From the NCBI GenBank assembly GCA_003609755.1, contig AP017991.1:2311501-2375500 (forward strand): a stretch of 64,000 nucleotides of DNA, in the 5' to 3' direction. A model generated the notes under the pieces. That model saw nothing but the letters and a program-made list of their open reading frames with translations, was not told the DNA's origin and searched no databases. Of this stretch, positions 1-64,000 are shown in pieces (positions within the stretch are counted from its first letter, which is position 1; the number at the start of each line of letters is the position of its first letter). A program made the position numbers and the translations under genes. This DNA is from Planktothrix agardhii NIES-204 (GTDB lineage: Bacteria; Cyanobacteriota; Cyanobacteriia; Cyanobacteriales; Microcoleaceae).

Positions 1-677
1 TTTTGAGAATTGACAATATCCACGACATCATTAAAGGTTTTAGCCGTGCGATCAATTTTGAGAGAAACACCTAAAGCCGTGGCTAAATCTTGGGCTATTT
101 TAATATCTAACCCGATTAAATTACCATGTTTATTTTTGACAAAAAATGGAGGACTATCAATTCCTAAAATAGCAACAATTAGCTGATTTCGATCTACAAT
201 CGTTTGCAGGTCGGGGGACAAACCAACAGAGGAAGTAGTTAACCCGATGGTGGAAGTAGCCTCAGCCCTAGTGCTATCATTGGGCTGGAGGTATTGCCAA
301 GTTTGAGGATCAACTGTTCCCGTTGCCTCTAAGCCCATACTGACCTGCAAATTATAAACAGCCTCTTGTGTCCCTTCTCCATAAACTCCATCTAATGCAC
401 CAGGGTAATATCCTCGTTTTTTCAATTGAGTTTGTAAGTCGATGACTTGATTTCCCTGACTGTTAGGAGTGGGTAATGGTTGATCGAGATTAGATTGAAA
501 AGTCACAGATATTGCCTGGGTTTCAGCAGTTTTTGCTGTTGTTTCCTTCGATAAGATATTGCTGGTTGAAATAGCAAAATCTGCCCTTGTCACCAGGATA
601 GCTACAATGGTTGCTATACAAAAAATAATCCCGATCAATTTTATGAATGTCTGCTTCCTACTAGGGGGAATTGACAT
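1..677 (-). CDS. Peptidoglycan-binding domain / solute-binding protein (3' end outside window)
   Basis: This gene runs off the left edge, so only the first 225 residues are visible. The start is an ATG at 677-675. A basic N-terminus is followed by a hydrophobic segment at about residues 12-30, a signal peptide or membrane anchor. Residues 76-130 match a peptidoglycan-binding (PGRP/PG_binding_1) domain, with the typical GYYPGALDGVYG turn. From about residue 155 the sequence resembles the start of a family 3 extracellular solute-binding protein (DLQTIVDRNQLIVAI, then GLDIKIAQDLATALG). I infer an envelope-anchored sensor or periplasmic binding protein for amino-acid-like ligands. The missing C-terminus could carry further domains, for example a sensor kinase, so the final role is open. 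Confidence 0.8.
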   Translation of the reverse strand, partial: MSIPPSRKQTFIKLIGIIFCIATIVAILVTRADFAISTSNILSKETTAKTAETQAISVTFQSNLDQPLPTPNSQGNQVIDLQTQLKKRGYYPGALDGVYGEGTQEAVYNLQVSMGLEATGTVDPQTWQYLQPNDSTRAEATSTIGLTTSSVGLSPDLQTIVDRNQLIVAILGIDSPPFFVKNKHGNLIGLDIKIAQDLATALGVSLKIDRTAKTFNDVVDIVNSQ

Positions 678-768
678 ATTATTTTCCAAACTCTAATTCC
701 TATTATACTCTGGTTGTGCTATTCTTATAAAAATTCATAACTGCGTCAGAAAAATTCTACATATTTAT

Positions 769-1590
769 TTGGAATTGGGCATAATTTCTGACATTTTGCA
801 GATAAAGCATCTACTTTTAAACTTTCCCACCGGAACACCTCGGTTTAATAAATTACCGGATTTCAGTCATATTGCCTATCCTCATGGGGATTATGTCGGC
901 GCTCAACGGGTGACAACAGCTTTTGAAAAGCAAAATACGTTTAAACTGCATTTTCGTCAATGGGATGAAGAAAGAAAATTAGCGATTAAAACAACAGATC
1001 AGTATGAATTAATCGGCCAAAAACTGCAATTAATTAAAACCACCCAAATTGAAGAACCGAATTGGTATACCCCGGGTTGTCCTTGGTATCGAGATGCACT
1101 GAAAACCCTAGGTCAAGCGGCTTGGACTGTCTATGTTTATCGCTCTACCAATACCCATGGAATTGACTCTAATATCGCGCTTTATAAAGAACAAACGGAT
1201 AACATCTATTGGCGGGTAATCAATTACATTGGTTCATCGGAACAGTAATTCCAGAAGATCAATACATGGGAACAATCAAAAAAAATAATAAGATTTTATT
1301 GGGGTTTGTAATAATGTTGGGTCTCGGTTTTATTTACCGATATTCGCATATTATATACGGTAATTGGAGATGCAGTAAATGTGGCGGCGCGTTTGGAAAC
1401 CTTAACTAAGGAATATCCTGAATATACCATTTTAATTAATGAATTAACTGCTAACGCTATTGCAGAACATCATGGTATTTTTCTTAAAAGTTTAGGTGAA
1501 ATTAAAGTCAAAGGTCGCCAAAAGCCCTTAGAAGTTTATGCGGTTTTAGATTGGATAAAAGAAGAAATTCCTGTTATCACCCCGGTTTAA
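769..1590 (+). pseudogene. Relic of a Cache-domain adenylate/guanylate cyclase
   Basis: Three reading-frame pieces lie head to tail. The first (769-1248) encodes a Cache-like extracytoplasmic sensor segment. The second (overlapping, from about 1209) continues it with the end of a Cache domain (WFIGTVIPEDQYM) and a membrane helix at about 1290-1345. The third, from about 1357 to 1590, encodes the C-terminal end of a class III nucleotide cyclase (IGDAVNVAARLE, then GEIKVKGRQKPLEVYAV). A frameshift lies in 1209-1248. The HAMP region and most of the cyclase catalytic domain have been deleted between the membrane helix and the GDAVNVAARLE motif. No ATG start is seen. The gene cannot make an active cyclase. 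Its stop overlaps the stop of the convergent permease gene by four bases. Confidence 0.8.
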
Positions 1591-2915
1591 ATTAGGAAGG
1601 CAAAGGTAACATATAACATCGCCACGAATATTTGCACAGCCATGACTGGAATCCCATAATGAAGAAAGGTTTTAAAGGAAATAGTGCGCCCATGTAGTTC
1701 GGAAATTCCGGCGGCGACAATATTAGAAGAAGCTCCCACCAATGTGCCATTTCCGCCCAAGGTTGCCCCAAACATCATTGCATAAAATAGCGGTAATACT
1801 TCCGGGGGAAACTGTCCGTTAAAAGCCGGGTCAAGCACTTCTGCACCGACAAATCCCACATTAACTAAATATTGTTTTAATAGGGGAACCATCGCCACAA
1901 CTAAGGGAATATTAGGCACAACACTAGAAATAATCCCTACTGTTACTAATAATAAAATTGAACCTAGAGCGATATTTTTTCCTAAAATCACCGCTAGAAG
2001 TCCCGATAAATTGCTAATCACTCCAGTTTTTTCTAGTCCTCCAATTAAAACAAAAATTGACATAAAGAAAATTAAGGTACTCCAGTCTAAATCCCGCAAA
2101 ATATTATTAACGGTATCAATTTTACTATGATGAGCTAACATTAAGGCTAAAGCTGCCCCTAATAAAGCCACCGCCGCCGGAGAAATAGGAACGGGTAAGG
2201 TTTCTCCAATTACAAAAAAAGTTAAAACAAAGACCATAATTAAACTTCCCAGTGCTAGAATCCGAGGATGATTAATTTTAGGATGGGGTAAATCTTCTAA
2301 ATGTTCAAATTTTGTATTCCAGGTTTTACGGAATAAAATTGGTAATAAAATCACTACACTCACCACCGCCAATGCTCCCCCTATACTCAAGCGTTGTAGG
2401 TATTCAACAAAGCTAATATTAATCGCATCTCCGACAATAAATGTGGCAGGATCTCCTACTAAGGTTAATAATCCTGAACTATTAGCAATGAATACCATTA
2501 AAATTAATAAGGGGACAAAATCAATCCCTATATCCTGAGCAATAGGAGGAATTAAAGGCGCTAATAACATCACGGTTGTAGCGTTGGGTAATACGGCACA
2601 AATGGGAGTGGTTAACGCTACTATTCCTAACAATAACCTTTTCCCTTCTCCCTTAGCCATCAAAATCATTTTAACGGCTAAATAATCAAAAATTTTAGTC
2701 GGTTCAAAGGCACGAACTAAAACCATCACGCCAAAAAATAAAGCTAAAGTTGCATAACTTCGACTGATATAATTAACAGCCTCGGTTAAAGTCATTACAT
2801 GGAAAAAAATCAGGAGGAGAGCCCCTAAAAACGCTGCAATAGTGAGGTGTAACCATTCCCCCATGATTGAAATAATCGCCCCAACAAAAATAATTCCAGC
2901 AATAAAAGAATCCAT
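1587..2915 (-). CDS. ArsB/NhaD-type (SLC13-like) ion permease
   Basis: A very hydrophobic protein of 442 residues with about eleven predicted membrane helices, belonging to the ion-transporter superfamily that includes ArsB, NhaD and CitT. Typical motifs are PNATTVMLLAP and GDPATFIVGDAINISF in the first half and the second-half repeat SSVVPNIPLVVAMVPL and GGNGTLVGASSNIVAAG. Members move sodium against protons, arsenite or dicarboxylates; the substrate cannot be read from the sequence, and an NhaD-type sodium/proton antiporter is as likely as an anion carrier. I chose the ATG at 2915; an upstream in-frame GTG at 2987 would add 24 residues that do not look like family sequence. The next gene upstream on this strand is also a cation antiporter, hinting at a shared ion-homeostasis role. 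Confidence 0.9.
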   Translation of the reverse strand: MDSFIAGIIFVGAIISIMGEWLHLTIAAFLGALLLIFFHVMTLTEAVNYISRSYATLALFFGVMVLVRAFEPTKIFDYLAVKMILMAKGEGKRLLLGIVALTTPICAVLPNATTVMLLAPLIPPIAQDIGIDFVPLLILMVFIANSSGLLTLVGDPATFIVGDAINISFVEYLQRLSIGGALAVVSVVILLPILFRKTWNTKFEHLEDLPHPKINHPRILALGSLIMVFVLTFFVIGETLPVPISPAAVALLGAALALMLAHHSKIDTVNNILRDLDWSTLIFFMSIFVLIGGLEKTGVISNLSGLLAVILGKNIALGSILLLVTVGIISSVVPNIPLVVAMVPLLKQYLVNVGFVGAEVLDPAFNGQFPPEVLPLFYAMMFGATLGGNGTLVGASSNIVAAGISELHGRTISFKTFLHYGIPVMAVQIFVAMLYVTFAFLI

Positions 2916-3019
2916 GGTTTCTATTGATAATAGGAGTTGAAAACAAACAAATACCCGAAAATTAATTAATTGTTTTAATGGTATCACATATTTGCCAAAA
3001 TAGCACTAATTTTTAGTGA

Positions 3020-4081
3020 TTAATGAATTGGTTTTTTTGAGGAGGAAACAGAGTTTATTTTTGCGGTAAAATTGATCGGCTTTGATAAGGTTTTATCCTG
3101 TATTTTACCCATAAATATTTTTTCTTTAAATTCTCCTGTGAGTGTTAATTGATTGGGATCTGGGGATAGATATGATGAACAAAATAATAACGGATTTGAA
3201 ATTCCTGATAAGATCATTTCTGGCTCTTTGAATTTGCCACTTAATACAATTTTATCCAGATTATCTTTAGATTTTTCTAATACTAAAAAGGCTCCAAAAA
3301 TCAAGTGAATTCCGATCAATTCGGTAATTAATGCAGAAGCCACCACTCCCATATAAATCCAAGCTAAAACCCATTGGGTAAGTCGCCCTGTGCGTTGATA
3401 ATGGATCGAGAGTTTTCTTAATAACCACCGTCCGGCGGTTGCCATTAAAATAATATACAGAATTGAGGCAATAATTGTGGGAAATGCCCCCGATATACTG
3501 TTAGTTCGGGTAACGGCGATCGCTAAGGCTAATAAACACCATGCAGTCACATCATCAACGGCGGCGCAAGTTAAAGCCAACGTTCCTAAACGAGTTACTT
3601 GTAAATTATTTTCTGTTATAATTCGGGCTAAAACTGGAAAAGCGGTAATTGATAAAGCCGAACCTAAAAATAAAGCAAATGCTGTGAAGGAAACGCCATT
3701 ATTAGAAACAATTGGATATAGAATTAATGCGGTCGAAATTCCTAATGCAAAGGGAACTACAATACTAACATGAGAAATTAAAACTGCCTTTTCTAGTTGC
3801 CCACTTAAATATTTAGGGTTTAGTTCCAACCCAATTAAAAACATGAAGAAAATCAGTCCAATTTGTGATAAAATATTCAAGTAGGGCAAAGTTTCGGCAG
3901 GAAATAAAGCCGTCATCACATTAGGAGCAATTAACCCTAATAATGATGGCCCCAACATAATTCCAGCAATAATTTCTCCAATCACTAATGGTTGTTTAAT
4001 TTGACGACAGAATAATCCCATTAATCGGGATAATCCAATCACGATTAAAACTTGCAGGAGAACTAAAATCGCAGGGTTCAT
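3020..4081 (-). CDS. Kef-type cation/proton antiporter, C-terminally truncated and chimeric
   Basis: Residues 1 to about 260 are a clear CPA2 (Kef/NapA-type) antiporter membrane domain, with IKQPLVIGEIIAGIMLGPS, FLIGLELNPKYL and the ion-binding segment TCAAVDDVTAWCLLA. The family continues after HLIFGAFL with GAVMPK-like sequence and three or four more helices. Here, from about residue 267, the sequence changes abruptly to a polar tail of about 85 residues rich in K, S, L and G (SGKFKEPEMILSG, later TLTGEFKEKIFMG), with no helix and no RCK domain. The simplest reading is a deletion that fused the front of an antiporter to the end of another gene. Function is doubtful. The start ATG at 4081 matches the family; an ATG at 4108 is also in frame. 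Confidence 0.8.
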   Translation of the reverse strand: MNPAILVLLQVLIVIGLSRLMGLFCRQIKQPLVIGEIIAGIMLGPSLLGLIAPNVMTALFPAETLPYLNILSQIGLIFFMFLIGLELNPKYLSGQLEKAVLISHVSIVVPFALGISTALILYPIVSNNGVSFTAFALFLGSALSITAFPVLARIITENNLQVTRLGTLALTCAAVDDVTAWCLLALAIAVTRTNSISGAFPTIIASILYIILMATAGRWLLRKLSIHYQRTGRLTQWVLAWIYMGVVASALITELIGIHLIFGAFLVLEKSKDNLDKIVLSGKFKEPEMILSGISNPLLFCSSYLSPDPNQLTLTGEFKEKIFMGKIQDKTLSKPINFTAKINSVSSSKKPIH

Positions 4082-4108
4082 AGTCAGCATCAAATGGGAA
4101 TAATACAA

Positions 4109-4559
4109 AATTCAAGGGTAGATTAATGTTTGTTAATCCCCGAATTCGTTGAATTTTAGGATGGGTTATATATAATATCTGTGATTACCGAAAATTAGCA
4201 AACCAAAAAAACTAGCCATTTCCATGACCCTCACACACCTTTGCAAGTGGGTTTGATTCTCGTATTCAACCCTCAAGGATTGAGTATTAATAACAGAGTC
4301 TGATGTACTTAGAATTCCGGTGAGGGCAATGGTAAAAACTTTGCCGATCAACAGTCTTCTCTCACAGCCGACGGGGTTAGCTGACGGGCTAGGACTGAGA
4401 GATGTCCTTCTCGACAATCACAAACAATCGAAGATAAGCCCCTAAAGATGGTTCCCCCGCTCCTAACTCATTAAAAAAGAGTGGATTAGGCTGACTGACT
4501 ATACTTGATAGGTTAACTTAACATATTGATTGAATTTTGTCTATCCATAGCAATCAAAA
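4109..4559. other. Intergenic stretch with no recognisable gene
   Basis: About 450 bases between the antiporter chimera and the metalloprotease terminator. A reading frame of 83 codons on the minus strand (4166-4417) has no start context and resembles nothing I know. A segment at 4236-4270 looks vaguely like a tRNA T-arm, but no acceptor or anticodon stem can be folded around it. It may be decayed coding or mobile DNA. Confidence 0.4.
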
Positions 4560-4585
4560 GCGCCCTGAACTTCGATTCAAGGCGC
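4560..4585 (-). terminator. Hairpin downstream of the M48 protease gene
   Basis: A 26-base inverted repeat with arms GCGCCCTGAA and TTCAAGGCGC (one mismatch in ten pairs) and a six-base loop. On the minus strand it is followed by TTTTGATT, a short U-tract. It sits 27 bases beyond the stop of the protease gene, which fits an intrinsic terminator. Confidence 0.55.
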
Positions 4586-4611
4586 GTAAAGTTTCGATTA
4601 ATTCGTTGAAA

Positions 4612-5460
4612 TTAAGATAAAATTCGTTCAACGGTGGCGCGATAGGAATTACTGTCTAACCCATCACCTGAATTAACCTGACTTGGATCAAGAAGTCGTT
4701 GCATGGCGGAAATGCGATCGCCTGTAGCGGGGTGAGTGCTGAGAATTGTTGGCGGAGAACCACTTTTTAACAGTTTAGCCATAAAATCAACGGCGCCTCG
4801 TGGAGCATAACCCGCCCGGGCTAGGGTAGCTAAACCCATGCGATCGGCTTCATATTCAGCTTCACGGCTTTTAGGGCGGTTTAAGGCTAATTCCACCCCA
4901 ATTTGGACTAATTTATTCTGATCCGCACCCACAGCCGTAGCCACCCCCGCAGCCACAGCTGCTTGGCGCATTTGTTTAATCGCATGACGTCCGGCAATAT
5001 GTCCGATTTCATGGGCCATTACACTCGCTAATTCTGCTTCATTACTAGCAGCGGCAATTAACCCGGTATTAACATAAACAAACCCGCCCATAGTAGCAAA
5101 AGCATTGACACTACTATCATCAATTACTTGAAAAGTATAGGGAATATTCGGGCGATCGCTGGCTTGGACTAGACGTTGACCAATTTGATTAATATAGCTT
5201 TGAGCCTCTTGATTACGAAATAATTTAACTTGTTTTGAGAGTAATTCTTGATTAATTTGTTCCCCGATCGCAATTTCCTGACGTGCAGATAAATTCGATA
5301 ATTGGATGACTTGAATTCCTCTAAAAATTAATTCTGGTAAAGGAATTGCCAAAGTTGCGACCGTCGAACTCAATACAATACTCAGGCTAAGAGTTATTGA
5401 AATAACCGGATATAACCAACGACGGCGCAAAGATCTGGCAATTGTCAAACGTTTTAACAT
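4612..5460 (-). CDS. M48 family zinc metalloprotease (exported)
   Basis: A 282-residue member of peptidase family M48 (the Ste24/HtpX/BepA clan). A basic N-terminus (RSLRRRW) and a hydrophobic stretch at residues 17-40 form a signal peptide or anchor, so the catalytic domain should lie in the periplasm or at the membrane. The zinc site is HEIGH at 150-154 with the third ligand in EAEYEAD at about 202-206. The length fits the single-domain BepA-like proteases without a TPR extension. The family degrades or refolds misassembled envelope proteins, and I infer a quality-control role here. The gene stands alone, with a hairpin terminator after it and a GTTGCG-type repeat just upstream of the start. 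Confidence 0.93.
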   Translation of the reverse strand: MLKRLTIARSLRRRWLYPVISITLSLSIVLSSTVATLAIPLPELIFRGIQVIQLSNLSARQEIAIGEQINQELLSKQVKLFRNQEAQSYINQIGQRLVQASDRPNIPYTFQVIDDSSVNAFATMGGFVYVNTGLIAAASNEAELASVMAHEIGHIAGRHAIKQMRQAAVAAGVATAVGADQNKLVQIGVELALNRPKSREAEYEADRMGLATLARAGYAPRGAVDFMAKLLKSGSPPTILSTHPATGDRISAMQRLLDPSQVNSGDGLDSNSYRATVERILS

Positions 5461-5498
5461 AATAAGTGCAGGGATAATTTACAGGTTATACTAAAAAA

Positions 5499-5524
5499 CC
5501 CGTTGTTGCGCTTCTAGCGCATCA
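5499..5524. repeat. GTTGCG-type short palindromic repeat, copy 1
   Basis: The core GTTGTTGCGCTTCTAGCGCATC forms a small hairpin (TGCGCT with AGCGCA). The same core with a variable loop recurs at 27679, 50212 and 62705, always between genes. Confidence 0.6.
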
Positions 5525-5563
5525 TCAGAGGGTATTTAAACTGATCGACGCAGATCTAAGAAA

Positions 5564-5601
5564 CTAGGTTTCTCAATCAAAGATAACGGTTAGAAACCTA
5601 G
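5564..5601. repeat. Inverted repeat downstream of the RTX gene
   Basis: The arms CTAGGTTTCT and AGAAACCTAG are perfectly complementary across an 18-base loop, 19 bases after the stop of the RTX protein gene on the minus strand. There is no U-tract. It may act as a transcript-end hairpin. The AGAAACC/GGTTTCT arms resemble those of the repeats that flank hicAB. Confidence 0.5.
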
Positions 5602-5619
5602 CGAGTGATCAATGATTTC

Positions 5620-8274
5620 CTAAACCGACCAAGTGGCTAAATAAGCATCATTTCCTCCTAATGGATTAGGATTAATCGCGTTAGTTGTTATTGTAACAGA
5701 TGGTTGGGTTACTGTTCCCAAAATCACCGCTTGACCCTTCGCAACTGCAAAACCATTCACACTGCCTTTAGCACCATCTACGTCACCAGTTTGGGTTAAC
5801 GGAGTCCAGAATTTTCTGATAGTATAATCTGCAGATAATCCTAATACTGCCATTTCTCCCAAGGTATAAGCACCAACGGGTTGACTATTAATCGTTTTAC
5901 CAGGACGATTTTGTAATTGGAAAGCCGAAGATCCTCCTATATATATATTACCAAATTCGTCAGCCGTAATCGAATTGGGAGTAAAACTATTCGCCCCAGT
6001 GCTAGTGCGGGTGACAATAAATTGACCCTGATCAACTATTCCAGTATTAGGATTAATTTTGGCGTGAAATGTGAAAGATCCTGCACCAGCGCCAGAGAAA
6101 TTATTAAAAGAATCCACATTAACTAAGGTTGCTAAAGTTTGAGTAATGTTTTGACCATTGCGTTGAAAAACGTTATTTCCTCCATCGGTTTTTCCTAATA
6201 AATAAAGTCCGCCATCTTTACCAATAGTAATACGTTCTCCCCGGGTATCTGCCCTTAAGTTTTGTCCGGTGACTTCCGTTGCACTGAAATCCCAAGTTTT
6301 CCATAAGGAATTCAAGGCAGAATCAAACCCTCGTAAGAAAGGAGTTTGTAAAAGACTGGTAACTTGATTATACCCGGTAACAAAGACTTGTTTTGTGGTA
6401 GGATCAATAGTGATATCCGCGGGATTGACATTGGTTCCGGTTAAGGTTGTGCTAGTTAATTGAGTTCCGGTTCCATTCCATAAAATAATAGTATCGGTAC
6501 TATTATTTAAAGTGGCAACTGTACCATCATTGGCGATCGCAACTCGATTAAAAGTTCCCGGTTGTGACCATAAAACTGTATTAGCTGTAGGGTTATAAAC
6601 CTTAATTCCAAAATCCCCAACTGCTACAATTTCCCCACTATCTCGATCCACATCTAAATCATTAACAATACCGCCTAATGGTGTATTGGATAAGGAGGCA
6701 GTATTGCCATTTTGTAATCGTTGAATTGCTCCCACACCGTTAAAATTACCAGCAATAATAATATTATTATCAACCGGGGAAATTTCAACCGATGCACCAC
6801 TATCATTTCCAGTAGTTCCTAAATAGGTTGCACTATTTAACAGGAGATTATCACTCGGATCATTATCAACAATTTGCAATATAGCTGTGTTTTGAGTTCC
6901 GACCGTTGCAGTTCCGGCGGTAATAGTTAATGCTAAATTAACGGTTTCCGTCGGTTCAAATATCGTATCATCAATGACCGGAATTATTACAGTTTTTGGA
7001 GTAATATCTCCATCTGCAAAAGTCACAGTTACGGGAGTATTAGTATAATCTAAAATTGCCGTTGCAGTTCCATCCGTTGGGGTGATTTGTGCCGTCACTA
7101 AACCACTACTTTCTCCCGTTCTATTAATGGTAATAGTGTTAATAAGTGTGCCATTTTCATTAACACTAAAATTAGCAGAACTAAACCCTAAAACACTAAG
7201 AGGTACTGGTGTTGGAACTGGTGTCGGTACAGAGGTTGGTATTGGAGTTGGTATTGGAGTTGGTATTGGAGTCGGTACTGGTGTTGGAACTGGTGTCGGA
7301 TCGGGTGTTGGAACTGGTGTCGGATCGGGTGTTGGAACTGGTGTGGGATCGGGTGTTGGTATTGGAGTCGGTACAGAGGTTGGTATTGGTGTGGGATCGG
7401 GTGTTGGTATTGGAGTCGGTACAGAGGTTGGATCGGGTGTTGGATCAAAACCGTCAAAAACAAAATTATCAGAATTGAGACTATTACTATTTACATTTTT
7501 GAGAATTGCTAAATATTCACTAGAATTTTTATCCTGAATAATCGTATCATTAGCATATTCTCCAGTACCTTGAGTAATATTTAAAGCCAAGAATGTCAGA
7601 TCTGCTAATAATCCAATAGTATCTTGATTTAAAGTAAAATCTGTGATAATATCAGCATCATTAATAGCAAATTCTCCCATCGTTTTGCCAATATAAAATA
7701 GATCATTACCATCTCCACCCGTTACCGTATCAGCACCAAAATCTCCATGGAGAATATCATCCCCAAAATCACCAAATAATTGATCATCTCCTTCACCTCC
7801 GGCGACTAAATCATCCTCTTTTCCCCCATAAATAATATCGTTATTCTGATTTCCAAATAATGTATCTGCACCGCGATCGCCCAAAATAAAATCATTTCCT
7901 ACATCACCAAAAATCAGATCATCATCTTGACCTCCCGCTAAAGTATCGTCATCTTGACCAGCATAAATACTATCATTTCCTAGATTACCAAAAATTAGAT
8001 CAGCTTGTTGGTTTCCTCCTAAAATATCATTCCCTTCTAAACCATAAATAGTATCATTTCCCCCCAGAGCAAAAATATTATCCTGAAATGCAGTACCAAT
8101 AATTAAATCAGAATTATTGGTAGGAATAAAATTAGTTTCAGTCGGAGTAATATTTGTAAAACTTCTACCCATGGGAAGATTAACCCCTAAACCAAAAGAT
8201 AAGGTTTGAGGATTAGGAATAATTTGGGTCGGACTGAAAAACAAATTTCCAGAATCAAAAGTGTCGAGACTCAT
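5620..8274 (-). CDS. Large secreted RTX / Calx-beta / beta-propeller-like protein
   Basis: An 884-residue protein without a classical signal peptide. Residues 55-195 are hemolysin-type calcium-binding nonapeptides ([32 protein letters not shown]), as in proteins secreted by type I systems, although here they are N-terminal rather than next to a C-terminal signal. Residues 277-358 form a low-complexity linker of PTPDPTP/PTPIPTP units. Residues 360-468 match a Calx-beta calcium-binding domain ([33 protein letters not shown]). The remaining 400 residues contain SBBP/NHL-like repeats suggesting a beta-propeller ([29 protein letters not shown]). I infer a surface-exposed or released adhesin or sheath protein stabilised by calcium; no enzymatic motif is visible. 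No transporter gene lies next to it. Confidence 0.88.
7201..7445. repeat. Tandem repeat encoding a Pro-Thr linker
   Basis: About 245 bases of degenerate 6- and 12-base units (GGTGTTGGA, ACTGGTGTC, GGATCGGGT) lie inside the RTX gene and encode PTP, PTPDPTP and PTPIPTP blocks. Such arrays change length by replication slippage. All apparent reading frames on the opposite strand here are artefacts of the repeat. Confidence 0.9.
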
Positions 8275-8693
8275 AATCTAATTTTCCTCGCAAAGACTCG
8301 CAATAGCTATACTATTTTTCAGGATATTTTCAATTAATCAGGAAAATATTTAATTTAATCTGATTAAAAATTTAGTAGATTTAAAAGCTGTTTAAACCCT
8401 GATCCTGAAATTAATGCACTAAACAACGAAGACGATTTATTGAGGCAAAAAGTTTCTCAAATTTAGATTTTTTTATCCAAATTATTGATTTATAAAAGTA
8501 ATTTAATATACATCAAATTTAAAAAATACCGTATTTTTAAGGATACTCAGTTATTGATTACATCCTGTACTCATTGAAAATACTGAGTAAATTCATGACT
8601 TTTATTACAGTTATTCTAGTTTTGATCAGTAGATCGACTTAGATCTATAGAATTTGATAGAATTGACCCATAATGGGTTAAAATAGGATCTCA
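8275..8693. other. Divergent intergenic region
   Basis: About 420 bases of AT-rich DNA between the divergent RTX and hypothetical genes; it should hold both promoters. The only structured element I see is the ACCCAT/ATGGGT palindrome near its right end. Confidence 0.4.
8666..8678. promoter_or_regulatory. Possible operator palindrome
   Basis: ACCCAT and ATGGGT flank a single base, forming a perfect inverted repeat of six-base arms. It directly precedes TAAAAT, a possible -10 element, 15 bases before the GTG start of the next gene. The position suits a repressor site or a transcript 5' hairpin. No binding protein can be named. Confidence 0.3.
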
Positions 8694-9155
8694 GTGAAAA
8701 ACAGTCGTCGAAAAATGATTAAACCTGATAGCACTCAACCCGGTTTAGGACAGCAAAGTTGGCAAAGTCAGTTGGATCGGTTTGTGAAAGATAACCGTCA
8801 GGAATTCGCCGCCTTAACTTGGGGTTTACACCTACAATGGGGAGAAGAACCCAATACCCTCGGAATTGATCTCAAACCTACCCCCCACTTTGTCGCCTGT
8901 CCGAAATCAACTATTGAACAACTGAATCAAAATGTTGAAAATCGCTTAAAAGAAATTGTCGGAATTGTAGACGGGTATCAACCGGAAAAAGAGGTATTAA
9001 TCATTGGAATTGGTTTTGATCATGTCAGATTAATTTATTTTGAATCTAATCCTACTCCCCCAGAATGTTTTCAACAAGTTGGAAAAGATGTCGATACTTT
9101 ATTAAAACATTTAGAAGATTCTATGAATCAAATCATAAATATTTCTAATCAGTAG
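8694..9155 (+). CDS. Conserved hypothetical protein
   Basis: A soluble protein of 153 residues with no signal peptide or membrane segment. The visible start is GTG at 8694; an ATG at 8715 is also in frame and neither has a strong ribosome binding site. The central part (EFAALTWGLHLQWGEE, LGIDLKPTPHFVACP, VLIIGIGFDHVRLIYFE) looks like an alpha/beta fold and the C-terminus is helical. I do not recognise a family with a known function. It reads as a genuine gene because codon use is normal and the sequence is balanced. Confidence 0.75.
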   Translation: MKNSRRKMIKPDSTQPGLGQQSWQSQLDRFVKDNRQEFAALTWGLHLQWGEEPNTLGIDLKPTPHFVACPKSTIEQLNQNVENRLKEIVGIVDGYQPEKEVLIIGIGFDHVRLIYFESNPTPPECFQQVGKDVDTLLKHLEDSMNQIINISNQ

Positions 9156-9346
9156 ATACTGTCCAGTTTTGTGTGGGCCTGTCATCTTATTTACCTTGAG
9201 TTATTTACCTTGAAAAAGAGCGATCACCCTCGTAGATTTGGCATTAATAGAGTGCGTGTGATGTAGAGTTGGTTTAAGGGCGATCTATATTGCCTTTTGC
9301 TATATATTCAGCATTTTAAGTATTTGAGTAGGTTTGAGTAAGTGTC
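9156..9346. other. Intergenic stretch upstream of the lpt genes
   Basis: About 190 bases without recognisable coding content, followed by a small upstream reading frame and then lptA. It should contain the promoter of the lpt cluster, but no convincing -35/-10 pair stands out. Confidence 0.4.
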
Positions 9347-9454
9347 ATGAAGCGGATAGAGTACAATGGACACACCGACTATAAGGTGTCAATTTCAATG
9401 TCTACGACTCAATTGCACCGCCCAGTCAACATTTTAGAGTTTCCAACATCATAA
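9347..9454 (+). CDS. Possible 35-residue leader ORF coupled to lptA
   Basis: An ATG at 9347 opens a 35-codon frame beginning MKRIEYNGHTDYKVSISMS and ending with TAA at 9452-9454, whose last base is the first base of the lptA ATG (TAATG). Such one-base overlaps support translational coupling. Against it, no known family is recognised and no clear ribosome binding site is present. It could be a leader peptide or a chance frame. Confidence 0.3.
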   Translation: MKRIEYNGHTDYKVSISMSTTQLHRPVNILEFPTS

Positions 9455-9999
9455 TGCTGATTGCCAAACTGTTAAATTCAATCACCCTTCCCTTGGGGTT
9501 GACACTCCTGTTACCCATTGCCCTAGTTAGTAGTTTCCTTACAGATAGTGTAGTCAGTTCTGCGGCTAGTTATGCCCAAGCCCCCCCAGCAGCCAAAAAC
9601 GCCGTCGGGAGGGCGATGACCGTGCGCTCCGATATTCAAGAAGCCGATGCTCAAACGGGAATTGTCACCGCTAGGGGCAATGTTCAAATTAACTATCCCG
9701 CCCGCAGTATTCAGGCCACCGCAGCCCAAGCCCAATATTTTAGTCGAGAACGTCGAATTATTCTCAGTGGAAATGTATTTGTTTTGCAAGAAGGGAATAC
9801 AATTCGCGGGGAAACCGTCACCTATTTAATTGATGAAGGACGGTTTATCGCCTTACCGCAAGGGGGAGGACAGGTCGAATCTATGTATTTAGTACCCGAT
9901 GAGAGTGCCAGCCCGAAAAACGCAACAGTTGAACCTTTTAATCCTAAACCTGCTTTTAAAAACCCATTAAGCGCGCCTTCAGCACCGCGTAATCCTTAA
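9454..9999 (+). CDS. lptA: LptA/OstA-type lipopolysaccharide transport protein
   Basis: A 181-residue exported protein with a signal peptide at about residues 1-41 ending near SYAQA. The OstA/LptA beta-jellyroll follows: SDIQEADAQTGIVTARGNVQINYPA, then QAQYFSRERRIILSGNVFVLQEGN and IRGETVTYLIDEGRF, the repeated G-NV and I-GE-V-Y strands being characteristic. LptA forms the periplasmic bridge that carries lipopolysaccharide from the inner-membrane extractor to LptD. The proline-rich last 30 residues lie outside the fold. lptB starts 22 bases downstream and an LptF/G permease follows, so the context confirms the assignment. Confidence 0.93.
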   Translation: MLIAKLLNSITLPLGLTLLLPIALVSSFLTDSVVSSAASYAQAPPAAKNAVGRAMTVRSDIQEADAQTGIVTARGNVQINYPARSIQATAAQAQYFSRERRIILSGNVFVLQEGNTIRGETVTYLIDEGRFIALPQGGGQVESMYLVPDESASPKNATVEPFNPKPAFKNPLSAPSAPRNP

Positions 10000-10021
10000 A
10001 TAATTTCTAACAAATCTGGTT

Positions 10022-10750
10022 ATGAAAATAGTGCTGGAGAATATTCACAAATCCTACCGGAAACGTACCGTTGTTAGTCGGGTTAATTTATCGGTTTCTC
10101 AAGGGGAAATTGTGGGATTATTGGGGCCAAATGGTGCTGGTAAAACTACAACCTTTTATATTGCTACGGGACTAGAAAAACCGACCCAAGGGAATGTTTA
10201 TCTGAATGAAATTGATATTACCCATTTACCGATTCATCAACGCGCCCGGTTAGGAATTGGTTATCTAACGCAACAGGCGAGTATTTTTCGACATCTGACT
10301 GTCAAGGATAATATTTTATTGGTGTTGCAACAAACCCATGTTCCGCGTCATTTGTGGCAAAAACGTCTGCATACTTTACTAAGGGAATTTCGCTTAGAAA
10401 AAGTAGCATCAACTTTAGGTTATCAGGTTTCTGGGGGAGAACGACGACGGACGGAACTGGCCAGGGCTTTAGCGGCGGGGTTAGAATTACCTCAGTTTTT
10501 ACTCTTAGATGAACCCTTTGCTGGTGTTGACCCGATTGCAGTTTCTGAAATTCAAGAAATTGTCGCTCAGTTACGCACTCGAAATATGGGAATTTTGATT
10601 ACGGATCATAATGTTAGGGAAACTTTAGCTATTACAGACCGAGCTTATATTATGCGAGATGGACAAATTTTTGCATCGGGAACTGCTGAAGAACTCTATA
10701 ATAATCCCCTCGTGCGGCAGTATTATTTAGGTGACAGTTTTCAACTATAG
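10022..10750 (+). CDS. lptB: LPS export ABC transporter ATPase LptB
   Basis: A 242-residue ABC ATPase of the LptB type. It has Walker A GPNGAGKTT at about residues 37-45, the Q-loop region GYLTQQASIFRHLTV, the signature VSGGERRRTELARAL, Walker B FLLLDEPFAGVDP and the switch histidine in LITDHNVRETL. The C-terminal NPLVRQYYLGDSFQL is typical of LptB. It powers extraction of lipopolysaccharide from the inner membrane together with LptF/LptG-type permeases. It lies in an apparent operon between lptA and the permease, although a GC-rich palindromic repeat occupies the gap after it. Confidence 0.96.
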   Translation: MKIVLENIHKSYRKRTVVSRVNLSVSQGEIVGLLGPNGAGKTTTFYIATGLEKPTQGNVYLNEIDITHLPIHQRARLGIGYLTQQASIFRHLTVKDNILLVLQQTHVPRHLWQKRLHTLLREFRLEKVASTLGYQVSGGERRRTELARALAAGLELPQFLLLDEPFAGVDPIAVSEIQEIVAQLRTRNMGILITDHNVRETLAITDRAYIMRDGQIFASGTAEELYNNPLVRQYYLGDSFQL

Positions 10751-10789
10751 CAATCCTATTTGAGTTGTGTTTAAAATTCATGATCAAAA

Positions 10790-10858
10790 GGGAACACCGG
10801 AACAGCCCCCCCAAACCCCCCGTGCACGGGGGGGCTAGGGGGGGAGGGAACAAGGGTC
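10790..10858. repeat. GC-rich palindromic dispersed repeat, copy A
   Basis: The core CCCCCCGTGCACGGGGGG is a perfect palindrome, flanked by AGCCCCCCCAAA on one side and GCTAGGGGGGGAGGGAAC on the other. It fills the gap between lptB and the permease. Related copies are at 12463, 18718, 30861 and 38239. Confidence 0.85.
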
Positions 10859-10916
10859 TAACTTCTGGCTTTTTCATGTCAGTATTAAAATGGTACAACC
10901 TATTTAGAATTGCTAT

Positions 10917-12095
10917 ATGAAAATTACTTTTGATCAGTCTTTTATTTCTGGTAAATTTCTCCCGCCCTATCTTTCAATTTTAGATCGATATTTAATCCAA
11001 GAATTAGTTCCGCCCTTTGTGTTTGGAGTGGGATTATTTAGTTCCGTTGCGTTAACTGTAGGAACGGTTTTTGACTTGGTTAGACAGGTGGCGGAGTCGG
11101 GTTTAGCCGTGGGGATTGCGGTTGAGGTTTTTCTTTTAAAAATGCCAGAATTCATCGTTTTAGCCTTTCCCATGGCGATGATTTTAAGTACCTTAATGGT
11201 CTATGGTCGTTTATCGAGTGATAGTGAATTAATTGCCCTGAAAAGTTGTGGAATTAGTATATATCGGCTATTAGTACCAACATTGATTTTTAGTTTAATG
11301 ATCACGGGTTTAACCTTTTGGTTTAATGAGGTAATTGTTCCGGCGGCTAATTATAAAGCATCTGTCACCTATGAACAGGCATTAAATGAAGGCAACCTTC
11401 CTGTTCAAGAAGATAATATTTTTTATCCCGAATATGAGAAAATTAAAATAGAAGGAACTGATAAAAAATTTAGTCGTTTAGTGCGGTTATTTTATGCCCA
11501 AAGATTTGACAAAGGTAAAATGTTAGAGGTGACTATCTTAGATCTTTCCCAACCGGAATTAACTCAAATTATTTCTTCAAAATCTGCTAATTGGAATTTT
11601 TCTGCTAATACTTGGGATTTCTTTAATGGTACGGTTTATATTGTCAATCCCGATGGCTCTTATCGTAATATTGTTCGTTTTGATCATAAACAGATTCAAC
11701 TTTCTCGTACTCCCCTAGATTTAGCGTCACGGAAACGAGGGTTTGATGAGATGAATATTGCTCAAGCTCGAGATTATTTAAAGTTAATGAAATTGAGTGG
11801 AGATCAACAAAAAATTGTTAAAACTCAAGTTAGAATTCAACAAAAATATGCTCTCCCTTTTTCCTGTATTGTCTTTGCATTATTGGGTGTTGCATTAGGA
11901 AGTAGACCCCAAAGTACCAGTCGAGCAACCAGTTTTGGGATTAGTGTAATCGTGATTTTCGGATATTATTTACTGTCTTTTATTACCGGAGCATTAGGTC
12001 AAAAAGAAATTATGACTCCCTTTTTTGCAGCTTGGTTACCGACATTTTTAGGAATTGGAATTGCGAGTTTTTTATTAGTTCGTTCTTCTAAATAG
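10917..12095 (+). CDS. LptF/LptG (YjgP/YjgQ) family permease
   Basis: A 392-residue inner-membrane protein with three helices near the N-terminus (FGVGLFSSVALTVG, FIVLAFPMAMILSTLMV, LLVPTLIFSLMITGLTFW), a periplasmic beta-jellyroll of about 170 residues at 130-300, and three C-terminal helices (LPFSCIVFALLGVALG, FGISVIVIFGYYLLSF, FAAWLPTFLGIGIASFLLV). This is the LptF/LptG architecture. Cyanobacteria often keep a single such permease, which may act as a homodimer; no second one is seen here. With LptB and LptA it forms the inner-membrane lipopolysaccharide exporter. The distance of 166 bases from lptB, occupied by a strong palindrome, may weaken or regulate readthrough. Confidence 0.94.
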   Translation: MKITFDQSFISGKFLPPYLSILDRYLIQELVPPFVFGVGLFSSVALTVGTVFDLVRQVAESGLAVGIAVEVFLLKMPEFIVLAFPMAMILSTLMVYGRLSSDSELIALKSCGISIYRLLVPTLIFSLMITGLTFWFNEVIVPAANYKASVTYEQALNEGNLPVQEDNIFYPEYEKIKIEGTDKKFSRLVRLFYAQRFDKGKMLEVTILDLSQPELTQIISSKSANWNFSANTWDFFNGTVYIVNPDGSYRNIVRFDHKQIQLSRTPLDLASRKRGFDEMNIAQARDYLKLMKLSGDQQKIVKTQVRIQQKYALPFSCIVFALLGVALGSRPQSTSRATSFGISVIVIFGYYLLSFITGALGQKEIMTPFFAAWLPTFLGIGIASFLLVRSSK

Positions 12096-12462
12096 AATAT
12101 GTCAAATCTCTAATTTCATCAGGTGCAAGAGTTTGAGACATACTGGAATCAGCAGTTTTCCAATTCGATCCAAAAGATCGCAATGGAAGTTAAGGTGGAC
12201 GATCCCAGAAGCTTTCTCGCGCCTGAGACTGCGGTTTCCTACGGAGATGCGATCGCAACCTTCTCTTTCCAAGATGGTAATTCTGCTAATATGGCAATGC
12301 GCTCGACTTAATGCTGATCTTTTTAACCAACTTAAATTTCAGCTTTAATTATCATTTTAAATTCAAAATTTTTGTAAAAAGCAAGCGATCGCTCTTGATT
12401 TTATAGCAACCGCCAAGGCAGTTAAGACACCAGACGGATCTTGGAACCCAGACGGTAAAGTG

Positions 12463-12511
12463 TTTTCCCCCCTAGCCCCCCGTGCACGGGGGGTTTGGGG
12501 GGCTGTTCCCT
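12463..12511. repeat. GC-rich palindromic dispersed repeat, copy B
   Basis: Same core CCCCCCGTGCACGGGGGG as copy A, in the inverted orientation (CCCCCCTAG on the left, TTTGGGGGGCTGTTCCC on the right). It appears to interrupt a coding-like segment just upstream. Confidence 0.85.
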
Positions 12512-12584
12512 GCTATATCAGGCTGCGATCGCTAACTTTTTACTCTTTCAGGACTTCCGCAAATTTGGGGATGTAACCCTATAT

Positions 12585-12612
12585 GTAGGGGTAATTCATG
12601 AATTACCCCTAC
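12585..12612 (+). terminator. 28-base perfect palindrome with T-tract
   Basis: The half-site GTAGGGGTAATTCA is followed immediately by its exact reverse complement, giving a 14-pair stem. On the plus strand it is followed by TAGCG and then TTTTTT, so it could terminate transcripts coming from the lpt side; it lies between convergent genes. Similar palindromes are common as dispersed repeats in filamentous cyanobacteria, so either reading is possible. Confidence 0.5.
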
Positions 12613-12632
12613 TAGCGTTTTTTACCGTCATC

Positions 12633-14612
12633 TCAGTGGGTTGTTAACCGCGTTAATACTTGGTTAGAACGTTCTACAAAGTCCTTCATTCCTTCAGCAT
12701 CAAAGCCTTTTTGAGCAATTAAAGCCAAGTCATAGACATGATGACAAATCATATTCGCTAATTCCGTCGAAGGAGAATCCCCACCTTCTTGAATAATCGC
12801 CCCTTGACTCAAATTCACTAAATTCTGAATCAACGGATGGGCAATATTAATTAACAGAATATGTTCCTCTGGAAATTCAACTTTTTGTTGCTGCATCAGA
12901 GCTGTCATATCCTGTAAACGTCGCATAAATTCCGGCAATAATACCATCGCGGGCGGGGTATTCTCGGATTTCAAGGATTCAGTCCGAATCGTTAATTTAG
13001 GCTTGTTTAAAGCTGCGGTAAACAGGTCTTTAATGATTTCACTACGGGTTTTATTGGTTTTCGGATCAACAATTTCAGGACTATTATCCTTAGCAATTAA
13101 ATTGTCATCTAGTTCCGCATCCACCCGGGCAAACTTAACATCAGTGTGTTCCCGTTCTAGGAAACTAATAAAATGACTATCAATAAAGGAATCGAAGAAT
13201 AAAACTTCTAATCCTTGACTGGTATGTAACTGGATATAAGTGGCTTGAGTTGTTTCATCGGTACAATAAAATACCCGATTTTCATGGCGTTCTTTATTGC
13301 GTTCGAGATATTCGCTTAAGGTTGTATAGTAACGACCTTTTTCGTCGGTATTTTCAGGGGTTTGGGAAGCAACATCTTGCCACACATCGCCGCCTTCAGT
13401 TTGCACCTGGACATCAACGGCTTTTTCCTCGTTATTAACAGATTCTGGGGTATAGGTGGTACGACAAATCAGAATATCCTCAACCTGTTTTTTAAACTTA
13501 TCATCGTTGAGGGAACCAAACTTAACAAATGTACCAATATCTTGCCAACAACGGATATATTCTTTGCGGTTATCCCGATATAATTCTTTCAGGCGGTCAG
13601 CGACTTTTTTCGCCACATAATCGGCAATTTTACGGACAGTGCGATTACTTTGTAAAGCACTGCGGGAAATATTTAAAGGAATATCCGTACTATCAATTAC
13701 CCCCCGTAATGGCATCAAGAATTTCGGGATAATATCTTCGCAGTGGTCACTAACAAAGACTTGATTACAGAACAGTTTAATATTGCCCTGGGTGACATCC
13801 ACATCGGGTTTGAGTTTGGGAAAATAAAGAATCCCATTCACAATAAAAGGATAATCCGTATTCAGATGTACCCATAATAGGGGTTCTTCTTGGAAGGGAT
13901 AGAGATAGCGATAGAGCTCTAAATAATCTTCTTGGGTTAAATTATTAGGAGATTCCCGCCAGGGTGCTATTTGGCGGTTGATAATTTCGCCGTCCAACTT
14001 AATCGGGACGGGCATAAAATCACAATAGGTTTTAATTAATTGACGGATGCGGGAGGGTTCGGTATATTCGATTTCCTCATCCATCAAAGTCAGGGTGATA
14101 GTAGTTCCCCGTTGGATGCGGCCAGAGTCTTCCAATTTGAATACCGGAGAACCATCGCACGTCCAGTGAACCGCTTGGGAACCCTCTTTGTACGACAGGG
14201 TATCAATTTCGACTTGACGGGCGACCATGAAGGAGGAGTAAAACCCTAAACCAAAATGACCGATGATAGATTGGTCAGAGTTGGCCTGATATTTTTCGAT
14301 GAATTCTTCGGCGCTGGAAAAGGCGACTTGGTTAATATATTTTTTGACTTCCTCGGCGGTCATCCCGATGCCATTATCGGTGATGGAGAGGGTTTTGTTG
14401 TCTTTATCGAGGGTGATGCTGATTTCGGGTTCGCCCGCATCCCCGGAATATTCCCCAGACCGGGACACCATATTCAGTTTAGCGATGGCGTCAACGGCGT
14501 TGGAAACCAATTCCCGCAGGAAGACTTCATGGTCTGTATAGAGGGATTTTTTGATAATCGGGAAGATATTCTCCGTATGGATTGTAATTGTTCCCTGTTC
14601 GAGTACAGTCAT
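12633..14612 (-). CDS. htpG: Molecular chaperone HtpG (Hsp90)
   Basis: A 659-residue Hsp90 of bacterial length. The N-terminal GHKL ATPase domain shows LVSNAVDAI (N-box), ITDNGIGMTAEEV, and the lid GHFGLGFYSSFMVA. The middle domain carries the RGVIDSTDIPLNISRSALQ region, and the C-terminal dimerisation domain is present to the end. A charged linker of the eukaryotic type is absent. HtpG helps remodel client proteins and, in cyanobacteria, supports heat and oxidative stress survival and phycobilisome assembly. The start ATG lies at 14612 with an acidic insertion at about 405-425. It is transcribed alone; clpB lies 4 kb away on the same strand, with glycosyltransferases between. Confidence 0.97.
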   Translation of the reverse strand: MTVLEQGTITIHTENIFPIIKKSLYTDHEVFLRELVSNAVDAIAKLNMVSRSGEYSGDAGEPEISITLDKDNKTLSITDNGIGMTAEEVKKYINQVAFSSAEEFIEKYQANSDQSIIGHFGLGFYSSFMVARQVEIDTLSYKEGSQAVHWTCDGSPVFKLEDSGRIQRGTTITLTLMDEEIEYTEPSRIRQLIKTYCDFMPVPIKLDGEIINRQIAPWRESPNNLTQEDYLELYRYLYPFQEEPLLWVHLNTDYPFIVNGILYFPKLKPDVDVTQGNIKLFCNQVFVSDHCEDIIPKFLMPLRGVIDSTDIPLNISRSALQSNRTVRKIADYVAKKVADRLKELYRDNRKEYIRCWQDIGTFVKFGSLNDDKFKKQVEDILICRTTYTPESVNNEEKAVDVQVQTEGGDVWQDVASQTPENTDEKGRYYTTLSEYLERNKERHENRVFYCTDETTQATYIQLHTSQGLEVLFFDSFIDSHFISFLEREHTDVKFARVDAELDDNLIAKDNSPEIVDPKTNKTRSEIIKDLFTAALNKPKLTIRTESLKSENTPPAMVLLPEFMRRLQDMTALMQQQKVEFPEEHILLINIAHPLIQNLVNLSQGAIIQEGGDSPSTELANMICHHVYDLALIAQKGFDAEGMKDFVERSNQVLTRLTTH

Positions 14613-14786
14613 AGTGATGTTAGAGTATGTATAAAATCATGGTTGTTGTTTATAATTGTGAGCGATCGCCTAACCCCGATAAACGTAATCCCCCTACAAA
14701 TTTGATTCGGTTTTCCCTACGGGGGTCTAAATTATGTTAGCTTTTTTGCCTAAAAGCGAAATTAATGATCAGGAGTGAGATTATAA

Positions 14787-15701
14787 ATGCCCTTAATCTC
14801 TGTAATTATTCCAGCTTACAATGCTGAAAAAACTATTCAAGAAACAATTTATTCTGTTTTGAAACAAACTTGGCAAGATTTTGAATTAATTGTGATTAAC
14901 GATGGTTCTCAGGATGCAACATTAGAAGTTTTGTCTTCTATTCAAGATCCTCGTTTGCGGATCTTATCTTACTCTAATGCAGGTTTAGCATCAAGTCGAA
15001 ATCGTGGTATTACAGAAGCAACTGGGGAATATATTTCTTTTATGGATGCCGATGATTTGTGGACTCCAGACAAATTAGAAGCGCAGTTTCAAGCATTAGA
15101 AGAACATCCAGAGGCTGCTGTTGCCTATAGTTGGACAGACTATATCGATCAGTCAAGCCAATTTTTGCATTCTGGCAGACATATTACAATTAATGGGAAT
15201 GTTTATCAACATTTATTAGTAAATAATTTTTTAGAAAATGGTTCTAACCCGTTAATTCGTAAACAAGCGTTAAATCAAGTTGGAGGATTTGACAGTTCCA
15301 TTAACTCAGTAGCCGATTGGGATATGTGGGTTAGGCTTGCAGCACTTTATCAATTTGTAGCGGTTCCACTCCCTCAGATTTTATATCGTGTTTCTGCTCG
15401 TTCAATGTCCTCTCAAATTAAAAATCAAGAAAGAGAATGTTTAAAAGTCATTGAAAAAGCTTTTAAATCTGCTCCTGAATCTCAACAAAATTTAAAATGT
15501 TTAAGTTTATCAAATCTTTATAAATATCTTACTTTTAAAGCTATTGAAGATTCTCCTTCACAGCAGAATACTGGAATAGCTGCCTACTGTTTATGGCAAT
15601 ATTGCAAATACAAACCAGAATTATTATTAAAACCCAAAATTATTATGAGTGTAACTATTAAAATAATACTCATGTTTTTTCGACCCAAAATAGTTGATTA
15701 A
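14787..15701 (+). CDS. Family 2 glycosyltransferase (inverted paralogue 1)
   Basis: A 304-residue GT-A fold glycosyltransferase. The N-terminus has ISVIIPAYNAEKTIQET and LIVINDGSQDAT (nucleotide-sugar binding), then SRNRGITEATGEYISFMDADD with the DxD-type metal motif at about 92-94, and DWDMWVRLA near the acceptor site. No membrane helix is present until a hydrophobic C-terminus. It should add a sugar from a nucleotide donor to a surface polysaccharide; donor and acceptor are unknown. A GGAG motif 13 bases upstream supports the ATG at 14787. The central part is nearly identical to the convergent neighbour, while both ends differ. The C-terminus faces that gene with only 13 bases between stops. 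Confidence 0.92.
   Translation: MPLISVIIPAYNAEKTIQETIYSVLKQTWQDFELIVINDGSQDATLEVLSSIQDPRLRILSYSNAGLASSRNRGITEATGEYISFMDADDLWTPDKLEAQFQALEEHPEAAVAYSWTDYIDQSSQFLHSGRHITINGNVYQHLLVNNFLENGSNPLIRKQALNQVGGFDSSINSVADWDMWVRLAALYQFVAVPLPQILYRVSARSMSSQIKNQERECLKVIEKAFKSAPESQQNLKCLSLSNLYKYLTFKAIEDSPSQQNTGIAAYCLWQYCKYKPELLLKPKIIMSVTIKIILMFFRPKIVD
15072..15464 (+). repeat. 393-bp inverted duplicate, left arm
   Basis: This stretch inside the first glycosyltransferase gene is the reverse complement of 15973-16365. Reading both by eye I count seven differences in 393 bases. Sequence on either side diverges sharply. Confidence 0.92.
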
Positions 15702-15714
15702 CTTCTTAATATAA

Positions 15715-16650
15715 CTAATCTTTTTTAAGAATTTTTTGAGAAAACCTAGAAGGTAAAATTAAGGTTGTTAAACTTTTTATAAACATGATAAAGATGAATT
15801 TTATTTCTTTTTTCCATTCAGGCTCATGGGTAGAATAATTAATAAGATATTCCATTAAAATCAAACATTGCTTAGGATTCGGCTGCTGCTGAAAAATTTT
15901 CCACATTAGATATTTATATAGTTGTGCTAAAGTCTTTCGTTTTAAAGACTGTAAAGACTCAGGTGCTTGTTCAAAAGCTTTTTCAATAACTTTTAAACAT
16001 TCTCTTTCTTGATTTTTAATTTGAGAGGACATTGAATGAGTAGAAACACGATATAAAATCTGAGGGAGTGGAACCGCTACAAATTGATAAAGTGCTGCAA
16101 GCCTAACCCACATATCCCAATCGGCTACTGAGTTAATGGAACTGTCAAATCCTCCAACTTGATTTAACGCTTGTTTACGAATTAACGGGTTAGAACCATT
16201 TTCTAAAAAATTATTTACTAATAAATGTTGATAAACATCGCCATTCATTGTAATATGTCTGCCAGAATGCAAAAATTGGCTTGACTGATCGATATAGTCT
16301 GTCCAACTATAGGCAACAGCAGCTTCTGGATGTTCTTCTAATGCTTGAAACTGCGCTTCTAATTTATCAGAAGTCCATAAGTCATCAGCATCTAGAAAAG
16401 TAATATATTCACCTTGAGCATGATGAATACCTCGATTTCGGCTAAGAGATAACCCTCCATTATCGTAAGAAAATATTCTAATTCGTGAATCTTCTATTTC
16501 CCTAATTATCTTAACTGTTGAGTCTTGAGATCCATCATCAATAATAATTAATTCCCAGTCTTTAAAAGTTTGATTTAAAACTGAATTAATTGTTTGTTGA
16601 ATTGTTTTTGCCCCATTGTATACAGGAATAACAACAGAAATTAAAACCAT
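15715..16650 (-). CDS. Family 2 glycosyltransferase (inverted paralogue 2)
   Basis: A 311-residue GT2 enzyme with ISVVIPVYNGAKTIQQT, LIIIDDGSQDSTV, SRNRGIHHAQGEYITFLDADD (metal motif) and DWDMWVRLA. It should transfer a sugar to a cell-surface glycan in the cytoplasm or at the membrane; specificity is unknown. About 130 internal residues (DKLEAQFQALEEHPEAAVAY through ECLKVIEKAF) are almost the same as in the convergent neighbour, whereas the first 100 and last 60 residues are only distantly similar. The gene follows the two HpsE-like genes on the same strand after a 42-base gap from the nearer one, so they may be co-transcribed. Confidence 0.92.
   Translation of the reverse strand: MVLISVVIPVYNGAKTIQQTINSVLNQTFKDWELIIIDDGSQDSTVKIIREIEDSRIRIFSYDNGGLSLSRNRGIHHAQGEYITFLDADDLWTSDKLEAQFQALEEHPEAAVAYSWTDYIDQSSQFLHSGRHITMNGDVYQHLLVNNFLENGSNPLIRKQALNQVGGFDSSINSVADWDMWVRLAALYQFVAVPLPQILYRVSTHSMSSQIKNQERECLKVIEKAFEQAPESLQSLKRKTLAQLYKYLMWKIFQQQPNPKQCLILMEYLINYSTHEPEWKKEIKFIFIMFIKSLTTLILPSRFSQKILKKD
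15973..16365 (-). repeat. 393-bp inverted duplicate, right arm
   Basis: Reverse complement of 15072-15464 with seven differences by eye. The 508 bases between the arms hold the divergent C-terminal ends of both glycosyltransferase genes. It could mediate inversion or gene conversion. Confidence 0.92.
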
Positions 16651-16692
16651 AATTTATTTGCCATATTCAATTGTTTTTAATTGATTTTGATT

Positions 16693-17643
16693 TTATTTTT
16701 TAAACTGTCTATTCAAAAAATAAAAAACACTCCTAATCCGGCTTAAATAAATCTGCATTTCACACTCAGCAATTAAATCGGTTTTAAACTGACCCTGATA
16801 TTTCAAATAATGCCGAATAGCATTGTAACTATTTCCGAATACAGTTCGCACCAAAATAATAGGCTTTTCATGGAATTTAGCACCGATCATTCGCAAGGGA
16901 CAAAAAGACAAACACGACCCATGAATCAAAGATAATAAATAATCCCGTTTGAGTCGCCAAGCCGGAATCTGATGGTAAGTGTGCATAGATGGATTATACC
17001 AAATTTCCCAACCCGCTTTATATAAATACATCAACGGTTCCCAATCATCCCCTTGCACCATTTTTCCCCCTGGCAACTTCCCACTCATTTGAGGTTGCTT
17101 GGGTACAACTTCACTCCACACCTGCTTTCTAACCACCATTGCTGCTCCTGGGGGTAAGCTTAACACCTGTGGTTGATAACGGTTTGGTTCTGGCCCCCGT
17201 TCTCGAATAGCTAAAAATCCCTCAATTGCCTTAAAATTTTCTGGGGGTTGCACTTCATAAACCCCATGAATTTGTCCGCCATAAGCACCCGCTTGGGGAT
17301 AAACCTGTGCAAAATCATGGGCTTGGGCTACCCAATTTTCATCCGGCCAGTTATCATCATCCAGAAACCCAATTAACTCCCCCTGAGCTTCCTCTAGTCC
17401 CCGTTGTCGGGCAAAAGCTGCACCCTGTTGGGCTTCAAATACATACTTTAGCGGAAAAATTTCTTGCCAAGATATGATCATATTCTGAACTACATCAGCC
17501 GTTTGATCATTACTATTATTATCAACAACAATAATTTCCCAAGTGATATTTTCTGTTCCGGTTTGCAATCGCAATTTTTCTAAAACATCGAGAACACGAC
17601 TAGCACCATTATAGGTGGGAATAACAACTGTAAAATCGATCAT
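16693..17643 (-). CDS. HpsE-like glycosyltransferase, copy 2
   Basis: A GT2 enzyme of 316 residues that resembles the hormogonium polysaccharide glycosyltransferase HpsE: FTVVIPTYNGASRVLDVLE, WEIIVVDNNSNDQTADVV, QGAAFARQRGLEEAQGELIG, FLDDDNWPDENWV (metal motif) and GWEIWYNPSMHTYHQIPAWR. HpsE acts in synthesis of the extracellular polysaccharide needed for gliding in filamentous cyanobacteria; the role here is inferred from similarity. The ATG at 17643 overlaps the stop of the upstream gene in an ATGA arrangement, which argues against the ORF start at 17670 and indicates translational coupling. It is a diverged duplicate of that upstream gene. Confidence 0.9.
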   Translation of the reverse strand: MIDFTVVIPTYNGASRVLDVLEKLRLQTGTENITWEIIVVDNNSNDQTADVVQNMIISWQEIFPLKYVFEAQQGAAFARQRGLEEAQGELIGFLDDDNWPDENWVAQAHDFAQVYPQAGAYGGQIHGVYEVQPPENFKAIEGFLAIRERGPEPNRYQPQVLSLPPGAAMVVRKQVWSEVVPKQPQMSGKLPGGKMVQGDDWEPLMYLYKAGWEIWYNPSMHTYHQIPAWRLKRDYLLSLIHGSCLSFCPLRMIGAKFHEKPIILVRTVFGNSYNAIRHYLKYQGQFKTDLIAECEMQIYLSRIRSVFYFLNRQFKK

Positions 17644-18593
17644 GATTTTTTCAAATAAGATGTTTTCCACAAATAAAAAGGACTGGTCACACTACTTTTT
17701 AAAAATTCCAGTTCACAGGCTGTCACCACATCAGTTTTTAATTCTTTTCGATGTTTCAGATAATAAGCGATCGCTTTTCTAATATCATTGGCTAACCCTA
17801 TGGGAAATAATAACGGCCGTTGCCAAGGTTTTAACCGTAACATCCGAATATGATGCCGTGCTAACCCCGTACTCCGCATCAAAAATAATAAATACTCCCT
17901 TTCTAATCGTTGTTTGGGAATTTGATGATAGAGGTGCATTTCTGAATTATACCAAATTTCCCACCCAGCATTTTGAATATACATGATCGCTTCTAAATCT
18001 TCACTATTCAAAATAGATTGACTAGAACGTCCAGTTAAAAATGTTTTTTCCGGTACATTTTCGACCCAAACTTGACGACGCACCACCAACCCAGCAGAAG
18101 GCGGTAACATCTTCAGATTGGGTTCATATAAATGGGGATTATCTCCCCGTTCAGTAATAGCAAAAAAACCAGAAATCCGATTAAAATTAGTCGGGGTTTC
18201 TACTTCATAAACCCCATGGATTTGACTTCCAAATGCGCCAGCTTGAGAATGTTCTTGAGCAAAATTATAGGCTTTTTCCACCCAATCTAAGTCAGGAATA
18301 GTATCATCATCTAAGAAGCCAATCAACAAAGATTCCGACTCTTTAATTGCTCTTTTTCGGGCGAAAGCTGCCCCTTGTTCTGTTTCTAAACAGTATTTTA
18401 AAGGAACATTATCTAACCAATTATGTTGATAATTTTTAACTAATTCTGCGGTATGATCTGTGCTATTATTATCAACAATTAAGATTTCCCAGTTGATCTG
18501 TTCTGTTCCGGTTTGCGATCGCAATTTTTCTAAAACCGCAGGTAAACGGGTCGCGCCATTATAGGTAGGAATAGCGATAGTAATATCAACCAT
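17640..18593 (-). CDS. HpsE-like glycosyltransferase, copy 1
   Basis: A 317-residue GT2 protein of the same family as its downstream neighbour: ITIAIPTYNGATRLPAVLEK, WEILIVDNNSTDHTAEL, EQGAAFARKRAIKE, GFLDDDTIPDLDWV with the metal-binding acidic run, and GWEIWYNSEMHLYHQIPKQR. No membrane helices are present. It should build a surface polysaccharide, possibly the gliding slime. The last four bases overlap the start of copy 2 (ATGA), so both proteins are made from one message. The tandem pair probably arose by duplication and then diverged. Confidence 0.9.
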   Translation of the reverse strand: MVDITIAIPTYNGATRLPAVLEKLRSQTGTEQINWEILIVDNNSTDHTAELVKNYQHNWLDNVPLKYCLETEQGAAFARKRAIKESESLLIGFLDDDTIPDLDWVEKAYNFAQEHSQAGAFGSQIHGVYEVETPTNFNRISGFFAITERGDNPHLYEPNLKMLPPSAGLVVRRQVWVENVPEKTFLTGRSSQSILNSEDLEAIMYIQNAGWEIWYNSEMHLYHQIPKQRLEREYLLFLMRSTGLARHHIRMLRLKPWQRPLLFPIGLANDIRKAIAYYLKHRKELKTDVVTACELEFLKSSVTSPFYLWKTSYLKKS

Positions 18594-18717
18594 AATGAGT
18601 GATAGGGATTAAAATTTCCTGTTTTTATTATAGCTCAGTTGAATAGCAAGAGACGGTGCACCAAATGTTTCTTACTATTCTAAGTACCTAAACAAAATTA
18701 ATTACACATCCTCCACC

Positions 18718-18773
18718 CTGTTCCCTCCCCCCCTAGCCCCCTGTACACGGGGGGTTTGGGGGGCTGTTCCCTC
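18718..18773. repeat. GC-rich palindromic dispersed repeat, copy C
   Basis: Same family as copies A and B, with the core reading CCCCCTGTACACGGGGGG, one compensating base change on each side of the palindrome centre (GTGCAC to GTACAC gives TGTACA). Flanks CCCCCCCTAG and TTTGGGGGGCTGTTCCC are conserved. It lies between clpB and the glycosyltransferases. Confidence 0.85.
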
Positions 18774-18815
18774 TCTCAACTAGGTAATTTATTTTGTGTA
18801 ACTACTTATCAAGAC

Positions 18816-21665
18816 CTATTCATCTTTCACCGTTTCAACGGTAATAATATCATCCCCCTCTGCTGTTTTAGAAGTGTTTAATATCACGGGTTTAACGTCC
18901 ATTTCTAATGGGTCAGATGTGTTTTTTCGCAACGGTTGAACATTCATAATTAACGGTTCTTCTTTCGGTTTAGGAATCAAAGGTTGATGATTAAACACTA
19001 ATTTGTCATCTACATTATCCACATAAATTGTATCTCCCGTTATGAATTTTTGTTCTAATAATAAATTAGCAATATGGTTTTCTAATTCCCGTTGAATTGC
19101 TCGTTTTAATGGTCTAGCTCCATACACAGGATCATAACCAATATCAGCTAAATAGTCTAAGGTTGTAGGCGATAATTCAATGGATATTTTCTGATCCGAT
19201 AATAACCTTTGAATCCGTTTAACTTGAATCGTCACAATATACCGTAATTCCCCTTTACTTAACGGATGGAATAGAATAATATCATCCACCCGATTTAAAA
19301 ATTCGGGGCGAAAATGCGATCGCAAAGCCGTCATAACTCGCTTCTCCATTTCCCCATAACGGGACTCATCCCCCGCCACATCTAAAATATGTTCCCCCCC
19401 AATATTACTGGTCATTACAATTACGGTATTTCTAAAATCAACCGTCCTTCCTTGGGAGTCGGTAATTCGGCCATCATCTAATACTTGTAATAAAATATTA
19501 AACACATCGGGATGGGCTTTTTCGACTTCATCAAATAAAATCACCGAATAGGGATGACGTCGCACCGCTTCCGATAGTTGACCGCCCTCGTCATAACCCA
19601 CATAACCCGGAGGTGCCCCCACCAACCGGGAAACCGCGTGTTTTTCCATATATTCAGACATATCAATCCGAATAATCGACTCCTCACTATCAAATAAAAA
19701 CTCTGCTAACGCCTTCGCCAACTCGGTTTTTCCCACCCCCGTTGGCCCCATAAACAGGAAAGATCCAATCGGACGACCGGGATCTTTCATCCCCGCCCGC
19801 GCCCTTCTAATAGCAGCAGAAACGGCCGCCACTGCCTCCTGTTGCCCGATTACCCGTTGATGTAAATGACTCTCTAAGCGCAATAATTTTTGCCGTTCTG
19901 ACTCCAATAAACGGTTAACAGGTATACCAGTCCATTTAGCAATAATCCCCGCGATATCGGCTTCTGTAACCTCCTCGCGCAACATCGAAGAACCTTGAGA
20001 TTGTAACTTAACTAATTCCGCTTCTTTGCCTTCCCGTTCTTGATGTAAAACTTCCAATTGACCATACTTTAATTGGGCGGCTTTGTTTAAATCATAGGCC
20101 CTTTCTGCCTGTTCAATTTGTACCCTTAATTCTTCTTCATCTTCCTTGAGTTTATTAATACTATCTAATAGGTGTTTTTCCCCTTGCCATTGGGAGGCGA
20201 GTTTTTCCTGTTTGGTTTTTAAACTCTCTATTTCTTCCTTAATTCTGCCTAAACGAAGGGCTACCCCGCCATCATTTCGGCGGTTACTTTCTCCCGTTCC
20301 TAAACTTTCTCCTTCTATGGATAATTTTTCCATTTCTAACTGCATTACCCGCCGATCAATTTGTTCTAATTCAACGGGTTTAGAAGTTATTTCCATTTTT
20401 AATTGGGCGGCGGCTTCATCGACAACATCAATGGCTTTATCTGGTAAAAAGCGATCGCTAATATAACGACTTGATAACATTGCCGCGGCTACCAAAGCAC
20501 TATCAGTAATTTTTACCCCATGATGGCGTTCATAACGATCTTTTAATCCTCTTAAAATTGATATGGTATCTTCAGGAGAAGGTTGATCGACATAAACTTG
20601 TTGAAACCGTCTTTCTAAGGCGGGATCTTTTTCAATATGTTTACGATATTCGTCAACGGTTGAAGCGCCAATACAACGCAATTCTCCCCGGGCTAACATT
20701 GGTTTTAATAAATTACTCGCATCCATTCCTGACGAACCGCCCCCGGAACCCGCCCCGACAACGGTATGCAATTCATCAATAAATAATACAATTTGCCCTT
20801 CGGAATGGGTGACTTCTCTTAATACCGATCGCAGTCTTTCTTCAAATTCTCCCCGATATTTTGCCCCGGCAATTAAACTACCCATATCTAGGGAAATTAA
20901 CTGGCGATTTTTTAAGGATTCTGGCACATCTCCGTTCACAATTCTTTGAGCTAAACCTTCCGCAATGGCGGTTTTTCCTACTCCTGGTTCGCCAATTAAA
21001 ACCGGATTATTTTTAGTTCTGCGAGATAAACAACTGACCACCCGACGGACTTCTTCATCCCGACCGATCACCGGATCAAGTTTTCCAGCTTTAGCGAGTT
21101 CTGTTAAGTCTTTACCATATTTTTTTAAGGCTTCATAACTGGTTTCTGGGCTTTGGGTTTCGACTTTTGAACTACCTCGAATCGCTTTAATCGCCTCCTC
21201 TAATTTGGGACGTATGGAGGGAGCACTTGATGGGCGATCATAACCCGGACGTCCGGGGCGTTGACTGGTAGGTTGTTCTCCGGCTAAGAGTTTACGACCA
21301 ATGCGGTCATCTTCTGAGAAAGCCAGGATTAAATGTTCTATGGAGATAAAACCATCTTGTAGGGTTTGACGAGCTTCTTCTGCCTTATCTAATAGGATAT
21401 CAAGGCTTTGTCCCAAATATAAATGTTCAATGCGTCCAACTCGGGGTTGACGTTTGGTGAAGGCTTCCAACTGTTGGCCAAAAATATCCGTATCGACTCC
21501 CGCCCGACTCATGAGGTTAGTGGCGAGTCCATTTTGTTCCAGTAGGGCGGTGATCAGATGTTCGACTTCTAAATTCTGATTTTGAAAACGACGCGCCACA
21601 TCCTGGGATTTAACCACGGCTTCCCAGGCTTTATCTGTAAATTTTGTCGGATCGGTCGGTTGCAT
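18816..21665 (-). CDS. clpB: ATP-dependent disaggregase ClpB with long C-terminal tail
   Basis: A 949-residue class 1 Clp/Hsp100 chaperone, longer than the usual 860-880. It has an N-domain (1-130), a proline- and arginine-rich linker (130-155), the first AAA+ module with Walker A GEPGVGKT at 225-232 and FIDELH at 295-300, a coiled-coil M-domain at about 425-560, and the second AAA+ module with GPTGVGKT at 640-647. The M-domain marks it as ClpB rather than ClpC. It extracts proteins from aggregates together with DnaK. The last 65 residues after the usual end are an acidic, partly repeated extension ([11 protein letters not shown] and [11 protein letters not shown]). Cyanobacteria often have two ClpB proteins; this looks like the type with the extended tail. 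Confidence 0.97.
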
Positions 21666-21876
21666 CGTTCAGGTTGTCAATAAAGGGTAAAAATAATCAA
21701 CAATATACTGCCCCTATTGTAACTATATCTGGGCACAACCCGTTAATTCATTTTAAATGAAGGACAGTTGTCTATTAAATGGGGACGTAAACTTAAAAAC
21801 AAAGGTAATGCTATAATCACAGTTTAAATAAACAACAACTTACCGATATAGCGGGAGTCTCCAAGGGGGAAAAAAG

Positions 21877-22275
21877 ATGAGCTTAGATAATACAAAAATA
21901 GAAATAACTGTTTCTTCAGAATGGGCTGAACAACTCAATCAATTATCCCTAGAAACTGGACATTCCTTAGAAGAATTAATTCAAGAAGCGATTGGTCAGT
22001 ATTTAGATAAAACCAGAGTATTTTTGAGTAGTCATTCAATTGATTTGGAATATTTTAATCTCCAAAAAGAATTATTGAATTTACAGGAAAAAGTCGAATC
22101 TTTAAAACCATTATTAAATAAAGTTGCTAAATTAGAAGCCAAAATAGTCGCATTGGAAAAAATAGTTATCCCTGAACTTTCTATTTCCCCTAGTTCTACT
22201 TTTTCCCAACTTTTAGCCGATGATAATGATCAAGATGAACCGGATGAAATTCTGACGGATTTTTTAGTGAATTAA
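21877..22275 (+). CDS. Ribbon-helix-helix-like coiled-coil protein
   Basis: A 132-residue acidic protein. The first 50 residues (KIEITVSSEWAEQLNQLS, then GHSLEELIQEAIGQYLDK) have the strand-helix-helix pattern of ribbon-helix-helix DNA-binding proteins of the CopG/Arc type. Residues 65-105 form heptad repeats (LLNLQEKVESLKPLLNKV, LEAKIVALEKIV), a coiled coil. The tail is acidic (DDNDQDEPDEI). A strong GGGAG/GGGG stretch lies upstream of the ATG. I infer a small transcriptional regulator or an antitoxin without a visible toxin partner; the function is not established. Confidence 0.75.
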   Translation: MSLDNTKIEITVSSEWAEQLNQLSLETGHSLEELIQEAIGQYLDKTRVFLSSHSIDLEYFNLQKELLNLQEKVESLKPLLNKVAKLEAKIVALEKIVIPELSISPSSTFSQLLADDNDQDEPDEILTDFLVN

Positions 22276-22325
22276 ATTGATTTAGTTCAGGTAGATATAA
22301 ATTTTTGTTAGCCCTAAAGAGCTTA

Positions 22326-23150
22326 CTAGAGGTCTAGGGGAGCCATAATTCCTAGTTTTTCTTCTAATAAAATTTTAAGGAGAAATTGGGTAATAAAAAC
22401 CAAACCTAGTCTAGCTTGAGCTAACTCAGTTTTGCCTTGTTTGACTTCTCCCCAGATTTGACAATAACGATAAAATTGTTGAAAACTTTGGCTAAATTGA
22501 TCGGCAATTTTGAGCCATTTTTGAGGACTAGCAGAACAGAATAGAATATCAACCAGATTCACAGATTCGGTTAGTAGCTGATATTCATAACTTTGGGTAA
22601 ATTGTAGTTTTTCCTGGGGATTTAACCAGGGAATTGGGGGAGAATGGGGACTAATTTTTAAGGGTAATGTAGAAATTAGGTTAGATGCTTCTAAGGTAAT
22701 TAACTGATCGCGATCGCCCAGACGCAATAAGGAACAACAGCGAGCATGACTATATTGAATCCCAAATAGATCGGGCAGAATTTGCCGATCCTGAATTGGA
22801 GTGGATACCCAGGGATATCGGATCATTTGTTCTAACCAAGCGGCAATTCCGAGATCGGTGAACTCAAACTGCAACATCCCCGAAGGTAATACCTGAATTG
22901 TGACATCCGGCGGGAATTTACCTAATTCTGCGTTGAGGGTTTGGAACTTCAGACCGATGGACGTGGCCAGATCCAAAGGGGATTGATGCAAACGGGAAGC
23001 TAATTTCAGGGCGATCGCCGATCCATAGATTACGCCAGTTTGATTTTTAATCCGATTTACGGGAATTTCCTGAGAGTCAGCCGTATTAATTCCTAAACAA
23101 CCCAAGGTTCTTCCCAGTTGTGCCCCTAACCTTCCTGCTAGAGTTAGCAT
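22326..23150 (-). CDS. DALR anticodon-binding-domain protein
   Basis: A 274-residue protein whose last 90 residues look like the DALR anticodon-binding domain of arginyl-tRNA synthetase: FYRYCQIWGE, then TELAQARLGLVFITQFLLKILLEEKLGIMAP. No aminoacylation signature (HIGH, KMSKS) is present, so it cannot charge tRNA by itself. The N-terminal part (LGAQLGRTLGCLGI) is not recognised. Stand-alone DALR proteins of this kind occur in cyanobacteria without assigned function; binding of a tRNA is an inference. The gene has no operon partner here. Confidence 0.8.
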   Translation of the reverse strand: MLTLAGRLGAQLGRTLGCLGINTADSQEIPVNRIKNQTGVIYGSAIALKLASRLHQSPLDLATSIGLKFQTLNAELGKFPPDVTIQVLPSGMLQFEFTDLGIAAWLEQMIRYPWVSTPIQDRQILPDLFGIQYSHARCCSLLRLGDRDQLITLEASNLISTLPLKISPHSPPIPWLNPQEKLQFTQSYEYQLLTESVNLVDILFCSASPQKWLKIADQFSQSFQQFYRYCQIWGEVKQGKTELAQARLGLVFITQFLLKILLEEKLGIMAPLDL

Positions 23151-23345
23151 GACTGATCAAACTCCATTGGCAAGTTGTTCAAATCTGATATTATCAGTAG
23201 ATTGGGTTAAGGCATTACCAAAATTTTTTGAAATTTATTTTTGAAAAGAATTGATTATTGATTCCCAAAGGGATGTGTTTTTTGCTACATTGGTTAAGAT
23301 GTCTTAAGCCCATATACTTCAAGTCTAAAACACACTGTTCAACCT
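23151..23345. other. Upstream region of the Crp-type gene
   Basis: About 195 bases of AT-rich DNA between divergent genes, followed by a 109-base element with terminal inverted repeats. No gene is visible. Confidence 0.4.
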
Positions 23346-23454
23346 CTAAGTAGGTAGGCGTAATTAAACCTAACTATGTAGATAGGGTAAACCCTTGCTG
23401 TAAATGGCTTTCAGCCACACTGGGATGGTGGGATATTCTCGCCCACCTACTTAG
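23346..23454. mobile_element. 109-bp MITE-like element
   Basis: The ends CTAAGTAGGTAGGCG and CGCCCACCTACTTAG are inverted repeats of 15 bases with one mismatch. There is no coding capacity. A second element of 105 bases with related ends lies at 62744-62848, and a half-end occurs at 46591. Size and structure fit a miniature transposable element or an excised IS end pair. Confidence 0.6.
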
Positions 23455-23513
23455 GTGTCTTAATATTCCTCCTGCCTTTGATTGTGATTGAAAAATTTTA
23501 ATGAGCCGATCTA

Positions 23514-24278
23514 ATGATGCAGTCTTCCCCGATTCCGACCGATTCTAACCGACCGTTTTTAACTTGGCAACGGATTACTGACTGGGCGCAGGAACATTAC
23601 CGTTGTCGAAGTTTCAGTAAAGATGAGCGGATTCCAGCCCGTCCGGGGTTACTTTATTTAGTGCAACGGGGTACCGTCCGGTTAGTGGGTAGCGCCGAAC
23701 TAAAATATGCCGAGAGTAAACCCAAATCCAGACCGCGTAATCGCAAATTAGACCAAGCCTTTTTGGGTTTTGTCGGTGCGGGTCAACCCTTTGAATTAAT
23801 TGCCCAGTCGCCCTTTAGCCTGCAAGCCTATAGCCACGCCGATGATACAACGATTTTATGGATGTATTGGCATGACTTGGATAACTGGCCCCATTTTCGT
23901 CGGGAAGTCCTCGATGCTTTCCGGTATCAACATCAACGGAAATTACTGTGGTTAAGTATATTGGGTCAACGACGTACCATTGACCGACTTCTAGGATTTT
24001 TGACCTTACTGATTGAAGAACACGGCGAGTATTATACCAGTGGTGACAGGGAAGATGGGTTTAAGGGTTATCGTCTCCCTTGGTCATTAACTCATTCTCA
24101 AATTGGTAGTGCGATCGGGACTACACGGGTTACTGTAACCCGGCTGATGGGGAAACTCCGTCAACAAAACCTGATTTATACTCAGGATGATAACTTCATC
24201 TGTATTCCCGTTGACCCGGAAACCCAGAATCAAACCTCAGATTTAACAGCAGAATCAGGCTTTGAGGAAGAAGAATAA
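23514..24278 (+). CDS. Crp/Fnr family transcription regulator
   Basis: A 254-residue regulator. Residues 25-140 form a cyclic-nucleotide-binding-type beta barrel (LLYLVQRGTVRLVGS, FVGAGQPFELIAQ), interrupted by a basic insertion (KSRPRNRK) and lacking an obvious intact cAMP-phosphate motif (the RxAx segment). Residues 190-235 form the winged helix with SLTHSQIGSAIGTTRVTVTRL as the recognition helix region. It therefore binds DNA, but the effector is uncertain and may not be cAMP. ATG codons at 23514 and 23517 are adjacent. The next gene is convergent, separated by a heptamer repeat region. Confidence 0.88.
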   Translation: MMQSSPIPTDSNRPFLTWQRITDWAQEHYRCRSFSKDERIPARPGLLYLVQRGTVRLVGSAELKYAESKPKSRPRNRKLDQAFLGFVGAGQPFELIAQSPFSLQAYSHADDTTILWMYWHDLDNWPHFRREVLDAFRYQHQRKLLWLSILGQRRTIDRLLGFLTLLIEEHGEYYTSGDREDGFKGYRLPWSLTHSQIGSAIGTTRVTVTRLMGKLRQQNLIYTQDDNFICIPVDPETQNQTSDLTAESGFEEEE

Positions 24279-24279
24279 T

Positions 24280-24470
24280 CAGTCATCAGTCATCAGTTAA
24301 AAGTTATCAGTCATCAGTTAACAGTTAACAGTTAACAGTTAACAGTTAATAGTTAGCAGTTAGTAGTTATCAGTTTTTAGCCCACGACTATTGACAATGA
24401 ACTCTTTACTGATGACTCTTACACTGATAACTCTTACACTGATAACTGATGACTGTTAACTGATAACTGA
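24280..24470. repeat. Heptamer short tandem repeats in two opposed blocks
   Basis: From 24280 to 24374 units such as CAGTCAT and CAGTTAA are repeated. From about 24405 to 24470 the same motif appears as its complement (ACTGATAACT, ACTGATGACT). A transcript through both could fold into a long hairpin between the convergent genes. The final codons of hmpF lie in the second block. Confidence 0.85.
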
Positions 24471-26195
24471 TAAAACTTGCCGTAACTGTTCCGTTGTCTG
24501 GGTTTGATTCTGGGAGATTTCAAGCAATTGATTTAATTCAGTTGTGGTTTGTTCTAACTGTTGGCGAACTTGATTCCAGGAATCTTGAACTGGTTGTAAC
24601 ATTTCCTGATATAAACTGATCCGGCCCCAAAGTTCTGCTACCATCCGTTGCTGTTCGATCCAACTTTGTTCAGTCGTTTCTAACTGTTGGCGGGTTTGTT
24701 CGGTGTTGTTGATACGAGTATTAAGATCGGTTTGCCGTTGTTCAAAGCCCGAACTGATTTGTTGAATTTCGGTTTCCAAGATTTGGAGTTGTTGTTTTTG
24801 TTCCTGTTGTTGGGTTTCTAAAGTGGCAATCACCAATTTGAAATCAGCAGCCCCTCCAGAGGTCACGGGTGGCAGACCTTGGCGACGGAGTAAAACCGCT
24901 TGATATTGGGTTTTATGTTCCTCCCGTTCTTTGAGGGTACGACGCTGACCCACTAAGGTTTCATTCAGCATTTGATAGGCGTCTTGTTCATCGGTTAATT
25001 CCGTTTGTAAATTTTCCCGTTCGGAATCACTGATGGTTTTGAGTTTTTCCTGGATTTCCTTAATATCTTCGAGCTTGTATTTGAGTTCCTCCTCCTGTTC
25101 TCTCACCATCCGAAACCAGCGATCCCACTCTTTTTCCAGTTGTTTAACTTCGGTTTCTAATTGTTCCAATGACATCGCTTCTAAGGCTTGAACATCTACC
25201 TTGACACTGACAGTAACCTGATCACTTTCAGATTGACGGGAGGCTAAATTTTGTAACTGTTCTAATAGGGTTTGACGGTTTTGGATCAGGGTTTTTAAGG
25301 TTTGGGCATAGTCCTGTTTGGTTTGAAGTAACTGTTGTTCACCGACTAACTCCGCTCGGTTTTGGGTTAAAGTATCCTGAGCTTGTTGCCATTGTTGCCA
25401 TTGCTGTTCAATGTCTGTGGTTGTACTATCTACGGTTTGTTGAAGTTGTTCTGCTTCTAAACGTTGTGACCGTAAACGTTGGCGATGTTGTTCTAGCCCA
25501 TTCAGAGCAATAGCCACCTGTTCCCGGGAGCGATCCAGTTGTGTTTGTAGGGGCGAAATCGAAATGGGGTTAGACAGTTGATTCAGTAAATTCCCCAAGA
25601 GTGCCGACTGTTCCGTATTTAAGGAGGGAGACGACTTTAAGCTGGCCTGTTGTTCTTCAAGCTGTTGTCGTTGCTGTTGTAATGCGGCTCTAGTGGTTTC
25701 AATATCTTGACGGGCTTGGTCAATTTCAGAACGCAGACGTTTACTTTCATCCTTAGAGCGATCAATTTCTTGACGCTGCTGTTCTAGTCGCTCTAATTCT
25801 CCCTCCAGTTGTTCCATTTGTTCCCGTCGGGCTTCCATTTCCATTTCCCGACGATTTAATTCCTGACTTTGGTAAGTCAAAGACTCTTTCCACTGTTCGA
25901 TTTCTTCCTGTTGGGTTTTGAATTTTTCTTGCAAGCGAGAAAAATCCTGGAGAATTCCCACCAGTTGGCGTGCAGCTTCTTGAATGCGCTGTACCTGTTT
26001 ACCCGTATTTAGATCGACTAAAACTAAAGTTCCATCCTTGAAATTAGTTGCATCTTCAGCGAGAACGACCTCATCCCCGGATACGGCACTCCAATTGTTT
26101 TCACCTCGCTGACAAGCCAATAGCTTGAGTTCCGTCCTCCCGCCTCCTAGACCAAATTTGTTACTCTGCTTTTGTACTTCCGCTAAATAGAGCAT
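24456..26195 (-). CDS. hmpF: Pilus motility taxis protein HmpF
   Basis: A 579-residue protein. The first 65 residues are a conserved globular region (MLYLAEVQKQ, ELKLLACQRGE, GTLVLVDLNTGKQVQRI) followed by a coiled coil of nearly 500 residues (EEEIEQWKESLTYQSQELNR, REMEMEARREQMEQLE and on). This is the layout of HmpF, which localises to filament cell poles and is needed for type IV pilus activation and phototaxis in Nostoc punctiforme. I recognise the family from the N-terminal motif and architecture. Its presence fits a gliding filament. The C-terminal codons run into the heptamer repeat block, so the exact end may vary between strains. Confidence 0.88.
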   Translation of the reverse strand: MLYLAEVQKQSNKFGLGGGRTELKLLACQRGENNWSAVSGDEVVLAEDATNFKDGTLVLVDLNTGKQVQRIQEAARQLVGILQDFSRLQEKFKTQQEEIEQWKESLTYQSQELNRREMEMEARREQMEQLEGELERLEQQRQEIDRSKDESKRLRSEIDQARQDIETTRAALQQQRQQLEEQQASLKSSPSLNTEQSALLGNLLNQLSNPISISPLQTQLDRSREQVAIALNGLEQHRQRLRSQRLEAEQLQQTVDSTTTDIEQQWQQWQQAQDTLTQNRAELVGEQQLLQTKQDYAQTLKTLIQNRQTLLEQLQNLASRQSESDQVTVSVKVDVQALEAMSLEQLETEVKQLEKEWDRWFRMVREQEEELKYKLEDIKEIQEKLKTISDSERENLQTELTDEQDAYQMLNETLVGQRRTLKEREEHKTQYQAVLLRRQGLPPVTSGGAADFKLVIATLETQQQEQKQQLQILETEIQQISSGFEQRQTDLNTRINNTEQTRQQLETTEQSWIEQQRMVAELWGRISLYQEMLQPVQDSWNQVRQQLEQTTTELNQLLEISQNQTQTTEQLRQVLSVIS

Positions 26196-26294
26196 CGGCC
26201 CTTTATCCTCTTGAGGTGTTCAAGCATGATTTTGATTTACCTGTCCTAATCATAAAACCTTCTGGGAGTAGCAATTAACAGTTTATATTTTGTC

Positions 26295-27050
26295 CTATTC
26301 TACAGGCTCAATTCCAGCCGCGCGTAGTTGGGCTTTTAATCTTTCTGCCCGTTGATATTCCTGCTCGGCCCGTTGATATTCCTGCTCGGCCCGTTGACGT
26401 TCCTGTTCAACCTTTTCTGTACCCCACAATAGCAAATTACCCTGTTCATCCCACCAGCGCAACCAATGGCCCTGACGGTTTTCGCGAGTTCCTTGCCAGG
26501 CTCCTAGAAACAGCTGCATTTCCGGTATCCAAAACCAGCCCTGCTCATTGGCCGATTCCAGTCTATACCTTTGGATGTCACCGAAACGATACAATTCTAA
26601 GCTCCCTGAGTTGGGTTCAAAAATCCCATAATTGGGGACTTGCAAAATCTGTTCATAGAAGAAGAATTTCCCAGGGGGATAGGTTTCTTTAACTGAATAT
26701 TCTCCCCCATCGGTATCGGACAAAAATTCTAAGACCAAGGCGGGAATTTCTCCCTGGAGTTGCGGGGTATAACTGCGAACCACTTCCCCCCGACTCACGG
26801 AAATCTGGGGAATATAGGCCCAGTCTGGGGCTTTTACGGCCATTTTGCCATTGATAGTGGCACAAATACCGTAGTTTGTTGGGGTGAGGGCTGTTTCTGG
26901 CAGTTTTCCGGCCAGTTGCAAACTTTCGGTTAGGGCCGCAGCCAGGGCGGGTTGATTGATATTATCCACAGGGTCATCGGGTAGCAAAAAATCATCTGGC
27001 AACTTTTCCCAAGTAATTGTGTAGGTGGGGGAGGTGGCTAACATGATCAT
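26295..27050 (-). CDS. Uma2 family (DUF820) putative endonuclease
   Basis: A 251-residue Uma2 (DUF820) protein of the PD-(D/E)XK superfamily. The core shows KAPDWAYIPQ, then LVLEFLSDTDGGEYSVKE, where the aspartate, glutamate and lysine would form the nuclease site. The C-terminus is a charged helix with a repeated block (RAEQEYQ in tandem) ending LKAQLRAAGIEPVE, common in cyanobacterial members. The family is expanded in cyanobacteria and its biological role is unknown; restriction or mobile-element-like functions have been suggested. It lies 33 bases after a second Uma2 gene, probably in the same transcript. Confidence 0.9.
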   Translation of the reverse strand: MIMLATSPTYTITWEKLPDDFLLPDDPVDNINQPALAAALTESLQLAGKLPETALTPTNYGICATINGKMAVKAPDWAYIPQISVSRGEVVRSYTPQLQGEIPALVLEFLSDTDGGEYSVKETYPPGKFFFYEQILQVPNYGIFEPNSGSLELYRFGDIQRYRLESANEQGWFWIPEMQLFLGAWQGTRENRQGHWLRWWDEQGNLLLWGTEKVEQERQRAEQEYQRAEQEYQRAERLKAQLRAAGIEPVE

Positions 27051-27082
27051 GCGGGTAAGAGAAACTAATTTATATAATTATA

Positions 27083-27649
27083 TCATTGATGTTTCAACCA
27101 TGCAAATATATCTCCGACTTTTAATTGTAAATCTTTAACTAATTCTGGAGTCGGCAAATTAGCAGTTTCTTCTTCTAATAATTGGGGTTGTTGTTGGGGC
27201 GGATAAACTAAAACGGATTCGGTTTCTGGATCAATTAACCAACCTATTTGACTCCCCTGATTGAGAGCGTGTAAGATTTTTCCGGTGACTTTGATTGGGT
27301 TTTGTTCGGGAGAGAGAATTTCAATGATCCAATCGGGTACAATATTAAAAACATTAGCAACTTTTCCCTGTTCATCAATGGGAATTCTTTCCCAGGCAAA
27401 TACCGTAATATCAGGGACAATTGCCCGTCCTCCAAACACACAGCGAAGTTCTGTATAAGCTCTAGCAATTCGTTGTTTTTTAACCACAGAATTAATTGCT
27501 TCAGTCAGATCAACCTGAATTGTACTGTGATGTCCTTGGGGTATAGGTTTTTGAATAATTTGACCTTGAATATATTCACTGGCGGGTTTGGTTTCTGGAA
27601 GTTTGAGAAAATCTTCTAAACTGAGAGTTTTAATGGGGGATTTTAGCAT
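27083..27649 (-). CDS. Uma2 family (DUF820) putative endonuclease
   Basis: A 188-residue Uma2 protein, the standard length. The visible core includes LEDFLKLPETKPASEYIQG near the N-terminus, VPDITVFAWERIP (catalytic aspartate), DWIIEILSPEQNPIKV (glutamate) and the following lysine region, and QIGWLIDPETESVLVYPP at the C-terminal part. It pairs with the adjacent downstream Uma2 gene but is not closely similar to it. A GTTGCG-type palindrome lies just upstream of the start. Nuclease activity is inferred from the fold; no partner is visible. Confidence 0.92.
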   Translation of the reverse strand: MLKSPIKTLSLEDFLKLPETKPASEYIQGQIIQKPIPQGHHSTIQVDLTEAINSVVKKQRIARAYTELRCVFGGRAIVPDITVFAWERIPIDEQGKVANVFNIVPDWIIEILSPEQNPIKVTGKILHALNQGSQIGWLIDPETESVLVYPPQQQPQLLEEETANLPTPELVKDLQLKVGDIFAWLKHQ

Positions 27650-27678
27650 AATTTATTTTTGACTCAGTTATTAATAAA

Positions 27679-27702
27679 GATGCGCCCAAGCGCAACAAGA
27701 TG
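27679..27702. repeat. GTTGCG-type short palindromic repeat, copy 2
   Basis: Reverse-complement orientation of copies 1 and 4: GATGCGCCCAAGCGCAACAA. It lies between the Uma2 pair and mtnP. Confidence 0.6.
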
Positions 27703-27719
27703 AATTTTATCAAGATTTA

Positions 27720-27735
27720 GGTGGCTGATGCCACC
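27720..27735 (-). terminator. Hairpin after mtnP
   Basis: GGTGGC and GCCACC pair perfectly around a TGAT loop, six bases beyond the mtnP stop. On the minus strand it is followed by TAAATCTTG, a weak U-tract. A probable terminator. Confidence 0.5.
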
Positions 27736-27741
27736 CTCGGT

Positions 27742-28614
27742 TTAGATATATTTTTTTAACAATAATTCTAACTGTTGTCTGCGATCAGAGGGAATTTGAT
27801 TTAAGGGGGTTAAAATCGCATATTTCAAGGCAGAATGGGCTTGGGATTTTGGTAAATGATATTTTAAACGGCGCACGGTTTCTTGAATGACTTGTTGAGC
27901 ATTGACCGCATTTTTATGGAGATTTTGAATTACCATTTCTACGGTGACATGATCATGGTCTGGATGCCAACAATCATAATCGGTAACTAAGGCTAAAGTT
28001 GTATAGGCAATTTCCGCTTCCCGGGCTAATTTGGCTTCGGTTAAATTGGTCATTCCAATAATTGTTCCCCCCCAACTACGATATAAATTAGATTCGGCTT
28101 TGGTAGAAAAGGCTGGCCCCTCCATACAGACATAAGTTCCCGATAAATGATAATCTATATTGGGTAAATTTAAACTAGCGATCGCTTCTCCTAATACTTT
28201 TGATAATTGCGGACAAAAAGGATCACCAAAGGTAATATGAGCCACAGCACCATTCCCAAAAAAAGTAGAAACCCGTTGATTAGTTCGATCAATAAATTGA
28301 TCAGGAACAACTAAATCTAAAGGTTTAAATTCTTCTTTTAATGAACCCACCGCCGAAGCAGAAATAATATATTCAACTCCTAAACTTTTGAGGGCATAAA
28401 TATTAGCCCGATAGGGTAATTCCGTCGGCAAAAATCTATGGGTGCGTCCATGTCTGGCCAGAAATGCCACGCGCATTCCTTCTAAAGTTCCCACCAAAAT
28501 AGCATCGGAAGGTTGACCAAAGGGAGTATCAATGTGCATTTCCTCCACATCGGTAAATGCCTCCATCTTATACAACCCACTGCCACCAATAATGCCAATT
28601 TTAACCTGAGTCAT
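27742..28614 (-). CDS. mtnP: S-methyl-5'-thioadenosine phosphorylase
   Basis: A 290-residue purine nucleoside phosphorylase family 2 enzyme. The phosphate site is GIIGGSGLY at 8-16 and [11 protein letters not shown] at about 50-60; the purine and ribose site shows [20 protein letters not shown] and [16 protein letters not shown]. It cleaves 5'-methylthioadenosine, the by-product of polyamine synthesis, into adenine and methylthioribose-1-phosphate for methionine salvage. The alternative is a methylthioinosine or general purine phosphorylase, but the TNLTEAKLA segment favours MTA. No other salvage gene is adjacent. Confidence 0.95.
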
Positions 28615-28748
28615 GCTTTTTCCTTGATTAAGTTGTACTCAAATATTGTACCTAAAATTGGGCATAATTAACTTAGGGAAGATATTAATTTTTTCCCTAT
28701 TGGGATTATTCCCTTGTAAGATGTCCCCTTCTTAGTTAAACTATTAAT
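28615..28748. other. Upstream part of the intergenic region between mtnP and the glycosidase
   Basis: About 130 bases of AT-rich DNA that should hold the mtnP promoter. It leads into a heptamer tandem repeat. No gene is visible. Confidence 0.4.
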
Positions 28749-28905
28749 CAGTCATCAGTCATCAGTCATCAGTCATCAGTCATCAGTCATCAGTTATCAG
28801 TTATCAGTCATCAGTGAAAGAAGTTAAATTAATACTTAACTCATCAATGATCACTGTTAACGATTTCACAACTGATAACTGATTACTATTTACTGATAAT
28901 TGATA
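28749..28905. repeat. Heptamer tandem repeat CAGTCAT and its complement
   Basis: About nine CAGTCAT or CAGTTAT units from 28749 to 28815, then an opposed block (ACTGATAACTGATTAC) at about 28870-28905. The motif is the same as at 24280. It precedes the start codon of the glycosidase gene at 28931. Confidence 0.85.
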
Positions 28906-28930
28906 TTAGTCATATCCTTTAACAAAAAAC

Positions 28931-30580
28931 ATGAATTGGAACTCCATTAAACAGCAGAATTATTTTGGGTATTTGCGAATTAAACCCTTAAAATATTTAA
29001 CCCGTTCATTTCAAAGTCAAATTCAAAAAATTAGACTTGGAAAAATTACCAAATTTCAACGATATTTGGCATTAAGCTTTTGTTGTATTTTCTTGGGATT
29101 AACCTTAGCTCAATTTCCGGTTCTTTCCACTTCTATTAATATCTCAACAGTCAGACAAGAACTATCGGAAAATTTACTATCTCAGGGAATAATTAATCCG
29201 ACAAACTCGATTAGTCATCAACGAGAATTTAGGGGAGTTTGGGTAGCAACCGTCGCTAATATTGATTGGCCATCTAAATCAAATTTGTCAGTTGATCAAC
29301 AAAAATTTGAACTAATTGCTATCCTAAATAGGATGCAAGAATTAAACTTAAATGCCTTAATTCTGCAAGTGCGTCCGAATGGAGATGCCTTGTATAGTTC
29401 CAGTATAGAACCTTGGAGTGCGTGGTTAACAGGAACCCAAGGAACCCCCCCAAATCCCTATTATGATCCCCTACAATTTGCGATTGAAGAAGCCCATAAA
29501 CGCAATATTGAACTCCACGCTTGGTTTAATCCTTATCGGGCAAGATTAAGAGGAAATGCTGCTTTTGCACCGAATCACATGGCATCAAAATTCCCTCAAT
29601 ATGCCTATAAATATGGGGATTTAATGTGGATGGAACCGGGAGCAAAGGAAGTTCAAGATCAAACCTATAATGTGATTATGGATGTGGTACAACGCTATGA
29701 TCTTGATGGCGTTCATTTAGATGATTATTTCTATCCCTATCCTCAAAGTGGGGTTCCATTTCCTGATAGTCAAACCTATAATGCTTATCGTGCAGCAGGA
29801 GGAAATTTAGCGCTATCAGATTGGCGACGAGAAAATGTTAATCTGATGATTAAACGCATTCATGAAGGGATTAAAGCGATTAAACCTTATGTTAAATTTG
29901 GCATTAGTCCCTTTGGGATTTATCGCCCTGGAAAAGCTCCAGGAATTGTTGGATTAGATCAATATGCTTCTCTATATGCGGATGTTAAATTATGGGTTGA
30001 ACAAGGGTGGATGGATTATTTAGCGCCTCAACTTTATTGGAAAATTGATCCCCCTCAACAAAGTTACCCCGTTTTGTTAAATTGGTGGTTACAAAATAAT
30101 CCTCAAAGACGTCATATTTATGTCGGAAATGCTCTCTATCGAATTGAAAATGAATGGTCTATTTCTGAAATCCAAAGACAGATCGCAATTTCCCGACAAA
30201 CAGCCCCCCAATTATCTTTAGGAAATATCTTTTTTAGTATGAAGATATTTCGAGATAATCGTCAGGGAGTGAATGAAATTTTCAAAAGTGCGGTTTATCC
30301 CACTCCAGCTTTAGTTCCGATTATGCCTTGGTTGGATAATCAACCCCCGGAACCTCCTAGCGGAATTGAAACTAATTCTGGGATGATTTCTTGGATGCCT
30401 TCTAATAGTAATGATATCCGTTCTTGGGCAATTTATCAACAATTTTCCACGGGTTGGCAGTTAGTTAAAGTGGTGAATAAAGATACTACTTCTATTCGTG
30501 TTAACCCAGGAAATTATGCAGTTCGCGCGGTAGATAGAATGGGAAATGAAAGCGTTGAACAGGTTATTTCTGTGTCTTAA
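28931..30580 (+). CDS. Secreted GH10-like (GHL10/DUF187) glycosidase
   Basis: A 549-residue protein. After a basic start there is a signal anchor at about residues 47-66 (LSFCCIFLGLTLAQFPVL). Residues 98-450 match the glycosyl hydrolase-like 10 family (YddW type): EFRGVWVATVANIDWPSK, ALILQVRPNGDALY, LHAWFNPYRAR, YDLDGVHLDDYFYPYP and YLAPQLYWKI. The D-D pair in HLDDYF and the later acidic residues are likely catalytic. A small beta domain follows (residues 470-549). Family members act on glycan backbones such as peptidoglycan-linked sugars or exopolysaccharide; the substrate is not known. It could trim the septal wall or slime. A strong terminator lies downstream. Confidence 0.9.
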   Translation: MNWNSIKQQNYFGYLRIKPLKYLTRSFQSQIQKIRLGKITKFQRYLALSFCCIFLGLTLAQFPVLSTSINISTVRQELSENLLSQGIINPTNSISHQREFRGVWVATVANIDWPSKSNLSVDQQKFELIAILNRMQELNLNALILQVRPNGDALYSSSIEPWSAWLTGTQGTPPNPYYDPLQFAIEEAHKRNIELHAWFNPYRARLRGNAAFAPNHMASKFPQYAYKYGDLMWMEPGAKEVQDQTYNVIMDVVQRYDLDGVHLDDYFYPYPQSGVPFPDSQTYNAYRAAGGNLALSDWRRENVNLMIKRIHEGIKAIKPYVKFGISPFGIYRPGKAPGIVGLDQYASLYADVKLWVEQGWMDYLAPQLYWKIDPPQQSYPVLLNWWLQNNPQRRHIYVGNALYRIENEWSISEIQRQIAISRQTAPQLSLGNIFFSMKIFRDNRQGVNEIFKSAVYPTPALVPIMPWLDNQPPEPPSGIETNSGMISWMPSNSNDIRSWAIYQQFSTGWQLVKVVNKDTTSIRVNPGNYAVRAVDRMGNESVEQVISVS

Positions 30581-30724
30581 AATTGGGAAGACATAATAAC
30601 TCCCATTATAGCAAGAGGCAATAGGGAATAGGCAATCTCGCTATAGGTAAATACTTACTGTGAGCAGCTTTTAGCTTTCAAGAATGTCCTAATAGATGTG
30701 GCGACTGCTATAACAAGGGAATAG
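30581..30724. other. Gap after the glycosidase gene
   Basis: About 140 bases of non-coding DNA before the terminator hairpin. A faintly repeated phrase (GCTTTTAGCTTTCAAG) resembles internal sequence of the 62744 element. Nothing else is visible. Confidence 0.35.
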
Positions 30725-30748
30725 GGGGGATCAAAGTCCCCCTTTTTT
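30725..30748 (+). terminator. Intrinsic terminator
   Basis: GGGGGA and TCCCCC pair around a six-base loop and are followed by TTTTTT on the plus strand. It lies 145 bases after the glycosidase stop. Confidence 0.8.
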
Positions 30749-30860
30749 ATGCAGCAGGGCTGTTTCAAAGTCCAGTGAAAAAGAGTAAAGAAAGAGCGAT
30801 CACTACCTGATAAAATAAAGAGTAGTCGCTAACTTTTTACAAAAATAAAGATGTTATAGC

Positions 30861-30930
30861 AGGGAACAGGGAACAGCCCCCTAACCCCCCGTGCACGCAG
30901 GGCTAGGGGGGGAGGGAACAGGGGGGAACA
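30861..30930. repeat. GC-rich palindromic dispersed repeat, copy D (degenerate)
   Basis: Same orientation as copy A. The core reads CCCCCCGTGCACGCAGGGCT, with a damaged right arm, and the flanks GGGAACAGCCCCCTAA and GGCTAGGGGGGGAGGGAAC are conserved. It lies 11 bases before the pgm stop. Confidence 0.8.
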
Positions 30931-30940
30931 GGTTAAACAA

Positions 30941-32653
<1,713 letters not shown>

Positions 32654-32748
32654 TCAGTTATCGACAAAACTAAGAAATACCGGGTTGCACGAATAGGAAA
32701 ATCTCAAAGGTTGTCCCTTTTCCGTCTTCACTCAGACAGAACATTAAG

Positions 32749-33420
32749 TCAGGAATTGCTTGAATCAAACGGCTGGTTTTTAGTCCCCATTAACCAGCGT
32801 GTAATTGTTCCATCATCTTCGCTTTGGGAACGTTGTAGGGCTTCAGTCACTAAGGCTATTTTTAATCCGGGTAAAACTTGGGATTCTTCGATTAATCGAC
32901 TCCCTTGGTTTTCGACCGCAAAGGCTAATATTGTGTTATCTTCAACGTTTACAACCCAATATTCTTGGATTCCTAAGTTTTCATAGAGTAATCTTTTTCG
33001 ACCAATATCATCTACAAAAGATGATGCAGCTATTTCAACAATTAAGCTGGGGGAGGTAAATTCATCTAAATTAATTGGGGAATTATTGCGAGGAGGAAAT
33101 GGTAAGTTATCCCCAATATAAAACCCGATATCTGGCTGACTTTCTCTGGCTCCTGTTTTTCGGAAAGATGTGTTAGTAAATCCTTTAATCCGAATATTTT
33201 TAATAGCCGCATAAACTAAGATTACCGTTGATAGAATTGTGTTATCGTGTCCGTGTGCTGAACCTAGTGGAGCCACTTCTATCCTCATGTATTCTTGATC
33301 ATAATAAAACTTACCCTCAGCATACTGAGGATTCTCGGCTAGGGCTGAAAATTCTTCCCAGGTCGCTTTTACCCAAGTATCCGTCGGTATTGTGATTAAA
33401 GGAGGAGCTTGAATCATCAT
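32749..33420 (-). CDS. Uma2 family (DUF820) putative endonuclease
   Basis: A 223-residue Uma2 protein. Core motifs are SQPDIGFYIGDN (aspartate), SLIVEIAASSFVDDIGRKRLLYE (glutamate and lysine) and IQEYWVVNVEDNTILAF. The start is an ATG at 33420; a GTG two codons upstream is also in frame. Members of this family occur in large numbers in cyanobacterial genomes; this one is not obviously paired with anything. A nuclease fold is known for the family, the biological role is not. Confidence 0.92.
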   Translation of the reverse strand: MMIQAPPLITIPTDTWVKATWEEFSALAENPQYAEGKFYYDQEYMRIEVAPLGSAHGHDNTILSTVILVYAAIKNIRIKGFTNTSFRKTGARESQPDIGFYIGDNLPFPPRNNSPINLDEFTSPSLIVEIAASSFVDDIGRKRLLYENLGIQEYWVVNVEDNTILAFAVENQGSRLIEESQVLPGLKIALVTEALQRSQSEDDGTITRWLMGTKNQPFDSSNS

Positions 33421-33695
33421 TAACACCTAAACCTTAAATTTAGCGTTTTTATAATTATAACCGATCAAACCAATCTTTACCACCCGATAATTTAGCTAAT
33501 TCTTGATCAATGGGGTTGGGTAATTCTTTCTAAAACTTATATACTAGCGGGGCGAATGGCTTGTTCTATGGCTTCCTCCAAATAAGATTGCCATTGATCG
33601 GCTTGAATATAATAGGAATTTTTATTATCTTTTGAATTAAGTTTTTTAATCTTAATGATAGAATCAGATATTGAAGCAATCCAAGAATTTATTAT

Positions 33696-35555
33696 ATGCC
33701 ATCTGTTACAACTTCTCCTCTAATTAAAGATCCTGAACGTTTAGAAAAACAGTTACGAGATATTCCTCCGGTTCCGGGGGTGTATTTAATGCGAGATGGT
33801 CAGGATAATATTCTTTATATTGGTAAGTCTAAAAAATTGCGATCGCGGGTACGTTCCTATTTTCGAGAACAGCATCATCACACCCCACGCATTTATTTAA
33901 TGGTACAACAAGTTACCGAGATAGAATTTATTGTCACCGATACGGAAGCAGAAGCCTTAGCTTTAGAAGCCAATTTAGTTAAACAACATCAACCCCATTT
34001 TAATGTTCTGCTCAAGGATGATAAAAAATATCCCTATTTATGTATTACTTGGTCGGAGGATTATCCGCGAATTTTTATTACCCGTAAACGCCTTTTAGGT
34101 AATATTAAAGATCGTTATTATGGCCCCTATGTGGATACCAGGGTATTAAGAAATACCTTGCATTTAATTAAACGAATTTTTCCCCTGCGTCAACGACCTA
34201 AACCTTTATTTAAAGATCGTCCTTGTTTAAATTATGATATTGGTCGCTGTCCGGGGGTTTGTCAACTATTAATTTCTCCTGAAGAATATCGAAAAATTGT
34301 GCAGAAAGTGGCGATGATTTTTCAGGGAAGATCGGGGGAATTAGTTGATCATTTAGCGGAACAAATGGAACAAGCCTCGGAAGCCTTAAACTTTGAAACG
34401 GCGGCGATAATTCGAGATCAAATTCAAGGGTTACAGTCTTTAAATGCAGATCAAAAAGTTTCTTTACCCGATGATCGTGTGTCCCGTGATGCGATCGCTT
34501 TGGCGGCTAATTCTCAACAATCCTGTGTGCAGTTATTCCAAATTCGCGCCGGAAAATTAGTCGGACGCTTAGGGTTTACCGCCCAAGTTCCCCCGGAGTT
34601 AAAATCAACGGAAATGGGGTTAATTTTACAGAGGGTTTTAGAAGAACATTATCAATCTGTTGATCCGGTGGAAATTCCCAATGAAATATTAGTTCAATAT
34701 CAGTTACCAGATGAATCTATTTTAACAGATTGGTTGAGCGATCGCAAGGGAAAAAAAGTCACGATTTTAACCCCCCAACGTCAAGGTAAAGCGGATTTAA
34801 TTGAGATGGTAGAACGGAATGCGGAATATGAATTAGAACGGGTGCAAAAGTTAAGAGATCGTAATACTTTAGCCTTAGAAAATTTAGCAGCAATTCTCGA
34901 TTTACCCGATCTTCCCCATCGTATTGAAGGTTATGATATTTCCCATATTCAAGGGTCAGATGCAGTCGCCTCCCGGGTAGTATTTATTCAAGGTTTACCC
35001 GCCCAACAATACTATCGTCATTATAAGATTAAAAACCCCACCGTTCACGCCGGACATTCCGATGATTTTGCCAGTTTAGCAGAAGTGATTGGGCGCCGTT
35101 TTCGAGACTATGCTACTTCAACAGATAAACCGGATTTAATTATGATTGATGGGGGAAAGGGTCAACTTTCGGCGGTAGTTACTGTTTTAGAAGAACTGAA
35201 TTTATTAGAGGAAATTCGCGTAGTTAGTTTAGCCAAACAACGGGAGGAAATCTTTTTACCTGGAGAAAGTTTACCCTTAAAAACCGACTCCGAACAACCT
35301 GGGGTTCAACTATTAAGAAGATTACGAGATGAAGCTCACCGGTTTGCGGTTAGTTTTCATCGAAATCAAAGGACTCAACGCATGAAGCGATCGCATTTAG
35401 ATGATATTCCCGGGTTAGGACATCATCGACAAAAATTATTATTAGCTCATTTTCGTTCCCTGGAATATATTAGAATAGCTACTCCAGAACAGTTAGCAGA
35501 AGTCTCGGAAATTGGGCCGAAATTAGCTCAAGAAATCTATAATTATTTCCATTAA
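33696..35555 (+). CDS. uvrC: Excinuclease ABC subunit UvrC
   Basis: A 619-residue UvrC. The GIY-YIG nuclease is at the N-terminus ([19 protein letters not shown]), making the 3' incision. A UVR motif at about 205-240 ([19 protein letters not shown]) contacts UvrB. The RNase H-like 5' nuclease domain shows [15 protein letters not shown] and [11 protein letters not shown]. Helix-hairpin-helix repeats close the protein ([31 protein letters not shown]). It performs both cuts of nucleotide excision repair, important in a light-exposed organism. The ATG at 33696 starts MPSVTTS. The gene has a run of nested palindromes after the stop. Confidence 0.97.
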
Positions 35556-35556
35556 A

Positions 35557-35601
35557 GTAGTGAGTCCTTGAGGACTCAGAAAGCCCTGAAGGGCTTACTA
35601 C
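35557..35601. terminator. Nested palindromes between uvrC and the WGR gene
   Basis: TGAGTCCTTGAGGACTCA (35561-35578) and AAGCCCTGAAGGGCTT (35581-35596) are two perfect hairpins, enclosed by GTAGT and ACTAC. They lie between convergent genes and could terminate both transcripts. The shape also fits a dispersed repeat. Confidence 0.55.
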
Positions 35602-35628
35602 TGGTAGTCAGTCCTTCTGCTATCCTCC

Positions 35629-37227
35629 CTAGCCACAAGCCCAAACAAACGCAAACTGATCTTTATGGGTTTTGCATTGCAGAATATGGGCAATTCCCAG
35701 ATCACCAAACGCATAGTTGAGGTTTTGCTCCGAAGCTAGTTGAAACACTTGCCGCATTGGAGCCTGACAAACGGGACAGCCTGGACACTCCATACCCTGA
35801 ACCCAGCGCGGGTAGCCCCCCAGCTTATCGCTCTCATCCGTCGGGTATAGCTCATCGTAGTTATCCAAATCATCCAGACCCAAACGCTCCATCACTGCAT
35901 CCCACAAGTCATTTTCTTGCAACCGCTCCCAGCCGCTTACCAGCTCCACCAGATCATCAGGGTCAGGATAGTCTTCAATTTCTAGCCATTCGGTGATGGT
36001 CTTGGCTGGTAAATAAGTTCCATAATCTTCTCCATCAATTTGCGGTAGTGGTGGAGTTGAGCCCATACCCACTGGTTGTACTACACGAATTCTAACGTTT
36101 TTAATTAGGAATGGAACTCTACCATAATAAATTGTTCCTTCTTCTGCCTCGAACCCACATTTATCAGACATACAGTGGAACATTTGCAATAGACCTGTAC
36201 CAAACTCCTCACGGACAGGTTCTGGCAATTGACTCAAATTCAGTTGCAAAAACAGTTGCAGGGGCTCGGCGCAACAGGGGCAACCGGGCCAGGTTTCATC
36301 TATTCCCAGCCAGGGACGACCGGAAAACTTGGAAGCTAGGCGATCGCTATCCCCTTCAATCACAATCGGCTTCCAGGCGGGACGAACAAATTGGGTAATA
36401 TTGAGATTAGAGTTAGGAGAATCATTTACTATTTGGGTAGGTAAAGGTGCTCCAGAATATTGGGATGGGCTTGGCTTCCCTTTAGGCAATAGCACATAGC
36501 CTTTTTTCAACTTTTCATTGATTTTCTTATAGGCAGCATTTAGGGCTTTTCTGGGACTGCCATAGGTACTGTTGTCGGTTTGTCCCGTCGTACCAATACG
36601 CCCATAGCGGAACGTGACCGTTAATCCACTCACCGTGACTTCATAGAATTTGTGGGACTTGTCATCGGAGAATTCTAGGTAAATGGGTTCATTGATATGA
36701 CCTGGTGTATAGTAAGGGTCATGAATGCAAATGGTGGAATAGTAATATTCTTCGGCTGCTTCTTCGGAATCAAACTCACGCAGTTTGTCAGACAACACAT
36801 TCCCACAGTAACCACTCTCAATCAACCTTACCTGGCGACCATCTAGGATTATATTTCCATAATCAGGCATTTTACCCGTATCAATCTCAAACTGATGGTT
36901 ATTTAGATCGGGCTGAGGTAAGGGATAGCAAGGAAAGTCATGATTGCGTGATTTATTACTGGGAATCAACACACTCCCACCCAAGAAAAAACTCCCATCC
37001 GCTAGGACAAATAATTCTTCAGTGAAAGCAGGGTTTGTCCAATTTAGCAAAATAGAGCGGGCATCGGTTGAGATGGTGTAATCACCCGAACGATGGTGGT
37101 TTAATATCTCGCAAGTGCCATTGGGTTCAAATAAATAAGGGTATTTCTTATTTTGCAGCCAGATGGAACCCGTTAGTTTTTCCTGAAGATATTTAGAGGA
37201 TAATTGAGATGGGGGATTCTTAGGCAT
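35629..37227 (-). CDS. WGR domain plus DUF1963 (YwqG-like) protein
   Basis: A 532-residue soluble protein. Residues 20-100 are a beta-rich unknown domain (GSIWLQNKKYPYLFEPNG). At about 185-250 lies a WGR domain (KFYEVTVSGLTVTFRYGRIGTTGQT), a fold that contacts DNA ends or nucleic acids in PARP proteins. The C-terminal 230 residues match DUF1963 (YwqG): CPCCAEPLQLFLQL, GGYPRWVQGMECPGCPVCQ, and AHILQCKTHKDQFAFVWAC, with CxxC pairs that may bind metal. Neither domain has an established bacterial function. The ATG at 37227 is preferred over a TTG at 37254. A small helical protein gene lies 23 bases upstream and may be co-transcribed. A relic of a related DUF1963 gene is at 52999. Confidence 0.88.
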   Translation of the reverse strand: MPKNPPSQLSSKYLQEKLTGSIWLQNKKYPYLFEPNGTCEILNHHRSGDYTISTDARSILLNWTNPAFTEELFVLADGSFFLGGSVLIPSNKSRNHDFPCYPLPQPDLNNHQFEIDTGKMPDYGNIILDGRQVRLIESGYCGNVLSDKLREFDSEEAAEEYYYSTICIHDPYYTPGHINEPIYLEFSDDKSHKFYEVTVSGLTVTFRYGRIGTTGQTDNSTYGSPRKALNAAYKKINEKLKKGYVLLPKGKPSPSQYSGAPLPTQIVNDSPNSNLNITQFVRPAWKPIVIEGDSDRLASKFSGRPWLGIDETWPGCPCCAEPLQLFLQLNLSQLPEPVREEFGTGLLQMFHCMSDKCGFEAEEGTIYYGRVPFLIKNVRIRVVQPVGMGSTPPLPQIDGEDYGTYLPAKTITEWLEIEDYPDPDDLVELVSGWERLQENDLWDAVMERLGLDDLDNYDELYPTDESDKLGGYPRWVQGMECPGCPVCQAPMRQVFQLASEQNLNYAFGDLGIAHILQCKTHKDQFAFVWACG

Positions 37228-37250
37228 AGACACTTGGGTATTTTTTATAT

Positions 37251-37508
37251 TCAAATATAACTCAACTCCATATCAACTTCGGTCATAATTTCTAAAAACT
37301 CCTCTTTTCCCTCCCAAGGAGTAGCTAAAAATTCTTTCATCTGATTTAGTTTATCCTCCAGGGTAATTTCTTGAATAGATTCTTTTTGATTAATCTCCCA
37401 ATCTCTTTCTCGTATTTTTCGAGCAATATTTTCTAATAACCATAGTTTTTCAACTAAGAATAAATTATTGATTGATTTTTCTATTTCTAATAATTGTGGT
37501 GAGATCAT
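37251..37508 (-). CDS. Small helical antitoxin-like protein
   Basis: An 85-residue acidic protein from the ATG at 37508 (ISPQLLEIEKSINNLF, EKLWLLENIARKIRE, LNQMKEFLATPWEGKEEF). It is almost entirely helical and has the size and charge of the small proteins that cyanobacteria encode next to PIN or RelE toxins, although none is found here. An ORF start at 37589 adds 27 residues of low-quality sequence. It is followed closely by the WGR/DUF1963 gene on the same strand. Function unknown; the antitoxin idea rests on look only. Confidence 0.6.
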   Translation of the reverse strand: MISPQLLEIEKSINNLFLVEKLWLLENIARKIRERDWEINQKESIQEITLEDKLNQMKEFLATPWEGKEEFLEIMTEVDMELSYI

Positions 37509-37625
37509 GTTAAATTGTCCTTTAAATTTAGATGGGTTTAAATTTTTGATATCAATTATAAAAGATGCAAAAAAAATTAACACGAACATTTGATGTGATG
37601 ATTGAAGATTTAGTATAAATTAGAT

Positions 37626-37651
37626 AGGCTGTCAGTTTTCACTAACAGCCT
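37626..37651 (-). terminator. Hairpin after the DUF4912 gene
   Basis: AGGCTGT and ACAGCCT pair perfectly around a 12-base loop, 34 bases beyond the DUF4912 stop. No clear U-tract follows on the minus strand, so it may be a processing or dispersed hairpin instead. Confidence 0.45.
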
Positions 37652-37684
37652 GTTTAATATCTAAAATTAATCTTGTAGAATTTG

Positions 37685-39652
37685 TTAGAGTCTGAAAAAG
37701 GTTTTTCCTCTGAGGTCTTCATCCCAAGGAATATTAATAAATTGGTAATTTTCCCAGTCTGTGGGATAAACAGGAGGGATATGAATATGATTTGATCTGA
37801 CTAAGATTAACCAACGTCCATCTACGGTTAAATAACCCAATTCTGCGATATAATCTCGATCACTCATGGCAATCGGGATATGCCATTCTCTAGCCATCTC
37901 ATCACACTCATATTCCTGGGTGGACAAGGGTGGCTGGGTATCAATATCAATCGAGGTGACATCATAAACCCGCAGGAGAAGGTGTTTTCCTCCTTGGTGA
38001 CGTAGATGTTCCTTATGTTCATTGGGAATATCCCAATAGGCATAGGCCCAATTTGGGTCACGGGGTAATAGGAAAATCTGACTTTGACCATATCCATTGG
38101 GTAATGGTGGAAGTTCCTGGTCTACATCCGCCAGGGATGGCTCAAATTTTATTTCCTTTCCTACATTAAATTTAGTAGCTGCTACGTCTGTTTCTGAGCG
38201 AACATCTTGATGGGATACTCCTAATTCTATTTCTTCATATCCCCCCGTAGACGGGGGGTTGGGGGGGGCAGATTCTAATGCTGTTAATTGATCATCAACT
38301 TTAGCAAGTGTTGATTCTATTTCTATAATATCCGATTCCAAAATAACAGATTTATTCTGAATTTCAAGCTCAGATTCTACTATTTCTGAAACTGGTATTT
38401 CCGGTTCTATTAATCGATCATCAACTTTAGCAACTGTTGATTCTATTTCTATAATATCCGATTCCAAAATAACAGATTTATTCTGAATTTCAAGCTCAGA
38501 TTCTACTATTTCTGAAACTGGTATTTCCGGTTCCGTTAATTGATCATCAACCGCAGCAACTGTTGATTCTATTTTTATAATATCTGATTCCAAAATAATA
38601 GATTTATTCTGAATTTCAAGCTCAGATTCTACTATTTCTGAAACTGGTATATTCTCAATTTGTGTTTTTGTTGTCAAAAATTCTGCAATTACAGTTTCAG
38701 CTTCATCCGGGTCAATTTCCTTGATTAATACTACTTCTGAAATTTCTTCAATTCCCCCATTTTTAATAGGATAAAATTCCGGCTCAGGAGAGTTTGCTGG
38801 GATGAAAAATTCTCCTTCCGGTGGGATTTTAACCTGATTTTCAAATAGGATTAATTCATGCGGGGAAATGGCGATCTCAGAATCTAAATTATCCCTCTCC
38901 GATTCTATTAAACTAATAGATGATCCTTGGGTTTGTAGATTATTTTCTAGTTGAAACGTTTCTGTCTGATGCCGTTTTTGAATAATAGTACGAGGGAGAG
39001 AAACAGTAGTAACTGCTGGAGAAAATGGTGTTTTTAAAGGTTCTATAAACGGGTAATTACTATTAGGAGAAAATGGTGTTTTCAGAGGTTCTGTCAAACT
39101 ATTAAAATCCAGTTGAGTAGAATTTTTCTGAGGTTGCTCCCCTGTGACATCGGGTTTTGTAGATAAGGGAACAGAAATAGGGTCTTCTTGTTTTTTGACT
39201 GGGGACTTAGAACGTTGAGCTTTCAATTGTAAATTAACCCATAAACCCAAAAACGGGATCACAGGGAGTAACCACCATAACCAAATCGGGATTTCTCCTT
39301 CCGTTGCGGGAACCGTCGTCGGCTGCATCTGGGAAGATTGCCCAACTAGGCTATCATTATTCGCGTTAGTTTGGGGTGAACCCGAATCAATCTGGCTCAA
39401 TAGAATCTGTTGTTGAGAACTCAACCCTAACCCAGAATCTGATCCCGGTTTGGGTTTAAACTCTCCTACTGGGGGAACAATATTAATATTCCTAACCTGT
39501 GCGGGAGACAACAAGGACGACTCTGAAAGCGCGGAAGAATTGACGCTAGAGTTAGAGTTCCATCGAGAAGTCGCCCAGGCGATGGGACTCGTCGCTATTG
39601 ATAACAATAACGTTAAGGTCAATATCGATGTATCTTTTTTATTTAACAACAT
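37685..39652 (-). CDS. DUF4912 protein with triple internal repeat
   Basis: A 656-residue protein from the ATG at 39652, which places a signal peptide (TSILTLTLLLSIATSPIAWA) at the N-terminus; an ATG at 39745 is in frame but would put 31 extra residues before it. A second hydrophobic helix is at about 122-143 (IWLWWLLPVIPFLGLWV). Residues 335-455 hold three near-identical acidic blocks of 42 residues. The C-terminal 130 residues are DUF4912 (FLLPRDPNWAYAYWDIP, LLLRVYDVT, YIAELGYL), a beta-sandwich related to carbohydrate-binding modules. The protein should sit in the cell envelope, perhaps binding glycan. A GC-rich dispersed repeat is translated between the repeats and the DUF4912 domain. Function unknown. 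Confidence 0.88.
   Translation of the reverse strand: MLLNKKDTSILTLTLLLSIATSPIAWATSRWNSNSSVNSSALSESSLLSPAQVRNINIVPPVGEFKPKPGSDSGLGLSSQQQILLSQIDSGSPQTNANNDSLVGQSSQMQPTTVPATEGEIPIWLWWLLPVIPFLGLWVNLQLKAQRSKSPVKKQEDPISVPLSTKPDVTGEQPQKNSTQLDFNSLTEPLKTPFSPNSNYPFIEPLKTPFSPAVTTVSLPRTIIQKRHQTETFQLENNLQTQGSSISLIESERDNLDSEIAISPHELILFENQVKIPPEGEFFIPANSPEPEFYPIKNGGIEEISEVVLIKEIDPDEAETVIAEFLTTKTQIENIPVSEIVESELEIQNKSIILESDIIKIESTVAAVDDQLTEPEIPVSEIVESELEIQNKSVILESDIIEIESTVAKVDDRLIEPEIPVSEIVESELEIQNKSVILESDIIEIESTLAKVDDQLTALESAPPNPPSTGGYEEIELGVSHQDVRSETDVAATKFNVGKEIKFEPSLADVDQELPPLPNGYGQSQIFLLPRDPNWAYAYWDIPNEHKEHLRHQGGKHLLLRVYDVTSIDIDTQPPLSTQEYECDEMAREWHIPIAMSDRDYIAELGYLTVDGRWLILVRSNHIHIPPVYPTDWENYQFINIPWDEDLRGKTFFRL
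38239..38270. repeat. GC-rich palindromic dispersed repeat, copy E, inside a coding region
   Basis: CCCCCCGTAGACGGGGGG followed by TTGGGGGGGGCAG, in the same orientation as copies B and C. It is translated in frame on the minus strand as ESAPPNPPSTGGYEE within the DUF4912 gene. Confidence 0.8.
38283..38650 (-). repeat. Three tandem 126-bp units in the DUF4912 gene
   Basis: Units start at 38650, 38524 and 38398 (minus strand), each encoding IPVSEIVESELEIQNKS followed by ESDII, IEST and VDD motifs. The third unit is cut short at its end, where copy E of the GC-rich repeat follows. High identity suggests recent amplification. Confidence 0.85.
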
Positions 39653-39745
39653 ATATATAACCGCAAGCTGTTGACCGAAAATCCGAGGACGCCAGCCCCC
39701 AAATTCATTGGCGGGGATCAGTCCGATGGGGAATTCGTTCCCCAT

Positions 39746-40008
39746 AATTTCTAATTTAACTGAAAATCACAGTTAACGATCAATATTTGAGCTTAGTCTA
39801 TCAGAAAATTGGAGTATGGGGGACTGGGGCTGAGTCCCCTGGAACATCAAACAGGCTGATTAATTGTCTATCAAAACTAATTTCTACATCCTGATGATGT
39901 AGGTTTTCAAGGAGTTACACTAGGTTAACAATAATCGGTTATTGTCAATCAATGATCAATTCAATTGTCAACCTTGAGTATTATTGAATTTCTAATGATT
40001 AATGTTTT
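39746..40008. other. Gap between the DUF4912 and DUF2973 genes
   Basis: About 260 bases without coding content. A hairpin with arms GGGGACT and AGTCCCC lies at 39819-39839 and may end the DUF2973 transcript, though no U-tract follows. Confidence 0.4.
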
Positions 40009-40320
40009 TTATTCATCGTCATGAATATCATCCCCATAACCGGGAGAAGATTTATATAAATTATCTAATTGATTTCGCGCATCTTGAACGGACAAAGAGC
40101 GCATCACTAACAAAGGTTCATTAATTAAATTTCCCGTTTCATCGAGTAGTTCTGGATGTAGGGTTTTTCGCGTCTGTCCTGAATTATTTAACCCGCCATA
40201 GTTTCGAGGGTCATGAAGTTTATGGGATTCCATACTCACTGTCAAAAGACTTTGAATTAAATTCCGAACCGCGAGAAAAGCCAAAATTGTAAAAGCTAAG
40301 ACGTAAACTAAATGTAACAT
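40009..40320 (-). CDS. DUF2973 family small membrane protein
   Basis: A 103-residue cyanobacterial protein. A single N-terminal membrane helix at 2-25 (HLVYVLAFTILAFLAVRNLI) is followed by a cytoplasmic or lumenal polar part with DPRNYGGLNNSG and HPELLDETGNLINEPLLVMRS, the conserved DUF2973 region, and an acidic tail. The family is confined to cyanobacteria and commonly lies beside DUF2605, as here. The function is not known; co-occurrence with photosynthetic organisms suggests a thylakoid role, which is only inference. The DUF2605 gene is 196 bases upstream on the same strand. Confidence 0.85.
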   Translation of the reverse strand: MLHLVYVLAFTILAFLAVRNLIQSLLTVSMESHKLHDPRNYGGLNNSGQTRKTLHPELLDETGNLINEPLLVMRSLSVQDARNQLDNLYKSSPGYGDDIHDDE

Positions 40321-40516
40321 TTTTATCTCCTTAATGCTAGGGTTTATTTGGTTAATCTAAAGCCGTTTTCTAATAGAAAGGGTATTTTATTTTAGAGCTT
40401 GATCCGGGGTGGGTCATTGAAACTCTCATTTACCTGGATTTTGATATATTCTATCAACAGATTGAACCTTTCTACTTAAAAAGTTGATTAATTTTTGGGG
40501 AGTTCAGCCTCCCATC

Positions 40517-40849
40517 TCAATTTTTGACATGATTAGCCTGTTCTACCCGAAAGCGAGTCGCCACTTGCCAACATTCTGTCAATAGTTTATGCCAAGGCAT
40601 TAATACGGTCATTTCTATTCCAACTTGTCCCCCCGTGGCATAAAACATGGTTTTGGTCGCTATCACCTTCTGTTGGGCTTGGATAATTCGGTTCAACAGG
40701 TCAGATTGTTGAGGCTGAGTCAAAAAGGACATCTCCTCCGTTTCTAAAAGATGGCGCGATCGCTCAAACCAGTATTCAAAATCCTCTAGTAGCGGTTCTA
40801 AGGTCGATTTGAGAAGCTCTGACTCTTCGGGCAAGTTGGAACTTAGCAT
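40517..40849 (-). CDS. DUF2605 family protein
   Basis: A 110-residue helical protein with ESELLKSTLEPLLEDFEYWF, ETEEMSFLTQPQQSDLLNRI and the C-terminal MPWHKLLTECWQVA, a cyanobacteria-specific domain. No signal peptide or membrane helix. It is encoded just upstream of the DUF2973 gene, an arrangement seen across cyanobacteria, so the two products probably act together. Function unknown. Confidence 0.85.
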   Translation of the reverse strand: MLSSNLPEESELLKSTLEPLLEDFEYWFERSRHLLETEEMSFLTQPQQSDLLNRIIQAQQKVIATKTMFYATGGQVGIEMTVLMPWHKLLTECWQVATRFRVEQANHVKN

Positions 40850-41126
40850 GGATGGTTAGATTAAGACTTCAGTATAAGACAATATTAACACTCTTTACAT
40901 TTCTTAATAATTTTCTTAACAAAAGTTTTATAGCCATGGATCTAAACCAGAATCAACCCTCTCCCCCAACGCAAATTGAGAGATCATTCTTAAATAATTG
41001 TTAAGTTTATGGATATAACCTGAAAAAGTGTAACAATAAATACAGAAATAAAAAGATCATTTAAAATTCATTTACAATTTGTCTCAAAGACAGTCCCTTT
41101 AAAACTAAGCTTAGGAGAAACAGCAG
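40850..41126. other. Divergent promoter region
   Basis: About 280 bases of AT-rich DNA between the divergent DUF2605 and DUF4278 genes, presumably carrying both promoters. An AGGAGAAAC motif 13 bases before 41127 is a good ribosome binding site for the plus-strand gene. Confidence 0.45.
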
Positions 41127-41558
41127 ATGAAACTAACCTATCGTGGTCATCAGTACGAAACCTCTTTTTCGCCAGTTGATCTGGTAGAAAGCGAATTAAC
41201 AGGCAAATATCGGGGTCAAAGCGTCCACCTTCACTATCCTCGCCATGTTCCCGTGCCTCAAACCCCGCACCCCCTGAAATATCGGGGTATTTCCTACGGA
41301 AGTACGGAGCCACAACATCCTCATCCTCTGCACGAAGTCAAAGCCATTGCCTCCAACAAAAGCCAAGTGGCGGAAACCCGTGGAGGAGCCTTACTCCATT
41401 TAGTCGCATCTGAGAAGCCACTGGACGAGAATCTGGCAAAAGTTCATGCCGATCATTTATGCCGTTTACTCGACCGTAGACGTCAAGCAGCAGTGGCCCG
41501 GGGCGATCTTCATCTGCTGCGTTTATTAGATTTAGAAGCAGAACATATTGCCTGCTAG
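41127..41558 (+). CDS. DUF4278 family protein
   Basis: A 143-residue basic protein. The start MKLTYRGHQYE and the later GKYRGQSVHLHYPRHVP and LKYRGISYG are the repeated YRG units of DUF4278, a cyanobacteria-specific domain. The C-terminal half is helical and rich in leucine and arginine (LCRLLDRRRQAAVARGDLHL). Members are often induced by high light or nutrient stress in other species, which is known only from scattered expression work, so I make no functional claim. A strong ribosome binding site precedes the ATG. Confidence 0.85.
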   Translation: MKLTYRGHQYETSFSPVDLVESELTGKYRGQSVHLHYPRHVPVPQTPHPLKYRGISYGSTEPQHPHPLHEVKAIASNKSQVAETRGGALLHLVASEKPLDENLAKVHADHLCRLLDRRRQAAVARGDLHLLRLLDLEAEHIAC

Positions 41559-41680
41559 AGCAAGGCTTGACCCGGTTGGGTTTGAGCGATCCCATCAGAT
41601 ATCTAACATCAAAAAACTTAGGAATATTGCTTCCTTAGTCTAAAATTGTTTCTGGACTTGTAGACAAGAAAAGAAGCCTT

Positions 41681-43843
41681 ATGTCCGTTCTTCGTAATTT
41701 GATGGCTGTGGGAGTGAGTGGAGCAATCACCTTAATCAATGTGGGGCCAGGAACAGCAGTTCCTTCCCCCATTGCATCTCAGGATAAATTGCCTGACTCG
41801 AATACAACTCAACCGCAGGATTTTCAACAAAATTCAACCAAATCTCAGTATCCGGCTCCTGAGCAAGCAGAAACGTCTTTACCCGCAGAAATCCTAACTT
41901 CAACCTTTAAACAAAATCCTACAAAATCTCAGTCTAGGGCTTCTAGTCCTGGCCGTCGGATCATTGATAATCTATTAATGACAAAGGAATCCGTTACTGA
42001 GTCTTCGATACCATCGAAATTACCCGCGCCAGTTTTTAAACAAAATCCTACAAAAACCGCCCAACAGCCTGCACCCATGACAACGGCATCCACTGGTGTT
42101 GAAGCAACACCGAGGATGACCCCGGCTGTTTCTAACCCAACAACCGCAGAGACTCCCCCAACATCAACAACTAGGGTCAACCCAGTTTTTAACTTGCCCC
42201 ATCCCCTAGGGAACAATAGACTATCCTCGCAAAACAATAGTCTCCAAGAGATTGAGGTTGCATTACCCAATCCCTCTACCCAAGCTGCAACCCTAACCGA
42301 TTCTGTGAATCGAGTTCAGCAATCTCAACCCACTCAACTGGCTCAAGTCAGTAGACCCGCTTTAACGGTTCCTGACCTGACCCCTCCCACGACTCCCTTT
42401 CCCCCTCCGACTCCCAATGGAACCTTACAAACCAATCCTCCCCGGATTCTGCTCCCGAGTAGTGATCCCTTGTATCGCCCCACCTTACCGGAACAGGTGA
42501 ATATTGAGGAAACGGTTCCTGTCACCCTTCAACAAGCGATTGATTTAGGGATTCGGAATAATGAAAATGCCAGTATTGCCCAACTGCAAGTTGAACAAAG
42601 CTTGGCGGCGGTCAGGGAAACCCAAGCAAATTTATATCCGAGTTTGGTCTTTCGTTCCGGTTTTTCTCGCAATGTGTCTGCTGCGGAGGACTTACAGGTT
42701 CGTGCAGCCAACCGTACCCTACGAGTGAATAGGTTCAATAACGTTCCCGGGGCGAATGATAGGGAATTTCAGACCCGCTATGGAACCTATTCCTTTGATA
42801 ATTCCTTTCAATTACAGTACGACCTGGGAATTAATGGATTGAGGGGGGCTAGAATTAAAGCATCAGAAGAACAGTTACGGATTCTGGAGTTAAGGTTAGA
42901 AACGGCCTTAGAAGAAATCCGATTTAATGTGGCTCGTTCCTATTACAATTTGCAAGAAGCAGATGCGGCGGTGGAAATTCAAGCAGCAGCTGTGCGAAAC
43001 TCTCAAAAGAGTTTAGAGGATGCCGAAGCTTTGGAACGGGCTGGGGTGGGAACCCGTTTTGAAGTGTTGCAAGCTCGTGTCACCCTCGCCAATAACCAAC
43101 AGGATCTGACTAATTCTCAGCGCAATCAATTTCAAAGTCGGCGAGAACTGGCCGCGCTTCTGAATATTGATGAAAATACGAATTTATTGGCGGCTGACCC
43201 GATTGCTTTGGCGGGAGCTTGGGATTTAACCTTGGAAGAAACGATTGTTCAAGCCTATCAAAATCGGGCGGAGTTGGAAGAACAGTTAGCTGAACGCGAT
43301 CGCGCTCAACAATTACGCCGGGCTGCCCTAGCCGCCACTCGTCCAAATGTTACCGTGGGGGCGACTTACAACGTTTTGGGAAGAATCAATGATAACCCTG
43401 ATTACCGGGCTGTGCGGGGCTGGGCCGATGGCTATGATGCTCAAGTTCAGTTATCTTGGAATTTCTTTGATGGGGGTGCTGCTAAAGCTCAAGCCCGACA
43501 GCGTGAGTTAGATATTGGTATCGCGGATGAGCGCTTTAATCAATTACTGAATCAAATTCGTTTGGATGCGGAACGGGCTTACTATGACCTCCAAGCTAAC
43601 TTTGATAATATTCAAACCTCTAGTTTGGGGGTTGAGGAAGCAACGGAAGCTTTACGTTTAGCGCGTTTACGGTTTCAAGCCGGGGTGGGAACTCAGTTAG
43701 AAGTGATTAACCAAGAAACGGACTTAACCCGCGCTCAAAACCGACTCCTCAATGCCATTATTGGTTATAACCGTGCTTTGTCTGCCTTGCAACGAGCTGT
43801 TAGTAACCTTCCGGGCAATATTCTGTCGGATTATCCTCTTTAG
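41681..43843 (+). CDS. TolC family outer-membrane efflux protein with disordered N-terminal extension
   Basis: A 720-residue protein. After a short hydrophobic N-terminus (VGVSGAITLINVGPG) there are about 240 residues of Pro/Thr/Ser-rich sequence with a repeated FKQNPTKSQ-like phrase (near residues 48, 74 and 116). From residue 285 the OEP/TolC domain begins: VTLQQAIDLGIRNNENASIA, AVRETQANLYPSLVFRSGF, then the second repeat with LEETIVQAYQNRAELEEQLA, AALAATRPNVTVGATYNV. TolC proteins form trimeric channels across the outer membrane for type I secretion and drug efflux. It could serve secretion of the RTX protein or the DevBCA exporter found elsewhere in the window; this is inference. A ferredoxin gene follows after 55 bases. 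Confidence 0.93.
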   Translation: MSVLRNLMAVGVSGAITLINVGPGTAVPSPIASQDKLPDSNTTQPQDFQQNSTKSQYPAPEQAETSLPAEILTSTFKQNPTKSQSRASSPGRRIIDNLLMTKESVTESSIPSKLPAPVFKQNPTKTAQQPAPMTTASTGVEATPRMTPAVSNPTTAETPPTSTTRVNPVFNLPHPLGNNRLSSQNNSLQEIEVALPNPSTQAATLTDSVNRVQQSQPTQLAQVSRPALTVPDLTPPTTPFPPPTPNGTLQTNPPRILLPSSDPLYRPTLPEQVNIEETVPVTLQQAIDLGIRNNENASIAQLQVEQSLAAVRETQANLYPSLVFRSGFSRNVSAAEDLQVRAANRTLRVNRFNNVPGANDREFQTRYGTYSFDNSFQLQYDLGINGLRGARIKASEEQLRILELRLETALEEIRFNVARSYYNLQEADAAVEIQAAAVRNSQKSLEDAEALERAGVGTRFEVLQARVTLANNQQDLTNSQRNQFQSRRELAALLNIDENTNLLAADPIALAGAWDLTLEETIVQAYQNRAELEEQLAERDRAQQLRRAALAATRPNVTVGATYNVLGRINDNPDYRAVRGWADGYDAQVQLSWNFFDGGAAKAQARQRELDIGIADERFNQLLNQIRLDAERAYYDLQANFDNIQTSSLGVEEATEALRLARLRFQAGVGTQLEVINQETDLTRAQNRLLNAIIGYNRALSALQRAVSNLPGNILSDYPL

Positions 43844-43898
43844 TTGATAATTGCTCAAAACTCTACTGGTTAAGATTTTAGGAAAATAGGACATCAAA

Positions 43899-44207
43899 AT
43901 GGGTAATATCAGATTCGTGAGTGAAAACCAGGAAATCATTGCTGCGGATGGGGCAAATTTAAGAATTAAGGCCCTAGAAAACCAGATTGATTTATATACT
44001 TTCACGGGCAAAATGATGAACTGTGGGGGTTATGGTCAGTGTGGGACTTGTATTGTGGAAATTGTCGAAGGTATTGATAATCTTCCTCCCCGCACAGAGG
44101 CTGAAGCCCGGATTCTGAAGAAAAAACCCGATAGCTATAGATTGGCTTGCCAAACTATTGTTAATGGCCCGATTAGTGTTCAAACTAAACCGCAAAAACG
44201 GAAGTAA
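43899..44207 (+). CDS. [2Fe-2S] ferredoxin with C-x5-C-x2-C spacing
   Basis: A 102-residue ferredoxin. The cluster ligands are Cys42, Cys48, Cys51 and Cys84 ([11 protein letters not shown], then RLACQ). The C-x5-C-x2-C spacing is that of adrenodoxin-like and bacterial-type ferredoxins rather than the C-x4-C-x2-C of photosynthetic PetF. It therefore should not be the main photosystem I acceptor but a specialised electron carrier; partners are unknown. It lies close behind the TolC gene but probably unrelated to it. Confidence 0.9.
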
Positions 44208-44289
44208 AGAGGATCACGGATTTAAGAGGATTTCACGGATTTTAATTTGTGTTAATCTCTCCCATCTCCTGACGCAAAAAACAGTCTAT

Positions 44290-44325
44290 CAGTTATTAGT
44301 TATTAGTTATTAGTTATTAGCTATT
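44290..44325. repeat. Heptamer tandem repeat TTATTAG
   Basis: About four TTATTAG units after the ferredoxin gene; the final codons and stop of coaBC (minus strand) lie in the last unit. Confidence 0.8.
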
Positions 44326-45573
44326 CCTTGCTATAAAATCAAATAACTGATGGGCTAATTGTAACTTGCTACAAACTCCAACTTCTAATTTCTGTCCCTG
44401 ACGACTTAATAATATCCCTTGATTGTTTTCACTACTAAATCCAGCATTAGCTAAATCAATCGGATTTGCGACAATAGCATCTAAATTTTTTCGCTGTAAT
44501 TTATCTTGAGCAGGTGTTAAAATTTCCCCGGTTTGTGCAGCAAATCCGACTAATTTTTGGTGAGGTTGTTTCATTTTTCCCAGTTCTGCTACAATATCAA
44601 TAATGGGTTCTAATGGTAGTTCCTTGGGTAAAAGAGCTTTGGGTAATTTATCCTGACTATAAATAGCAGGTTTCACATCTCCCACGGCCGCTGCCATTAC
44701 TGTTATATCCGCTTGGGGAAATCTGGCGATCATTTCCTGATACATTTCCTCACTACTGGTGACAGAGACTAACTCTACTTCTGGCAAATTTCCCAGTAAT
44801 TCCGTACTCATGAGGCCATGAACCAAGGTGACTGAGGCTCCTCGGTGAATTGCTGCTTGTACTAAAGCCAGTCCCATTTTACCCGTTGACGGGTTGCCAA
44901 TAAACCGCACCGGATCAAGATGTTCCCGGGTTCCACCCGCACTAATTAATATTTTTTTTCCAATTAAATCTCGCTTGCCTTTGGTATTTAATAAAGAATT
45001 AATATGAGCTAATATTTGTTTGGGTTCAGCCATTCTTCCGGCTCCTGGCGTCGAGAAATTGCCTGGGTTTGTGGCGGGAAGATCACAGGCGAGAATTCCG
45101 GTAGTGGGAGTAATACCATGAAATCGAGAATCAGTTAACAGAAGTTGCCAATTGCGTTGTACCGAAACCTGTTTCCACATTTCTCGATTCATAGCTGGAG
45201 CGAGTAACACCGGACAACTAGAGGCTAAAACCGTATTGGTGAGTAAATTATCCGATAATCCTGTAGCTAATTTAGCTAAGGTATTAGCGGTGAGGGGTGC
45301 AATCAAAAAAATATCCGCCCATTCCCCTAACTGAATATGTAAGGGACGGCCGTGAGTTGGTTGCCAGAATTCTTGATCCGTATAGGCCCGATGACGGGAG
45401 AGAGTCGCAAAGGTTAAAGGAGTAATAAATTCTTGGGCTGAGTCGGTCAAAATCGCCCGCACATCAGCCCCAGCTTTCGCTAAAGTTGAAACAATTTCAC
45501 AGACTTTATAAGCTGCAATGCCCCCACTAATTCCAATTAGAATATGCTTGTTTAAGGTGGAAGGCAAAATCAT
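44317..45573 (-). CDS. coaBC: Bifunctional phosphopantothenoylcysteine decarboxylase / phosphopantothenate-cysteine ligase
   Basis: A 418-residue fused CoaBC. The flavin-binding decarboxylase half starts ILIGISGGIAAYKVCEIV and contains APAMNREMW with the PAMN motif; the conserved histidine region lies before it. The ligase half from about residue 205 shows ISAGGTREHLDPVRFIGN, STGKMGLALV and the lysine in DKLPKAL, for CTP-dependent coupling of cysteine. The two reactions give 4'-phosphopantetheine, the precursor of coenzyme A. The DUF2555 gene lies 43 bases upstream on the same strand. The stop codon falls within a heptamer repeat. Confidence 0.96.
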   Translation of the reverse strand: MILPSTLNKHILIGISGGIAAYKVCEIVSTLAKAGADVRAILTDSAQEFITPLTFATLSRHRAYTDQEFWQPTHGRPLHIQLGEWADIFLIAPLTANTLAKLATGLSDNLLTNTVLASSCPVLLAPAMNREMWKQVSVQRNWQLLLTDSRFHGITPTTGILACDLPATNPGNFSTPGAGRMAEPKQILAHINSLLNTKGKRDLIGKKILISAGGTREHLDPVRFIGNPSTGKMGLALVQAAIHRGASVTLVHGLMSTELLGNLPEVELVSVTSSEEMYQEMIARFPQADITVMAAAVGDVKPAIYSQDKLPKALLPKELPLEPIIDIVAELGKMKQPHQKLVGFAAQTGEILTPAQDKLQRKNLDAIVANPIDLANAGFSSENNQGILLSRQGQKLEVGVCSKLQLAHQLFDFIARNS

Positions 45574-45616
45574 TTCTATTCGTTAATCCAGTTGTAACCT
45601 AAAAACGATCAAAGAG

Positions 45617-45829
45617 TTAGGCTTCATCATAGGCTTCAAGGTCGAGCAAGTAAACATAGGGTTCCACTAGCTCTGGACGTTGAAATGCGATCGCGCGTAA
45701 CAAATGCCAATCATTGAGTCCTTCAAAGGCATTATCATAATCATCTCCTTCCAGACGAGCAGCCAATTCCGCCACATCATCGGCCGTTAGAGTAGGAATA
45801 TTCGGTGAGGATAGAGTCAAGGTTGCCAT
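45617..45829 (-). CDS. DUF2555 family protein
   Basis: A 70-residue acidic protein, LTADDVAELAARLEGDDYDN and GLNDWHLLRAIAFQRPELVEPYVYLL, matching the cyanobacteria- and plastid-restricted DUF2555 domain. It is placed directly upstream of coaBC on the same strand, and I recall this neighbourhood as common in cyanobacteria. Function unknown; a link to coenzyme A synthesis would be only guilt by association. Confidence 0.85.
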   Translation of the reverse strand: MATLTLSSPNIPTLTADDVAELAARLEGDDYDNAFEGLNDWHLLRAIAFQRPELVEPYVYLLDLEAYDEA

Positions 45830-45917
45830 GAGTTAAACCTCCCGTGAATTGCATTTGCTTTGATTATGACTTGCGGAGTTCCCATGAATGGATCACCCCA
45901 TCTCTATACTAAGGCTA

Positions 45918-46541
45918 TTAGGTTGATTGTGGTATCGAATCTATTACAAAACTTCTTATTAAGCCTAAAACCTCGGGTCGAATTTCATGACCCATATTAA
46001 ATTCTTGGTACTGAACTTTTGCCCCCAACTGTTCAAAAGCAGTCCTGGCTTGCCCTGCGGCTTCTATGGGAACAATCGGATCTTGTTTTCCATGAACAAT
46101 TAATACCGGGGGTAAATCATGGTCTAAAGGTTCGGGGGAAAAATGCAAATAACCACTTAAAATAATTAAACCCGCTAAAGGAAAATAACGTCCCATATCC
46201 AAGGCCATCGCACCCCCTTGGGAAAATCCCCCTAAAATAGTTCGGGACAGGGGAACTCCGGTACTCGCTTCTAAGGATTCTAGCCATTCCTTGACCTGCT
46301 GTTGGGTTTCGGCTAATCCTTCATATTCGGGGGTTTCCAAGGCGTACCAAGCCCGTCCCATCGGGGCTTGAGGATGGGGAAAGGGGGCTTGGGGAAAGAT
46401 AAATTGATAGTCGGTCAAACGCAACATCGGAGCCAGGGAGGTGAGATCCTCTGCATTTGCCCCCCAACCGTGCATCATTACAATTAACCCTTGAGGGGGT
46501 TTGCCAGTTTCAGGGGGAATGGAGATAAACTTTAAAGCCAT
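45918..46541 (-). CDS. Alpha/beta hydrolase (carboxylesterase/phospholipase family)
   Basis: A 207-residue alpha/beta hydrolase of the esterase/acyl-protein-thioesterase-like group. The oxyanion region is VMMHGWGANAEDL, the nucleophile serine is in GGFSQGGAMAL, the aspartate is in HGKQDPIVP and the histidine is in NMGHEIRPE. No signal peptide, so it acts in the cytoplasm. Family members hydrolyse short carboxylic or lysophospholipid esters. The true substrate is unknown. Monocistronic as far as can be seen. Confidence 0.9.
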   Translation of the reverse strand: MALKFISIPPETGKPPQGLIVMMHGWGANAEDLTSLAPMLRLTDYQFIFPQAPFPHPQAPMGRAWYALETPEYEGLAETQQQVKEWLESLEASTGVPLSRTILGGFSQGGAMALDMGRYFPLAGLIILSGYLHFSPEPLDHDLPPVLIVHGKQDPIVPIEAAGQARTAFEQLGAKVQYQEFNMGHEIRPEVLGLIRSFVIDSIPQST

Positions 46542-46590
46542 GATTGTCGTTGGTTTTTAACTTTCATGGTTTATTTTAATCCCCATTCAG

Positions 46591-46606
46591 TAGGTGGGCG
46601 GTAAAA
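46591..46606. repeat. Half-end related to the MITE-like elements
   Basis: AGTAGGTGGGCGGTAA resembles the left terminal repeat of the elements at 23346 and 62744, but no matching right end is seen nearby. Confidence 0.35.
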
Positions 46607-46609
46607 TTT

Positions 46610-47004
46610 ATGAGTCTATTTGAACCTATTAGTAGCGACTTGAGGCTGTGGATTCCTGAGTATAAACGTGGCTTATATCCAGATATGATGCTCTTTGATG
46701 ATGAACCGCAACTCAACGGCAATCGCCATGATGAAGTTTTGAATCCCCTCCTAATTGTTGAAGTGCTTTCGCCAACAACTGCAAGTTATGACCGCGAAAG
46801 TAAGTTTCGGATTTATCGAACAATCCCAGCTTTTGTAAATATTTGTTAATTGAGCAGGATGAACCCTTTATCGAACACTATAGTAGACAATCTCAAGGTT
46901 GGTTACTGAGTGATTTTCAGGGTTTGGAACCGTCAGTTACCTTGGATTCTGTTGGTATAGAATTACCGATGGCAGAAATTTACCGTAACGTCATTTTTAA
47001 ATAG
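46610..47004 (+). pseudogene. Uma2 (DUF820) gene, frameshifted
   Basis: The frame at 46610-46849 encodes a Uma2 core (GLYPDMMLFDDEPQ, NPLLIVEVLSPTTASYDRES, KFRIYRTIPAF) and stops at VNIC. The rest continues in the next frame as LIEQDEPFIEHYSRQSQ and ends EIYRNVIFK at TAG 47002-47004. A one-base deletion near 46843 explains the break, because the codons around TATTTGTTAATTGAGCAG read EYLLIEQ-like in the alternative frame. The N-terminal third of the family is also missing. It is not expected to be functional. Confidence 0.85.
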
Positions 47005-47138
47005 GCGATCGCTTAACCCTCTCCGAATAGAATTCAGGAAATTATTGGTGAGCGCGAGAACATCGGATTTCTTATTTAATGAATCAGAGAAAGTTAGGGA
47101 TCTCTCACCAACTTCCTCTTTTTCTTTTCTGTCCCAAT

Positions 47139-48428
47139 TTACGGATACAAACCCCGATCTTTTAAGGCTTGAGCCACTCGACCAACGCCTAAAGTATAGG
47201 CGGCTAATCGCATGGAAACCCCCCGTTGTTTCGCTAGTTCACTCACCCGAGTATAGGCTTGTACCATCAGGTGTTCCATCTCCTGATTCACCCGTTCTTC
47301 ATCCCAGAAGACAAAGGATTGACCTTGTACCCATTCCCAATAACTGACGACCACGCCGCCCGCATTGGCTAAAATATCGGGTAAAACCATAATTCCCCGG
47401 GCTTCTAACATTTGATCCGCCAATAATGTAATCGGGGCATTAGCTGCTTCGGCGATCATTTTAGCCTTAATTTGATCGGCATTTTCTTCGGTAATTTGAT
47501 CTTCCATGGCCGCCGGAATTAACACATCACAAGCTAATGTTAATAATTCGGCATTGCTAATCGGTTCACTATCAGGAAATCCCGTGATATCATGATTGTT
47601 CTGAGTCGCGTAGGCTTGCAGGGCAGGAATATCTAAGCCATTTTCTGAATAGATCCCACCATGGACATTAGAAACCGATAAAACCGTCGCCCCGGCTTCA
47701 TAAAACAATTGCGCCGCCGCCGCCCCCACTTTTCCAAAACCCTGAATCACAATCGCTGCACCTTCGAGGGATTTGCCCTGTTCGGCTAAGGCTTCGCGCA
47801 CGGTAATCATTACACCTCGTCCGGTTGCCATTTCCCGTCCTTTCGACCCACCAATAGATAGGGGTTTTCCAGTCACCACACCCAGCACCGCCCTTCCCAT
47901 ATTCATTGAATAGGTATCCATAATCCAAGCCATTTCTCGAGCGGAAGTTCCCACATCGGGGGCGGGAATATCGGTTTCTGGCCCAATATCTTTAATCAGT
48001 TCACTCGCGTAGCGACGGGTGATCCGTTCTAACTCGTTAATACTATATTGGTGGGGGTCAAAGCCAATGCCACCTTTAGCACCCCCGTAGGGAATCCCCA
48101 ATAAAGCACATTTCCAGGTCATTAACATCGCTAGAGCGGAGAGTTCCCCCAAGTTCACCGAAGGATGATAGCGTAAACCTCCTTTATAGGGGCCAAGTAC
48201 ATCGCAATGCTGCACACGATGTCCGGCTAAAACCTCAACTTTACCGTTATCAAGTTTGACTGGAATTGAGACGGTGACAACTTTGCGGGGTTGTTGTAAT
48301 ACCACCAGCACATTGTCATCAAGATCCAATTCAACCGCCGCTTGTCCTAAATAGCTACAGGTGCGATCGTAGGGACAAATATAGGCTGGAGTCGGTGCGG
48401 GATTAATTCTGACGGGAGAGGATACCAT
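47139..48428 (-). CDS. gdhA: Glu/Leu/Phe/Val dehydrogenase (glutamate dehydrogenase type)
   Basis: A 429-residue amino-acid dehydrogenase of the GDH-II length class. The substrate lysines lie in GPYKGGLRYHP and MTWKCALLGIPYGGAKGGI, and the nucleotide fold contains VIQGFGKVGAAAAQLF. It reversibly converts 2-oxoglutarate and ammonium to glutamate, or deaminates glutamate. Leucine and phenylalanine dehydrogenases share the fold, but the length and motifs favour glutamate. In cyanobacteria GDH is auxiliary to GS-GOGAT. The first 15 residues are variable; the ATG at 48428 is preceded by GGAGG, supporting the start. Confidence 0.92.
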   Translation of the reverse strand: MVSSPVRINPAPTPAYICPYDRTCSYLGQAAVELDLDDNVLVVLQQPRKVVTVSIPVKLDNGKVEVLAGHRVQHCDVLGPYKGGLRYHPSVNLGELSALAMLMTWKCALLGIPYGGAKGGIGFDPHQYSINELERITRRYASELIKDIGPETDIPAPDVGTSAREMAWIMDTYSMNMGRAVLGVVTGKPLSIGGSKGREMATGRGVMITVREALAEQGKSLEGAAIVIQGFGKVGAAAAQLFYEAGATVLSVSNVHGGIYSENGLDIPALQAYATQNNHDITGFPDSEPISNAELLTLACDVLIPAAMEDQITEENADQIKAKMIAEAANAPITLLADQMLEARGIMVLPDILANAGGVVVSYWEWVQGQSFVFWDEERVNQEMEHLMVQAYTRVSELAKQRGVSMRLAAYTLGVGRVAQALKDRGLYP

Positions 48429-48603
48429 TTGCAGACCTCCTATTGAGATCAGATAGTTGAATTTGTCTTCCTATCTGTAGCCTAACCTGTGATCCCGAAG
48501 AAAAGGTTAAATTTGTAATAATTGTTACAGAATTTTACGTTAATGAGTGATGGGGGAGGAAATAGGGAACAGTTTGCTTTCGTAATTCGTAATTCGTAAT
48601 TCC

Positions 48604-48996
48604 CTAAACCCCCAATTCTAGGGGACAAATACAGTGACTATCCTTTAACCAGTGTTCTCCCACCTGTTTCAAGGCGACTAAAATCGGTTGAAGTTCCCTT
48701 CCCTTATCGGTTAGACAATATTCTACCCGTGGAGGAATTTCAGCATAAACTGTGCGGAGGATTAACCCATGTTTTTCTAACTCCCGCAAGCGGACAGTCA
48801 GGGTTTTGGTACTAATTCCGGGTAACGATTCTAATAATTGATGGGTGCGTTGGTGTCCCTGAAATAACTCCCGCAGGATGGAGATTGACCATTTTGTTCC
48901 GATTAACTCTAGGATGAACTCAATGGGACAAATGGCGTCCAGACATTGGTTGCTTTCCCAGATTTCCGTGGTTTTGTAACATTCCTTAACTTTCAT
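48604..48996 (-). CDS. HxlR family transcriptional regulator
   Basis: A 130-residue HxlR-type winged helix regulator. CPIEFILELIGTKWSISIL (helix 1 with the conserved Cys), RELFQGHQRTHQLLESLPGI, STKTLTVRLRELEKHGLI (recognition helix) and the wing PRVEYCLTDKGREL are all typical. The cysteines at 20-ish and in the tail (CICPLELG) suggest sensing of electrophiles or redox, as in related YodB/HypR proteins; this is inference. The neighbouring gene on the opposite strand is a PEP synthase relic, so its original regulatory target is not obvious. Confidence 0.92.
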   Translation of the reverse strand: MKVKECYKTTEIWESNQCLDAICPIEFILELIGTKWSISILRELFQGHQRTHQLLESLPGISTKTLTVRLRELEKHGLILRTVYAEIPPRVEYCLTDKGRELQPILVALKQVGEHWLKDSHCICPLELGV

Positions 48997-49204
48997 TCGC
49001 GCCTCCTAATAAAACTTAACGTTTCTTAAAATATCTCTCAGAAGCCGATAGGTCGTTATTCTTTCCTTTAAGTAACTAAGACTATTTTAGCAAGAGGGAT
49101 ACCGATTTCCCACAGACCAAACAAGGCAATTACAGCTTACGCCTATTGGTATTTTATTACCTATGCTAATTTAGAACAACAACTCAGACAATTAAGCGAT
49201 TAAA
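48997..49204. other. Gap upstream of the PEP synthase relic
   Basis: About 210 bases without a recognised gene between the HxlR gene and the relic. A run that translates as YANLEQQLRQLSD just before 49205 could be vestigial coding sequence. Confidence 0.35.
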
Positions 49205-49684
49205 ATGGTCTATGAACTGGGACAAACTACCAAAAATATTAATGTTCCGATTATGAAAAAAGCCAGTGCCATTATTACTAATTCTGGGGGTAGAACTTGT
49301 CACGCGGCGATTATTGCCAGGGAGTTAGGAATCCCGGCAATTGTAGGATCAATTAATGCCACGGAAGTCTTAAATACCGGAGATAAAATTACGGTTTCCT
49401 GTGCGGAAGGAGAAGAAGGAAAAGTCTATCAAGGTTTAATTCCTTTTGTGGTGGAAGAAACGGTATTAGACTATCTTCCCAAAACCCATACCAAAATTAT
49501 GATGAATGTGGGAAACACGGTTAAAGAATATAATCGTAAAATCGGAATTTGTGGTCAAGCACCGAGTGACTATCCTGAATTTGCTCGTTTCTTAGTGGAA
49601 TTAGGAATAGATTCCATCAGTTTAAATCCTGATTCGGTGTTGAGGACAACTTTGGATATTGCTCAGATGGAAGCATCCCTCTAG
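49205..49684 (+). pseudogene. Phosphoenolpyruvate synthase relic
   Basis: One open frame of 159 codons joins two distant pieces of PEP synthase. Residues 15-100 are the phosphohistidine domain (PIMKKASAIITNSGGRTCHAA, the catalytic His in TCHAA, then IPAIVG). From residue 120 the sequence jumps to the C-terminal barrel end (KIGICGQAPSDYPEFARFL, GIDSISLNPDSVL), with about 300 residues lost in between. The ATP-grasp N-terminal domain is absent. It cannot make PEP. The junction sits near VGNTVKEYNRK. Confidence 0.85.
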
Positions 49685-49907
49685 GTCAACAGGTTTAAAT
49701 ATAGTGTAAGTCAATCTCTGCTTTAGCATCTGCTAGAGCAGTTTTTTGTAGGGTGCGCAATATTCTATCCTTTAATCGCTAATTTAACCACAAAGACACA
49801 AAGACACAAAGAAGTTGTAAACCCTAACTTTGATTTTTGGAGTTGTTTTAAGTTAAATTGTAGATGGAGTTAATTGTTAGTTTTTGATTGAAATTAAATG
49901 TTTATCT

Positions 49908-50210
49908 ATGCCAACTCAACCCCCTCATTGTGTGTTAATTTGTCAACATCAGTCTTGCCAACTCCAAGGGTCTAGTAAAGTTCTGGAGGCTTTCCAAAAT
50001 TGTAATATTGAGGGCGTCACAATGGAAGCCAGTGGTTGTCTGGGTCAGTGTAATATTGGCCCGACGGTGCGAGTAATTCCCGATGAAATTTGGTATTATC
50101 GGGTTACACCGGAAGATGTTCCCCTGATAGTTGAACAACATTTAAAACAAGGCGAACCCGTCCAAGAAAAACTCAACCCCCGCTTTCATCCCCGATATCA
50201 ATATTATTAA
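49908..50210 (+). CDS. Thioredoxin-like [2Fe-2S] ferredoxin
   Basis: A 100-residue protein from the ATG at 49908; a TTG 24 bases upstream is also in frame. The cysteine pattern CQHQSCQLQGS with later GCLGQCNIGPTVRVIPD is that of thioredoxin-fold [2Fe-2S] ferredoxins, related to the NuoE/HoxE cluster-binding domain. It probably carries electrons or clusters in the cytoplasm; partners cannot be named. It is flanked by a PEP synthase relic and a hydrolase. Confidence 0.88.
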   Translation: MPTQPPHCVLICQHQSCQLQGSSKVLEAFQNCNIEGVTMEASGCLGQCNIGPTVRVIPDEIWYYRVTPEDVPLIVEQHLKQGEPVQEKLNPRFHPRYQYY

Positions 50211-50211
50211 A

Positions 50212-50234
50212 CCGTTGTTGCGATTCATCGCATC
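50212..50234. repeat. GTTGCG-type short palindromic repeat, copy 3
   Basis: CCGTTGTTGCGATTCATCGC, with TGCGAT and ATCGCA as the arms. It keeps the CCGTTGTTGCG left part of the other copies and has a compensating change in the stem. Confidence 0.6.
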
Positions 50235-50311
50235 TTAAGGATTTAATTCATGGGCAAAGAATTCACTACATCCCCCTAAAAAAGAGGGATTGAGAAGCCA
50301 TAATTAGGCGA

Positions 50312-51208
50312 TTAAACCCGTTCCAAAACCCAAGAATGAATAATATCATTAACCTGTTCGGGAACTTCATCATGGGGGCAATGACCCGCACTTAGAAAGT
50401 ATTCTTTTAATTGGGGATAATATTGATGAAATTTGCCACTTCGTTCTCGACATTTCATCCAAGGATCACCCTCTCCCCAAATTAATAATAGAGGAGCAGT
50501 TAACTGATTTAATAATATATCAACTTTTTCTCCTTGGGGACTTTTGAATACTGAGGCAAACACCTGCGCTGCACCAGGATCACAGGAGGGAAGATAAATT
50601 TCTTCGACTAATTGATCGGTAACTGCATTGGGATCAAGATAGACTTTCAGTAGGGTTTTACGAATAATTGAACGGCGTTTTGTCCATTGAAAAATCAAAA
50701 AACTCACCCAATCTTGGCGAAATAGCGATCGCATCGTTTGAGAAATGGCCTTTTGCCAAAAAGTCGGTTCTGGACGGGGATCAATCTCCGTAAATGGCCC
50801 GGCACTATTGAGTAAAATGATCCCTTTTGCCGTTGATGGATATTGGGCGGCAACACATAAACACGCATACCCTCCTAAAGAATTTCCAGCTAAAATCACG
50901 GGTTGACCAATCACCTCCGTAATGAAGTCATGGAGTTGATCTCGCCACAGTTGTCCACTATATTCGACCTGGGGTTTTGCAGACCGACCAAACCCTAATA
51001 AATCAATTGCCCAGACCTCAAAATCCGATTGTAACCCTTGTATATTTTTCCGCCAGTGGTCAGTAGAAGCCCCAAACCCATGCACCAGAAGCAACGGTGG
51101 ACGCTGGGGATGACGTTCACCCGCACGGACATAGTAAATGGACTGATCTCGCCACTGCCAATATTGTCCTAGGATCACTTCCGGGGTAATTGTTGGGGGG
51201 GTTATCAT
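50312..51208 (-). CDS. Alpha/beta fold hydrolase
   Basis: A 298-residue hydrolase. The oxyanion motif is LLVHGFGASTDHWRKN, the nucleophile elbow GNSLGGYACL, the acid in WGEGDPWMK and the histidine in SAGHCPHDEVPEQV. Cyanobacterial proteins of this type resemble plant pheophytinase and haloalkane dehalogenase-like enzymes; the substrate is unknown. No signal peptide. It is not clearly part of an operon. Confidence 0.9.
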   Translation of the reverse strand: MITPPTITPEVILGQYWQWRDQSIYYVRAGERHPQRPPLLLVHGFGASTDHWRKNIQGLQSDFEVWAIDLLGFGRSAKPQVEYSGQLWRDQLHDFITEVIGQPVILAGNSLGGYACLCVAAQYPSTAKGIILLNSAGPFTEIDPRPEPTFWQKAISQTMRSLFRQDWVSFLIFQWTKRRSIIRKTLLKVYLDPNAVTDQLVEEIYLPSCDPGAAQVFASVFKSPQGEKVDILLNQLTAPLLLIWGEGDPWMKCRERSGKFHQYYPQLKEYFLSAGHCPHDEVPEQVNDIIHSWVLERV

Positions 51209-51619
51209 GTAGTTTTATCAAAAAATGTTAAGTTACATTAATAATATTAACAAAAGTATTATAAGAATGAAAGCTAATTTGGTCTTTTGTATCAATAGCT
51301 ACTAACTTTTATCCATTAGGATAAATCAAGAGGGTTGATTTTATCATCATAATCAACAGTCAAATCTCGGTCTTTTCTTGACTGTTTTACTGCAAAATTC
51401 CTTAATTTATCGAAGGTTGAGATTGCTTGTATTTCAGAAATAATACAAAAAAATACACTATTTTTCAAAATCAATTGTGTTTTTTCCTATTCTTTTGGTA
51501 ATCTAATGAATGAACGGGTACTCACGCTCACCCACTCAGATTAAATTCCAAAGTAAGAGAGAATTTATAACTATGTAGGGTGTGAGGTTTATCCACCACG
51601 TTGCCAGGGAGTTTTCCGT
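51209..51619. other. Intergenic region upstream of the anti-sigma-like gene
   Basis: About 410 bases with no confident gene. On the minus strand a run at about 51325-51486 translates as a 50-codon end of a protein (TFDKLRNFAVKQSRKDRDL, DYDDKINPLDLS then stop) without a start codon, perhaps a gene fragment. The remainder is AT-rich. Confidence 0.35.
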
Positions 51620-52093
51620 GTGATTGCTTTAACATCGCGTCCGGTTAAACGAAACTGGGTCACTATCAGCTTTGCTTCCACATTGTATCTCTGTCCAGTT
51701 TTGGACTTGCTTCTGTATGACATTCCAGACCCGTTGCAAGCCGAAATTCGTCTAGGACTACAGGAAGCTCTTGTCAATGCTGCCAAGCACGGCAATAAGC
51801 TAGACCCAAGTAAAACAGTAGTCGTCCGTTTTTGTCTGATTCAAGATTATTGTTGGTGGATTATATCAGATCAGGGCGGTGGTTTTAAACCTCCTTGTCA
51901 ATGTCAATTGCGTCAGGAGGAAGATTGCGAACAAGAAACCCACGATTCTAATTTACCTCATGATGAACATGAATGTGGACGGGGTTTGTACATTCTCTAT
52001 CAAATCTTTGATCGTGTGCAATGGAATCGAACCGGAACAGAACTGACGTTATGTAAGAAAGTGGCAACTGCTTATATACGACAGGATTGGTAA
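51620..52093 (+). CDS. Anti-sigma regulatory factor-like ATPase (HATPase, RsbW type)
   Basis: A 157-residue GHKL ATPase. N-box: LQEALVNAAKHGNKLD; G1: ISDQGGGFKPP; G2: ECGRGLYILYQIFD. The single-domain layout is that of RsbW/SpoIIAB-type serine kinases, which bind a sigma or other partner and phosphorylate an anti-anti-sigma protein. A Cys-rich, acidic loop (CQCQLRQEEDCEQE) is unusual. The start is GTG at 51620. No STAS-domain partner is found in the window; PP2C and kinase genes lie about 1.2-3 kb downstream, which makes a shared signalling role conceivable. Confidence 0.9.
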   Translation: MIALTSRPVKRNWVTISFASTLYLCPVLDLLLYDIPDPLQAEIRLGLQEALVNAAKHGNKLDPSKTVVVRFCLIQDYCWWIISDQGGGFKPPCQCQLRQEEDCEQETHDSNLPHDEHECGRGLYILYQIFDRVQWNRTGTELTLCKKVATAYIRQDW

Positions 52094-52229
52094 TAGTTTC
52101 AATATGTTAAAATCAGTTAAAACTACTTATTCCATAGGGAGTTGAGCAACTATCGGTAGAGATTTGATCTCTAATTTTGTCCTAAATTGCTTGATTTCAA
52201 CTCCCAATTTTAGGGTTAGTTCATGATAG

Positions 52230-52553
52230 TTATGACTTATTTTTTTTAGTTGTGCCATGGGTAGGACAGGGGGGAGCGGAAATCAATCGTTCTAACCAAC
52301 CCACCGCTTGATTTAACCGAGGAATCACTTCTTTGGGCTGATTCTTGAGCAGAAAGACTAAGGCGGCTGCTAAATGTTCCCCAGCGCGAGCATTGCGGTC
52401 AGACTTGAGGCGGTGCCAGTCTCGTTCAGGAATGGCTAACCGTTCCGACAGGGCTTGGGCGAGTTCTAATGTGCTATACTCGCTGAGACTAGCTGTGCGC
52501 GGACTGAGATTAGGGTGAGAAAGGTCGGGAGTCGTGGAATTGATGTAGGTCAT
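52230..52553 (-). CDS. Small cyanobacterial helical protein (DUF6439-like)
   Basis: A 107-residue protein with LELAQALSERLAIPERDWHRLK, ARAGEHLAAALVFLLKN and VGWLERLISAPPCPTHGT. I recall this pattern as a small cyanobacteria-specific domain (DUF6439), with no known function. No membrane helix. It is divergent from the next gene with 44 bases between the starts. Confidence 0.7.
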   Translation of the reverse strand: MTYINSTTPDLSHPNLSPRTASLSEYSTLELAQALSERLAIPERDWHRLKSDRNARAGEHLAAALVFLLKNQPKEVIPRLNQAVGWLERLISAPPCPTHGTTKKNKS

Positions 52554-52597
52554 AAATGATAGTGTTAATTGCGGGGTGAATTCGGTCTTTTATTATT

Positions 52598-52984
52598 ATG
52601 GCAAGTCAACCATCGTCTCAACCCCCATCAACGAATAATTCTGATCAGGATGGGACTCAAGATATTGAACAGGGGTTAACAGAGGTTGAACAATCTTTGA
52701 TTAATCTTAAACGACGATTGACGCAAATTCAACAGGATGAACGGCGTCAAATTGAATTGAAAAACCGTATTGATGAAATTATTCCTAAAATTCGTCAAAC
52801 GAAATCGCAACAATTGAAAGACGAATTAAACCAATTAAAAACGCAGTTAGAAACTATAGAATTTGATTTAGAAAGTCGTTTGGTGACTTGGGGAAGTTTT
52901 AAGGAACCTTTTTGGCAAGCGGTTCGTTTTGGAGGGTTAGGAATTGTTATCGGTTGGGTGTTAAAATCCTGTTCTGGAGGATAA
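52598..52984 (+). CDS. Coiled-coil protein with C-terminal membrane anchor
   Basis: A 128-residue protein. Residues 25-90 are a coiled coil (LTEVEQSLINLKRRLTQIQ, KDELNQLKTQLETIEFDL), and residues 105-125 are hydrophobic (AVRFGGLGIVIGWVLKSC), a tail anchor. Conserved in cyanobacteria as far as I recognise it, but without assigned function. Confidence 0.75.
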   Translation: MASQPSSQPPSTNNSDQDGTQDIEQGLTEVEQSLINLKRRLTQIQQDERRQIELKNRIDEIIPKIRQTKSQQLKDELNQLKTQLETIEFDLESRLVTWGSFKEPFWQAVRFGGLGIVIGWVLKSCSGG

Positions 52985-52998
52985 AAACAAAATGAAGA

Positions 52999-53127
52999 AT
53001 GCAATTTGTCTTTCAAATCGATTCTAATGATAACTTACCAATTATTTTGGGTGATAGGGGATGCGGACATATTACCCAATGTCCTGAACATAAACAGATT
53101 CTAACCTTTAGTTGGGCTTGTTCTTAA
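52999..53127 (+). pseudogene. DUF1963 C-terminal relic
   Basis: A 42-codon frame from ATG 52999 to TAA 53125-53127 encodes FQIDSNDNLPIILGDRGCG and HITQCPEHKQILTFSWAC, the last part of a DUF1963 domain. It closely resembles the end of the WGR/DUF1963 protein at 35629 (FGDLGIAHILQCKTHKDQF). Everything before it is missing. Confidence 0.75.
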
Positions 53128-53222
53128 TTCTTATCGTTCATTATTAGACACCTCCAAAAACAAATCTCAAACCTTTATTCTGCTTGAACTATCATTTCTG
53201 GAGATGTTTATTAAAATGCCAT

Positions 53223-54302
53223 CTATTGCATTAAAACAAAAGGATGCGCTCGGTAAAGGGGATAACCCGGGAATTCGGAAAAACAGACTTTACTACCTTC
53301 TTGGGGTTGTTCACCATAAACACTATCTAAGTGGAAGAATATTTCCTTTCCGTCATGACTTCTTTTAATAATACCCTTATTCCGCGAGAAGTATCGATCT
53401 ACAATACCTTCCTTTCGGGCCTCAACTGGATAACATAATTTTTCACATTTTTGTACTAAATCATCTGCTGTAGGACGTTCCTCTGGATTTTTTTTCAAAC
53501 ATGAGAGAATTAATTCATATAGTTTCTTTCCCAGAGGTTGAAACTGAATCTTATCATCAAGGTGGGTTGGTTTTGGAGGCGGTGCAGCATTGAGAATATT
53601 CTGAACAGTGATTAAACCAAAGCCAAAAGGTTTTTCACCACTTATCAGTTCATACATCATTGCTCCCAGAGACCAGATATCTGAGGGCTTATCGGCATTT
53701 TTAAATTGTTTGATCATTTCAGGAGCCATATAGGGTAAAGCACCTAACACAGTTGAGGAATTACCCATAGAAGATTCTCCATCTTTAACAGCATTTGAAA
53801 TTTCTTCTTCAGCCATCTTCGCTATACCAAAATCAGTAATTTTAATTTCTGTTAGATTAAAACTTCCAGAAACCATAATATTGCTAGGTTTAAGATCACG
53901 ATGAATGACACCAGCACGATGAGAAGCAGCAATACCTTTCGCTAAATAATGAAAAATTTTAGCAGTTAAGTATGGATCTACGACTTGAAGCTTTTGTATA
54001 ACTCCTTCCTTAAGATCTTGACCTGAGATGAATTCTTCTATAAGATATAGGTTGTCTCCATCTTCCAAATAGTCTAAAGTCTTAGCTACATTAGGATGGT
54101 TTACCCTTGCACTAACAATAGCACTTCGCTGAAACCTTTTTTCAGCAGACATATTTTTAGGAACTTTAAGAGCAACTTCTCTTTTAAGTGCCAAGTCTTC
54201 TGCATAATAAACTTGTTGCATTCCTCCTTCACCAATAAAGTTAAGAATTTTATAACGATTACTGATACAATCGTTAGGGTGATGAATTTGACGGCTACTC
54301 AT
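53223..54302 (-). CDS. Ser/Thr protein kinase with cold-shock-like C-terminal domain
   Basis: A 359-residue kinase. The Hanks-type domain has all key residues: glycine loop GEGGMQQVY at 24-32, Lys46, HRDLKPSN at 134-141, DFG at 157-159 and APE at 193-195. No membrane helix is present, unlike most bacterial STKs with sensor domains. Residues 298-357 (EGIVDRYFSRNKGIIKRS, DGKEIFFHLDSVYGEQPQEG, KVCFSEF) resemble an OB-fold cold shock domain; the IFFH RNP2-like motif is kept while the RNP1 motif is degenerate. That suggests nucleic-acid binding or regulation of the kinase by it. It is the last gene of a PP2C-kinase-kinase operon, overlapping the kinase before it by four bases (ATGA). Confidence 0.93.
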   Translation of the reverse strand: MSSRQIHHPNDCISNRYKILNFIGEGGMQQVYYAEDLALKREVALKVPKNMSAEKRFQRSAIVSARVNHPNVAKTLDYLEDGDNLYLIEEFISGQDLKEGVIQKLQVVDPYLTAKIFHYLAKGIAASHRAGVIHRDLKPSNIMVSGSFNLTEIKITDFGIAKMAEEEISNAVKDGESSMGNSSTVLGALPYMAPEMIKQFKNADKPSDIWSLGAMMYELISGEKPFGFGLITVQNILNAAPPPKPTHLDDKIQFQPLGKKLYELILSCLKKNPEERPTADDLVQKCEKLCYPVEARKEGIVDRYFSRNKGIIKRSHDGKEIFFHLDSVYGEQPQEGSKVCFSEFPGYPLYRAHPFVLMQ

Positions 54303-55381
54303 AAAACAACCTCCGGGTTAGATATATCAAAAGTGATGAATGATCGGTTACGGTTATTGCTAGGAGATGATTCTCCTAGCGTAATAACACAACTTGTAGG
54401 GAAGACGTGACCTTGAAGAACAGATTCATTATTTACATAAACTGCACCGTTAACAAACTCAATCACAAAATCCAAGCCATTGTATTTAATATGAACTAAA
54501 CCCTGATTAGGAACGTCAAGCTTGACAACTTGATTAATTTTCTCAAAGCTATATACATTTCTCCCTAACACAATAAGTGCTTTGTGTTTTCCAAATAAAA
54601 GATACTTTCCCAATAAATTCCTAACATCTGACATATCAGGTCTATTTTTTGGATCTTCAGATAGCGTCAAATCAAGTAGTTGAGAAACTTGGTCAGGTAG
54701 ATTTAAGGATAGAGAAGAAAAACTGGGCAGAGACGTAGTAAAATCTGGAGGTATCTTTAATAATGAATCTGGAATTTTTTCTTTTGATAAAAACCAAGCC
54801 GTTACACCAAAAGCATAGGTATCTACAGCCTGTGTGAAAGATACATAATCCCCGTGATATAACTCTGGTGCGGCAAAACCAAGAGTTCCTGTAAATCCTT
54901 GAGTTGAATCATTTTTTCCTGTAAATCGAGCCAAGCCAAAATCAAATATCTTCAAAATATTTTCTTGATCAATCTTCATATTATTGGGTTTTATATCACG
55001 ATGAATAACCCCCTGTGCATGAATATCACTAATTCCTGAAGCTAGTTGATATAAAATCTTCAAATATTGATCTAGTGAAAATGATGTTTGATTAATTAAA
55101 GTTAATAAATCCTGTCCTGAGACATACTCTTGTACTATACCAATACGATCATTATCTTGTTGATCAATGAAAACATCAAAAATCTGAACAACGTGCTTTG
55201 AACGAAGTTTTTGCAGAGCATTGAGTTCATCAACAAGCCTGTTTTCATCTTGTACATTTTGAATAAATTTGATAGCGACAGGTCGGTCAAGATATGTATC
55301 AGTGCAAATTAATACATCTCCCATCCCTCCACTCAATTTCTCTCCGGTTTGGACATAACGGTCTGGAACCCTATAACACAT
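54299..55381 (-). CDS. Ser/Thr protein kinase with FHA-like C-terminal domain
   Basis: A 360-residue Hanks-type kinase: SGGMGDV (degenerate glycine loop) at 17-23, Lys38, HRDIKPNN at 127-134, DFG at 147-149 and APE at 171-173. From about 265 the chain becomes beta-rich (KALIVLGRNVYSFEKINQ, GLVHIKYNGLDFVIEF, VYVNNESVL, CVITLG, FITFDISNPEVVL), the strand pattern and VNNESV/ITLG turns of a forkhead-associated domain. The canonical Arg and Ser-x-x-His phosphothreonine contacts are not obvious, so it may be a divergent FHA. It starts five bases after the PP2C stop and overlaps the next kinase gene, so the three are co-expressed. Confidence 0.92.
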   Translation of the reverse strand: MCYRVPDRYVQTGEKLSGGMGDVLICTDTYLDRPVAIKFIQNVQDENRLVDELNALQKLRSKHVVQIFDVFIDQQDNDRIGIVQEYVSGQDLLTLINQTSFSLDQYLKILYQLASGISDIHAQGVIHRDIKPNNMKIDQENILKIFDFGLARFTGKNDSTQGFTGTLGFAAPELYHGDYVSFTQAVDTYAFGVTAWFLSKEKIPDSLLKIPPDFTTSLPSFSSLSLNLPDQVSQLLDLTLSEDPKNRPDMSDVRNLLGKYLLFGKHKALIVLGRNVYSFEKINQVVKLDVPNQGLVHIKYNGLDFVIEFVNGAVYVNNESVLQGHVFPTSCVITLGESSPSNNRNRSFITFDISNPEVVL

Positions 55382-55386
55382 AACAA

Positions 55387-56517
55387 TTAGAACTCCTCAG
55401 AAAATTCTATGTTTACTTGTGGAACAGTTTTTTCCACATTAGAACTACCGCTAACTTCATCGGTCAGTTCTGGTGTTTCTATATTTTTCTGTTTTTTACG
55501 TTTGGGTTGTTTCTTGGCTGATAAACTCTCCTGGTTTTTAACATCATCTTGACGTTGGATAGTTTCTGGCTCAAACTTTGTTAAGGTGTTGTGCTGAAAC
55601 GCTTCTGGTAGTATCTTAACGCTAAAAAGCTCAACTTTACCAGGCATTCCCCAAATTTCAAGAGAACCTAAGCTACATTCTTCCTCATGTAAGAGCAAAT
55701 TCTTGTCATAGGGTAAGACTGCCACTGTAGAATTATCCCTACCTCCCAGCCATTCTGAAAGAGAAATAAGACGAGTAACAGTATCTTTGGCAGTTTTGGC
55801 ATGAGCCACTATAGATTGAAAAATATCTTTTGGGATATCATGAGCCCCATCTGATGTGATTACAATCCACTTAACGTCTGAAGATGGTTTCAATTCGATT
55901 TCTCTTAATTCTATCCCTTTGCCCATACCAATATATTGTAGGAGTTGCCTAAATTCTGGCGGAGGAGAAGGAAGGTTTAGATCAGCTAGTTGATTCTCCA
56001 AGGTATCATCTGTACTAAGTTGCTTCATTTGGCCATTGTTCAAAACTTGGTAAATCCGGCTATCTCCTACATTTATCGCTGCCCATTGATCGGTTTGATC
56101 ACAAATTATCGCTGATAGCGTAGATCCACCTTTACCTTTATAAGCTGCGTAAACACTTTCGTTTGCATCTCGTACAGCTACACCCAACTTCTCAATGAGT
56201 GTAGGCGTATTGCTATGGACTAGAGAAGCAACAAATGTACTGATTGCTAAATTTGCACAGTCCCCGCCACTGACCATACCTCCCATTCCATCACAGAGTA
56301 CAAGAACAGCGAAAGCAGGTTTTCGTGACTCTTCAAATCTGACTCGGCAAAATAGAACACGATCTTGATTCTCAGAACGCCGACCTAGCGCACTTCCTAA
56401 TACAACTTTCTCCTGTTCTACTTCAATAACTTGAGATTTGTTACTAGAATGCAGCCATCTACAAATTATTTGTTGGATCGGTGCATAGATTTTATTGTCC
56501 ACCATACGCTGCCCCAT
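55387..56517 (-). CDS. PP2C family protein phosphatase
   Basis: A 376-residue PP2C phosphatase. Metal and phosphate residues: SENQDRV (Asp52), LCDGMGGMVSG (76-84), GGSTLSAII (130-138), INVGDSRIY (149-157), TSDGAHDI (221-228) and GGRDNSTVAV (258-267). It should reverse the action of the two kinases encoded right behind it. The last 90 residues are a lysine- and glutamate-rich tail (KKQPKRKKQKN) ending in VPQVNIEFSEEF, perhaps a docking peptide. The start ATG at 56517 is followed by a second ATG four codons on. First gene of the operon; a 113-base AT-rich gap separates it from the toxin gene downstream of the DUF433 pair. Confidence 0.95.
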   Translation of the reverse strand: MGQRMVDNKIYAPIQQIICRWLHSSNKSQVIEVEQEKVVLGSALGRRSENQDRVLFCRVRFEESRKPAFAVLVLCDGMGGMVSGGDCANLAISTFVASLVHSNTPTLIEKLGVAVRDANESVYAAYKGKGGSTLSAIICDQTDQWAAINVGDSRIYQVLNNGQMKQLSTDDTLENQLADLNLPSPPPEFRQLLQYIGMGKGIELREIELKPSSDVKWIVITSDGAHDIPKDIFQSIVAHAKTAKDTVTRLISLSEWLGGRDNSTVAVLPYDKNLLLHEEECSLGSLEIWGMPGKVELFSVKILPEAFQHNTLTKFEPETIQRQDDVKNQESLSAKKQPKRKKQKNIETPELTDEVSGSSNVEKTVPQVNIEFSEEF

Positions 56518-56630
56518 GCAAAACTGCTGGATACTTTACCTATTGTAATCGATCAGAATCAATTTTTCATCAATTATAATTGATAGGATCACAATTAGTC
56601 TATGTATTTTTTATCAGTTAAAAACATCAA

Positions 56631-57002
56631 TCATTTCTGCTCAATATAATAACTCAAAAATAGCAATTGATTGATCATATCCTCGGCTGAGTATTGAGAA
56701 ACAAGTTTGAGTAATCCCTGAAGTTGTTGTCCTATAGAATATTTTTGCTGTGGAACTAAGATAATTCCAGCATGGCTAATTTCTTGAACCATAAAATCAC
56801 GGTGTAAATGACAAAAATCTCCTATATTAAAGCTATAGATAATCCGTCCCTGTTCTATTGCCCAAAGGAGTTGATCTTCATCAGAATAACCTAATCTATT
56901 AACATCTGCAACAGTAACAACATCTAAATCTGCACTTCTTAAGGCTTGTATGAGTGCAGCTTTAATGGTGTCTTCATCTAGGTATAAGCGAATTCGACTC
57001 AC
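56631..57002 (-). CDS. DUF5615 PIN-like toxin
   Basis: A 123-residue PIN-like protein. The acidic residues YLDEDT near the start and FNIGDF at the centre fit the DUF5615 nuclease site. The GTG start overlaps the stop of the DUF433 gene (GTGA), the standard pairing of these two families. Together they make a probable toxin-antitoxin module, with this as the ribonuclease. It precedes the PP2C operon on the same strand. Confidence 0.88.
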   Translation of the reverse strand: MSRIRLYLDEDTIKAALIQALRSADLDVVTVADVNRLGYSDEDQLLWAIEQGRIIYSFNIGDFCHLHRDFMVQEISHAGIILVPQQKYSIGQQLQGLLKLVSQYSAEDMINQLLFLSYYIEQK

Positions 57003-57292
57003 GATAGATTTCCTACCTTAAATTCAGCTTCAAGGCGACGACATTCTTGATCATAGGCAGCAAATTCAGTATCTAATAAGACTTTATTCGCATAATAATA
57101 TGCCAGCGCACTGAAAACTCCGGCAAGGGTTAAAAATGGTTTGTCTTGAACAATTTCTTCAGGGGTAATTCCGGCTTTAATTTCATTAATAATATATTGA
57201 ACGGTAATCCGGGTTTGGGCAATTCGAGGACGACCTCCACAGGTTCCGGGGGTAGACACGATAAGTGTTCCAATATCTGTTAGGGTTTGCAT
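56999..57292 (-). CDS. DUF433 antitoxin
   Basis: A 97-residue DUF433 protein: VSTPGTCGGRPRIAQTRITVQ and INEIKAGITPEEIVQDKPFLT, a winged-helix fold. The family serves as antitoxin of DUF5615 PIN-like toxins. It should also bind its own promoter. The four-base overlap with the toxin gene signals translational coupling, the antitoxin being made first. Confidence 0.9.
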   Translation of the reverse strand: MQTLTDIGTLIVSTPGTCGGRPRIAQTRITVQYIINEIKAGITPEEIVQDKPFLTLAGVFSALAYYYANKVLLDTEFAAYDQECRRLEAEFKVGNLS

Positions 57293-57347
57293 CGTTAATT
57301 GGGTATTTTTTTAGATTATAACTGATCTGTCCTTGAATTAATTCACA

Positions 57348-58103
57348 TTAAGTGTTTGATTTTAACTGATTATTGGGTGTCAGTTCAGAATTAGTAACTA
57401 ATGCGCCATCTTCCATTTTAATAATCCGATCGGCAACATCTAAAATCCGGTTATCATGGGTAACAATTAAGATAGTACAACCCTGTTCTTTGGCTAAGGT
57501 TTGCATTAAATTAACCACATCTCTCCCCGAATGACTATCAAGGGCGGCTGTGGGTTCATCGGCTAATACAATGGGGGGATGACTAACTAATGCCCGGGCG
57601 ATCGCAACTCGTTGTTTTTGTCCTCCCGAAAGATTATCAGGATAATAATTTAAGCGATTTCCTAACCCAACTTTTTCTAACATTGCCGTGGCTTTTTGTT
57701 GCATTTCTGTACGAGAAAATTTACCCTGAACCTCTAACCCCATTTGCACATTTTGTAAGGTCGTTAAGCTACCATGTAAATTATGAGCTTGGAAAATATA
57801 ACCTGTATTTCGTCTGGCTTTAACTAACTCTCCTGAACGCGCACCTAAGAATTCTCGTCCTAATATATTTAAACTTCCCGACTGTACAGAACGTAACGCC
57901 CCAATTAAGGTTAATAATGTGGTTTTTCCCGAACCAGAGGGGCCAGTCATAATCACAATTTCACCGATGGTAATTTCTAAATTAATATCATATAACACCT
58001 GTTTTTGCAATTGCCCTTTACCAAAATAATGATCTAAATTTTGAATGGCGATCGCAGCATTGCATTTTGTGGAATCTTGAATATCTTGGATTTGAGTTTG
58101 CAT
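57348..58103 (-). CDS. devA: DevA family ABC exporter ATPase
   Basis: A 251-residue ABC ATPase. Walker A GPSGSGKTT, Q-loop in GYIFQAHNLHGSLT, signature LSGGQKQRVAIARAL, Walker B IVLADEPTAALD and switch His in IVTHDNR. The sequence matches the DevA/MacB group. In Anabaena DevBCA exports heterocyst glycolipids with the TolC protein HgdD; in non-heterocystous species homologues export other lipids or drugs. Its partners devC and devB lie 2 kb away on the same strand, separated by an opposite-strand block. The start codon is only 15 bases from that of the divergent GNAT gene. Confidence 0.92.
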   Translation of the reverse strand: MQTQIQDIQDSTKCNAAIAIQNLDHYFGKGQLQKQVLYDINLEITIGEIVIMTGPSGSGKTTLLTLIGALRSVQSGSLNILGREFLGARSGELVKARRNTGYIFQAHNLHGSLTTLQNVQMGLEVQGKFSRTEMQQKATAMLEKVGLGNRLNYYPDNLSGGQKQRVAIARALVSHPPIVLADEPTAALDSHSGRDVVNLMQTLAKEQGCTILIVTHDNRILDVADRIIKMEDGALVTNSELTPNNQLKSNT

Positions 58104-58118
58104 GGAGTTAACCTAAAA

Positions 58119-58691
58119 ATGGATATTTTTTTAGAAACGAAACGGTTAATTTTAAGGCAGTTTACTGAACTGGATGCAGATTTTTTATGGAATTTAGATA
58201 ACGATCCCAGGGTGATGAAATATATTAATTGCGGACATCCCACACCCAAAGAAGTTATTCAGACTCAAACGTTACCGAGATTTATGAGATATTATAGCAG
58301 ATATTCATATTTTGGGGTGTGGGCTGTTGTTGAAAAAGAAACCGGAGAGTTGATCGGATGGGTACATTTTTTCCCAGCAATTGATCACCCTTTTGCCGTT
58401 GCGTTAAATCTAGTACAACCCAATGAAATTGCGTTAGGATATCGGTTTATTTATAATAGTTGGGGGAAAGGATATGCAACCGAAGCCTGTGAAATTCTCA
58501 TAGATAAGGGGTTTTCAGAATGGATAGTAAAACGAGTTACTGCTTGGGCATTAGTGACCAATAAAGGCTCAATTCGAGTGATGGAAAAGCTAGGATTAAC
58601 CTTGGAAAAGCAGTTTAGATTTAGTGAACATCAACTCCCCTATATGAGTTTTGAAGAACGTTTAGCTGTTAAATATAGTCGGGGTAAGTAG
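58119..58691 (+). CDS. GNAT family N-acetyltransferase
   Basis: A 190-residue GNAT protein of the RimJ/RimL-like group: ETKRLILRQFTELDADFLW, VGWVHFFPAID (GWVHFF), IALGYRFIYNSWGKGYATEAC (acetyl-CoA loop RxxGxG-like), and WALVTNKGSIRVMEKLGL. It transfers an acetyl group from acetyl-CoA to an amine, perhaps a ribosomal protein N-terminus or a small molecule. The start is ATG 58119 with GGAG upstream; an ORF start at 58041 overlaps devA and is unlikely. It is the first gene of the block inserted between devA and devC. Confidence 0.88.
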   Translation: MDIFLETKRLILRQFTELDADFLWNLDNDPRVMKYINCGHPTPKEVIQTQTLPRFMRYYSRYSYFGVWAVVEKETGELIGWVHFFPAIDHPFAVALNLVQPNEIALGYRFIYNSWGKGYATEACEILIDKGFSEWIVKRVTAWALVTNKGSIRVMEKLGLTLEKQFRFSEHQLPYMSFEERLAVKYSRGK

Positions 58692-58704
58692 ATACTGAAA
58701 TTGC

Positions 58705-58773
58705 CCCAGAAATAGGGTTGTTCCGATAACTTTTGCATCCTAACAAAGATTTTGTTAAGAAGCCAGGTTTTTT
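58705..58773 (+). repeat. Direct repeat flanking hicAB, left copy
   Basis: CCCAGAAATAGGGTTG, then TTTTGCATCCTAACAAAGAT, then GTTAAGAAGCCAGGTTTTTT. Repeated at 59304-59361 in the same orientation. Confidence 0.65.
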
Positions 58774-58827
58774 ATCCAAAAACGAACAGCAAGGGATAAA
58801 ATAGTATGGAATATCAAGACAGTATCC

Positions 58828-59055
58828 ATGCCCAGGAAGATTCGAGAGTTGAAAGCTCAGATTTTGCGTGAAGGATTTATTTACTTGCCCAAGCGTGGCA
58901 AGGGTAGTCATCAGCGTTGGCGACATCCTCTGCTGAGAAAAACACTAACCATCCCCGGCAAGGATGGAGATGATGTGCCACTCTACCTCGAAAAACAACT
59001 AGAAAAGTTACTGACTGAACTAGAATATCTCAATGAGGAGGATAAGAGCTCATGA
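58828..59055 (+). CDS. hicA: HicA toxin
   Basis: A 75-residue HicA-type mRNA interferase. MPRKIRELKAQILREGFIY and KGSHQRWRHPLLRKT show the dsRNA-binding fold with the conserved catalytic histidine in GSHQ. The gene overlaps the hicB start by four bases (ATGA). HicA cleaves mRNA until neutralised by HicB. Confidence 0.93.
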   Translation: MPRKIRELKAQILREGFIYLPKRGKGSHQRWRHPLLRKTLTIPGKDGDDVPLYLEKQLEKLLTELEYLNEEDKSS

Positions 59056-59270
59056 ATCAATACAGTATGATTATTCAATGGTCTGATGAAGATCAACTTT
59101 TTCTGGTTACAATTCCAGAGTTTGCCGACCGAGTTGTCATGCCTTGCACTCATGGAAAAACTCGTGAGGAAGCGATTTATAACGGCGAAGAAGTGATTGA
59201 AATGTATTTGGAAGCTTGGCAAGCAGAAGGCGAAATTATCCCTCAAGCCATGACGCTTCAAACTGCTTAA
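59052..59270 (+). CDS. hicB: HicB antitoxin
   Basis: A 72-residue HicB: YSMIIQWSDEDQLFLVTIP with the RNase H-like fold, EFADRVVMPCTHGKTREEA and IEMYLEAWQAEGE. No DNA-binding C-terminal domain is attached, so it is the short antitoxin form. It neutralises HicA. Translational coupling with hicA is shown by the ATGA overlap. Confidence 0.92.
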   Translation: MNQYSMIIQWSDEDQLFLVTIPEFADRVVMPCTHGKTREEAIYNGEEVIEMYLEAWQAEGEIIPQAMTLQTA

Positions 59271-59303
59271 TAATTATAGCGATAAGTGTCTAACTCACCC
59301 GCG

Positions 59304-59361
59304 CTCCAGAAACAGGGTTTCTTTTGCATCCTAACAAAGATGTGTTCAGAAACCCCGTTCA
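59304..59361 (+). repeat. Direct repeat flanking hicAB, right copy
   Basis: CTCCAGAAACAGGGTTTC, then TTTTGCATCCTAACAAAGAT and GTTCAGAAACCCCGTTC. Matches 58705-58773 with an internal size difference of about ten bases. Confidence 0.65.
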
Positions 59362-59427
59362 AAATTACACAATAACGGCTTTTATAATCTATAATAGATC
59401 TTATCAAGTCTAGCTGGAATAAAACTG

Positions 59428-59655
59428 ATGTCAAATCAAAGTCTCTACAGTATTAGTCTGGAAAATCAAGATATTATTATTAAATTTAATCGAGAGATGG
59501 TAAATTTGGAGTTATTAACTCAATTTTTAGAATATCTTGAGTTAGAATCAATTCGTAATCGTAGTCAACTGACAGCAGAACAAATAACTAACCTGAGTCA
59601 AGAAGTTAATCAAGAAGTTTGGGATACCTTAATGTCCAAGTCTTGGGTTAGTTAA
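59428..59655 (+). CDS. Antitoxin-like partner of a PIN toxin
   Basis: A 75-residue acidic helical protein (LYSISLENQDIIIKFNREM, LELESIRNRSQLTAEQIT, EVNQEVWDTLM). It ends two bases before the PIN toxin start, the position of an antitoxin, and resembles small cyanobacterial antitoxin-type proteins without a clear DNA-binding domain. The exact family is not recognised. Confidence 0.75.
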   Translation: MSNQSLYSISLENQDIIIKFNREMVNLELLTQFLEYLELESIRNRSQLTAEQITNLSQEVNQEVWDTLMSKSWVS

Positions 59656-59657
59656 TT

Positions 59658-60077
59658 ATGTTAACTCAAAAGCCGATTATTGTTGATACCAATATATTGT
59701 TTTCTGCATTGCTTAGGGAAAATTCTCGTTTCAGTGAATTATTGCTAACTTCAGAGTATGCGTTTTTTGTTTGCGAACTTGTATTTGTAGAACTATTTAA
59801 GCGCAAGGAAAAAATTATTCAACTTAGTCATTTAACCGAAGAAGAAATTATTCAAATCTATTATATTTTGCTAAAACGCCTTCATCTCTATAAAGAAGAT
59901 TTAATTAGTTTAGAATATCGTAGACTAGCTTACGAACTATGCCAAGGTGTTGATGTGAGTGATACCCCTCATGTAGCATTGACGCTGCAATTGGATGGAT
60001 TATTATGGACTGGAGATAAAAAATTAAAACTAGGCTTAAAAAATAAAGGATTTGAACAATTTTTTGAACTCAAATAA
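59658..60077 (+). CDS. PIN domain ribonuclease toxin
   Basis: A 139-residue PIN protein: PIIVDTNILFSALLREN (first catalytic Asp), VFVELFKRKEKI (Glu), GVDVSDTPHVALTLQLDG (Asp) and LLWTGDKKLKLG (last acid) fit the four-acid PIN site. It should cleave RNA when free of its partner encoded immediately upstream. It is the last gene of the block between devA and devC and is convergent with devC. Confidence 0.88.
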   Translation: MLTQKPIIVDTNILFSALLRENSRFSELLLTSEYAFFVCELVFVELFKRKEKIIQLSHLTEEEIIQIYYILLKRLHLYKEDLISLEYRRLAYELCQGVDVSDTPHVALTLQLDGLLWTGDKKLKLGLKNKGFEQFFELK

Positions 60078-60132
60078 ATATCAACCCCGTTTTTTTACTC
60101 CTCATTCGCAACCAGACACTTATAAGTAAGAA

Positions 60133-61308
60133 TCAAAAGATATCGGCAGGATCGGCGGCTTGTAATTTACGAGTGGCGATCGCACCCGATAACATACACA
60201 TAATAATCGTTAATACTAACACTTGAACCGCACGAATTAAGGTCATATATAACGGTAAATTTGTAGCTTGTCGGGTTAACCGATATAATCCTAAAGAAAT
60301 CGTAGCACCAGGAATAAATCCCATAATTGCTAAAATAATTGCTTCTTCAAAAACAATCCCTAATAAATAAGCATTTCTAAATCCCATGGCTTTGAAAGTA
60401 GCATATTCGGGGGTATGGTCAGCAACATCCGTAGCCAGAACTTGATAAACAATAATTACCCCGACTACAAACCCCATGGCTGTCCCCAAACTAAACACAA
60501 ATCCAATCGCAGTATTTTTTGACCAATAATCCTTTTCAAAGGCTAAAAATTGTTCATTAGTTAAAACTTTTACATCTTTGGGTAAATAATTTTGTAGGTC
60601 TGTTGCGACTTTTTGGACATCATAACCCGGTTCAACTTTAACCAGTCCAGCACTAATTCCCCCTGGTTTTCTTCGGGGAAATAATCGTAAAAAATTGCGA
60701 TCGCTAGTAATTAATGTTCCATCCGCCGCAAAGGAAGCCCCCACTTTAAATAATCCCGCAATTTTAAGGGTGCGTTTTTCTAATTCGGTACTAACAATTT
60801 CACCCTGATCTACTTTAGCAATAACTTCTTGATAATCTCCTCTCGAAGCCCGATCAAATAACACCTGATCCGCTAATTTAATCACGTCTAAATTTTGTTG
60901 AACTTCGGGTAAATTAAAAGCTGACTGACGCGGATCAAATCCGATGACTAAAATCGCTGTTTTTTTCCCAGTTTTAGGGTTTTTCCAATCGGAAAAATTA
61001 ACATATAATGGGTCTGCGGATTTCACCCCTGGAACATCCATTGCTTGATATAAACGTCGCCGGGGTAAGGTTGATAAATTAACTAAATTTCTAGCTTGGG
61101 GACTAATAATAAAAATATCCGCATCTAAATGATTATGCAATCTGGTATTACTATCATATAATGCTGTTTGAAATCCTAATTGCATAAAAATTAAAACATC
61201 GGCAAAGGCAATGCCTGACAATGCCACTAACATTCGGGCTTTATCATGACTTAATTGCAACCATCCTAACGGCGTTCTATTTGTTAATCTCTGTATAAAT
61301 CCAATCAT
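60133..61308 (-). CDS. devC: DevC family ABC exporter permease
   Basis: A 391-residue DevC-type permease of the MacB/FtsX fold. A first helix (MLVALSGIAFADVLIFMQLG) is followed by a periplasmic domain of about 220 residues and three C-terminal helices (IGFVFSLGTAMGFVVGVIIV, GIVFEEAIILAIMGFIPG, QVLVLTIIMCMLSGAIATRK). It works with DevB and DevA. The devB gene is 17 bases upstream on the same strand. Confidence 0.93.
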   Translation of the reverse strand: MIGFIQRLTNRTPLGWLQLSHDKARMLVALSGIAFADVLIFMQLGFQTALYDSNTRLHNHLDADIFIISPQARNLVNLSTLPRRRLYQAMDVPGVKSADPLYVNFSDWKNPKTGKKTAILVIGFDPRQSAFNLPEVQQNLDVIKLADQVLFDRASRGDYQEVIAKVDQGEIVSTELEKRTLKIAGLFKVGASFAADGTLITSDRNFLRLFPRRKPGGISAGLVKVEPGYDVQKVATDLQNYLPKDVKVLTNEQFLAFEKDYWSKNTAIGFVFSLGTAMGFVVGVIIVYQVLATDVADHTPEYATFKAMGFRNAYLLGIVFEEAIILAIMGFIPGATISLGLYRLTRQATNLPLYMTLIRAVQVLVLTIIMCMLSGAIATRKLQAADPADIF

Positions 61309-61325
61309 AAATTACGAATTACGAA

Positions 61326-62645
61326 TTACTGGTTAATGGTGACTTTAACCTGTAAATTAGTTAAACTAGCAGCTTTTTTGCTAGAAATATCATCTAATTT
61401 TACTCTAACTTCGATAACTCTAGCATCAATATTTGTGGTCGGATCAATATCTAAAGCACTTTGTTTTTTCACCCTTAACCCAACTTCTTCCACTGTACCT
61501 TTTAACGGTTGGAGTAACGCATCAGCCGTAATTGTTGCGGTTTGTCCCGAATGTATTTTGGGAATATCGCTATCATAAACTTCAGCAACGGCATACATTT
61601 GTTCGGTTTGTCCCAATTCAATAATACCTGCTGAAGAAATTAGTTCTCCGGCGTGGGTATTCACCTCAATTACTCGGAAAGACGCGCCATGACTCGTCTC
61701 TACAGGCGATCGCACATAGGCTTGTTCTAAATTAGCTTCGGCTTGTTTAACAGAGGATTCAGCCTTGGCTAACTCACTTTTAGCTAACTGGACATCGACG
61801 GGACGAACTTCGCTCACCGCAGTTAAAGTAGCTTCCGCCTCAGCAATTTGTAGGTCAACGGTGGCGATGGTGCGGCTAAGGTTAGCTTGGGCTTCTCGAA
61901 TTTGTTCAGCGCGGCTGCTAATAGTTTCGTTAAGGTTAGCTTGGGCTTCCTGTAAGCGTTTGCGACTGGTTTCGGCCTGCAAACATTGACTATCGCGATC
62001 TTGGGCGGATACGGCCCCATCCTGATATAAATTGTCGTAGCGTTGACAGTTAGTTTCGGCGTTGTTGAGTTCCGCTTGAATGCGGTCTAGGGTGGCTTTT
62101 TGGGCGCTACGTTCTCCCCGCAGTTGGGCTTCTAGGGTGGCAATGGTAGCCTTTTGAGTGATAATTTGCCCCTCTAACTCCGCTTGGTTGCCCTGAAATC
62201 GGGCTTTTTGGGCTTGAATATCCCCCTGTTTTGCCCCGGCTTGAACTTGCTCTAAACGGGCAACGGCTACTTCTACTTCAGTTTCAGCTTGTTCTAGGGC
62301 TGCTTGTAGCCGATCTCGACTATCCAAAATTGCGATCGCTTGTCCGGGTTTTACCAAGTCTCCCTCTTTCACCAAAAGGTGATCAACCCGACTCCCTTGG
62401 TTGGACTGGGGGGCCGATAGTTTAATAATTTCTCCCTGGGGTTCTAACCAACCTAACGCCGTAACGGTTTTTACCTCCGGGACAAGGGTTTCGGGCAAGG
62501 CTACGGGTTCGGCGGGACTGGGACGATACCGCCAGAAGGTATAGGCCGTTAAACCACTTATAGCCAGGGTGGTTGCAGCAACTAAAATCCCCGCATGGGG
62601 CAATTTTGGGGATGAAAGTTTACCGACTGTTGTTTGGCGCACCAT
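61326..62645 (-). CDS. devB: DevB family (HlyD-type) membrane fusion protein
   Basis: A 439-residue periplasmic adaptor. An N-terminal membrane helix (GILVAATTLAISGLTAYTFW) is followed by a lipoyl half-motif (LLVKEGDLVKPGQAIAILDS), a long coiled-coil hairpin (about residues 110-290, with LEQVQAGAKQG, repeated QANLSRTIA-like heptads) and the beta-barrel domain (AELISSAGIIELGQTEQMYAVAEV). It bridges DevAC with an outer-membrane TolC channel. The operon order devBC is kept, but devA has been separated. Confidence 0.94.
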   Translation of the reverse strand: MVRQTTVGKLSSPKLPHAGILVAATTLAISGLTAYTFWRYRPSPAEPVALPETLVPEVKTVTALGWLEPQGEIIKLSAPQSNQGSRVDHLLVKEGDLVKPGQAIAILDSRDRLQAALEQAETEVEVAVARLEQVQAGAKQGDIQAQKARFQGNQAELEGQIITQKATIATLEAQLRGERSAQKATLDRIQAELNNAETNCQRYDNLYQDGAVSAQDRDSQCLQAETSRKRLQEAQANLNETISSRAEQIREAQANLSRTIATVDLQIAEAEATLTAVSEVRPVDVQLAKSELAKAESSVKQAEANLEQAYVRSPVETSHGASFRVIEVNTHAGELISSAGIIELGQTEQMYAVAEVYDSDIPKIHSGQTATITADALLQPLKGTVEEVGLRVKKQSALDIDPTTNIDARVIEVRVKLDDISSKKAASLTNLQVKVTINQ

Positions 62646-62704
62646 AATTTTTCCTCCCGCCCAATCTTGAAACTAAACTGTTTAGTTTACTATATCATAA
62701 AGAT

Positions 62705-62730
62705 CCCGTTGTTGCGCTTGGGCGCAGATC
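62705..62730. repeat. GTTGCG-type short palindromic repeat, copy 4
   Basis: CCGTTGTTGCGCTTGGGCGC, the best-conserved example. It lies between devB and the vWA gene, next to a MITE-like element. Confidence 0.6.
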
Positions 62731-62743
62731 ATAAAAATCCCTT

Positions 62744-62848
62744 TAAGTAGGTGGTCATAATTAAAGTTAAAATCCTAAATGCTGTAAGCCCTTTAGAATA
62801 AGGATTTTAGCTTTCGGTTTGTTGACGTTATTTATGCCCGCCTACTTA
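62744..62848. mobile_element. 105-bp MITE-like element
   Basis: Ends TAAGTAGGTGGTCATAA and TTATGCCCGCCTACTTA are inverted repeats (15 of 17 bases). Non-coding. Related to the element at 23346 by its ends, with a different interior except for a GCTTTC core. Confidence 0.55.
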
Positions 62849-62919
62849 TTCCTTTTTTCTATGCAAGGATTTTTGCCTGTTTTAGCTTAAATCCTTAGCC
62901 CGACAACGGGTGTGAGAGT

Positions 62920-64000
62920 TTAAGAATCTGCTAATTGTTTAGGGATATTACTATTAGCGGTTCTAACTTCTAGGGTGACATCTCCTAATTTTCGTTGTTC
63001 CCCATCATGGAGTTCTTGTTTGAGAATTTTCATCCCTCTTTCCTTCATTTCCTCGTCAAATTCCATAATAATTTTTTCTCCTTCGGTGTAGATTTTGGCA
63101 GTAATGGGGGGATAGCCTTGACTTTTTCTCAGGTAAATATGGTTATTTTCTGAACTTCCTAATAAAACTGGTTCTGATCCTAAATTAATCTTAGTTTGTT
63201 CGTTCGGTGTCCAATAAACAATTAACCAAGATTCACGACTGAATTGTTCAATTAAAGCAATCATTAAACCGATAAAAAATCCAATAATTGCCGCCCCAAT
63301 TAATCGCCCCACTAAATCACCCGATACGGCCGAAATAATCAGAAATCCAATGGCTCCGGCTGTTCCACCCATGGCCCCGCCCTGCACCGCCCGCCCCCGT
63401 TGCAAGTTCGGAACAAAAAAAGACATTCCCCCACCGACCACCGAGCCTAAAATTGTCCAGCCGATAATTCTGCCCCCAATGGCCAGAATCGGCATACCAG
63501 CAAAGGGAATAAACAACAGTTGGCCCACTCCTCCGGCCACCAGTCCCGCCATTAAACCCCCGGCAACACCCATACCCACCTGTTGGGGAGTTAGAAGACG
63601 GCGACGGAGGTAATAGTTTTGGCCCGCAATTAGGGCCAGGGATGTACCAATAGCCAAAAGTGCCGTCCATCCGCCTATCCGTAAAACCGAGTAAATAACG
63701 CTATAATTTCCTGTGGGGCCAGATTCCACCAATTGACTGCTATATATAGCTTTTTCCGCTTGTCGAAAGGCTTGGTCAAAGTCACCGGAGTTCACATAAA
63801 AAACCCTGGAAGGGTCGCCTGTTAGTTGAGCGAGAAAATTGGTATCAGCATCCCCTGTAGCAACGGCAACTAAGTTAATATTCTGGGATGCGGCTGTTCT
63901 CATCGCCTCCAAGGTTTTTGCCTGTTCTCGGTTCAGATTTGCTCCGGCAAACCCTGGTTGTCCATCGGTAAATAGGAGAATATTGCGCCGTTGTGGGGTT
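62920..64000 (-). CDS. vWA protein with glycine-rich membrane region and FHA-like tail (5' end outside window)
   Basis: This gene enters from the right edge; the visible part is 360 residues. The first residues (QRRNILLFTDGQPGFAGA) are part of a von Willebrand A domain, with LLFTDG as a metal-site strand; the domain continues to about VFYVNSGDFDQAF. Then a membrane region of about 180 residues is built of glycine-rich helices (GMGVAGGLMAGLVAGGVGQL, GGAMGGTAGAIGFLI, GRLIGAAIIGFFIGLMIA), reminiscent of glycine zippers. The C-terminal 100 residues (VLLGSSENNHIYL, ITAKIYTEGEKIIMEF, LHDGEQRKLGDVTLEV) look like an FHA-type beta-sandwich. I infer a membrane-anchored sensor or scaffold, possibly for phosphoproteins. 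The kinase and phosphatase genes are 6 kb away on the same strand. Confidence 0.85.
   Translation of the reverse strand, partial: TPQRRNILLFTDGQPGFAGANLNREQAKTLEAMRTAASQNINLVAVATGDADTNFLAQLTGDPSRVFYVNSGDFDQAFRQAEKAIYSSQLVESGPTGNYSVIYSVLRIGGWTALLAIGTSLALIAGQNYYLRRRLLTPQQVGMGVAGGLMAGLVAGGVGQLLFIPFAGMPILAIGGRIIGWTILGSVVGGGMSFFVPNLQRGRAVQGGAMGGTAGAIGFLIISAVSGDLVGRLIGAAIIGFFIGLMIALIEQFSRESWLIVYWTPNEQTKINLGSEPVLLGSSENNHIYLRKSQGYPPITAKIYTEGEKIIMEFDEEMKERGMKILKQELHDGEQRKLGDVTLEVRTANSNIPKQLADS

Follow-up and report, generated by a model that had tools for sequence, protein, structure and literature searches.

We identified a three-gene cluster in a 64,000-nucleotide stretch of Planktothrix agardhii NIES-204 DNA (contig AP017991.1; hereafter the window) that is best explained as a chromosomal KKP module, a reading to which we assign a probability of about 0.93. 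KKP is a tripartite toxin-antitoxin and phage defence system made up of a PfpC phosphatase, a PfkB kinase, and a PfkA kinase, found in Pf6 and other prophages and also reported from Cyanobacteria (Guo et al., 2024; PMC11341870). We base the assignment on matching gene order, domains, kinase tails, and gene sizes; the comparison was made on order, domains, and sizes rather than on identity to the modules tested in that paper. The locus is thus a KKP member of the kind that the 2024 survey leads one to expect. An earlier note on this DNA was aware of no published system of just this make-up, a statement that KKP overturns; its suggested link to phage response is upheld, as the composition is that of a published phage defence system.

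A KKP-like gene cluster

The cluster spans 56517–53223 on the minus strand and consists of three open reading frames (Table 1). As the earlier note described, the phosphatase gene is followed after 5 bases by the gene for kinase 1, which overlaps the gene for kinase 2 by 4 bases (ATGA). The phosphatase matches PP2C_2 at 33 bits (Pfam cut-off 24) and the kinases match Pkinase at 142 and 168 bits; the window therefore holds a PP2C gene (Pfam accession PF13672) followed on the same strand by two Pkinase genes (Pfam accession PF00069). PfpC comprises a catalytic domain, a charged linker, and a conserved C-terminal tail (PQVNIEFSEEF), and 24 of 26 loci have a PQLxIxF-like ending. All three gene lengths fall within the 900–1300 bp filter used by Guo et al. 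(PMC11341870).

Table 1. Features of the KKP locus and its surroundings (positions in the window).
Feature	Position	Strand	Remarks
pfpC-like PP2C Ser/Thr phosphatase	55387..56517	-	376 aa, 1131 bp; antitoxin in KKP model
pfkB-like Ser/Thr kinase (kinase 1)	54299..55381	-	360 aa, 1083 bp; kinase domain aa 17-253
Kinase 1 C-terminal beta domain	54302..54613	-	Named FHA in KKP paper; no FHA by sequence here
pfkA-like Ser/Thr kinase (kinase 2)	53223..54302	-	359 aa, 1080 bp; PknA/PknB-like fold
Kinase 2 cold-shock domain tail	53226..53438	-	IFFH strand retained; GFI motif is GII
DUF1963 gene remnant	52996..53129		134 bp; left edge of cassette site
DUF5615 PIN-like toxin candidate	56631..57002	-	Upstream neighbour
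DUF433 antitoxin candidate	56999..57292	-	Neighbour of DUF5615
HicA/HicB-like pair	58828..59270	+	Mapped from PaV-LD 17318-17760; inside shared stretch
Host stretch in Planktothrix phage PaV-LD record	54571..59630		PaV-LD 16958-22017, reversed

The window and the modules described by Guo et al. have in common gene order, sizes, a PP2C phosphatase with two Hanks-type kinases, and tails of the cold-shock domain (CSD) and all-beta types. Homologues of the window's kinases also occur in a P2-like prophage, a setting that the paper describes. In contrast to those modules, the window's genes lie at a cassette site rather than in a prophage, the CSD motif reads GII rather than GFI or GFA, and Planktothrix offers no context for MvaU (the published host substrate, a P. 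aeruginosa protein); function is here predicted from sequence. PADLOC models for the defence kinases MAD6 and PD-T4-6 match the kinase domain, to which the likeness of these systems is limited. Both are presumably single-kinase or otherwise built systems that lack the PP2C-kinase-kinase order. Among the matches listed in our literature search, none reports a test of a cyanobacterial KKP.

Judging from the modules published for P. aeruginosa, E. coli, and Shewanella, the PP2C would hold the kinases and their targets dephosphorylated, and the two kinases would jointly phosphorylate many host proteins and so stop growth. Inhibition or loss of the phosphatase through a phage product may then free the kinases and so abort the infection. 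In the earlier note the phosphatase resets the system, as it does in the published KKP model (PMC11341870).

Kinase active sites and C-terminal tails

The earlier note stated that all catalytic residues are present. Kinase 2 does retain its Lys, HRD, and DFG, but Ser60 stands at the position of the PknB alphaC Glu. This Ser is found in PfkA at 26 of 26 loci (24 distinct proteins). Joint toxicity of the published kinases, which bind each other, requires both tails (PMC11341870), and the invariant Ser may explain why PfkA and PfkB act only jointly. The earlier note's proposal that one kinase reads phosphothreonine-like or structural cues and the other nucleic acid goes further than these published findings.

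The tail of kinase 2 is a diverged cold-shock domain. Alone, the window's tail matches the Pfam CSD family at E 0.0013 and 19.1 bits, below the cut-off of 27. Among homologous PfkA tails, however, 20 of 21 match CSD at E up to 0.1 (best 5e-9), and PDB searches with the PfkA tail return CspB at values down to 2.3e-6. A PfkA tail profile also matches the two CSD proteins encoded by the host itself (E 5.3e-8), and the predicted structure has five strands with a pLDDT of 88–95. The cold-shock tail with an IFFH strand proposed by the earlier note is thus borne out. The GFI motif is present in PfkA at 21 of 26 loci; five of six cyanobacterial PfkA proteins, including the window's, lack its Phe (GII, GLI, GKI, GSI, or GTI). 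Mutation of this Phe in P. aeruginosa led to a loss of toxicity and protection; the same paper calls the GFI/A motif of the CSD conserved, and the inclusion filters given in its Methods do not contain it (PMC11341870). Loss of the Phe in most of the cyanobacterial PfkA proteins seen calls the role of the CSD into question.

The tail of kinase 1 is predicted to be all-beta over residues 268–353. The earlier note read this tail as FHA-like; FHA itself was not detected by Pfam (PF00498, 0 of 21 PfkB members), by PDB sequence search (no significant match), or in a comparison of the PfkB tail profile with six host FHA domains (not significant). The note's wording matches that of the KKP paper, which calls the PfkB tail FHA (PMC11341870). 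Fold searches with the whole kinase models returned only kinases among the named matches listed, and are therefore uninformative on the tails.

Recurrence and distribution

The order of PP2C, beta-tail kinase, and CSD kinase recurs at 22 of 24 loci from the protein search, which argues against a chance triad. These comprise 9 of 10 genome-contig loci and 13 of 14 viral-contig loci, the latter including one (L021) whose PP2C is split into two open reading frames. Two further cyanobacterial genomes (L050 and L051) have the same order, so that the three-gene order for which the earlier note had proposed a search does recur, including in cyanobacteria. On an E. coli P2-like prophage plasmid, the two kinases adjoin a portal gene and the PP2C is not one full open reading frame.

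KKP is infrequent in each of three overlapping genome sets, with the window's own genome included in every count: 3 of 98 relatives (at most 20 candidates scored per genome), 2 of 386 genomes in a draw from the phylum, and 5 of 388 genomes in a draw from the order (at most five candidates per genome in both draws).

A strain-variable cassette site

KKP occupies a strain-variable chromosomal cassette site in Planktothrix. All 10 same-genus genomes have both of the genes that flank the site, and the contents between them vary: the window holds KKP with DUF433/DUF5615, another genome of the species has a ParA cassette, G003 is empty there, and G004 and G005 carry other contents. The DUF1963 gene, a remnant in the window, is whole at the site in two same-genus genomes. 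Nine neighbour proteins of the module were scanned, and none matches a phage structural, packaging, or integrase family; some match PHROG families of unknown function, ABC transporters, or esterases. We considered a prophage location for the window's KKP and rejected it on the basis of these nine neighbours and the conserved flanking genes. Prophages house over 90% of the published KKP clusters, and are not a requirement (PMC11341870).

The neighbours also bear on what the module does. Cyanobacterial KKP could have drifted from defence to housekeeping or stress signalling, with altered nucleic-acid binding by the CSD. The replaced GFI Phe and the lack of phage structural, packaging, or integrase families among the nine neighbours of the window's module are consistent with such drift (for the other five cyanobacterial loci the view of the surroundings was confined to ORF lists), but the very patchy presence of the module, its absence from another genome of the species, the cassette site, and the overlap with a phage record described below fit defence or mobile-element conflict better, and we consider drift improbable. 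The TerY-P triad consists of vWA, PP2C, and kinase genes, and the earlier note read the cluster as a variant of it. PP2C and kinase do share one operon here, but the architecture differs: no vWA domain was found among the neighbours scanned, and the gene order and the two kinases with dedicated tails fit KKP, leaving a TerY-P-like triad barely credible.

Overlap with the record of phage PaV-LD

The record of Planktothrix phage PaV-LD, whose original genome paper is reportedly that of Gao et al. in 2012, shares 5,060 bp with the host at 99.17% identity and without gaps. The shared stretch holds part of pfkB, pfpC, DUF5615/DUF433, devA, GNAT, and the HicA/HicB region. In the PaV-LD copy, PfpC is intact and 100% identical, PfkB is cut at residue 270, and there is no PfkA. 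Within the 55.6 of 95.3 kb of PaV-LD compared with the host genome (all but 1–10399, 26001–40000, 60001–70000, and 90001–95299), only this insert matches over 250 bp. The host strain carries seven CRISPR spacers against PaV-LD.

Two explanations of the overlap deserve consideration. Misjoining of host DNA into the PaV-LD record, through a chimeric clone or assembly, is plausible at somewhat less than even odds. Neither junction 31-mer is matched exactly in the viral contig collection, and none of the 80 relatives found through a PaV-LD head protein carries any part of the insert; 9 of them (11 at a looser threshold) have both flanks (at least 90 bp) without it. Lake Erie contigs said to support the phage genes also show exactly the identities of the host chromosome. 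Against misjoining, phage homology starts within 12 bases of the right junction (22018–22029) in 11 of 11 relatives that extend past it, and left homology reaches the junction at 16956 in L075 and L087, whereas in the others it ends some 70 bases or more before that point. L075 and L087 have their flanks 1,197 and 687 bp apart, and the gap holds most of a methyltransferase gene that is whole in both; it is this part of the gene that the PaV-LD insert replaces. Misassembly would therefore need two misjoins plus dropped phage sequence.

The other explanation, which we put forward tentatively and regard as less likely than not, is that PaV-LD captured the antitoxin half of KKP, namely PfpC with its upstream region and a tailless PfkB kinase domain, without PfkA. 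Phage-made PfpC would then keep the host kinases off, so that KKP could not abort infection; PfkB lacking its tail could additionally act as a poison of the kinase pair. Phage PhiTE has escaped ToxIN by hijacking ToxI, an antitoxin from a defensive toxin-antitoxin system that it acquired through recombination with the host-side locus (Blower et al., 2012; PMC3475682), and PaV-LD would have done likewise. PaV-LD differs in that its antitoxin would be an enzyme (PP2C), the captured DNA amounts to 5 kb of chromosome, and escape is a prediction from sequence. If true, capture would parallel the ToxI RNA of PhiTE with an enzyme as the antitoxin, at the cost of the phage methyltransferase gene. Among the matches listed in the literature search there is no report of antitoxin capture by PaV-LD, which is weak evidence. 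The overlap offers a ready test of phage theft of enzymatic antitoxins.

PaV-LD ORF036 and ORF037 are given as phage genes in one environmental study. By sequence, both are of host origin: ORF037 matches the host chromosome at 99.15% (nucleotide) and 99.26% (amino acid), equal to the identities given for the Lake Erie contigs. Caution is warranted in treating these as phage genes, as the contigs said to carry them fit the host chromosome. Separately, PaV-LD has an exact 43-base match to host contig C2.

A known phosphatase-kinase-kinase module in a Planktothrix chromosome

We identified a three-gene locus in the window that is recognisable by sequence as KKP, a module consisting of the phosphatase PfpC, the FHA domain-containing kinase PfkB and the cold-shock domain (CSD)-containing kinase PfkA, in that order (PMC11341870). 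The locus has the published gene order, gene lengths and CSD; the FHA domain is not evident from sequence. The earlier note had supposed that no system of this exact composition was described, a claim that the KKP paper overturns. The module is real and known, in a new place and with some new sequence features. PfkB and PfkA are reported to be toxic only jointly and to be neutralised by PfpC, which T4 Gp59 inhibits; four heterologous KKP modules protected E. coli from T4, and the published count exceeds 1200 clusters, most of them from prophages and some from Cyanobacteria (PMC11341870). A 2026 paper reports that a Pf4 protein leads to PfpC degradation (PMC13048266).

Locations of the genes, shared stretch and loci discussed in the text
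Feature	Location	Strand	Remarks
PP2C gene (pfpC)	window 56517-55387	minus	Pfam PP2C_2
Kinase 1 gene (pfkB)	window 55381-54299	minus	begins five bases past PP2C gene; Pfam Pkinase
Kinase 2 gene (pfkA)	window 54302-53223	minus	ATGA overlap with kinase 1 gene; Pfam Pkinase
Stretch shared with phage PaV-LD	NC_016564 (L069) 16958-22017 = window 59630-54571		5,060 bp, gap-free, 42 mismatches
CRISPR arrays, own genome	L150 C1:668000-669700; L151 C1:1225200-1227000		
Interrupted PP2C reading	L021 5758-6920; L035 613-1778		viral/prophage loci
1070-aa protein near KKP	L018 1560-4772; L019 1546-4758		viral contigs
Cassette in G325	L048 3621-5257		

The predicted cold-shock tail of the second kinase is borne out. 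The window's tail alone gives a CSD match below the curated Pfam cut-off (E 0.0013), and 20 of 21 homologous tails match CSD with E values no higher than 0.1, the lowest being 5e-9. The tail profile also finds the CspB and Unr structures; against the two cold-shock proteins of the host itself it gives an alignment of 60 columns (E 5.3e-8). The structure model has a pLDDT of 88-95 over the tail. For the first kinase, Pfam detects FHA in none of 21 tails. A PDB search with the tail profile returned only two weak ion-channel matches (best E 0.79), and comparing the profile with six FHA domains of the host gave at best a 38-column match that was not significant (E 0.035 in a single comparison, probability 1.5%). 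Residues 268-353 form an all-beta domain in the model (mean pLDDT 87).

The three-gene order recurs elsewhere, as the earlier note had proposed checking. A protein search with kinase 2 (one genome per species) recovered it in 9 of 10 loci, the tenth being a distant kinase. The three genes are present in 13 of 14 viral-contig loci, counting L021, whose PP2C reads as two ORFs. In an E. coli plasmid record bearing P2-family phage genes, the two kinases adjoin the portal gene. Full-length kinase 2 proteins, tail included, are 51-68% identical to the window's (alignment of 21), and a 26-row tree groups the window with the cyanobacterial loci L008, L009, L010 and L050 (support 95/91). At L021 and L035 the PP2C antitoxin gene is not a single ORF and both kinases are intact; this may reflect sequencing error or an odd state. 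Two viral contigs encode a 1070-aa protein near KKP.

Residue features of KKP proteins

Three features were not found in the main text of PMC11341870, which contains neither ‘pseudokinase’ nor ‘glutamate’. PfkA carries Ser in place of the alphaC Glu of PknB, in a gap-free part of the alignment (21/21 aligned proteins; 26/26 loci, or 24 distinct proteins, with 24 loci scored by script and L050 and L051 by eye); PfkB retains the Glu (21/21). In the CSD, 21 of 26 loci carry the motif GFI. Among the six cyanobacterial loci, L051 shares it, and the other five read GII, GLI, GKI, GSI or GTI. Nearly all PfpC proteins (24 of 26 loci) terminate in a PQLxIxF-like tail; L021 (split) and L030 lack it.

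Host DNA in the PaV-LD record

The record of the Planktothrix phage PaV-LD contains intact pfpC, truncated pfkB, DUF433/DUF5615, devA, GNAT and HicAB genes in a stretch shared with the window. By PHROGs and tblastn, the phage PfpC is identical to the window's (100%), and residues 1-272 of PfkB are 99.3% identical. Mismatches number 0/1136 in pfpC and its 5-base spacer, 1/811 in the pfkB part, 4/830 in the DUF region, 27/756 in devA, 2/588 in GNAT and 8/939 in the rest. This insert is host DNA, because devA is present in 10/10 Planktothrix genomes and the phage flanks compared (10400-16957 and 22018-26000) have only short matches to them.

Among the best 80 of 110 viral loci related to the PaV-LD head decoration protein, none contains insert DNA. 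The right flank occurs in 13, and both flanks (at least 90 bp each) in nine, or 11 at a looser threshold. Phage homology starts within 12 bases of the right junction in 11/11 relatives whose contig extends past it; at the left junction, homology extends all the way in L075 and L087 and falls at least about 70 bases short in the rest of the 11. Between the flanks, these two relatives have 1,197 bp (L075) and 687 bp (L087), comprising most of an N6/N4 methyltransferase gene of which PaV-LD retains only the end, common to six of the best 80. Other genes occupy the place in several relatives. The place is therefore variable in phages too.

PaV-LD PfkB matches the host exactly to residue 270 and stops at 272, and is therefore a kinase domain without its tail. 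By published KKP logic, PaV-LD would carry the antitoxin without the toxin, and phage PhiTE offers a precedent for antitoxin hijacking (PMC3475682). The host stretch possibly represents antitoxin capture or a chimeric record. Neither junction was found in the viral contig collection, so capture rests on one phage genome (two accessions), and chance could also account for the cut inside pfkB. Lake Erie contigs were reported as phage-like for their phosphatase (100% nucleotide identity) and kinase genes (99.15% nucleotide, 99.26% amino acid; PMC10343443). The window's chromosome has the same identities to PaV-LD (1131/1131 nt; 812/819 nt and 270/272 aa), which makes host DNA the simplest explanation for these contigs. 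The reported values suggest that Lake Erie Planktothrix carry this KKP and do not suggest a phage insert there.

Two CRISPR arrays of the host strain include seven spacers with PaV-LD targets: six are exact matches over 33-41 bases, and the seventh has a mismatch. Three of the seven targets fall no more than 1.3 kb from the insert. The strain has therefore met close relatives of PaV-LD. The overlap is a good lead on phage counter-defence.

A rare module at a variable chromosomal site

KKP is rare in the host's group. Own genome included, we detected it in at least 3 of 98 relatives, at least 2 of 386 genomes drawn from the phylum and at least 5 of 388, spanning five genera, drawn from the order; these are lower bounds because scoring was limited to the top candidates of each genome. 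The module lies between a 128-aa gene and devA, at a variable site whose flanks are close together in five of 10 same-genus genomes, each with different contents: KKP and DUF433/DUF5615 in the window, a ParA - 168 aa - Mrr-like cassette in G325, nothing in G003, a DUF1963 gene and more DNA in G004, and a DUF1963 gene and DUF433 stub in G005. The same-species genome G325 gave no KKP match in the phylum and order draws. Its site holds genes for a ParA-like ATPase, a 168-aa protein and an Mrr-like restriction nuclease (weak Pfam match), a candidate defence or partition cassette.

None of nine scanned neighbours of the window's KKP matches structural, packaging or integrase phage families (PHROGs); some match PHROGs families of unknown function, esterase or ABC transporter. 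An ORF at window 49205-49684 resembles only part of a PEP-utilising phosphotransferase protein and is perhaps a gene fragment.
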